Shown piece after piece: positions 1 through 34,750 of a stretch of DNA of 34,750 bases. The notes under the pieces were generated by a model. It saw nothing but the letters and a program-made list of their open reading frames with translations, made no database searches and had not been told where the DNA came from. This stretch comes from Rhodothermales bacterium. GTDB taxonomy: Bacteria > Bacteroidota > Rhodothermia > Rhodothermales > UBA10348. Both the position numbers and the translations under genes were made by a program. The stretch's first letter is position 1. Every line of letters begins with the position of its first letter. Location: NCBI GenBank assembly GCA_040221055.1, contig JAVJVN010000008.1, positions 1-34,750 on the forward strand. Reading direction: 5' to 3'.

Positions 1-108
1 AAGGCCATCAAAGTCAAGAGCCGAGGCTTCCGCAACAAGAAGCGGTTTGCAGATGCCATCTACTTCCATCTGGGAGGCCTTGACCTCTACCCTGCAGGGG
101 CTCGATGA
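1..108 (+). CDS. ISL3-family transposase, C-terminal 35 residues (partial)
   Basis: Frame 1 is open from base 1 to a TGA at 106-108. The peptide runs KAIKVKSRGFRNKKRF and then IYFHLGGLDLYP. The pattern of K-x-x-(A/S)-R-G-F-R-N followed by IYFHLGGLDLYP is the usual C-terminus of ISL3-type DDE transposases (family knowledge from memory). The catalytic residues lie upstream, outside the window. The stretch has no frame break, so the gene could be intact. It is unrelated to the IS3 remnant that follows. Confidence 0.7.
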   Translation, partial: KAIKVKSRGFRNKKRFADAIYFHLGGLDLYPAGAR

Positions 109-140
109 ACGGCGCTACCCACACGAACAATCGTAGAGCC
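1..140 (+). mobile_element. Right end of an ISL3-family insertion sequence
   Basis: The window opens inside an element whose transposase C-terminus lies at 1-108. The 30 bases after the stop include CTACCCACACGAA and finish at about 140 with AGAGCC. From memory this layout (stop, CACACGAA, terminal GAGCC) resembles the right terminal repeat of ISL3-family elements. The left end is outside the window, so length, intactness and target duplication cannot be judged. It is the outermost of three IS remnants on the left flank of the polysaccharide genes. Confidence 0.55.
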
Positions 141-196
141 ATTTTAAAGTGGAGAGTTCGGGCGATTACTACCACTTACAGAAACATGTGATCGCT

Positions 197-500
197 ACGA
201 AAACATCGAAGTTCACTGAGGCGCAGATCGTCCCTACGCCAGGCTGAGACCGGAGCTAAGGTCGCTGAGGTCTGTCGCAAGCGGGGTATCAGCGAGGCTA
301 CCTTCTACAACTGTAAGAAGAAGTACGGGGGCCTCGGCATCACAGAGCTCCGTCGCTTGCCACAGCTAGAGGAGGAGAACCATCAGCTCAAGAAGTTGGT
401 GGCGGACCTCTCGCTCGACAAGCAGGTGCTGCAGGACGTTATTAAAAATAGCTCTGCGGCCGGCTCAGCATCGATTCGTGGTAAATCACATGGTCGATGA
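197..500 (+). pseudogene. IS3-family transposase OrfA remnant
   Basis: Translation gives K-T-S-K-F-T-E-A-Q-I-V at 200-232 in one frame and continues from 234 in another as LRQAETGAKVAEVCRKRGIS, then EATFYNCKKKYGG. This is the helix-turn-helix and leucine-zipper protein of IS3 elements of the IS407/IS2-like type. Decay is visible. The expected ATG before the lysine is ACG at 197-199. About five bases seem to be missing near 232 (the usual IVFALRQAE reads IV then LRQAE), which shifts the frame. The usual W of FYNWKKKYGG is C. The frame ends with TGA at 498-500, overlapping the orfB start as in intact elements. No terminal inverted repeats could be assigned. Confidence 0.8.
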
Positions 501-1286
501 GTACAGAGTCTCGGCCCGGCGGGCTTGCCAGGTCGCTGTGCTGGCAAGATCGATGTTCATGTGCGAACCGTTCCCGACAAAGACGTGGCGCTCCGGGCAC
601 GCATCCGTGAGATCGCTGACGCGAGGGTTCGCTACGGCTTCTGACGCGTGTACGTACTTGTTCGCCGGGAGGGCTGGATGGTCAATCAAAAGCGCGAATA
701 TCGCATCTACAAGGAGAATGGGCTCAATTTGCGTAGCAAGCAACCACGTAGAAGCCGCGCAGCTGCACACCGCCTGGATCGGGTAGAAGCTGTAAGACCA
801 ATCGAGTCATGGAGCATGGATTTTGTCAGTGATGCCCTGTTCGACGGCCGCAGATTCAGGGCCGTTACAATAGTTGAGAATTTTAGTCGGGAGTGCCTGG
901 CCATTCATGCAGATCAGTCGCTGAAAGGTGGCGACGTCAGGGCCGTCGTTGAACGGGTCTGTGCTGGCTTCGGACAGGCACCGTATCGTATTCAAGTTGA
1001 CAACGGTGGCGAGTTCATCAGCAATATCATCGCTCAACGGGCCTGCGACAACGGCGTAACGCTGGACTTTTCCAGACCGGGCAAGCCAACCGATAATCCG
1101 AACATTCAATCATTCAACGGTTCCTTCCGGGATGAGTGTTTGAACCTGCATTGGTTCCTGTCACTCGACGACGCCCGCGAGAAGATTGAGGCCTGGCGAC
1201 TTGAGTATAACTCCTTCCGTCCGCACTCCTCTCTGGGCGATCTGACACCCGAGGAGTTCACCGCCTTCAGGGAAGCTTACAGGTTG
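490..1286 (+). pseudogene. IS3-family transposase OrfB remnant (DDE integrase, inactive)
   Basis: This is the rve-type integrase of an IS3 element. It starts with MVDEYRVSARRACQV at 490, changes frame around 550-590, meets an in-frame TGA at 642-644 (GFxRVYVL, where R is expected) and stays open from 645 on. The first two catalytic Asp codons are present (SMDF at about 819; VDNGGEF at about 999). The third catalytic residue, normally E in DNPFIESFNG, is Q (CAA at 1107-1109). The conserved end [15 protein letters not shown] is followed by no transposase stop: the frame runs on into the next gene at 1287. A frameshift, a nonsense codon and a lost catalytic Glu together make it a dead element. 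Confidence 0.88.
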
Positions 1287-2519
1287 ATGGCAAATTTACA
1301 GTTAAGGTGCACAACAATGCCAATAATACAATCTAGCTTGCCGAGTATATCTACTCTGGTTATATTTTACGCGTGCACTTTCTTATTGCTGCTGAGTCCG
1401 TACACAGTTTATGGGAGACCAGATATTCTTGTTGCTGTAATATTATCTTTCTACGGCCTGTTCAAACTACGAGGCAACATACAGAAGATTATAGTTCGTG
1501 ATTTTGTTGTTTTAAGCGTAGTACTATTAGTAACTCTCTACGGATCACTTATGTCTGTATTGTTTGTTGAGGTTCAGTTTCAACATGCAAGAGTCATTAT
1601 TTCTTATATTATTTCGTATTCTGCTTTCATCGGTCTCTTAGTTTTTTCCGTGAGGAACGGTGTGACGAATAAACAGGCCGCCAATGCCGTGATCTACGCA
1701 GTTACTATCAATTCTATTATTATTCTGATTTCTTTTTTTTCTACTAATTTCAGAATATTTATTGAAAGCTTACTTGTGCAAATGGATTTGGATTATTCTG
1801 AAAGTTTTAAATTTCGAGGAATAGCCTCTGCTGGCGGTTCCGGTCTCTCAATACTGTATGCTATCGCATTCATAGTATTGTTAGAAAAAATACGTGACAA
1901 GAAAATAAATATCATGGTTGGGTATGTCTTGGCTGTTATGTATTTTGCTACGTCTCTTTTAATCGGTCGTACCGGTGTGATTCTGATCTTGCTGGTAACA
2001 GCATATTATTCTATTCCATCCTTGAGGCTTTTATTGCCCGTTTTATTAACTTCATTAATATTCTACTATTATTACGAAGAAATAGGTTTATATGTAAACG
2101 ATGTGCTTGGCCCTAATATCTTCTGGTATACGATAGGATTTCTGTTTGAAGGTGGTGCAGGGATTGATACTGAAGGGACGCTATCAGCCGTTCAATCTCA
2201 TTGGTTCATTCCTAAGGACTACCATTTGCTTATTGGTTACGGATTCTATGGTATCGGCGATTTTGAGCCGTGGACTGATTCTGGCTATATGAGAACATTG
2301 TTGTCAGTTGGGTTGCCTTTAGCCGTGTTTGTTTACCTTTTGATGGTTTTTATGATTTATCCCACTGTGAGGAAAAACCGGATGCTGCTCCTAATATTCT
2401 CAGTATTGTTGATATCAGAGATAAAGGAGCCATTCTTCTTTTCTGGTTTTGGTCTTAGGGCTTTTCTTCTTTTATATATATTTGAGAAATTTAGGAGTCA
2501 CATTCGGGTACAACGTTAG
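1287..2519 (+). CDS. Wzy-like O-antigen/exopolysaccharide polymerase, polytopic membrane protein
   Basis: This is a very hydrophobic protein of about 400-410 residues with roughly ten predicted membrane helices, the first at about residues 20-45. Near residues 300-345 there is a hydrophilic loop with [19 protein letters not shown] and then [16 protein letters not shown]. Large periplasmic loops with a G-x-G-x-x-x-S/D-x-x-Y pattern are typical of Wzy/O-antigen ligase family proteins, which join undecaprenyl-linked repeat units at the periplasmic face. The open frame continues upstream into the dead IS3 orfB, so I place the start at ATG 1287 (AGG just upstream) or ATG 1317 (AAGG nine bases upstream). 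The IS insertion or decay may have replaced the original 5' end. The region is AT-rich compared with the second half of the window. Confidence 0.75.
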
Positions 2520-2576
2520 AGCAAAGAATTTAGGCAATACAGTTAGTGTATGCCTAGAAAGTGATGCGTTGATGTC

Positions 2577-3695
2577 ATGAAAGTATTGCATGTTATTGTA
2601 GGGCTCAGTTTAGGAGGGGCTGAATCAATGCTTTTTAGATTAATCTCATTTACACCCGAGCATGAGCATATTGTAGTTTCTCTTACGGACTCTGGTTATA
2701 TCGGTTCAAAAATAAAAGGAGCGGGTCACGTAGTATTATGCCTACATCTTAGTTCTTTCAATTTTGTAAATGCCTTTTGGACACTTTACAAACTGATTAG
2801 AAAGAATCAGCCAGATGCTATTCAAACATGGATGTACCATTCTGATCTTATTGGTGGGGTATTGGGAAGATTGGCGGGGGTTAGAAAGATAATATGGAAT
2901 ATACGTAACACAGAGATCCCACAGAGTCGATTCTCCAGGACTTATGTGGTATTGAAAATATGTTCATTAGCATCGCGTTCGCTCCCACATGAAATAATAT
3001 GCAATTCTAACGCGGGCCTTGAGAGTCATAGTGCATTGGGATACGAGCGCAAACGAATGTTAGTTATACCGAATGGGTACGACGCTTCCGTCTGGAATCC
3101 AGCGCTTTACGATCGGGCATCATTAAGAAGAAAGTACGGACTGCCCCAGGATGCGTTCATTATCGGAATGATCGGGCGTCATGATCGACTTAAGGGCTAT
3201 GATGATTTCATTAAGGCAGCTGCTTTGTTAGCGGAGAAGCGTCTTGATTACACTCTTTTCTTTGGGGTTGGACGTGGAGTAAATCATGATAATCCTGAGT
3301 TTAATAAATTGATTTCTAAATACGGAAAGAATGCTGAGTTCAAGTTAATCGATGAGCAGAGCGATATCGCGGAGATTATGGCTACTCTTGATGTCTTTTG
3401 TTTGTCTTCAAAAGCTGAAGGTTTTCCCAATGTGGTTGCGGAGGCGATGCTAATGAAAATACCTTGTGTGGTCACTGACGTTGGTGACGCATCAGTAATC
3501 GTTGGCAACACTGGTATTATTGTTCCTCCTTGCAACCAACAAGCGCTTGCCGATGCATTCCTAGAGATGATTGAAATGTCCAGTCAGGAGCGGTTATCAA
3601 GAGGAGTATCTGCCCGGCAAAGAATCATTGAGCACTATGATATTCAGGATGTTGCTCAGAGGTATACTGCAATCTATTGTACGAATGAGTGTTAA
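2577..3695 (+). CDS. Glycosyltransferase family 4 (GT-B fold)
   Basis: The 372-residue protein begins MKVLHVIVGLSLGGAESM, the N-terminal Rossmann start of GT4 retaining glycosyltransferases, in which the GGAE turn follows the first strand. Further on are VIPNGYD (about residue 165), GRHDRLKGYDDF (about 200) and EGFPNVVAEAM (about 280-290). The last is the E-x7-E motif that contacts the nucleotide-sugar donor. It probably adds one sugar to the lipid-linked repeat unit at the cytoplasmic membrane face. The donor and acceptor cannot be told from sequence. It sits 57 bases after the Wzy-like gene and one base before the next gene, so the genes are likely co-transcribed. Confidence 0.9.
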   Translation: MKVLHVIVGLSLGGAESMLFRLISFTPEHEHIVVSLTDSGYIGSKIKGAGHVVLCLHLSSFNFVNAFWTLYKLIRKNQPDAIQTWMYHSDLIGGVLGRLAGVRKIIWNIRNTEIPQSRFSRTYVVLKICSLASRSLPHEIICNSNAGLESHSALGYERKRMLVIPNGYDASVWNPALYDRASLRRKYGLPQDAFIIGMIGRHDRLKGYDDFIKAAALLAEKRLDYTLFFGVGRGVNHDNPEFNKLISKYGKNAEFKLIDEQSDIAEIMATLDVFCLSSKAEGFPNVVAEAMLMKIPCVVTDVGDASVIVGNTGIIVPPCNQQALADAFLEMIEMSSQERLSRGVSARQRIIEHYDIQDVAQRYTAIYCTNEC

Positions 3696-3696
3696 T

Positions 3697-4536
3697 ATGA
3701 ATAATAATATTGATGAAAAAACTGTGTCTGGATTTGGCGATGAGTGGGAGCGTTTCGATCAATCAGTGCTTCCCACTGACGAAAACCAACGGTTGTTTGT
3801 CAAATATTTCAGAGTCTTTCCCTGGGAATCGCTACCGGTTGGTGCGCAAGGCTTCGATATGGGTTGTGGCAGCGGTAGATGGGCTCGGATGGTCGCGCCT
3901 CGCGTCCGTCTCTTGCATTGCATTGATCCCAGCTCCGCGATAGACGTCGCGCGGCGCAATCTGTCAACATATGCCAACTGCCTGTTTTATCAGGCTGGTG
4001 TTGGTGATTTAGTGTTACCTGATAGCAGTATGGATTTTGGTTATTCGCTTGGTGTGCTGCATCATATTCCAAATACACAGAAAGGTATAGACGACTGCGT
4101 TCGAATGCTCAAGCCTGGCGCGCCACTTCTCTTATATCTCTACTACGCATTAGACAATCAATCGGGGTGGTATCGTATGCTTTGGAAAACTAGCGATATA
4201 CTCCGTAGGTTAATTTGTCGTTTCCCGCACAAACCACGGTATGTTATTAGTCAGATAATAGCGAGTATTGTCTACCTACCTATAGCTAGATTCGCTGCGT
4301 TGTTGGAGCTATGCGGAATGAGTGCAAGAAAGGTTGAGAGATTACCCCTCGGATCTTATCGGAATTTAAGTTTCTACACCATGCGTACCGATGCATTGGA
4401 TCGATTTGGAACCCATCTTGAGCAACGGTTTACGAAGAAGGAAATTAAGTTAATGATGGAGAATGCAGGTCTTGATTCCATCCACTTTTCCGACGAGTCG
4501 CCGTTTTGGTGCGCAGTTGGCTTTAAAGCGGAGTAA
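3697..4536 (+). CDS. SAM-dependent class I methyltransferase
   Basis: From ATG 3697 the protein has 279 residues. Motif I, FDMGCGSGRWA, is at about residues 53-63, followed by an acidic strand end (HCIDPSS) and LGVLHHIPNTQKGID (about 115-130), the pattern of Methyltransf_11/25-type enzymes. Its role is probably O- or N-methylation of a sugar in the polysaccharide, an inference from its position between a glycosyltransferase and asparagine synthase. The C-terminal half holds a hydrophobic stretch (IIASIVYLPIARFAALLEL) that might associate with the membrane. ATG 3685 in the same frame is an alternative start that would overlap the upstream gene by 11 bases. The 3697 start lies one base after the upstream stop. 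Confidence 0.85.
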   Translation: MNNNIDEKTVSGFGDEWERFDQSVLPTDENQRLFVKYFRVFPWESLPVGAQGFDMGCGSGRWARMVAPRVRLLHCIDPSSAIDVARRNLSTYANCLFYQAGVGDLVLPDSSMDFGYSLGVLHHIPNTQKGIDDCVRMLKPGAPLLLYLYYALDNQSGWYRMLWKTSDILRRLICRFPHKPRYVISQIIASIVYLPIARFAALLELCGMSARKVERLPLGSYRNLSFYTMRTDALDRFGTHLEQRFTKKEIKLMMENAGLDSIHFSDESPFWCAVGFKAE

Positions 4537-4539
4537 AAT

Positions 4540-6489
4540 ATGTGTGGTTTTACGGGGTATTTTACCGCCGGTAGGTCGATAGAGGAATTCGCAACCCATA
4601 GGCTTTTAAAGAGCATGGCTCAGACTATAGTACATAGAGGGCCGGACAGTGCTGGTTATTGGGCAGATACGTCGGCTGGGGTAGGGCTTGCTCATCGACG
4701 TCTGGCAATTGTTGATCTAAGTCCAGCTGGAGCTCAACCTATGTCTTCCGTCAGCGAGCGTTACGTATTAGCGTTTAATGGCGAAATATACAATCATATG
4801 CGTCTTCGTGGGCAACTGAATCGTGAAGGCAGGCTCACGGCGAACTGGCGCGGCCATTCCGACACCGAAACTTTACTGGCAGGTATCGACGCATGGGGCT
4901 TGGAAGCAACTTTGAAGCGCGCCATTGGGATGTTTGCACTGGCAGTGTGGGATCGCTCCGAACGTATGTTAACACTCGCACGCGACCGCTTGGGTGAAAA
5001 ACCGCTTTACTACGGATGGCAGGGACAGGGTGGCGAGGCGGTATTTTTGTTCGGTTCAGAGTTGTCAGCATTGCGCCGACATCCTGCCTTTTCGGCAGAG
5101 ATTAATCGTAATGCTCTGGCGCTTTACATGCGACATAATTACATCGGCGGCCAGTATTCTATTTTCTCAGGTATACACAAGTTGTTGCCTGGGCATCTGC
5201 TCACGCTGTCTTGTGATGCTCCAGAGCCTGTATTGCGTTCTTGGTGGTCTGGTGCAGCTACCGCCGAAAATGGCGTGGGTAAGCCTTTCCCCGGCTCGCC
5301 TAAAGATGCTGTGGATACACTTGAAGGTTTACTACGAGATGCAATAGCACAGCAGATGATAGCTGATGTACCGCTGGGCGCGTTCTTATCAGGGGGCGTT
5401 GACTCATCCACTGTGGTGGCATTGATGCAAACTCAGAGCAGTCAACCGATTAGCACTTATAGTATTGGCTTTCATGAAAAGAGCTACAATGAAGCACAAC
5501 ATGCTAAGGCGGTGGCGAAGCACCTTGGAACAAATCATACTGAGTATTATGTCACCTCTGAGCAGGCACAAACCGTTATCCCTAGATTGCCAACGTTATA
5601 TTCAGAACCGTTTGCCGACTCCTCGCAAATCCCAACTTATCTTGTCAGCCAACTGGCCCGACAGCATGTTGCAGTGTCGCTTTCCGGAGATGCAGGGGAT
5701 GAATTATTTTGCGGTTACAGACGCTACCAGATGACGGCTGCTTTGTGGGGTAAGATTTCGTATTTGCCTCTAACAATTCGCCAGTTGACTGCAGGCTTGA
5801 TTACAGCCATTCCGCCTACAGCGTGGGACAAGCTGGGTGCCGTGTTATCGGTATCTCGACTGGGTGATAAGTTGCATAAGGGAGGAGCACTTCTTGATAA
5901 GCGCACGGTGACAGATTTGTATCTGGGCATGGTATCACACTGGGAGGACCCCGCAGCTGTAGTGCTTGGCTCAACAGAGCCAGCAACTATCTTGACAGGC
6001 GCGGCGCCAGCTCTTGAAGGCTTAGGTGATGTAGAGCGCATGATGGCGTTGGATATGTTAAGCTACCTACCTGACGATATTCTTGTTAAGGTGGATCGTG
6101 CCGCCATGGGCGTTAGCTTAGAGACCCGGATTCCCTTCCTTGATCATCGCGTGGTGGAATTTGCTTGGTCGTTGCCACTGAATTATAAGTTACGTAACGG
6201 GGTCTCTAAATGGCCGCTACGCCAAGTGTTATATCGCCATATACCGCGTGATTTGATTGAGCGGCCAAAAATGGGTTTTGGCGTTCCGATTGATGCATGG
6301 CTGCGCGGTCCGCTTAAGGACTGGGCCGAAGATTTATTGGACCAGACACGCTTGCGCCAAGAGGGTTTTTTCAATCCGATACTGATTCGCGCAAGATGGG
6401 CTGAACACCTGTCTGGGCAGCGTAATTGGCAGCACCATCTGTGGAACGTGCTAATGTTTCAAGCGTGGCTGGAAGTCCATAATGACTGA
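4540..6489 (+). CDS. asnB: Asparagine synthase (glutamine-hydrolysing), AsnB type
   Basis: The 649-residue protein begins MCGFTGYF, so Cys2 is the N-terminal nucleophile of the class II glutamine amidotransferase domain (about 1-210). Typical motifs follow: RGPDS, HRRLAIVDLS, FNGEIYN and SDTETLL. The synthetase domain has the PP-loop SGGVDSS at residues 284-290, then SLSGDAGDELFCGYRRY and ETRIPFLDHRVVEFA. It transfers ammonia from glutamine to a carboxylate through an acyl-adenylate. In polysaccharide loci such enzymes often amidate a uronic acid or act on sugar precursors, which fits here because a HexNAc uronate pathway is encoded downstream at 10486 (inference). It starts four bases after the methyltransferase stop. 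Length and motifs are complete. Confidence 0.95.
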   Translation: MCGFTGYFTAGRSIEEFATHRLLKSMAQTIVHRGPDSAGYWADTSAGVGLAHRRLAIVDLSPAGAQPMSSVSERYVLAFNGEIYNHMRLRGQLNREGRLTANWRGHSDTETLLAGIDAWGLEATLKRAIGMFALAVWDRSERMLTLARDRLGEKPLYYGWQGQGGEAVFLFGSELSALRRHPAFSAEINRNALALYMRHNYIGGQYSIFSGIHKLLPGHLLTLSCDAPEPVLRSWWSGAATAENGVGKPFPGSPKDAVDTLEGLLRDAIAQQMIADVPLGAFLSGGVDSSTVVALMQTQSSQPISTYSIGFHEKSYNEAQHAKAVAKHLGTNHTEYYVTSEQAQTVIPRLPTLYSEPFADSSQIPTYLVSQLARQHVAVSLSGDAGDELFCGYRRYQMTAALWGKISYLPLTIRQLTAGLITAIPPTAWDKLGAVLSVSRLGDKLHKGGALLDKRTVTDLYLGMVSHWEDPAAVVLGSTEPATILTGAAPALEGLGDVERMMALDMLSYLPDDILVKVDRAAMGVSLETRIPFLDHRVVEFAWSLPLNYKLRNGVSKWPLRQVLYRHIPRDLIERPKMGFGVPIDAWLRGPLKDWAEDLLDQTRLRQEGFFNPILIRARWAEHLSGQRNWQHHLWNVLMFQAWLEVHND

Positions 6490-6493
6490 AGTG

Positions 6494-6533
6494 CGAATAA
6501 TATTATTCGTGACTCTAATTATTTATATAATTA
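6494..6533. repeat. Two AT-rich palindromes just after asnB
   Basis: CGAATAATATTATTCG at 6494-6509 is a perfect 16-base palindrome. Six bases later TAATTA (6516-6521) and TAATTA (6528-6533) flank a six-base spacer, giving a second inverted repeat. They sit 5-44 bases beyond the asnB stop and could help end transcription, but no long T-run follows. They could also be a DNA-binding site. Confidence 0.4.
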
Positions 6534-6642
6534 CCGATGACACATGAAAAATAGGACCAGATTCAACTCTGAAGTACTTTAATCTACCGAGTTAGGAAAA
6601 GCGGCCAGTTACCTATAGGCTTTTGTCCTATTCTCCAACAAA

Positions 6643-6753
6643 ATGAGTTGCTACAAGTACCTGACCTACGCAAAACGATGCGAGATAGTCGTGTTAAAGA
6701 AAAGCGGTTCTAGTCAGCAGCGCATCGCAGATGCCATTTTGAGTAATGAATGA
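6643..6753 (+). pseudogene. IS30-like transposase N-terminal scrap
   Basis: A short frame encodes 36 residues: MSCYKYLTYAKRCEIVVLKK followed by SGSSQQRIADAI and a stop. It matches the start of IS30-family transposases (MSxxHLTxxERxxIxxLxxxGxSxxxIAxxIG, from memory), the helix-turn-helix that binds the element ends. The rest of the transposase is absent. The surrounding 305-base gap between asnB and the next glycosyltransferase (6490-6794) holds nothing else I can support apart from the two palindromes near 6500. Confidence 0.6.
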
Positions 6754-6794
6754 AATGTCAAAAGCCAGGATCTAAAGACGGACAGAGATAATTG

Positions 6795-7919
6795 ATGGCT
6801 ACGGTTCTTCTCATAGCGTCCTTAGGATCCTCCCTACGCAATTTTCGCGGACAGTTGATAGAGGACTTTCGAGCGCGAGGGCATGATGTGCACACTGCGG
6901 CACCTTTTCAAGATGCAGATGCAACTACAAGAAAATGGCTTACGTCACGTGGAGTGCATTGTCACGATATCCCACTTGTGCGTGCTGGACTCAGCCCACA
7001 CTCTGACATATGCACACTACTGGCACTATACAATCTTATTAGGAAAGTACGTCCAGATAGCTGTCTTTCCTACACTATCAAGCCGGTAATATGGGGTGGA
7101 GTTGCTGCATGGTTGGCGCGAATACCGCAAAGGGTTGCGCTCATTACGGGTCTAGGTTACGCCTTCATTGAAGCCCCACAGGGCAAACGAGCCCTCGTAC
7201 GGTGGTTAGTGGGTCATTTGTATTCTATCGCGTTGAGACGGTCAACGTTGGTAATATTTCAGAACCCAGACGATTGTAACGACTTTCGTCGTTGGGGGCT
7301 TCTGCCATCTAGTGTTCCTGTTATAGTCGTGCATGGTTCGGGCGTAGATCTGAAGGTCTTCAGTCTAGTGCCCTTTCCTCAAAAACCTGTTCGCTTCCTG
7401 CTGGTCGCAAGATTGCTGGGTGACAAAGGAATCCGTGAGTATGCCGCATCGGCTGAGCGCCTGCATGTGAAGTGGCCAGAAGCCGAGTTTCATCTGGTTG
7501 GACCACTTGACACGAACCCTGACGGAATAAAAAGGGATGAAGTACAGGCGTGGCAGGATGCTGGGAATATAATCTGGCAGGGCGAATTGGAGGATGTTCG
7601 ACCTGCCATTGCTGGCGCACACGTCTTTGTGCTGCCCAGTTACCGTGAGGGTATGCCACGTACTGTTCTTGAAGCGATGTCGATGGGTCGCCCCGTTATT
7701 ACGACGGACGTACCAGGGTGTCGAGAGACGGTGGTAGAAGGCGTAAACGGCTTTCTCGTAGCGCGACAGGATATCGATGAGCTAGTAGGAGCCATGGAGC
7801 GTTTTCTTGTGGCACCAAATCTGACAATTAAAATGGGAGCAAATTCTCGTATGATCGCAGAGGACAAATATGACGTACACAAGGTAAACGCCCAGATGAT
7901 TGCCGCGATGAATCTATGA
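6795..7919 (+). CDS. Glycosyltransferase family 4, PglA-like
   Basis: From ATG 6795 the protein has 374 residues; a TTG directly before it is the only other close start. The N-terminus VLLIASLGSSLRNFRGQLIE and the segment SYTIKPVIWGGVAAW then ALITGLGYAFIE resemble PglA/CapM-type GT4 enzymes, which add the second sugar to undecaprenyl-PP-bacillosamine. The donor-site motif YREGMPRTVLEAMSMGRP is at about residues 282-300. Position supports this: the genes for the first sugar (PglC, PglD, PglE) follow. The transferred sugar could be GalNAc or its uronic acid, since a TviB-like dehydrogenase is encoded downstream (inference). It begins about 40 bases after the IS30 scrap. Confidence 0.88.
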   Translation: MATVLLIASLGSSLRNFRGQLIEDFRARGHDVHTAAPFQDADATTRKWLTSRGVHCHDIPLVRAGLSPHSDICTLLALYNLIRKVRPDSCLSYTIKPVIWGGVAAWLARIPQRVALITGLGYAFIEAPQGKRALVRWLVGHLYSIALRRSTLVIFQNPDDCNDFRRWGLLPSSVPVIVVHGSGVDLKVFSLVPFPQKPVRFLLVARLLGDKGIREYAASAERLHVKWPEAEFHLVGPLDTNPDGIKRDEVQAWQDAGNIIWQGELEDVRPAIAGAHVFVLPSYREGMPRTVLEAMSMGRPVITTDVPGCRETVVEGVNGFLVARQDIDELVGAMERFLVAPNLTIKMGANSRMIAEDKYDVHKVNAQMIAAMNL

Positions 7920-8063
7920 GTACAATGGACACATTTTTGGTCTACTCACTTTGATGAACACCTCGAGCGAGGTACCCCCGCCTTGAAGGCCTATTCGGGA
8001 TCTACGCCGAACCTCCTGCCGTTCTATCTCGAGCCCCATCGAACCAGTAAGTATGTTACCACC

Positions 8064-8690
8064 ATGATTGCACGCACTACGACCTACCAACGTTGGGGTA
8101 AATCGATAATCGAGCGAACGCTTGCAGCGGCCGGTTTATTCATGCTCTCTCCGCTGATCGGTGCACTTGCGGCGCTCGTACGAATCCAGTTAGGTAGTCC
8201 GGTTTTTTATGTGCAGGAACGTCCGGGCCTACACGGCATTTCGTTTCACATCTACAAATTCCGTACAATGAAGGACTCACGAGGCCCAGATGGGAGCCTG
8301 CTGCCGGACGCCAAACGCATCTCTCCATTCGGCCACTTCCTTCGCAGTACGAGCCTTGACGAACTGCCCGAATTATGGAATGTACTACGAGGCGACATGA
8401 GCCTAGTAGGCCCACGCCCCCTTCTATTGGAGTACCTAAATCTTTACACTCCTGAGCAGTTGCGCCGTCATGACGTCAAGCCTGGAATTACTGGTTGGGC
8501 ACAGGTGAACGGTCGAAATGCAATCTCCTGGGAGCGGAGATTCGAGCTTGACACTTGGTACGTTGACAACAGATCTTTCTTACTTGACCTGAAAATACTC
8601 TGGATGACTATTGTCAAGGTTTTGAAGCGGGACGGAATAAATGCAGAAGACCAGGCCACCATGCAACGGTTTACGGGTAGTAGCGAATGA
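8064..8690 (+). CDS. pglC: PglC-like phosphoglycosyl transferase (initiating sugar transferase)
   Basis: From ATG 8064 the protein has 208 residues, the size of small monotopic phosphoglycosyl transferases such as PglC. A hydrophobic re-entrant helix lies at about residues 17-40. KFRTMKD follows at 65-71, and the catalytic Asp-Glu pair is in [20 protein letters not shown] (D99, E100). VGPRPL and [13 protein letters not shown] complete the family signature. It transfers a phospho-sugar, probably phospho-diNAcBac, from UDP to undecaprenyl phosphate on the cytoplasmic face. The frame is open further upstream to a TTG at 7983, but that extension does not match the family. The stop overlaps the next gene's ATG by four bases (ATGA). 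The 144 bases before the start show no other gene. Confidence 0.9.
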
Positions 8691-9331
8691 AGCTATTTGG
8701 TGTATTCGGCGCTAGCGGTTGCGGTAGGGGAGTCATGCCCCTTGTCCGGAATGCTTTTGGAATTCAATCGAGTTGCCAATATGTATTTGTAGACGATGCA
8801 AAACTCCCTCCACTGATTAACGGACAGAAATGCATGAGCTTCGACGCATTTACCCATCTTCATGAACAACAAAAATCAGTCTGCATTGCGATTGCGGACG
8901 GTCGTGTAAGGGCACGCGTTGTGGCACGATGCGAGGAGGCCGGACTATCGTTTTTTAGTGTCCGCGCGGGAAACGTTGTGGTCATGGATGCAGTTGAGAT
9001 TGGGGAGGGGACGATCTTGTCTCCATTTGTGACGCTGACGTCCAACATCCGAATTGGGAAACATTTTCATGCCAACTTGTACTCTTACGTTGAGCATGAC
9101 TGCGTCATCGGCGACTTTGTCACATTCGCTCCAGGCGCGAAGTGTAACGGAAACATCATTGTCGAGGATTACGCATATATTGGCGCAGGGGCAGTAATAA
9201 AGCAAGGCAAGCCAGGCGCTCCATTGCGCATTGGTCGTGGTGCGGTTGTCGGCATGGGATCCGTGGTGACAAGAGATGTGGCAGACGGAGTTACCGTGGT
9301 TGGTAACCCAGCACGTCCCCTTCTAAAGTAA
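8687..9331 (+). CDS. pglD: PglD/NeuD-like sugar N-acetyltransferase
   Basis: The 214-residue protein has an N-terminal Rossmann-like part (LFGVFGASGCGRGVMPLV) and then a left-handed beta-helix of hexapeptide repeats (about 100-205, for example VEIGEGTILSPFVTL and IIVEDYAYIGAGAVI). H137 in SYVEHDCVIGDF corresponds to the catalytic His of PglD-type enzymes. It acetylates the 4-amino group of the UDP-amino sugar made by PglE, giving UDP-N,N'-diacetylbacillosamine. It is translationally coupled to pglC by a 4-base overlap and lies five bases before pglE. Sialic-acid O-acetyltransferases (NeuD) are the main alternative, but the neighbours favour PglD. Confidence 0.88.
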   Translation: MKLFGVFGASGCGRGVMPLVRNAFGIQSSCQYVFVDDAKLPPLINGQKCMSFDAFTHLHEQQKSVCIAIADGRVRARVVARCEEAGLSFFSVRAGNVVVMDAVEIGEGTILSPFVTLTSNIRIGKHFHANLYSYVEHDCVIGDFVTFAPGAKCNGNIIVEDYAYIGAGAVIKQGKPGAPLRIGRGAVVGMGSVVTRDVADGVTVVGNPARPLLK

Positions 9332-9336
9332 ATAGA

Positions 9337-10470
9337 ATGCGTATATATCTGTCCCGTCCCCACATGTCTGGTCACGAGAAAGCACGCGTCGCTGACGCAT
9401 TTGCTTCCAACTTCGTCGCTCCGCTCGGTCCTCAGCTCAATGCCTTTGAGGAAAGGGTCTCGACGTATTTGGGCGGAAACTTACACTGTGTCGGGTTGTC
9501 GTCTGGTTCAGCTGCTCTACACCTCGCATTACGTGTCACCGGTGTAGCTGAAGGTGATGAGGTCTGGATATCATCCATGACATTTGCCGGCGGCATTTTC
9601 CCGGTACTTTATCAGCGGGCGATACCGCGTTTTTTTGATCTTGATCCGGCTACATGGGCGATAGACATAGATCTGTTGTCCAGAGAGTTGGAACGGGCAA
9701 GTCGTGACGGTCGGCTACCAAAGGCTGTCGTACCAACTGACCTGTACGGACAGAGCGTTGATCTCAGGTCATTGGAGTCAATGGCGCAACATTATGGCGT
9801 TCGATTAGTCGTGGACGCTGCAGAGAGTCTCGGTGCTTCCGGACCGGACGGACGAAAGGCTGGCACAGGAGGAGACACTTCCATCCTGTCGTTCAACGGC
9901 AATAAGATTATCACGACGTCTGGTGGCGGAATGCTCGTTACGCGCCATGAGGAGTGGGCGCAAGAGGCGCGGTTTCTTGCTACTCAAGCGCGCGATCCAG
10001 CACCACACTATGAGCACTCGACCTTCGGTTACAATTATCGATTGAGTAATATTTGCGCAGCCATCGGGTTGGGCCAGATGGAGGTGCTCGATGCTCGAGT
10101 GGACCGTCGGCGCCAGATATTCGGTAGGTACAAGATGGCACTTTCTCTACCTGGAATCGACTTCATGCCAGAACCAGATGGATATCGCTCGACGCGGTGG
10201 CTCACGGCACTTACAATCGATTCGGACGTTACCAGAGTTTCCCGTGAGCAAGTGCGTGAGAAACTGCTCGAATATGAGATAGAAGCTCGACCACTTTGGA
10301 AGCCGATGCATTTGCAGCCATTATTTGCTGGTTCCGTATATCACGGTTCCGGAGTTGATGAGAAGCTATTCGAGCAGGGGTTGTGTCTCCCGTCGGGCAG
10401 TGATATGACAGATGAGCAACAAGACGAGGTAATATCCATCGTTCTTGACTTACTTCACCGCAATACTTAA
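9337..10470 (+). CDS. pglE: PglE-like PLP aminotransferase (DegT/DnrJ/EryC1/StrS)
   Basis: The 377-residue protein begins with IYLSRPHMSGHEKARV and FVAPLGPQLNAFE, typical of PglE-type sugar aminotransferases. Motifs include LSSGSAALHLAL (about 54-65), VVDAAESLGA (158-167) and SFNGNKIITTSGGGML, where K190 is the predicted PLP Schiff-base lysine. It converts the 4-keto sugar made by PglF into UDP-4-amino-4,6-dideoxy-GlcNAc. It lies between the acetyltransferase and the nucleotide-sugar dehydrogenase, with gaps of 5 and 15 bases, in one plus-strand operon. Confidence 0.92.
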   Translation: MRIYLSRPHMSGHEKARVADAFASNFVAPLGPQLNAFEERVSTYLGGNLHCVGLSSGSAALHLALRVTGVAEGDEVWISSMTFAGGIFPVLYQRAIPRFFDLDPATWAIDIDLLSRELERASRDGRLPKAVVPTDLYGQSVDLRSLESMAQHYGVRLVVDAAESLGASGPDGRKAGTGGDTSILSFNGNKIITTSGGGMLVTRHEEWAQEARFLATQARDPAPHYEHSTFGYNYRLSNICAAIGLGQMEVLDARVDRRRQIFGRYKMALSLPGIDFMPEPDGYRSTRWLTALTIDSDVTRVSREQVREKLLEYEIEARPLWKPMHLQPLFAGSVYHGSGVDEKLFEQGLCLPSGSDMTDEQQDEVISIVLDLLHRNT

Positions 10471-10485
10471 TACGATAGTCTTTCT

Positions 10486-11754
10486 ATGACAGATGTAAGC
10501 ATTTGTGTTATTGGCCTCGGGTATGTTGGGCTTCCTCTCGCGGTTGAATTTGGTCGCAAGTATCCAACAGTAGGGTTCGATATTGATGCAAAACGTATTT
10601 CCGAATTGGAGTCGGGGGTCGATAGGACACTGGAAGTCTCGAAGGAGGAGTTGAGTGATTCAGAGAAACTTACTTACTCGTCGTCTCTAGAGGACATTCG
10701 GGGTTATACAGTATATGTTGTTACAGTCCCTACGCCCATAGATAGGCACAAACGTCCTGATCTTTCTCCGCTCGAAAGTGCAAGCCGGATGGTTGGTACG
10801 GTGCTTTCAAAGGGAGACACCGTGATTTACGAATCGACGGTCTATCCTGGGGCAACCGAAGAAGTGTGCGTGCCCTTGCTTGAAGAGCACTCTGGGCTTG
10901 TATTTAATGATGACTTCTTTGTGGGATACAGCCCGGAGCGAATAAACCCCGGTGACAAAACGCACAGACTTCTGAGTATCATGAAAGTGACGTCGGGGTC
11001 TACCCCCGAAACGGCGGAGTTTGTAGATGGTCTTTACTCATCAATCATTACCGCTGGTACCCACAAGGCGTCGAGTATCAAGGTGGCAGAGGCCGCTAAG
11101 GTGATTGAAAACACACAACGTGATGTGAATATCGGGCTTGTAAATGAGTTGGCCTTGATCTTCAACCGTCTTGGTATTGATACGAATGAGGTCTTGGAAG
11201 CTGCCGGTACGAAGTGGAACTTCCTGCCATTTCAGCCTGGACTGGTAGGCGGTCATTGTATTGGCGTGGACCCGTACTACCTGACTCACAAGGCTCAAGA
11301 CGTAGGGTACTTGCCTGAATTGATTCTTGCCGGACGTCGAATTAACGACTCAATGGGAGCCCATGTCGTTACTGAACTTGTCAAGGCAATGGTCAGGTCT
11401 CGCATTCACGTGAGTGGTGCGCGGGTCTTAGTCATGGGGCTGACGTTCAAGGAAGACTGCCCGGACATCCGAAATACGCGGGTAGTCGATATTGTGTCGG
11501 AGCTGCGTGAGTATGGCGTAGATGTAGACGTGTATGATCCGTGGGTCAGCAAGGAAGCTGCGATGCACGAATGTAGCTTTGATCTCGTTGAGAGCCCCAA
11601 AACGGCTACCTATGACGGAGTGGTTGTGGCCGTGGCGCATACTGCGTTCAAGGAGATGGGGCTTAAGGCGATTAGGGCTTTCGGCCGAGAAAAACATATC
11701 CTATTCGACGTTAAGTCAATGTTCGATCGCTCTCTGACTGATTTACGACTCTGA
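10486..11754 (+). CDS. tviB: TviB/WbpA-like UDP-N-acetylhexosamine 6-dehydrogenase
   Basis: The 422-residue protein has [14 protein letters not shown] (10-23) for NAD binding, VPTPID (81-86), [10 protein letters not shown] and [19 protein letters not shown], where C258 is the catalytic Cys that forms the thiohemiacetal. The C-terminal domain has [19 protein letters not shown]-terminal VVTVPTPID and [10 protein letters not shown] resemble the TviB/VipA and WbpA group acting on UDP-GlcNAc or UDP-GalNAc rather than UDP-glucose. It makes the uronic acid form for the polysaccharide. Its 3' end overlaps the convergent epimerase gene by 12 bases. Substrate choice is inference; the dehydrogenase call is firm. 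Confidence 0.9.
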
Positions 11755-12714
11755 GTTAGCCGATATGGACTGATCGAGATACCAAGCGTAGACTTTTTTG
11801 AGACCTTCCTCAAAGTGCGTAGGCGGTTTGTAGCCAAGCAGGTTTTCAATTTTGGAAATGTCTGCCTGGGAATGCTTTACGTCTCCTGGTCTTTCCGGCC
11901 CATAAAGTGGTTGAAGGTCATTGCCGGAGATCCGCTGTAGGGCATTGACCATTTCGTTCAACGAGATTCGATCATTGCAGGCGGTATTGTAGATCTGATT
12001 CAGCGCCGCAGTGCTGGTCGTGAACAGCGCAAGGTCATTTGCCAAAACGGCGTTGTCCACATACGTAAAGTCACGACTGGTGTGTCCATCTCCGTTGATA
12101 ATCGGTTGGCGGCCGTCGATGAAAGCCTGACAGAAGATTGGAATAACCGCTGCGTACGGATTATCAGGACGCTGGTTGGGACCGAATATATTGAAGTATC
12201 GCAGGCCGACGTAGTCCAGCCCATATGTTCGCTGGAAAACGTCAGCAAACTGCTCAATGGAGACCTTGGTGACGGCATAGGGACTCAGTGGACTCCCAAT
12301 CCGATCCTCCGTTTTAGGCAAGGTTGGGCTGTCTCCATATGTCGAGGAACTGCATGCCAGGACGACACGGTCCACCCCGTTCTCGACGGCAGCATGTAGC
12401 ACATTCACCGTTCCAAGGATGTTGACCTCCGTGCTGCGCATCGGGTTTTCAATGCTGCGAGGCACGGAGCCAAGCGCAGCTTGATGACTTATCCGATTAA
12501 TGCCCTCGGTGACTTGTAGACAGGCATCGTAATCACAGATGTCTGCTTCTACGAACTCGAAATCTGAACGCCCCAGGAAGGGTTCAATGTTCTCCCGGTA
12601 GCCGTTACTCAGGTCATCAATCACGCGAACCAACTCTACGCGATCGTCATTCAGGAAGTGGGCAACCAAGTTGCTGCCGATGAAGCCAGCGCCGCCGGTT
12701 ATTAATAGTCTCAC
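11743..12714 (-). CDS. TviC/WbpP-like UDP-HexNAc 4-epimerase (SDR)
   Basis: The 323-residue extended SDR has [15 protein letters not shown] at the N-terminus. [10 protein letters not shown] carries the catalytic Ser (about S124), with Y146 and K150 in [23 protein letters not shown] and [19 protein letters not shown] are features of the WbpP/TviC group, which interconvert UDP-GlcNAc and UDP-GalNAc or their uronic acids. Paired with the TviB-like enzyme that it faces tail to tail (12-base overlap), it probably supplies UDP-GalNAc or UDP-GalNAcA. It follows pglF on the same strand after 15 bases, so the two form a short minus-strand operon. Confidence 0.9.
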
Positions 12715-12729
12715 GAATAGAGATTGGTG

Positions 12730-14610
12730 TTACGCCAAGAGGGGAGTATCATGTACTGCAGGAGCATACTCGTCTACGGCTGCATGCATCAAAGAGACAA
12801 TGCGGTTTGCATCGCTTTTTAATATGGCGTCCTCTAGCTCGGAAAGGATCCATTCAACAGATTCTTCGTCCTTGAAGTGTTCCTCTGCCCGCAGGATGAG
12901 CGGGTGCTCAGTGGTAGATGTATTCGAGCCTATGAGCAACTCTTCGTAGAGTTTCTCGCCGGGGCGTAGGCCGCTGAACGCAATTTCGATATCGCCCGTT
13001 GGGTGGTCGGCCTCGCGGACATCGAAGCCGCTGAGGCGGATCATGCGGCGCGCGAGGTCCACAATGCGGACGGGTTCGCCCATGTCCAGGACGAAGACAT
13101 CGCCGCCGGACCCCATGGCGCCTGCCTGGATGACCAGCTGGGAGGCTTCGGGAATGGTCATGAAGTAGCGGGTGACGTCCGGATGCGTGACAGTGACGGG
13201 GCCTCCGGCCTGGATCTGCTCCTTGAAGAGTGGTACGACCGATCCAGACGACCCCAACACATTGCCGAAGCGCACCATGGTGAGCACCATGTCGGTGTTC
13301 TGGGCCATGCACTGAAGGACCATTTCGGCGAGTCGCTTTGACGCGCCCATGACGTTCGTGGGGCGGACGGCTTTATCAGTCGAAATGAGCACGAACGCCC
13401 CGACGCCCGCCGCCTGCGCGGCCCGCGCTGTGCGCCACGTCCCGAAGACGTTGTTGTAGACGCCCTGGGCGGGGTTGGCCTCCACGAGCGGTACGTGTTT
13501 GTAGGCCGCGGCGTGGTACACGGTCTCCACATTGTTCTGTCGCATGACGTGTTCCACATGCGATTCGTCGAGCACGCTGCCGAGAATGGGGATAAGCGTG
13601 AGTCCAGGGTGCGTCCGGCGCAGTTCGCGTTCTATTTCATAAAGGGCGAATTCGCTGCGCTCGAAGAGGACGATGCGAGTCGGCGACAGGGCCGCGATTT
13701 GCCGGCACAGCTCCGAGCCAATGGATCCGCCCGCGCCGGTGACGAGCACGCTCCTTCCGGCGATGTTGCGCGTGAGGAGGTCCGTATTCGGCTGAACCGG
13801 ATTCCGGCCCAGAATATCGGTGATTTCAACGCGACGAAGGTCTGAAACCTGTACCCGACCCTGCGCGAGCTCTGCCAGGCCTGGAAGCGTGCGCACTTCC
13901 ACCCGCAGCTTGTCCAGCGACGCCACGATTTCCCGGACGCGAGCTTTGGTCGCCGACGGCATGGCCATGAGCACTTCCGTCACGCCAATGGCGGGCACCA
14001 GCAGGGCCAGGTCCTCGGGCGCATGGACGCGGATGCCGCGCACCGAGTGCCGCTGCAATTCGCGGTCATCGTCTACGAACCCGGCGACATCAACCTCGCG
14101 GCTGTGGGCGAGGGCGGAGGCGAGTTGGACGCCGGCGGCGCCGGCGCCGTAGATGAGAACACGCTCACGTTTGCCGGCGCCGCGCCCATTGAACGTGGAC
14201 ATTTCTGAAGAAAAACACCACCGCGCCAGCACCCGTGTTCCGGATACACCCACGAACACCACAAAGGCGTTGATGAGCACCAGCGAGCGCGGAATGGACT
14301 CCGCGCCCGTCAGGTAAATACCCAGCCCCAGCACTGCAGACAGCACGGCCACAGATTTCAGGATGGCCCAACCCATATGGATGCTGACATACCGGAAAAC
14401 AGCCCGGTACAACCCGAACCTTCCGAAGATGGGCACGGCCACAAGGGGCGCAAGCAGGATGAGGAGTACCTGGTCTCCAACAGGGACAGTAATATCCCCC
14501 AGACGCAGCCACAGCGACAGACACAACGCGGCCGTGACCGTGGCGACGTCAACCAACGCCACGACGGCCTGCTTCTGCAGTCGGGAAATACCTAGGAGCC
14601 GTTCGCGCAT
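12730..14610 (-). CDS. pglF: PglF/WbpM/CapD-like UDP-GlcNAc 4,6-dehydratase, membrane bound
   Basis: From ATG 14610 the protein has 626 residues. Four hydrophobic helices occupy about residues 10-130, then a first Rossmann-like domain (LIYGAGAAGVQLA, about 152-164), then the SDR domain with LVTGAGGSIGSELCRQ (about 289-304). The catalytic triplet of the inverting dehydratases is in LISTDKAVRPTN (T411, D412, K413). The enzyme makes UDP-2-acetamido-2,6-dideoxy-4-keto-hexose, the first step to diNAcBac, and so completes the PglF-E-D-C set split over two strands. The frame is open 36 codons upstream (to 14718), but similarity to the family starts at MRERLLGISRLQKQ. An AAGG lies seven bases before ATG 14610. 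Confidence 0.92.
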   Translation of the reverse strand: MRERLLGISRLQKQAVVALVDVATVTAALCLSLWLRLGDITVPVGDQVLLILLAPLVAVPIFGRFGLYRAVFRYVSIHMGWAILKSVAVLSAVLGLGIYLTGAESIPRSLVLINAFVVFVGVSGTRVLARWCFSSEMSTFNGRGAGKRERVLIYGAGAAGVQLASALAHSREVDVAGFVDDDRELQRHSVRGIRVHAPEDLALLVPAIGVTEVLMAMPSATKARVREIVASLDKLRVEVRTLPGLAELAQGRVQVSDLRRVEITDILGRNPVQPNTDLLTRNIAGRSVLVTGAGGSIGSELCRQIAALSPTRIVLFERSEFALYEIERELRRTHPGLTLIPILGSVLDESHVEHVMRQNNVETVYHAAAYKHVPLVEANPAQGVYNNVFGTWRTARAAQAAGVGAFVLISTDKAVRPTNVMGASKRLAEMVLQCMAQNTDMVLTMVRFGNVLGSSGSVVPLFKEQIQAGGPVTVTHPDVTRYFMTIPEASQLVIQAGAMGSGGDVFVLDMGEPVRIVDLARRMIRLSGFDVREADHPTGDIEIAFSGLRPGEKLYEELLIGSNTSTTEHPLILRAEEHFKDEESVEWILSELEDAILKSDANRIVSLMHAAVDEYAPAVHDTPLLA

Positions 14611-14633
14611 GGAGGGCCTTGTGGAAGATAGCT

Positions 14634-14641
14634 CAAATATA
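14634..14641 (-). promoter_or_regulatory. Possible Bacteroidota-type -7 promoter element for pglF
   Basis: Read on the minus strand, bases 14641-14634 are TATATTTG, a full match to TAnnTTTG, the -7 element known for Bacteroidota primary sigma factors. It lies about 24 bases before the chosen pglF start, leaving a short leader. No clear TTG -33 box is at the ideal distance, so the call is tentative. Confidence 0.35.
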
Positions 14642-14784
14642 CCGCAGCGGCCGAAAAGTTGGACGACTAGTAGTCCTGTCATTCGTGTTGTCGTACGGAA
14701 ACCACAAGAACGAACCACATCCCAAAATGATCAATGCCCGCCTTCAGGATGCGAGCCACCTCCTCACCTTCGGTGACCGCACCG

Positions 14785-15366
14785 GCTACCAAGCCGTTTG
14801 GCTTTATGCCGTTTTTTCCGGGGCCGGGGCTCGGCGGTCATTGTATTCCCATCGATCCGTATTACCTCTCGTGGTTGGCTCGGCGGTATGATTTCGAGAC
14901 GAGCTTCATAACGCTCTCGGCGCGCACCAACGAAGAAATGCCGTTTTATGTAGTGGATGCGGTGGTTCGTGCGGCAGCAGGTCAAGGCGTGAAACTGTCG
15001 AATGCCCGCGTATTGGTGCTGGGCGTGGCCTTCAAGAGGGACGTGGACGATACACGCCACTCACCAGCCGAAAAAGTCATGGGCTTGCTCGCGCACGGCG
15101 GATTCGAGCATGTGTCATTCGCCGATCCTCATGTGGAGTCGTTCTCGTTCGATACGCGGAAGGGCCGGGTCACGATGGAGGCGACGGCGCTGGACAGCTC
15201 GGCGGTGGAGCGGGCCGACGTGGTCGTTCTCCTCACGGACCACAGCGCGTTCCCCTATTCCATGATCGCCGACAAAGCCAAGATGATCGTCGACACCCGT
15301 AACGCCTTCGGCCGCATTCCCCACGACCGCGACAAAATCATGCTCCTCGGCGGCGGGGATTTCTGA
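14785..15366 (+). pseudogene. UDP-glucose/GDP-mannose dehydrogenase-family fragment (C-terminal part only)
   Basis: Homology begins abruptly at A-T-K-P-F-G-F-M-P-F (about 14785), followed by PGPGLGGHCIPIDPYYLSWL, which contains the catalytic Cys. The C-terminal UDP-binding domain then runs to the TGA at 15364-15366 (VLGVAFKRDVDDTRHSP, DVVVLLTDHSAFPY). The N-terminal NAD domain and central helix, about 240 residues, are missing. The open frame begins at ATG 14734 with about 17 residues that do not look like the family. PGPGLGGHCIPIDP and the end of the protein resemble the WbpA/UDP-GlcNAc dehydrogenase group, so this is a relative, not a copy, of the intact enzyme at 10486. It is probably a leftover of an earlier polysaccharide locus. 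The 174 bases between it and pglF hold no other gene. Confidence 0.85.
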
Positions 15367-15384
15367 CCCGTCACCTGACAATCG

Positions 15385-16788
15385 TCAGCCCACCGCTGGC
15401 TGGGGGCCGGCGGGGAGCGCATCGTCCATCAATCGGGCAACGGGGCGGCCCAGCACGTCGTGGACATCCAGCGTGACGCGTATGGGCTGGTCCAGCGAGA
15501 AGGTGAAGGTGGTGGACTGGCTGAAGGGGTTCGGGTAGGCGGGGCCCAGGTGGAACCGCGCAGGCTGCTCGCGCTTCGTGGCAGTCGCGGTATTGGCTTT
15601 CCGCAGTCCCACGATGAAGCCTTGCTCGCTGTCCTCGGTGCCGCCCTCGGTCTGGACGTCCACGTAGGATTGGATGAAGAAGCTCCCGTCGGCGCTCAAC
15701 TGGCCGCTGAAGGCGTCCGCGTACGTCCCGACGGGCACGATGACGGAGTAGAAACCCTCGTTGCTGACCGTGTAGGTGAAGGGGAGCATGATGCCCACGC
15801 TTCCCGGATCGTCCACATCAATCAGGAGGGTGAGCTCGCCCGAGCCGGATGCCTCCAGGTCATAGGATGCGAGGTAGTGTGATCCGCCGGTGGTGCTGCC
15901 CGTATCGTCGTAGAGCGCCACCAGATACTCGCCGTCTGCCGATGCGCTCGCGGCTCCACTCGGGGTGCCGATCATGATCTCCCCGCCGGACGAGGACTCG
16001 TAGGACACGAACGCCGCGGTTTCGCCGTTGGCGCTGACCGTGCCGGTGTATTCGATGGGATCGAGGGGGTTGAGGATGAGGGTAGCTCGGCCGTCGGCGT
16101 GGACTTCGTACGTGATGTCGAACTGGCTGCCAATGGTTTCCGGATACTCGGAACTGACCAGGACCGAGGCAGTGCCTCCGCCGTTTCCGTCGAACTCGAT
16201 ATCCAGGATGTGATTCCCGCCCTTGGTATCGAACGGCGATTCTTCGCGGGTTTCGAACTGGACGAACGTGTAGTGGCCGCTCAGCAGGCTGGCCGATGCA
16301 CTGTTGTCCTGTGACGTCTTGACGCCGAATACCAGGCCGCGCTCGCCGTCCTGGACGTCGTCGTAGACCAGGAAGAACCGGTTTCCATCAGGATCGGTCT
16401 GGCCGGTGAACGTATCCGTTTCGCCGTCGGCCGTAATGGCGATGTCCGTCCGGCCATCCGCAGCAATCGTGTAGGTTAGGGGGAGTTGGGTGCCGTCACC
16501 GGGGGAGCCGTCGGCGCCGACCAGGAGTTCCAGTGTGCCGGATCCAGTGACGGTGCCTGAGCCGCCGCCCGAACTCGCGCCGTCGAACGTGAGGGCTGAG
16601 AGCCAGTTCTGGCCGTGATCGCCGGTGTTCTCAAAGGTGGTGGCCATGAAGGTGCCGCTGAGCGTGGCCGTGCTGGACTGGGCGTGGGCGGCGGGCAGGT
16701 GGGGCAGGAAGCCGGGCGTGATATTGGCCGGCGCCAGCGCAACTGCCATCAGACAGATCGCAAGCACCGACATGCGCGTATGGAGCAT
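15385..16788 (-). CDS. Secreted repeat protein with Type IX sorting domain, shortened at the C-terminus
   Basis: From ATG 16788 the protein has 467 residues. It has a signal peptide (about 1-36, ending near PAAHAQS). Three related domains of about 115-125 residues follow, each with a pattern like LSGxY, a G-rich linker, LPxTYTxxADGR, a D-x-F-x-G-x-x-S-x-D-G turn and a Y-x-D segment. Residues 417-467 start AYPNPFSQSTTFTFSL and continue with VHDVLGRPVARLMD, the Por-type C-terminal sorting signal of Type IX secretion. The usual last 20 or so residues (a G-x-Y-x-x-x-L strand) are missing: the protein stops after PAGPQPAVG. It is predicted to be surface-attached or released; function unknown. It ends 18 bases from the end of the truncated dehydrogenase. 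Confidence 0.85.
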   Translation of the reverse strand: MLHTRMSVLAICLMAVALAPANITPGFLPHLPAAHAQSSTATLSGTFMATTFENTGDHGQNWLSALTFDGASSGGGSGTVTGSGTLELLVGADGSPGDGTQLPLTYTIAADGRTDIAITADGETDTFTGQTDPDGNRFFLVYDDVQDGERGLVFGVKTSQDNSASASLLSGHYTFVQFETREESPFDTKGGNHILDIEFDGNGGGTASVLVSSEYPETIGSQFDITYEVHADGRATLILNPLDPIEYTGTVSANGETAAFVSYESSSGGEIMIGTPSGAASASADGEYLVALYDDTGSTTGGSHYLASYDLEASGSGELTLLIDVDDPGSVGIMLPFTYTVSNEGFYSVIVPVGTYADAFSGQLSADGSFFIQSYVDVQTEGGTEDSEQGFIVGLRKANTATATKREQPARFHLGPAYPNPFSQSTTFTFSLDQPIRVTLDVHDVLGRPVARLMDDALPAGPQPAVG

Positions 16789-16869
16789 GGTCTCGGGCTG
16801 CGTTTTGTGGGAATTTGTCCGTGTATATCCTTTAAAAAGCGATCCTTGAACGAAAAAGTCAAATCTGGA

Positions 16870-16895
16870 GGGCGGCCCTTGTGGGTCGCCCTTTC
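16870..16895. terminator. GC-rich hairpin between divergent genes
   Basis: GGGCGGCCC (16870-16878) pairs with GGGTCGCCC (16883-16891) over nine positions with one G-U pair and a four-base loop, followed by TTTCTT. It looks like a Rho-independent terminator on the plus strand, but the gene immediately upstream on that strand is missing. It may be a remnant, or may shield the antitoxin gene from read-through. Confidence 0.4.
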
Positions 16896-16959
16896 TTGTT
16901 TGGAACAAGCGCGGACGTGGACTGTGATAACTGAGATAAGGACGAAATCGAAAAGCATA

Positions 16960-17199
16960 ATGCGGCAGATTACAATTGATGTTGACGACTCGACCGAGAA
17001 GGCGTATTCGAAGGCGTCACCGGAGGAGCAAGATCGCATACGCCGGATTGTCCGCTATTCTGTCCGACTTCTTCAAAATGACGACGCGTTTGAAGAGGCG
17101 ACTGACCGTCTTGAGCAGACCGTTGACGATATTGGCCGCAGGGCCGCGGCCCGTGGAGCAACCGAAGAAGACGTAAATCGACTGCTCCATGACGGATAG
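16960..17199 (+). CDS. Small antitoxin-like protein upstream of a broken PIN toxin
   Basis: From ATG 16960 the gene encodes 79 residues, starting MRQITIDVDDSTEKAYSKAS and rich in charged residues. A beta strand is followed by helical segments (EEQDRIRRIVRYSVRLL) and an acidic, Arg-rich C-terminus. The layout (ITIDVDD, then helix, then a gene overlapping by 11 bases that starts a PIN-domain protein) is typical of type II toxin-antitoxin antitoxins. The assignment rests on size, N-terminal pattern and context, not on a recognised family. The open frame continues upstream to 16615, but that part is the antisense of the secreted protein gene. Since the toxin is truncated, this antitoxin is an orphan. 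Confidence 0.65.
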   Translation: MRQITIDVDDSTEKAYSKASPEEQDRIRRIVRYSVRLLQNDDAFEEATDRLEQTVDDIGRRAAARGATEEDVNRLLHDG

Positions 17200-17275
17200 G
17201 CAGCGGTTCGTGTTCGATACGAACGTTCTGGTCAGCGCTGTCCTCGTGCCAAGCCGAATAGGCTCATCCTATTGA
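17189..17275 (+). pseudogene. PIN-domain toxin, N-terminal remnant
   Basis: ATG 17189 overlaps the antitoxin gene by 11 bases. The first 21 residues, MTDRQRFVFDTNVLVSAVLV, begin a PIN-domain ribonuclease of the VapC-like PIN family; D10 in FDTNVLVSA is the first metal-binding Asp. The reading frame then runs into a repeat copy (ATAGGCTCATCCTAT, 17258-17272) and stops at TGA 17273-17275. The remaining roughly 110 residues, with the other acidic active-site residues, are absent. The break coincides with the first copy of the repeat cluster, so repeat insertion or recombination probably cut the gene. Confidence 0.8.
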
Positions 17276-17441
17276 ACCGCGACGACACCTATTCCTGGTG
17301 TTCGGGATTGGCCCCTCAGAAACAGGCTCACCCTATCGCTTCGATAGGGTGAGCCTGTTTTTTGCCCCACTTCGGGAAACCGCATCAAAACCCCAAAATC
17401 CATTCGATAGGCTGATCCTGGCCCGGATAGGCTGAGTCTGT
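17258..17441. repeat. Cluster of five short repeats, consensus ATAGGSTGAGCCTGT
   Basis: Five related 15-17 base units lie within 184 bases. Two are in reverse orientation (17258-17272 and 17323-17338) and three are forward (17342-17358, 17405-17420 and 17425-17441). Each reads roughly ATAGG(A/G/C)TGA(G/T)(C/T)CT(G/A) in its own sense. Copies two and three form the perfect stem of the terminator at 17320-17363. Such clusters of inverted short units resemble REP-like elements. The first copy sits at the break of the PIN toxin gene. Confidence 0.7.
17320..17363 (+). terminator. Very strong Rho-independent terminator
   Basis: AAACAGGCTCACCCTATCG (17320-17338) and CGATAGGGTGAGCCTGTTT (17342-17360) form a perfect 19-base-pair stem with a three-base loop (CTT). 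A run of six T follows at 17358-17363. The long A-rich start of the left arm would also let it work in the minus direction. It ends transcription from the antitoxin/PIN region. Confidence 0.85.
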
Positions 17442-17624
17442 CCGCCCGGGCTGTATGGAGACAGCCTGATTTCCAATCAGTGCCACGCCCGACGCCCATC
17501 AAAGGTTATGAATCCAGCTCGGACCCATTGCGACGGGCTATTGGTGCGTCGCACCTCGAAGGACCGATGAGGGCTTCAGCGTTTTCTGTCCAGGCTTGGC
17601 CGGCTGACACTTCCGCGATTGGAC

Positions 17625-17727
17625 GGGCGCGGATTGGGGGATTGACGGGCCTCCATCTCCCATGGAAGGGCGCCCCCCACAATGAACGCTGGAGATGGCC
17701 GACCGGAAATCCCCGCAATCCGCGCCC
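17625..17727. repeat. 103-base imperfect palindrome in a gene-free gap
   Basis: GGGCGCGGATTGGGGGATT at 17625-17643 is mirrored by AATCCCCGCAATCCGCGCCC at 17708-17727. Further in, CCATCTCC pairs with GGAGATGG. The arms are about 40 bases each with a few mismatches. The 562-base gap between the PIN remnant and the kinase (17276-17837) contains the repeat cluster, the terminator and this palindrome. Open frames crossing it on both strands show no protein-like sequence. Confidence 0.7.
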
Positions 17728-17837
17728 AACCAGCCCGGACCTTCCCGACCAAACCAGAGCGCACTCGCGCATCCGGGACGCCCATTTTTTGTAGGTCTTG
17801 GATGGTACATTGCGGGATTCAGCACCCAGCGCATCGT

Positions 17838-20831
17838 ATGGCATCCATGATCGGAACTTCGTTTTCCCACTATACGATTACGGCCGAGCTCGGGCGCGGG
17901 GGCATGGGGGTGGTGTATCGCGCCACCGATGTGAAGCTGGGGCGGTAGGTGGCGCTCAAGTTCCTGGCGGCGCATCTGACGCACGATGCCATGGCCAAGG
18001 AGCGCTTCGTACGGGAGGCGCGGGCGGCGGCGGTCCTGAGGCACGATGCGGTCTGCGCCATCCACGACGTGCAGGAAACGGACGATGGCCAGGTGTTCAT
18101 TGTCATGCCGTATTACGAGGGGCGGACGCTGAAGGAGGTGCTGGCGGAGGGGCCGGTGCCCGAGGCGCGCGCGTTCGACATCGTGGCGCAGGTGGCGGCC
18201 GGGCTGCAAGCGGCCCACGAGAAGGGGATGGTCCACCGGGACATCAAGCCGGCCAACATCCTCTTGACCCCGGACGACCGCGTCAAGATCCTGGATTTCG
18301 GGCTGGCCAAGCGCGACGGGGACCTGGACCTGACGCAGTCCAGCAGCACGGTGGGCACCATGGCGTACATGAGCCCCGAGCAGGTGCAGAACCATGCGGT
18401 CGATGCCCGGAGCGACCTCTGGTCCCTGGGCGTGGTGTTTTTTGAGCTGTTGACGGGCGCGCGGCCATTCGGCGGCGCGTACGAGGCGGCGGTCGTTTAC
18501 GGCATTGTGAACCAGGACGTCGCGCTCGATGGCGTGCCGCCGCGCGCCCGTGGCATGGTCCGGAAACTACTCGCCAAGGATCCCGAGAGCCGCTATCTCA
18601 CGGCAAATGAGGTCATTGAGGCGTTGAGTGAGGCTCGCTCGACCACCGCACCGGCAGCGGCGCCCGCCCCGGCTCAGGGCTCCGGCGCCCGTTCGCCGGG
18701 CGCCCGCGTGCTCATGGGGGTGGCGGCGGCCGTGGCCATCGTCCTGACCCTCGGGTGGCTGGCCACGCGCGGAGGCGACGGCGCACCGGACACGCCGGCC
18801 GTCCTGGCGTCCAGCGGGTTTCCGACGGTCGCCGTGATGTACATCGAAAACAACACCGAACGGCAGCGCTTCGGGAATGTCATCCAGGACATGCTGGCAC
18901 GCAACCTGGGGCAGGTGGACAGCCTGCAGGTCATCAGCAACCAGCGCATGAAGGACATCCTCCGACAGGAAATCGGGGAGGGGCAGGAGGCCATCGATGC
19001 CGCGACGGCGACGGCCGTTGCGAGACAGGCGGGCATCCAGACCATGATCATCGGGTCGGTGGTGCAGTTCGGCGCCCAGTATGTGTTCGAGGTGGAGTTG
19101 ACGGATGTCGCGACGGGCGCCATCATCGATGCGGTCTCGGTCACGGCGGCCGATGAGTCCGAGGTCATGGCGGCGGTCAACGAGTTGACCATGGGGATCC
19201 TGCAGGGGTCGGGGAAGCTCGGCGGTCGGGAAGGCGGATTGGTCCGTATCCAGGACGTGTCCACGAACAACCTTACGGCCTACGAACTGTTCGAGGTGGC
19301 CGAGGATCACATGAACCACTGGCGTTTTGCCCAGGCGCAGCAAAGCTATGAGCAGGCCATTGAGCGGGATTCCACGTTCGTGGGGGCCTACATCGGTGCG
19401 GCCGCGGCATCGTCCGTGTTCGGTATTTCGCCCTTGGCCGACAATTCGGCCCGCATCGAGTTCCTGGAACGGGCGGCCCGGCATGTCCGGCATGCAACGC
19501 CCCTCGAGCGCGACCAATTAGCGTTTTTACGGAACATGTCCAATTCCGACTTGGCCGAGGCATCTGCGGAGGCCATGCGACTGGCCGACAAGTACCCGTC
19601 AGAGAAATCGCTTCAGTTTCAGGCGGCCCTTATTGCGGACGATTCCGCCAAGGTCCACTACTACGATCGGCTGTTCGATCTGGACCCGGGTTATGCCCTG
19701 GGCTACAACATGCAGGCCTACGACGCCGTGCGTCGGCTCGAGTTCGATGAGGCGGAATCCAGCGTACGCCGCTACCGCGCGCTGCAGCCCGACGTGCTGA
19801 ATACAATGGATTCGGCGTGGGAGGTGCTCACGGGTTCAGGCCGCGCGGACAAGGCCGTGGCGCTTCTGTCCGATGCGCTGGCTGGCGGGGAAGATCCGGC
19901 CAATGTGTACTGGCGTCGCATGTACTCGTATGCCATTCAGGGCGACACGCTTCAGGCATGGGCCGATTGGCAGCGCTACGTCGATGTCCTGGAGACCAAG
20001 GAGCCCCTGGCTTCCTACCGCGCCTCCCATCTGGCGCTGCTCTTCGGCCAGTGGGAACGCGCACGCGTACTCTCGGCGGCCTACCTCCGGGAGACCCGCC
20101 GTTCCTCTGACGACGCCGCTCTTCTGCGCGCATTACGCAACCATGCAGCCATCCTTCATGCCGTAGGGCGTCATGGGGAGGCCGAGGCCCTGCTTGACGA
20201 AAGCGTGGATATTTCGCGGACGGCACGGTTCTGGGGTGCGTTCAACCCGGTGCCTGTCGTCCGGGCATTTGACAACGTACTGGGATACGCGTTATCCGGC
20301 GATACCACGGCAGCCCGCCGCTGGCTTGCGACCCTTCAGGAAGCGGCCTCGGCGCCGGAAGCAGATGGACGGCAGCGGGTTATGGTCGAAGTCGCCACGC
20401 TTGCCGTGTCCTTGAACGACCTGTCCGTTCTGCGAGAGTCAATGGACGGCCCCATGAGACGATTGACAAACATGTTTCCAACATTGGCAGACGCCCAATC
20501 GCGGCTTCATGCGCTCGACGGGCGTGTCGAGCTGGCCCGCCGGTCCGCCGTGCTGGTTTCGCACAACGTGGCCAGTCGGGCCTTCGACCTGAGCCCCTAC
20601 AGCACGTTTTTCATCTACAGTCCGCTGGCCACGTATCGCCTGGGCCTCGCCCTTGAGGAGCGCGGCGATCGCGCCGACACGCCGTCCGCCCGGAACGCTG
20701 CGCTGGACGCAGCCGAGGCCGCCTACCGCGCGGCCCTTGCGCAATGGACCTCCACCGGCGCCACCTTCCGGTATGTGGCGGACGCGCGGGAGCGCCTGCT
20801 CAACGTCGAAACCCGCCGAAATGCCCCATGA
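17838..20831 (+). CDS. Membrane Ser/Thr protein kinase with CsgG/FlgO-like and TPR-like regions, interrupted by in-frame TAG
   Basis: Reading from ATG 17838 (or 17847) gives 36 codons ending with the glycine loop [24 protein letters not shown] follows at 17946-17948, and then in the same frame [10 protein letters not shown] with the ATP-binding Lys (K41 counting the stop as residue 37). The rest is intact: [11 protein letters not shown] (133-143), ILDFGLAK (about 151-158), MAYMSPEQ, a membrane helix at about 289-310, a domain resembling CsgG/FlgO N-termini ([20 protein letters not shown], about 330-455) and about 540 residues of helical TPR-like repeats. A GTG at 17949 directly after the TAG would give 960 residues but no glycine loop. 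The usual sequence would be R-x-V-A-L-K, so one base change (for example CAG to TAG) explains the stop. The product would sense outside the cytoplasm through the C-terminal part. It is convergent with the next gene, overlapping by 32 bases. Confidence 0.88.
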
Positions 20832-21153
20832 AGATGGCACCCAGGGGCGTGAGGGCGCCGCGGATGGCATCGTTGGCGGGGCCGTAGACGGCGAAGGAGA
20901 GCGGAGTGACGCAGGCCATGAACCGCTCCGCGAAGTGGGCTCCGAAATTCCCGAGATGCACGAGCGCCGCAGCGTTGTCGACGTATCGTTCCTGGATATG
21001 GACTTCCGATGCATCGTCCATGACGTACCAGTCGTACGTGAGGCATCCATCCTCCTTCGTCGTGGCCGGGACCATTTCATTCATGAGCGCGCGGAAAGCA
21101 TCCATTTGGCCGTCCTTGACGGCGAGCTTCAGATTCCAGGAGATGTGGTTCAT
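20800..21153 (-). CDS. ABM-domain (antibiotic biosynthesis monooxygenase-like) small protein
   Basis: From ATG 21153 the gene encodes 117 residues. ISWNLKLAVKDGQMDAFRAL, EDGCLTYDWYVMDD, VHIQERYVDNAAALVH and the FAERFM segment follow the pattern of the dimeric ABM alpha-beta barrel, as in YgiN-type quinol monooxygenases. The substrate is unknown. The frame is open upstream to 21222, but that extension is proline-rich and not family-like. Its 3' end overlaps the convergent kinase gene by 32 bases. The 245-base gap to the next operon (21154-21398) has no gene, only a small CGCGGG/CCCGCG inverted repeat at 21252-21265. Confidence 0.75.
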   Translation of the reverse strand: MNHISWNLKLAVKDGQMDAFRALMNEMVPATTKEDGCLTYDWYVMDDASEVHIQERYVDNAAALVHLGNFGAHFAERFMACVTPLSFAVYGPANDAIRGALTPLGAIFMGHFGGFRR

Positions 21154-21398
21154 GGGGGGAGGGGTTTGGTGGGGTGGCGGTGGGCGGAGTGCGCCTGGCG
21201 CGCGACGCTCGGCGAAACCCAATGTGGGTAAAAACCTCCGCGTATCAAAATCGCGGGGTCCCGCGGGCGTGTAGGCGCCCCCATCCGAAGGTCACGCGTA
21301 TTGCTCGCCATCGATTCTCGGCAGGCCTTTTGGTTTGAAAGGATGGGGAAGGAACGAACGCAAAATCCGATCCCCTCCTTAGCATTCAGCCTGACGTC

Positions 21399-22682
21399 GT
21401 GGTACTTGCACTCATCTTTCTGCTGGCGCTCCAAGCGGTCCCGATGAACAGTGCTGTTCTGGTTGAAAGCTTGGGAAATGACCAGTTTCGTGCACGGGTG
21501 GAGCAAGGAAATACGACTCCTGTCCGTGATCAGTGGGGGTACGTGACCAGGCCGGCGCTCGATGGAGACATGGACCTGATTACTCGTGCTGTTGTCCTTT
21601 CCGTGAACGAGGCCGACATCAGAGTCAAGACGATTAGGGATGGAATGCCAGCGCGCGCCGGGGACATTCTGGTTTTCAATGCAGGTGTCGTGGTATTCGA
21701 CCCCAGTCCGGCATCGGCTCGACTGGAGCTGTCGGGCCCGGCATCGCGAACCGTAACGGGCCGATCCCAATTCATTGTGCCAGCGGGCCCATACACAGTT
21801 CGAGTAACAGCCCCCGGGTATCTGGCGCATTCCGGGCGTCTGACTATCGACGCAAACCGGATTCACAATTTACCGTCATCCCTGCAGCGGAGAACGTGGA
21901 CTCCTGCCCTGCGGTGCTCCGACGGCAACTGCTCCATTTCGCTTCGGGGTGGGCAGCGGCTTCCCCTGGTAACCATGCCTGACGGGTCATTTGTACCGGG
22001 TGATTGGCGGAACACAGGTGCAACTAATACACGACCGGCCAGGCGCGTGCAATTGAAGGGTTTCAGGATAGGCGCCACTGAAGTCACGGTCGGGCAATTC
22101 AGACGGTTCGTGGAGGAGACCGGTCACGTGACAGCCGTGGAGGTCCAGGGTTTTGGATTCACCAAATCGGCAGATGGCAAGACGGTGCGTCGCGAAGGAA
22201 TATCCTGGAAGGAGCCGGGTTTTCCACAAAGCGATGACCATCCTGTTGTCCTCGTTACGAAGAACGATGCCATGCAATTCGCCGACTGGATAGGCGCACG
22301 CTTGCCCACAGTGGCAGAATGGGAGTATGCGGCCCGCAATGGAGGCGGGCAAGTCATCTACCCCTGGGGAGACCAATTGGCATCCAATACCGCCAACTTT
22401 GCGGACCGTACGTCCGGATTTGCGAATGCTGCATCCAACTTGACAGACGGTCAACAATACACGGCCGCCGTGCGAACGTATCCGGGCTCGAGTGCAGGAC
22501 TGTTCGATATGGCCGGCAATGTGTCCGAGTGGTGTCTCAACCCGGGGACAGGCGGAAAGGGCTTGATCCGGGGAGGCAGTTGGGCGGAGGAAACCCGGTT
22601 CATGCGCACAACCACCAGCAATGAGGTCGCCAATGAAAATGTGGCCACGACTTGGATCGGATTCCGGGTGGTAATGGAATGA
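21399..22682 (+). CDS. Secreted PEGA plus formylglycine-generating-enzyme-like (SUMF1 fold) protein
   Basis: First gene of the ten-gene operon, 427 residues from GTG 21399, the first usable start after an in-frame TGA. Residues 1-18 form a signal peptide. About 95-155 form a PEGA-like beta domain (PAGPYTVRVTAPGYLAHSG). About 185-427 are the FGE-sulfatase fold: GFRIGATEVTVGQFRRFVEE, ARLPTVAEWEYAAR, YPWGDQL, AGLFDMAGNVSEW, IRGGSWAEETR, WIGFRVV. In true formylglycine-generating enzymes two Cys follow the RGGS motif. Here that stretch has none (SWAEETRFMRTT), so sulfatase activation is unlikely. Such paralogues serve as binding or structural domains. It overlaps the next gene by four bases. Its position at the head of a kinase/VWA/FHA/PP2C operon suggests a periplasmic or surface role in that system. 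Confidence 0.85.
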   Translation: MVLALIFLLALQAVPMNSAVLVESLGNDQFRARVEQGNTTPVRDQWGYVTRPALDGDMDLITRAVVLSVNEADIRVKTIRDGMPARAGDILVFNAGVVVFDPSPASARLELSGPASRTVTGRSQFIVPAGPYTVRVTAPGYLAHSGRLTIDANRIHNLPSSLQRRTWTPALRCSDGNCSISLRGGQRLPLVTMPDGSFVPGDWRNTGATNTRPARRVQLKGFRIGATEVTVGQFRRFVEETGHVTAVEVQGFGFTKSADGKTVRREGISWKEPGFPQSDDHPVVLVTKNDAMQFADWIGARLPTVAEWEYAARNGGGQVIYPWGDQLASNTANFADRTSGFANAASNLTDGQQYTAAVRTYPGSSAGLFDMAGNVSEWCLNPGTGGKGLIRGGSWAEETRFMRTTTSNEVANENVATTWIGFRVVME

Positions 22683-25600
22683 GCAAATCAGCCAAAATTG
22701 TTTCCCGGTTTGTTTTTTCAGCAACCTTGCTGCTCTCCGTGGGCCTGACCGAAGCCGATGCACAACAGGCTGGAATCACGGTCATCACGCATGGATTGAG
22801 CCCGTCCAAGATCACAAGCGGAAACGCTTTGGACAAGAATAAGCAGCTTCCCTGGATGCTTGAAATGGCGGTGGCCATCGGTGAAAATGCCAAGTCTCGA
22901 GGATTCACGTATTCCATCCGCATGTATGATGAGCGGTCCTTTCACTTTTCGCCGCATCACCCCCTGCTGTGCGATGAATTGCTCATGGGCGCAGATGTAG
23001 CGCTTGAAAGGGACGCAGGGGGCACGTGCAATGCGCACGACACGGCAGCAGATGAGGTCATCCTCCTGTACCCATGGATTGAGGCAAGCAATGAGAATGC
23101 CACGGGCATGTCCTCTGCGGAAGCAGCCGCACTGGCAAACGCTCTTGTACTCGGCTACTACAGGGGGGAGTACAATATTTCGCAGCCCATGCATTTCATT
23201 GGACACTCACGCGGCACGGTAGTCAACAGTCAAGCCGTTCGGCGACTGCTTAACTATGACGTGGGTGCGAATATCGATCACGTGACCTTTCTGGATCCTC
23301 ATGATTGGGGATATCTGTGTGGTTGGGATGATTTTGACTTGAACGGTGATATCGGACTGGGCGACAGGGCATACCCGCCGCGGTCCTACGCGAACAGGCA
23401 GGACGAAAGAAACAGGGGGGTAATCGCGTGGCGGGGAAATACCTATTACGACACCTACTATCAGATAAATAATCTTAAGCGGGGCGTTCAATCAGATCTG
23501 ATTACCACACAGGATCAAGGGACCGCTGGTTGCCTGTCTTCGACGGCGCTGGATCTCATCAAGAGAGCGGGGTTGGCATATGTTTCGGGTCGCCGCCCGT
23601 CTTTGGCGGTATTGAGCTATCTGCAAAGAGAGGGGTTCACATATGCGTTGAATGGCCGCCCCGTACAGGCCACTGTCAACCATGATTGGACGCACGAGGA
23701 ATACAAGGAGAAGGAGAAGGGTAGATCCAGGAATCTACCCATGAGTCATATAGGCGTCGTTCACCGCTACATTGCGTCCATTTCCGATGCTTCCATTCCG
23801 GACGGATATCGGCATTCCAGACTTGGAGGAGGTAGTGGTCGCAAGCAGCCCCAGAACGGGCCACGGGCTGATTGGCGCTTCGGTAGCTCCGAAATCGGCC
23901 CTCAGTGGGTTGAAAATGGTTCGTTCGAATATGGCTACGAAAACGTATCTGTCACGTCCTGGATTCCTGGATGGGGCAGGCATTTCAGCCAAGGATTGGT
24001 GACCGCGAACGTACGGAACGGTGAGATATGGCTCCGTACGGACGTAAGATCCGCATTGACGAGTGACCTCGTGTATGTACCCCAAACGGCCACCGAGTTG
24101 ACGTTCGACATTCGAACACCACCGTACAGTGACGTCGATGTCGCCGTTGAATTCCAGGTCTTTGAGGGTTCAGGGAGGTTCGACTACAGCTCATTCGTTC
24201 CGGCCAGCGGGTACGGTGCCAATGTCAACCCGTCCGGTGGTGTTGGAGGGCTTACCCGAATCAACAACATCGATGTGTCGGGACTTCAGGGAAAAGTGGT
24301 TCGGATTCGCATTTCGGTTGCGAAGGGTGTGCTTCCCGTTACCGTCGTACTCGACAACGTTCGCATCCTGACCGGAACGCCAACCCTGCCAACCCCCTCG
24401 ACGGCAGAGGTCGTCTACATCATCGACTCTTCGGGCAGCATGCGACAGAACGACCCGCGGAATGCACGAACGGCCTCCGTCCAGGTGGCCGCACGTCTGC
24501 TTCCCGGGAATACGTCGCTGGCGGTTGTTGACTTCGACACGCAAGTCCAGACCATCGTGCCACCAACGCTTTCGCAAGGGGCCGAGGAGGTCATACAACA
24601 AGCCATGCGTCGCGTAAATGCAGAGGGTGGGACGGACATCGGTCGGGCGCTGGCCGGTGCCACGGGTGTGATGGCTCCGGGTATTGGGCGTGTGGTCCTG
24701 CTGACCGACGGCCAGGGTTCGTACAACGATGAGGCGCTGGCATACCGTCAGAATGGATGGTGCATTGATACGGTCGGGCTGGGATCGGACGTGAACAGTG
24801 CACTGCTTTCACGCATTTCGGCGGATTCGGGATGTGGAACGTATCGCCACGCGAGTCGCGCATTCGAACTGACTGGCGCGTTCGCCGAATGGGGGGTAAA
24901 GGATGGACGGTCGACCATGCTTGCACGCACGGAAGCCATGGTCGCTGCAGGCACGACGGAGGTCATGGAGTTTACGGCGGACGGAACCGTATCCGACGTA
25001 TCGCTCCTGGTGTCCAGTGAGGTTGGAATCAATCGAATCCAGGTACAGGATGCCAACGGAAGTCCGATTGAAACCTGGTCCCCGCAGAGGGCCGAAATAG
25101 ATCAGCGGTCCCTTGCGTTGTCCGGGAGCGGCGCGTATCGGGTCCTTGTCGAAATGATCACCGGATCATCGGGAACGGGGCGTTTCCTGGGGCGCGTATT
25201 GGCTGTGTCCAGTATTCGAACAGAGCTCAGCATAGCCGGGCAGGTCGTCAGACCCCGAATGGCTTTGCCCATGAATTTCCGATTTTCCGGGGAAGCTCGC
25301 ATGCCTGATGTCCTGGACGTGACAACACAGATCTATCGGGACGGTGTCAATGTTCAGGAAGCAGCATCACGTCAACTCAGGGTTCGCTCGCAACAACTCT
25401 CTACGTCCGTCCAATTGCCGGACGAAGAGGGGATATACGATGTCGTAATGCATATCCAGGGAGCGGCCCCGGAGTTCAACGATTTCAAGCGGATAGTCCC
25501 GCTGACGGTCACGGTTTCGCGTAATGCGGAAATCGGATTTCCGGTGGTAGAGGTCGTGCGCGGAGACGAGATCTTGGTATCGGATGCCGATATGTTTGGT

Positions 25601-25774
25601 CTCCATGTCGGTCAGCCCGTGGTGTTCAGGCGATCAGACGGCAGGATTGTTGGTGAGGGCATCGTCAGGGGACGGGTCGGTCCGCTGGCCCGAGTCTTTT
25701 TGGCTCGGCGGATGACACGGATTGATGTCGGTATGACAGTGGATTTCGACACGAACTATTTCTCGGGTCGATGA
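22679..25774 (+). CDS. Secreted giant with alpha/beta-hydrolase-like and VWA domains
   Basis: From ATG 22679, which overlaps the upstream stop (ATGA), the protein has 1031 residues. Domain order: signal peptide (about 1-28); lipase-like alpha/beta-hydrolase (about 32-240) with ITVITHGLSPS and the nucleophile elbow GHSRG at 175-179 (S177); a jelly-roll-like beta domain (about 415-565, from WVENGSFEYGY); a VWA domain (about 575-745) with the MIDAS motif DSSGS (D583) and GGTDIGRALAGA and VVLLTDGQGSY; then beta-rich domains to the end. VWA domains bind a partner through a metal ion; the hydrolase-like part could cleave an ester or act as a binder. No transmembrane helix is seen apart from the signal peptide. 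Overlap with the kinase start at 25771 suggests tight co-translation. Confidence 0.82.
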   Translation: MSKSAKIVSRFVFSATLLLSVGLTEADAQQAGITVITHGLSPSKITSGNALDKNKQLPWMLEMAVAIGENAKSRGFTYSIRMYDERSFHFSPHHPLLCDELLMGADVALERDAGGTCNAHDTAADEVILLYPWIEASNENATGMSSAEAAALANALVLGYYRGEYNISQPMHFIGHSRGTVVNSQAVRRLLNYDVGANIDHVTFLDPHDWGYLCGWDDFDLNGDIGLGDRAYPPRSYANRQDERNRGVIAWRGNTYYDTYYQINNLKRGVQSDLITTQDQGTAGCLSSTALDLIKRAGLAYVSGRRPSLAVLSYLQREGFTYALNGRPVQATVNHDWTHEEYKEKEKGRSRNLPMSHIGVVHRYIASISDASIPDGYRHSRLGGGSGRKQPQNGPRADWRFGSSEIGPQWVENGSFEYGYENVSVTSWIPGWGRHFSQGLVTANVRNGEIWLRTDVRSALTSDLVYVPQTATELTFDIRTPPYSDVDVAVEFQVFEGSGRFDYSSFVPASGYGANVNPSGGVGGLTRINNIDVSGLQGKVVRIRISVAKGVLPVTVVLDNVRILTGTPTLPTPSTAEVVYIIDSSGSMRQNDPRNARTASVQVAARLLPGNTSLAVVDFDTQVQTIVPPTLSQGAEEVIQQAMRRVNAEGGTDIGRALAGATGVMAPGIGRVVLLTDGQGSYNDEALAYRQNGWCIDTVGLGSDVNSALLSRISADSGCGTYRHASRAFELTGAFAEWGVKDGRSTMLARTEAMVAAGTTEVMEFTADGTVSDVSLLVSSEVGINRIQVQDANGSPIETWSPQRAEIDQRSLALSGSGAYRVLVEMITGSSGTGRFLGRVLAVSSIRTELSIAGQVVRPRMALPMNFRFSGEARMPDVLDVTTQIYRDGVNVQEAASRQLRVRSQQLSTSVQLPDEEGIYDVVMHIQGAAPEFNDFKRIVPLTVTVSRNAEIGFPVVEVVRGDEILVSDADMFGLHVGQPVVFRRSDGRIVGEGIVRGRVGPLARVFLARRMTRIDVGMTVDFDTNYFSGR

Positions 25775-27225
25775 TGCGGATTGCAGCGATCGGGTTCTTT
25801 TGCTTCTGTTTGGTTGCACCCGCAGCCGGACAGCAGATCCGTACGTTGATTGTGCACGGGACGGCTGCCGGCGATACCGTCGTGCTCTCTTCGGCTGGCG
25901 TGATTGTGGAATCCGTGGTGACCGACCCGGATGGTATTGCCTCCTTTTATCATCTGCTTCGGCCGGGAACGTACGAACTCGGCGTCCTGACGCCAACGGG
26001 CACAAAGACCAACCATACACTGGATGTGAATGAGGTGTCTGTTTTTACCCGAGTGGTCCGTCTGTCAGCGCGAGCCAATGATTCTGGCGTTGATGACACC
26101 CCCACTATGGCGTTGCCATCGGACAAGGAGCCTGCAGCAGGGCTGAGTGCTGGAGGGGGAGGGGGTGGCGGTCGATCCTCGTCAGACAGAACGGAATTCC
26201 TGTGGCCGATTCTGGCCGTTTTCATCATCGTGTTGGGAGGCACAGCGTTTGTACTGAGTCTCAAGCGACGCGCGCCGAGCCTGGAACCGGAAGCGATCGA
26301 AGACTACGTAGTACCCGTTGCCGAGATCTCATTGGATTTGCCGACAGAGGCGGAGGAGGTTGACCAAGAATGGGCCGTTCACAACCCTGCCGCAGCTGGG
26401 TATCGAATCATCCGGCAGGTGGCCGTAGGGGGCATGGCCACCATCTATGAGGCGGAGCATACGCGGTGGGGCACCTGCATCTTGAAAGTATTGCTGCCGT
26501 CACTGGAAGGGGATGAAGACCTGGTAGTCAAGTTCAAGCAAGAGGGGGCAGCCATTGCTCGCATCAATGAGGCGTCGGGCTCCGAGACAAAAGTGGTGAA
26601 AGTATTCGAATACGGGGAACTGGCGGATTCGGGGCGATCATTCATCTGCATGGAAAAACTGCAAGGATTGGGCCTGGAGCGCCTTCTTGCGCAAAACGGG
26701 GCGTTGCCCTTTTGCGATGCGTCTCAGTTGCTCAAGCTCATTGCTACAGCACTCCGGGAGGCGCATGAGATAGGGATCACCCATCGTGATGTGAAGCCTG
26801 ACAACGTAATGGTGGTTTCAACAGACCCACTCGATGTACGTCTGATAGATTTCGGCGTGGCGCGCCACGAGTTCATGTCAGCGCGGACGCTCACCGGCAC
26901 GCTCGTCGGTTCACCCCGATTCATGAGTCCCGAGCAGGCCAACAGTAAACCCGTTGACCACCGGACAGATATCTATTCTCTCGGTGTTCTGGCGTGGACA
27001 TTGAGTATGGGCAGCCCCCCGTTCAACAATCAGAATCCGCTGGTTGTGCTCAAACAGCATGTTGAGGAGGTCGTACCGGACATTGTCGGTCCCGATGTCC
27101 CGGAAGCTTACGTGGATTTGGTGGCCTCCATGTTGGAGAAGGATCCAATCCAGCGTCCGGCTCTGATGTCGGATGTCATAACAGAGATAGACCGGATTCG
27201 GTCTACGAGCAATTGCCCACAGTAA
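25771..27225 (+). CDS. Transmembrane Ser/Thr protein kinase with N-terminal periplasmic domain
   Basis: The 484-residue protein starts at ATG 25771 (or the adjacent 25774). A signal sequence (1-20) is followed by a beta-rich domain of about 80 residues (22-100, ending a Thr/Gly-rich linker), a membrane helix (about 143-165), and a C-terminal cytoplasmic kinase domain (about 210-480). Catalytic features are complete: QVAVGGMATIYEA, K239 in CILKVL, THRDVKPDN (D340), IDFGVAR (D360), FMSPEQA. If the N-terminal segment is cleaved, the protein has its sensor outside and kinase inside. This domain order is the reverse of PknB-type kinases, where the kinase is N-terminal. It is the likely writer of the system, with the FHA protein 16 bases downstream as reader and the PP2C as eraser. 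Confidence 0.92.
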   Translation: MMRIAAIGFFCFCLVAPAAGQQIRTLIVHGTAAGDTVVLSSAGVIVESVVTDPDGIASFYHLLRPGTYELGVLTPTGTKTNHTLDVNEVSVFTRVVRLSARANDSGVDDTPTMALPSDKEPAAGLSAGGGGGGGRSSSDRTEFLWPILAVFIIVLGGTAFVLSLKRRAPSLEPEAIEDYVVPVAEISLDLPTEAEEVDQEWAVHNPAAAGYRIIRQVAVGGMATIYEAEHTRWGTCILKVLLPSLEGDEDLVVKFKQEGAAIARINEASGSETKVVKVFEYGELADSGRSFICMEKLQGLGLERLLAQNGALPFCDASQLLKLIATALREAHEIGITHRDVKPDNVMVVSTDPLDVRLIDFGVARHEFMSARTLTGTLVGSPRFMSPEQANSKPVDHRTDIYSLGVLAWTLSMGSPPFNNQNPLVVLKQHVEEVVPDIVGPDVPEAYVDLVASMLEKDPIQRPALMSDVITEIDRIRSTSNCPQ

Positions 27226-27241
27226 CGCAACAAGGAAAACA

Positions 27242-28228
27242 ATGCGCAACTACCTACCCACACTGTTCATGATCGTCACCCTTGCCCTGTGCGGGGCTGC
27301 ATTTGCACCGGATTCCGCAGCACAGACGTGTTACATAACCGAGCCGCAGCGTTTCTCCTTGATTGAGGATTGTCTTGACGAATACGAAAGCGAATTCGTC
27401 AAATTGAATGGTTGGGCGAGAACAGTCCATGACATCGGATCGCCGACGTTCGAATATTTCGTACTCACAGACGAGTTTGGGAACACGGTTACGGTTCGAA
27501 CGACCAAGGGATTGAAGATCGGTCGACAGTACGTCGTTGAGGGAATTGTAAACATGTTCACATTGGACAATGGATTGGATATTCCCGTCATCCACGAGTC
27601 CACGCGATATTGGGTTATGCGGCCGTACCTGATTTGGGCCGGCGTTGGTGTTTTGGCCCTGTTGGTAGTCGGGTTTGTGTTCTATCAAACCAAGAGCGGC
27701 AGTAAAGGACGGCGATCACGCGTACCAGCATCGGCTGCCGCACCCGCTCCAGTTCGAGAGGTCAAGCCTTCCCCGACAATTGGGCCAGAAGATCCGACGG
27801 TCAAACTGGATGGCGATCTCGTACGAGGGTCGGCATTCGAGATGTACGTTCCGCAGAAAACCCTCAAGATCCTGGGTCAACTTGAGTTTGTCGGTGGTCC
27901 CGACAAAGGGAAGGAAATACCGTTGTTGGTTCCCGCGTCGGAAAGTGGTCGCTCCGGTGCCGGTCACGAGTTTCATATTGGCCGTGAAAAGGGACAACCA
28001 TTCGAATCCATCATGCTTTCGGCACCTACCATCAGCAGAAAGCAGGCCAAGTTGGCATTCGTGAATGGGCGATTCGTATTGACCAACTACGCCTCTGTCA
28101 ACAAGAATCCTACGCTCGTGAACGGTCAGCCCATGGATGTGGGTGGCCAGGTAGCCATCAGTGATGGCGACGTGATCACGTTTGGCGAAATAGAGGTCAG
28201 GCTGACGTACGCGAAGACCAACGTATAG
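27242..28228 (+). CDS. Transmembrane FHA-domain protein
   Basis: The 328-residue protein has a signal peptide (about 1-27), a periplasmic domain of about 100 residues with features of an OB-like fold (KLNGWARTVHDIG, YVVEGIVNMFTLDNG), a membrane helix (about 130-149), a basic and proline-rich linker, and a cytoplasmic C-terminal FHA domain (about 213-325). FHA signatures are FHIGRE (phosphate-contact R), TISRKQAKLAF (S and R of the pThr pocket), LTNYASVNKNPTLVNG and DGDVITFG. The linker contains D-P-T-V-K-L-D with T186, a plausible kinase target and FHA ligand. The topology mirrors the kinase, suggesting that both couple an outside domain to an inside phospho-threonine signal. Confidence 0.9.
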   Translation: MRNYLPTLFMIVTLALCGAAFAPDSAAQTCYITEPQRFSLIEDCLDEYESEFVKLNGWARTVHDIGSPTFEYFVLTDEFGNTVTVRTTKGLKIGRQYVVEGIVNMFTLDNGLDIPVIHESTRYWVMRPYLIWAGVGVLALLVVGFVFYQTKSGSKGRRSRVPASAAAPAPVREVKPSPTIGPEDPTVKLDGDLVRGSAFEMYVPQKTLKILGQLEFVGGPDKGKEIPLLVPASESGRSGAGHEFHIGREKGQPFESIMLSAPTISRKQAKLAFVNGRFVLTNYASVNKNPTLVNGQPMDVGGQVAISDGDVITFGEIEVRLTYAKTNV

Positions 28229-28233
28229 TCGGA

Positions 28234-29301
28234 ATGCAGAACGCGCTGACAACGTCCATTCTCTCGAGGCAAGGTCGCAGGTCCTCCAACGAGGATGCGG
28301 CATTTGCCAGGGTTCATCCACAAGGAAACGCAGCAATTCTGGCTGTAGCCGACGGGATGGGTGGTGCTGCGTGCGGAGAAATCGCATCGGAAATTGCCAT
28401 CGAGGAAGTGGAGGCTTTCTGGCGGTCCTTGCCTGCCGAGCCGAACCACGCAACAGACGTCGCGCGGGAAGACCTGATAGATCTTTTCTTTCGAATTGAT
28501 CGACGGATTGCCGCCTATTCGCGCGAAAATGAGGAAGCCAGCGGAATGGGAACGACCCTCTCATTGGCGTTCCTTGTCGGGCATCGCCTTTATGTAGCGC
28601 ACATCGGTGATTCCAGGATCTGTGTGATTACCAGCGACGGGCGTTGTGTACAACTGACCGATGATCACTCCATGGTGGCAGAAGCCGTCCGTGAAGGACG
28701 CATGACGGAGGACGAAGCCCGGACCAGTCCGTATCGACATGCGCTGTCCCGCGTACTTGATGGAGGTGGAGACTGGAAACCGGATGTTCGGGTGTACGAT
28801 GACTGGGATCCGGAGTGGGTCCTGTTGGCCAGCAGCGATGGATTTCACGGCGTGATCGACCATGCGTCCACCGCACATCTGGTGCAGATGTACCGAGACG
28901 AGCCGGAGCTTACGGGGGTCCTGGTCGACGCAGCACTGGAAGCCGGCAGCAATGACAACGTTTCCGTCGCGTGCTGTGTGTACGGTATCGTCCGGCCGGC
29001 CAAGACCGACCGGTACGATGGAGATGCCACCGTGCGACTGGACGATTTCTACAGGAAAAGAAAGGCCAGGCGCACTCGATGGGTGATTATTCTGGTGGCT
29101 GTGGTGCTGGGCATCGCGGCTGTTGTGTCGGAACGGGACCGGATTGTGCGGCTCGTTCCATCCAGAACTGCTTCGGATACGACGCAGACTGTTCAGGATA
29201 CGAGTGCCGTCAACGAGGAGCGCAGATTGTTGGAAGTGCTGGGAGAATCAATGGATTACAAGGAGACCGACGTGAGCGCAGATACAACACAGACACCGTA
29301 G
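28234..29301 (+). CDS. Membrane-anchored PP2C-type protein phosphatase
   Basis: The 355-residue protein has an N-terminal PP2C domain (about 8-250). Motifs are SNEDA (D21, metal), VADGMGG (D40, metal), GMGTTLSLAF, HIGDSRIC, LTDDHSMV, LLASSDGFHGVI and SNDNVSVACC (D241, metal). A basic linker (RKRKARR) precedes one membrane helix (about 283-299), and a tail of about 55 residues lies beyond it, presumably periplasmic. The linker has ATVRLDDFY (T266), similar to the FHA protein's PTVKLDGD. The tail has RRLLEVLGES, similar to part of the lipoprotein at 30717. It should remove phosphates placed by the neighbouring kinase. It lies five bases after the FHA gene and eight before the next VWA gene. Confidence 0.93.
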   Translation: MQNALTTSILSRQGRRSSNEDAAFARVHPQGNAAILAVADGMGGAACGEIASEIAIEEVEAFWRSLPAEPNHATDVAREDLIDLFFRIDRRIAAYSRENEEASGMGTTLSLAFLVGHRLYVAHIGDSRICVITSDGRCVQLTDDHSMVAEAVREGRMTEDEARTSPYRHALSRVLDGGGDWKPDVRVYDDWDPEWVLLASSDGFHGVIDHASTAHLVQMYRDEPELTGVLVDAALEAGSNDNVSVACCVYGIVRPAKTDRYDGDATVRLDDFYRKRKARRTRWVIILVAVVLGIAAVVSERDRIVRLVPSRTASDTTQTVQDTSAVNEERRLLEVLGESMDYKETDVSADTTQTP

Positions 29302-29309
29302 GCGGGCGC

Positions 29310-30185
29310 ATGACAGTGGGTCGGTTCAATGGGTTCGGAATCATAGGTGTGATCTTGTTTACGTTGGTGGTTGACTCCAACGTTGCAGCAGCCCGCCAGC
29401 CGGATATTTCCGTTCTCGGGGTGGATCGATTGGAGAAACGCGTCCGTGTCCGGTTGTCGAATTTGGGGGCGTTCCGGTTCAGTGGCGTCCCGGATGCACA
29501 TCCCATCCACGGCAAAGTGCTTGTGGATGGCGCGCCGGTTCCGGTGATCGTCCGGAACGTAAAGAGTACATCCAAGAAGGTGCTCGTGGTTTTGCTTCTG
29601 GACGCCAGTCAAAGTGTTCGCGAGGACAAACATCGTGTTAAGGTTGATTCGCTCCAATCTCGACTGGCCGGCGTGGATGCGGAATTGTCGTTCCAGTTAT
29701 GCCGCTTTGCGGAACGAATGGTCTGCTCGACGCCTCCTGGGCCGGCTGCGTTCTGGGCGCGTCCCGTTGGTTCCATCACGGACTTGTACGGAGCAATCCA
29801 TGCGGCTGTCGACCGCAATGCTTTGCCCCGGCCCGACTTGACGGTCGTGCTGTCGGACGGGTGGCACACCGGTCCACTGGATGAGGAGAAGACGCGGGTC
29901 GTTTCGCGGTTGACCGAGGAGGGGACGCTCTATTACTGGACCCCACCCAGTGAAGTACTGGTTGCCCATCACATAAAGCAGACCGGCGGTTCCCCCAATT
30001 TTGCCTCTGGGCCCGCAGACCTGAACCGAGCTATCGAGGACCTGCTCGTTCGGAGGCATCATGAGTATGAAATCGATTTTCCAATAGTGGGGATGAAGTG
30101 GGGGGCATCCTTCCATCGACTTGATTTTCGTGAGGATACCGGGGGCGTCCAGACAATCCGGTCAAGGCGGCTGATTATCCGATAG
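29310..30185 (+). CDS. Secreted VWA-domain protein
   Basis: From ATG 29310, eight bases after the phosphatase stop, the protein has 291 residues. The frame is open further upstream, but only inside the PP2C gene in another frame. The signal peptide is about 1-28. A beta-rich part (about 32-85) leads into a VWA domain with the MIDAS motif DASQS (D98, S100, S102) in VLLLDASQSVRED. LTVVLSDGWHTG follows at about 185. It ends in a basic strand (IRSRRLIIR). VWA domains bind protein partners through a divalent metal. With the hydrolase-VWA protein this is the second exported VWA of the operon. VWA, PP2C and kinase also occur together in TerY-P triads, but there the VWA is cytoplasmic. Confidence 0.88.
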   Translation: MTVGRFNGFGIIGVILFTLVVDSNVAAARQPDISVLGVDRLEKRVRVRLSNLGAFRFSGVPDAHPIHGKVLVDGAPVPVIVRNVKSTSKKVLVVLLLDASQSVREDKHRVKVDSLQSRLAGVDAELSFQLCRFAERMVCSTPPGPAAFWARPVGSITDLYGAIHAAVDRNALPRPDLTVVLSDGWHTGPLDEEKTRVVSRLTEEGTLYYWTPPSEVLVAHHIKQTGGSPNFASGPADLNRAIEDLLVRRHHEYEIDFPIVGMKWGASFHRLDFREDTGGVQTIRSRRLIIR

Positions 30186-30255
30186 GATTTTCCGCGACGC
30201 CTGGCAAAGGCAAGGACGACTGCATGTGTTTACCCACGATCCAATCCGACAGACC

Positions 30256-30714
30256 ATGCATTTCATCCTCAAACACGCCCGCTGGTTTGGTATGGCCGGG
30301 CTGCTTTTCCTTTGCGGCTGCGGAGCATCATCGGCCACATTGGAATCTTCAGACCCATTGGAGGGCGTGGCTGCCACGATAGGTGTCATCCTTGGAGCCG
30401 AAGGACAGCCGGCGTACGGCGCCGAGATTGAGGGTGCTGGAATGCTTCTTGAGACGGACTCCCTGGCCGAAGGAGCAATTGCCGTCATTTATGAGTGGCA
30501 GATTCCGGAGGACGGCGAGTACACGTTCACGGCAAGGGGTGAAAACTTCCGGGAAGTAGGGACAGCAGTTGCCAAGGTAGAGGGGGGCAAGTTTGTTGTC
30601 CGTGCGATGATGATTGAAATCGGTACGACTTTGTATTTCCAGACCGTCGGAGCTGACTCATTGAAAGCAGTTCCGAATGCCTACGGCCCCGGCAAAGTTA
30701 AAGTGGAAGGTTGA
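30256..30714 (+). CDS. Small predicted lipoprotein
   Basis: From ATG 30256 the protein has 152 residues. A GTG at 30226 in the same frame would add ten residues before the basic start of the signal sequence. The lipobox is LCG-C (C22) after FGMAGLLFL, so the mature protein would be lipid-anchored. The mature part is mostly beta-strand (DGEYTFTARGENFREVGTAV), like a small Ig-like or Cna-type binding domain. No enzyme motif is seen. It follows a 70-base gap after the VWA gene and its TGA lies two bases before the next ATG. Function unknown; likely a structural partner of the signalling complex. Confidence 0.75.
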   Translation: MHFILKHARWFGMAGLLFLCGCGASSATLESSDPLEGVAATIGVILGAEGQPAYGAEIEGAGMLLETDSLAEGAIAVIYEWQIPEDGEYTFTARGENFREVGTAVAKVEGGKFVVRAMMIEIGTTLYFQTVGADSLKAVPNAYGPGKVKVEG

Positions 30715-30716
30715 TT

Positions 30717-31850
30717 ATGAGACATTCCACTACAAACATCAGCCGCATGTGGTTGCCTGGCATTCTGATCACGTGCTTGGTATTGAGTTCATGCAGCAAT
30801 TCCGATAAAAGACCGGACCTGACTGACTCTGGTGAAAACCAAGACCGTCAACTGAGCGAGGTCCTGGGCGAGCACTATGCGTCCGGCAGGGAAGAAGATG
30901 ACCGCCCCATTGCTGACAAGCCGGCCGAAGACGGGTCGGTAGAACCGGAACCTGTCATAATATCCCCACCTCCGGAGCAAGAGGTTGTGGAGGTCATCCT
31001 TGGTTCGACAGAAGTGGAAGAGAGCAGCGGTCCTGATTCCTCAAAGCCTGTTCGCAGTGATGAAGTGTCGGATGTTGTCGAGGAAGAGGATCCCAAGGCT
31101 GAAGTTCGGATATCGGCCGATTCAGATGTCAGAATTACATTCAAGAACGCACAAACAGGGGCTGAATACGACGTATCGGCTGGAACGGTTGAGCTTGATC
31201 CAGGCGTGTATTCCTGGGTTGCCCGGAAACCCGGCTACCTGACGGCAACATCGAACCCCGATCGTCCTGTACGTGTCGAGCCAGGAGCGAGGTTGAATCT
31301 ACCCCCGATAGTGTTGCAAGAACAGTTGGACGACGACGGCTCAACTGGACTTTCCGCTGATGTGGAAAATGTGCTTAAGCAGGCCCCTCCCCCTGATTCC
31401 CAGGGTAAAACAGAATGGATAAGGCAATTGTACTCCATCGGTGACGCGAAAATGGCGGCCCGTGATTTTGAAACAGCCCGGCGGGCGTTCTGGAAAGTCC
31501 GTGGAGGCTCAGAAGACGAATACTCCGCGAGCTTGAACCTGGCCGTTCTGTATTTCCTGGTATCACAGCCCGATTCCGTTGATTACTACCTCAATGAAGT
31601 GCGGGGGCTCATGCCGAACATTCCTGTCAGCGGAGGGAATCGGGCCCAATATCGGGCACGCATCGATTACTACCAGGGTCAGTCCGCGTATCTCAGATAT
31701 AAAGCAACCATGGATCCCAACTATGCCACGATGACACTCACCAATTTTGCTTCGTTCCGAGCCAATCTGGAAGATGAATTCCGTGCAAGCGAGGAGTTTA
31801 CCAGCATGCTTGACACCATTGTCCAGTTGGAAAAAGAACTTCAGCGATAA
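30717..31850 (+). CDS. Predicted lipoprotein with acidic linker, PEGA-like and TPR-like parts
   Basis: From ATG 30717 (GGAAGG six bases upstream) the protein has 377 residues. Lipobox LVLSS-C places the lipid on C26. A long acidic, proline-rich linker (about 27-125) follows, then a small PEGA-like beta domain (about 127-200, LDPGVYSWVARKPGYLTAT) and helical TPR-like repeats (about 228-375). The linker contains DRQLSEVLGEHY at about 43-54, close to RRLLEVLGES in the periplasmic tail of the PP2C gene product. Long linkers like this can let a lipoprotein reach across the periplasm. Function unknown; probably an adaptor of the same complex. Confidence 0.8.
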   Translation: MRHSTTNISRMWLPGILITCLVLSSCSNSDKRPDLTDSGENQDRQLSEVLGEHYASGREEDDRPIADKPAEDGSVEPEPVIISPPPEQEVVEVILGSTEVEESSGPDSSKPVRSDEVSDVVEEEDPKAEVRISADSDVRITFKNAQTGAEYDVSAGTVELDPGVYSWVARKPGYLTATSNPDRPVRVEPGARLNLPPIVLQEQLDDDGSTGLSADVENVLKQAPPPDSQGKTEWIRQLYSIGDAKMAARDFETARRAFWKVRGGSEDEYSASLNLAVLYFLVSQPDSVDYYLNEVRGLMPNIPVSGGNRAQYRARIDYYQGQSAYLRYKATMDPNYATMTLTNFASFRANLEDEFRASEEFTSMLDTIVQLEKELQR

Positions 31851-31867
31851 TAACAAGGTCAGTTCCT

Positions 31868-33631
31868 ATGCTAATCAGATCTGTATACAGATGGTGTGGA
31901 TTCCTGTTACTGGTAATTGTTTGTACAAGTACCAGTAGGCAAAGTCATGCGCAGGAGCCCGTCGGTCAGGTCTCTGCTCCTGCCATGGCGCCAGATGATC
32001 CGTCCCTGATTGCATTTGCGCGCCAAACCGTGGACGCCAAGTCCATCGTGTTGCGCTTGCCGTCCGGTACCGAGTTGGATCTGGACATTGACGACGGACA
32101 GCAAGTCCCATCTGCTGAAGAGTCCGTATTCGGAGGACTCTTTGAGACCATGGAAGGTGTGAATCAGCGTCGCTATGACAGTTCGTTCAGATGGCGGCCG
32201 GTCGTCGATCCGGAAGGAGTGCGCTGGTTCGCGTTTGTATCCATCACGAAAGAAACGGGATCCAAACAGGCATACGTAAACGGACTATCAGCTGAGGATG
32301 CACTGATCCTCCCCCGTGCGATTCCTCTTCCTGCCCCTGGCCCCGTCTCGGAATTGGACTGGTCGGCTGACGGGAGTCGACTCGTCGCCACCATGGGTGT
32401 ACGGTCTGCTGCAGGTCAGCCGACCGTCGAGTTATTTGTGAGCAACCCTTTTGATATTGACCACCTGACAGTGACAGGCGGATTCCTTGAATGGCATCGG
32501 ATTACAAATAATGATCAATATGAGTCCTCTCCGGAATGGAATAAAGGGGATAAATGGAACAAGGACTATCTCGTATATCGCGCTGAAAACAGGGCGGACG
32601 GAGAACGTGCCATCTATGTTTTACTAGATGTGGGAAACATGGTGTCAGCTGACATTTCACCGGTGAAAATATCGGGCGAGTTGGATGGCTACGCACTCTA
32701 TAAACCGTCTTGGTCTCCATCCGGCAGGTATGTATCCGCCTATGTATCTGCCAGGCGACTCGTGGAAACCACGGAGGACAGTCAGCTGCAGGATATTGTG
32801 TTGTTCGATGTTCTTACCCGGGTGGACAGAGACGGCCGGAGAGAGATTGCAGGAGGGCGCTTATTGAAGAACGCACTCAATGCGGATCGCGTCGTGAAAA
32901 ACGTGGTCCCGTCGGAGGGCTCCGGCCCGGCATGGATTCCATCAGAGGATGGACTCGCCATCGTCTATGTGGATCGAACGCCCGGTTTTCCAGTGAAAAT
33001 CGCGAATGTGTCCGCTTTTCTTGCCAATGAACTGGACGAGTCAAGACTGGCGACGCTGGCTGCCTTTGAACAGGCAAGCCAGAGCAAGGAAGTAGCTGTC
33101 GCCATGGGGAGCGGGAGGCTTCATTTTGCCTTCAGTTCTCAAGTAGAAGGCATTCCGACGTTGACGCTCAGGCAGATACCACTGCCCGGCGCCCGGTTGC
33201 AATACTATCAAGAATTGGATCCCATGACGGCAGTCAAACAATCATTGATGTTTCCGGGTCGCGGTCAATCCTACAAGGGCGAAGACAATAAGGCGGAGAT
33301 ATTCAAGTACACGGGATATGCACTCGCGGCGGCGAACGGATTGTTGCTTGCGCGATACACGTACGATTGGGCAAAGTGTGAACGGGCATCTTCCTGCAGC
33401 GGCGGAATACGATCACAAAGAAATGCGTCTAGGAGTCAACTGACAATAATGTTTGGAATGACCACTGCGTTCTATGCATACAATGTATACGATGCCTATT
33501 CGGGCTTTCCCATCTTCCGACGAATGACCGGAGGTGAACTGGCAGGTAGAAATCGTAAAATGGACGTAAAAATGGCTTTTCTTCCCGGCCCGGGAGCGAA
33601 TCCGACCGCGCATTTATCCATTCGGTTTTAA
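31868..33631 (+). CDS. Exported PD40-like propeller protein with DUF5683-like membrane domain
   Basis: The 587-residue protein has a signal peptide (about 1-28, ending near SHAQE). The first 440 residues contain repeated blade motifs of the TolB/PD40 type (LDWSADGSRLVATMG near 165; YKPSWSPSGRYVSAYVS near 276; PAWIPSEDGLAIVYVD near 350). The C-terminal part (about 450-587) carries SLMFPGRGQSYKGEDNKAEI and two hydrophobic segments, resembling DUF5683 proteins of Bacteroidota. The combination suggests a beta-propeller sensor tethered to a membrane. It starts 17 bases after the lipoprotein gene and ends three bases before the last operon gene. Exact partners are unknown. Confidence 0.75.
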   Translation: MLIRSVYRWCGFLLLVIVCTSTSRQSHAQEPVGQVSAPAMAPDDPSLIAFARQTVDAKSIVLRLPSGTELDLDIDDGQQVPSAEESVFGGLFETMEGVNQRRYDSSFRWRPVVDPEGVRWFAFVSITKETGSKQAYVNGLSAEDALILPRAIPLPAPGPVSELDWSADGSRLVATMGVRSAAGQPTVELFVSNPFDIDHLTVTGGFLEWHRITNNDQYESSPEWNKGDKWNKDYLVYRAENRADGERAIYVLLDVGNMVSADISPVKISGELDGYALYKPSWSPSGRYVSAYVSARRLVETTEDSQLQDIVLFDVLTRVDRDGRREIAGGRLLKNALNADRVVKNVVPSEGSGPAWIPSEDGLAIVYVDRTPGFPVKIANVSAFLANELDESRLATLAAFEQASQSKEVAVAMGSGRLHFAFSSQVEGIPTLTLRQIPLPGARLQYYQELDPMTAVKQSLMFPGRGQSYKGEDNKAEIFKYTGYALAAANGLLLARYTYDWAKCERASSCSGGIRSQRNASRSQLTIMFGMTTAFYAYNVYDAYSGFPIFRRMTGGELAGRNRKMDVKMAFLPGPGANPTAHLSIRF

Positions 33632-33634
33632 CTC

Positions 33635-34615
33635 ATGATGCTCGTCAGGAAAACGTTTGCTGCCTTTACCATCGCCGTCCTGTGTATGAGCACAGCACTG
33701 GATGCGTCCGCCCAGCAAGGGCAGCGAGACGGCATCATGGAAGATTGGTTGTACGCCAACCAGGAATTTGATATCGCACGGCTTACAAACATGCTGTATG
33801 CCGATTATCTCGATATCCTGGTAGAAGCCGCTGTGATTTCGCGGCAGGACGCGGATAGATACGCTGATGTGATTCCCGGTATTGGATCCAACCACCGGCT
33901 TTCGAATTGGTGTGTCACGAAGGATGCGCTTGAGGTGTTCGCGCCAACCTGCTCATTGTTAACGGGCAAAGTCGAGGTGTCCGTTGTCCCGGATGCGGAT
34001 GATCTTTATGCTGCCGTTGTGGATCGTGGAGATCCCACTCCGATACCCATCTATTCGATCGGCTTGTTCGAGGTGCGCGGGCAGAAACAGTTGATGAAGA
34101 CAGCTATGCCTCCACCAGGTCCTCCGCTCGGAGATTTCTTGAAGGTGCAGCTGCTGGACCCTGCGACACTGGACGAAGACTTGGAGTCGTCATTACAAGC
34201 GAGGAATGCCGATATCGTGTCCCTGACGGCTGCTGTGGTTGCTTGTCATGGGACAGACGCGGGAAGGGAGATGGTATCGCGATGGATCCAAACAGGAAAA
34301 GCAAATCGATACCTGTCCGGACGCAACAATGTGAGAGGCCACATTCGTGTTGCACTCTTCGCACGAGCCGCATCTTGCTCGGGGCGCCCTGGCGAAGCGC
34401 TCAAGTGGCTGAAGTCTGTGTATGATGTGAGCCTGTATCGGGATGCGACACGATACGGAACCGAATTCAGGGTCATCCTGGCAACATCTTTGCTCGAGCA
34501 AGGGGCGTGGGAAGACCGTAAGCATGCCTTGGAGATCATTACGCTTGTGGCTGAGCAGGATCCACGTCTTGTCCCTGCTGAATACATGCTCTCCATACTG
34601 AACACTCCCTCCTAA
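33635..34615 (+). CDS. Exported protein of unknown function, helical repeats likely
   Basis: The 326-residue protein (ATG 33635 or 33638) starts with a signal peptide ending near SAQQ (about 1-28). The mature protein has a helical N-part (about 35-90), a middle part with two Cys (NWCVTKDALEVFAPTCSLL) that could pair, a proline-rich turn (AMPPPGPPLGDF), and a C-terminal half of helix pairs (IRVALFARAASCSGRPGEAL, then RVILATSLLEQGAWEDRKHA) that look like TPR or SEL1-type repeats. No known family was recognised. It is the last gene of the operon. The 135 bases after it (34616-34750) hold only a short CCGGA/TCCGG inverted repeat and no gene. Confidence 0.75.
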   Translation: MMLVRKTFAAFTIAVLCMSTALDASAQQGQRDGIMEDWLYANQEFDIARLTNMLYADYLDILVEAAVISRQDADRYADVIPGIGSNHRLSNWCVTKDALEVFAPTCSLLTGKVEVSVVPDADDLYAAVVDRGDPTPIPIYSIGLFEVRGQKQLMKTAMPPPGPPLGDFLKVQLLDPATLDEDLESSLQARNADIVSLTAAVVACHGTDAGREMVSRWIQTGKANRYLSGRNNVRGHIRVALFARAASCSGRPGEALKWLKSVYDVSLYRDATRYGTEFRVILATSLLEQGAWEDRKHALEIITLVAEQDPRLVPAEYMLSILNTPS

Positions 34616-34750
34616 GCTGAGCGATTCGTATTTGTGACGTGTCCAATATCGCTGATTTGTCTGTGATGAACCACGCCCCGGACGTTCCGGTGGCTCAGAG
34701 CCGGGTCAGCGTCCGTCCTGGACCCTCTTTCGGGCTTGAGACAGACCGGT

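Follow-up and report, generated by a model that had tools for sequence, protein, structure and literature searches.

A membrane kinase, FHA protein and PP2C phosphatase encoded with an Opp-type ABC transporter in a Rhodothermales bacterium

RESULTS

A signalling operon that continues into a transporter

Ten plus-strand genes at positions 21399-34615 of the window (the whole 34,750-nucleotide stretch analysed, contig C8 of a Rhodothermales bacterium) make up the signalling portion of a larger gene set that includes a complete Opp-type ABC transporter, and not the self-contained signalling unit proposed in an earlier note made from the letters of the window. The note's idea of signalling across the envelope finds partial support here, and the transporter, which lies outside the window, supplies its missing half. 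We read the set as probably encoding an envelope-spanning import or sensing system of the Opp type that has its own periplasmic and lipoprotein partners and is controlled by reversible threonine phosphorylation; the coupling of transporter and phospho-signalling is one that we infer from gene order and topology only. At the level of sequence, the reading draws on the genes present and their order at the different loci, on the catalytic residues, on membrane helices predicted one to a protein, on an IS-like break, and on an extra domain in OppC.

Gene content of the ten-gene run

All ten open reading frames (ORFs) described by the earlier note were found to be open, contiguous, and on the plus strand. 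From gene 1 to gene 10, gaps measured from the longest ORF starts (ATG at 22679 for gene 2) were −4, −4, 16, 5, 8, 40, −4, 17, and 3 bases; the reported 4-base overlaps and short gaps are therefore present, whereas the reported largest gap of 70 bases is obtained with a later ATG (30256) as the start of gene 7, compared with 40 bases from its longest start. Terminator and promoter scans gave results near shuffle level. The domain assignments previously made by eye were supported by Pfam for genes 1 to 5 and weakly for gene 6, while genes 7 to 10 had no Pfam match or matches below cut-off.

Gene 1 (21399..22682) encodes a PEGA-like piece and a SUMF1/FGE-like domain (Pfam FGE-sulfatase, 9.5e-51), and its PDB matches include FGE and PorK/GldK. 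Because Cys is absent from its last 48 residues, where we take the active-site Cys of FGE to lie, the product is probably not an active FGE. It is perhaps exported, as an N-terminal hydrophobic stretch is present; export is uncertain since the GTG start comes without a clear ribosome site or a charged N-terminus. Gene 2 (22679..25774) combines a VWA domain carrying DxSxS (Pfam VWA, 1.5e-13) with an N-terminal part that had no match in Pfam or among PDB sequences and that we call hydrolase-like from a GHSRG motif read by eye alone.

The next three genes encode the kinase, reader, and phosphatase. Gene 3 (25771..27225) specifies a transmembrane Ser/Thr kinase (Pkinase, 3e-33) in which K239, E258, HRD 338-340, and DFG 360-362 are invariant across all five aligned rows. 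Gene 4 (27242..28228) specifies a transmembrane protein with its FHA domain inside (1.3e-10), the sole FHA match of its genome at E ≤ 0.001; GR 247-248, SR 265-266, and N294 are invariant in three of three rows, and the same three rows have Gln in place of the His of the usual SRxH motif. Gene 5 (28234..29301) specifies a PP2C phosphatase (PP2C_2, 9.2e-17) with D21, D40, D202, and D241 invariant in four of four rows and with a C-terminal membrane helix, beyond which the tail would lie outside. The PADLOC matches appear to come from general-purpose kinase and PP2C models.

Downstream, gene 6 (29310..30185) encodes an exported VWA-like protein with DxSxS (VWA_CoxE, 3e-4, below cut-off), and gene 7 (30226..30714) a small lipoprotein without a Pfam match that matched a protein of L058 at 3e-4. 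The lipoprotein product of gene 8 (30711..31850) has relatives with PEGA and TPR parts, PEGA being present in the relative from genome G160; its own TPR match is weak and below the Pfam cut-off. Gene 9 (31868..33631) encodes a β-propeller followed by a C-terminal helical DUF5683-like part (DUF5683 below cut-off). Gene 10 (33635..34610), for which nothing credible was found in Pfam, encodes an exported protein at the position of a TPR protein and is cut near its end by an IS-like repeat.

A hydropathy scan confirmed one internal hydrophobic helix in each of the kinase (residues 146-164), the FHA protein (129-147), and the PP2C protein (281-299). The same scan found a hydrophobic stretch at the N-terminus of the products of genes 1, 3, 4, 6, 9, and 10, whereas the signal sequence of gene 2 and the lipoboxes of genes 7 and 8 were read by eye. 

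The run is interrupted by an IS-like insertion

Position 34615 is not the original end of the operon, as had been supposed, because the stop codon of gene 10 (34613-34615) is provided by an IS-like repeat. Alignment of eight contig ends defined the left end of this repeat at 34611..34750 on the plus strand, where it opens with CCTAAGCTGAGC at 34611; the contig ends 135 bases past the stop. The repeat (134 or 135 bases) was found at eight places including C8, each exactly at a contig end, and one further, 77% copy lies internal to C1, with no obvious transposase by eye within 3 kb. This comparison of copies covers left ends, and the right end looked at is that on contig C11.

Positions 1-139 of C11 form the right end of the insertion and finish in the repeat's end sequence, inverted, with identity at 16 of the first 17 bases. 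The five bases that follow, TCCCT, are those preceding the repeat on C8, forming a target duplication, and among the eight left ends only C8 has this flank. When the flanks are joined, gene 10 encodes 335 residues and its TGA overlaps the start of an SBP gene as ATGA; the same type of junction occurs between genes 1 and 2 and between genes 2 and 3, and a 4-base overlap is found at the equivalent place in G160. C11:173-5547 encodes, in order, SBP, permease B (OppB), permease C (OppC), and two ATPases, and beyond C11:5547 lies an ORF on the other strand. The SBP_bac_5 match at C11:395-1537 is the sole one in the genome. Given the right end on C11, the TCCCT unique to C8, the restored ATGA, and the lone SBP_bac_5 match at this place, we conclude from the contig sequences that C8 and C11 are the two flanks of one insertion and that the intact unit has about 15 genes.

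With the SBP, permease, and ATPase genes continuing on C11 past the insertion, the ten genes were rejected as a complete unit. Also rejected was C11 as a stray foreign contig, since it bears this continuation and then enters higher-GC sequence. GC3 is 0.51-0.65 across the 15 genes, versus 0.75 and 0.81 in two flanking genes; because lower GC is also seen elsewhere in the genome (0.42-0.52 in positions 1-12000 of the window and 0.46-0.60 in contig-end pieces), the dip was not taken as a sign of transfer.

Gene order across related loci

Related loci were reached through relatives of the propeller. In G160, which belongs to another family, a single contig carries a run of 12 genes from the kinase to the second ATPase: kinase, FHA, PP2C, lipoprotein, PEGA/TPR lipoprotein, propeller, a protein in the TPR position, SBP, permeases B and C, and two ATPases. 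G369, from a third family, follows the G160 order up to a contig end within permease C. G012, from the same family as our genome and another genus, has a PEGA/TPR-like lipoprotein, the propeller, a 610-residue lipoprotein-like protein, the TPR-position protein, SBP, permeases B and C, and two ATPases; an adjoining divergent run encodes an FHA protein, a 249-residue protein, PP2C, and kinase. Because this FHA protein has another build than gene 4 (two FHA domains plus a trypsin-like domain) and was missed by the gene 4 query, it may be an independent recruit.

Two further loci retain the transporter and envelope genes. G031, of the same order, encodes a kinase, two lipoproteins, the propeller, and an Ig-repeat protein up to a contig end; a second contig starts in Ig repeats and continues with SBP, permeases B and C, and two ATPases, and we infer that the two contigs join. 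Its 12 FHA matches all lie away from these two contigs, on which no PP2C was found. G466, taken as a member of another phylum because the phylum searched to find it held 82 genomes and our own holds more than 296, has lipoproteins, the propeller, and an Ig protein to the end of one contig, and on another contig an Ig protein, a TPR protein, SBP, permeases B and C, two ATPases, and then a histidine kinase; FHA had no match anywhere in this genome.

The kinase, FHA, and PP2C genes thus occur together in four genomes of the class (our own, G160, G369, and G012) with catalytic and binding residues kept in the aligned rows, so the clustering put forward in the earlier note is borne out for this triad. 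Its group of outside-binding parts fared unevenly: the propeller and the PEGA/TPR lipoprotein are kept across loci and are core members of the set, whereas the SUMF1-like, hydrolase-VWA, and VWA genes (1, 2, and 6) had no counterpart in the other stretches searched, where the G369 contig starts 0.7 kb before its kinase. Genes 7 and 10 were equated with their putative counterparts by position more than by sequence. As G031 and G466 keep the envelope parts and transporter without a neighbouring FHA gene, the triad is not obligatory for the transporter and envelope set. FHA matches numbered one in our genome, one in G160, two within a single protein in G012, and two in G369, and an FHA gene lies within 8 kb of the SBP gene in G160, G012, and G369. 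Three congeners of our genome gave weak propeller matches (best, 4.9e-7); two of them had no SBP_bac_5 match and the third had two.

Specificity of profiles and queries

Leave-one-out HMMs, built from the other loci only and run over the 266 ORFs of the window and C11:1-15000, ranked the expected gene first in 10 of 12 positional groups; those for genes 7 and 10 had no match among these ORFs. The gene 8 HMM, from five loci, found its target at 8.9e-15, while the kinase HMM recovered gene 3 at 5.3e-68 and the window's other kinase at 4.8e-61, and the two ATPase HMMs cross-matched each other's gene. With gene 4 as query, 60 genomes including our own yielded one other match, a weak one (G043, 9.4e-4), and plasmids yielded none.

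With one propeller sequence as query, 7 of 296 genomes (our own among them) gave matches, four of them in part only, and a four-row alignment matched 232 of 244 genomes of the class. Since propeller and DUF5683 pieces are this common, long propeller matches alone were used: one stretch of >440 model positions was present in 12 of the 244 genomes, five of which are the operon loci. The propeller relatives in G392 and in six f55 genomes have other neighbours, and the stretches examined around them (3.8 to 24 kb) had no match to the signalling or transporter queries. By eye, the f55 neighbours are often sugar-nucleotide genes.

The transporter and its OppC extra domain

An SBP of family 5, two permeases, and two ATPases were found in one run, as in importers of the Opp/Dpp type. 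Permease B of our genome scored 22.1 bits against a Pfam cut-off of 26.4, which that of G160 exceeded. Among the matches shown for the SBP, permeases, and ATPases, none reached an NCBIfam cut-off, and nickel, opine, and peptide models were mixed.

A permease C search at 1e-20 matched 18 of 238 genomes of the class. An extra domain in OppC was covered in four (our own, G160, G012, and G031), while the other 14 aligned over the plain OppC core alone, and all four genomes with the extra domain also had a long propeller match. The permease C query had been built from rows of our own genome, G160, and G012, and the propeller query from all four; G031 is thus the one independent find of the extra domain, as the other three supplied query rows. 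Permease C of G466 was matched outside the extra domain and has a similar extra stretch in a five-row alignment; that of G369 is cut at the contig end.

The structure model of permease C (mean pLDDT, 68.8; low in much of residues 1-101) has seven strands at residues 103-178, between the first helix and the OppC core. The core matched E. coli OppC in a structure search (2e-8), and the strands gave weak matches to a cadherin and to adhesin fragments (E about 0.1), which weakly suggest a cadherin-like periplasmic domain. NCBIfam alignments place the start of the core about 100 residues further along than in the models of E. coli OppC and DppC; in plain OppC loci, the distance from the longest ORF start to the GTD motif was 58, 90, and 158 residues in the three that were measurable (eight were not). 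In the gene 9 model (mean pLDDT, 71.6), the strands are arranged as in a propeller and long helices follow at the C-terminus. Its best PDB match, a moderate one, is an S9 carboxypeptidase (TM-score, 0.43/0.39), and the further matches include other proteins that we take to be propeller bearing.

DISCUSSION

The reading that we consider probable, an Opp-type import or sensing system under phospho-threonine control, could operate as follows. In the periplasm, the SBP, propeller 9, protein 10, and lipoproteins 7 and 8 would come together in an assembly that passes ligand on to OppBC and docks by way of the OppC extra domain. The outside domains of the kinase, FHA protein, and PP2C protein would read the state of this assembly, and the kinase would then phosphorylate a cytoplasmic site on itself, on PP2C, on the ATPases, or on another partner. 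Binding of the phospho-threonine by the FHA protein at the membrane would switch transport or report inward, and PP2C would reset the phosphorylation. A more ambitious version, which we offer tentatively and hold with less than even confidence, is a trans-envelope machine of a new kind. In it, OppC of an Opp-type importer would bear a cadherin-like receptor domain, propeller and PEGA/TPR lipoproteins would form an outer scaffold, and the importer would be gated by a membrane kinase-FHA-phosphatase triad in place of the histidine kinase found next to this module in the other phylum.

If true, this would be a case of an envelope machine under kinase-FHA-phosphatase control in the absence of type VI secretion. 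A defined transporter and an SBP are accompanied here by a kinase, a reader, and a phosphatase, all three of which have a predicted outside part. Since ligand, sensor, and possible phospho-targets would be encoded in one place, they can be tested by experiment. How bacterial Ser/Thr kinases are activated has been described as an outstanding question (PMC6069109), and the literature covered in part, by titles and abstract openings, describes neither such a gene set nor kinase-FHA control of an Opp transporter.

The set may instead serve as a sensor rather than an importer, with the ABC transporter and envelope proteins detecting disturbance of the envelope and switching the kinase, and with another machine or metabolism as the output. 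We think this unlikely, though it deserves serious weight. The parts are of the same kinds as in the TagQRST-PpkA-PppA-Fha1 pathway: a lipoprotein, an ABC transporter, a membrane kinase with an outside domain, and a PP2C phosphatase and FHA reader beside that kinase. TagR is FGE-like, and gene 1 resembles it in this respect. TagQRST is summarised as a sensing module of outer-membrane lipoprotein, periplasmic TagR, and ABC transporter (PMC10482370, PMC6082577, PMC6657622) that activates PpkA (PMC10482370, PMC6657622) and is restricted to Pseudomonas (PMC6082577). The set differs from that pathway in its Opp-type transporter with an SBP, a distinction from TagS/TagT drawn by transporter type, in FHA and PP2C proteins that are predicted to be membrane proteins, and in its added propeller and PEGA/TPR lipoproteins. 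Its kinase had no VWA match, whereas PpkA of P. aeruginosa bears an outside VWA domain (PMC3224232). No VipB/TssC sheath gene was matched in our genome, G160, G012, G369 (78% complete), or G392 (89% complete); two matches were found in G031. The set may work like the TagQRST-PpkA-PppA-Fha pathway, and because it has an Opp-type transporter and its genome no sheath match, we do not file it as a member. Also against a pure sensor, G466 keeps a full Opp set with its own SBP beside the envelope genes, with no FHA found, which suggests that transport is the older function; neither G466 nor G031 has an FHA gene next to its retained transporter and scaffold, and on this ground the triad resembles a regulatory addition to a transport module of older origin.

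A second alternative, which we rate as rather unlikely, resembles the GlnH-GlnX-PknG-GarA/OdhI route of Actinobacteria: the SBP would report a nutrient to the kinase, FHA-bound phosphorylation would tune metabolism, and the transporter would be the supply line. That route has a four-helix membrane receptor, GlnX, is not known to include a transporter permease, and works with a soluble kinase and a soluble FHA protein; GarA/OdhI is a small soluble regulator, whereas the FHA protein here is predicted to be membrane bound with an outside domain. SBP, kinase, and FHA protein are nonetheless found here in one set, and the actinobacterial route offers a precedent for joining the three in one trans-membrane pathway (PMC6069109, PMC9769921).

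It is improbable that a signalling operon and a transporter operon are merely side by side. The two can part, as in G031 and G466, and their strands diverge in G012. However, they form a single closely spaced run in three families, represented by our genome (as the empty site), G160, and G369, in all of which FHA and SBP genes are rare.

Membership in a type VI secretion or Ter-type stress system, for which kinase, PP2C, FHA, and VWA are shared kinds of parts, is very improbable: as the earlier note had seen for the window, the genome as a whole has no VipB sheath gene, on which ground type VI membership was rejected, the FHA protein scored 29.1 bits against a cut-off of 120.25 for the type VI FHA model, and the VWA proteins were not found in the other loci. 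TerY-P triads combine kinase, PP2C, and VWA proteins with Ter genes; the VWA proteins here look exported.

The favoured reading, a phospho-regulated Opp-type system, has parallels in two directions. As in Opp/Dpp importers, SBP_bac_5, two permeases of the BPD_transp_1 type, and two ATPases occur together, with an OppC core that structurally matches that of E. coli; the differences are the roughly 100 additional residues preceding this core and the envelope proteins and kinase triad that share the run. In the Rv1747-PknF operon of Mycobacterium tuberculosis, a Ser/Thr kinase encoded in the same operon is reported to positively modulate an ABC transporter (PMC3908365). That operon has two genes, and the FHA domains are carried by the transporter itself (PMC5549992), a suggested exporter, in contrast to the separate FHA protein here.

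In the sequenced strain, the IS-like insertion splits gene 10 from the transporter genes and thereby probably lowers or uncouples their expression. Its position falls exactly between the signalling and transporter halves.

Genes surrounding the signalling run in the window

Closely upstream of the kinase-FHA-PP2C and envelope gene run (21399-34615, plus strand), a second Ser/Thr kinase with a long C-terminal part is encoded on the same strand (17682-20831). The reading frame of this second kinase is interrupted by an in-frame stop (17946-17948) immediately 5' of its VALK motif. The start of the window is occupied by a polysaccharide gene cluster of lower GC (648-12714), comprising glycosyltransferases, asparagine synthase, a sugar transferase, a UDP-sugar dehydrogenase and an epimerase, with an integrase-core protein (648-2516) lying within its span. 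At the opposite end, an IS-like repeat (34611-34750) recurs, its termini nearly identical, at the ends of contigs C1, C3, C7, C14, C15, C16 and C18, such that eight contig ends of the source assembly carry it; one additional, diverged copy is located at C1:54208-54331.

Related loci in other genomes

The FHA protein (L013 1756-3732) of G012, a genome of the same family, combines a trypsin-like domain with two FHA domains, and the reader is therefore not alike across loci. In G031, from the same class, 12 FHA matches were found, and the T6SS sheath protein VipB is encoded at two places (C170:5751-6653 and C5:12130-12942), with one FHA match approximately 0.5 kb away from the second. In G466, taken to represent another phylum, the transporter module is followed by a histidine kinase with PAS and FG-GAP matches (L096 4434-8388), and a gene judged by eye to be response-regulator-like also lies after the module.
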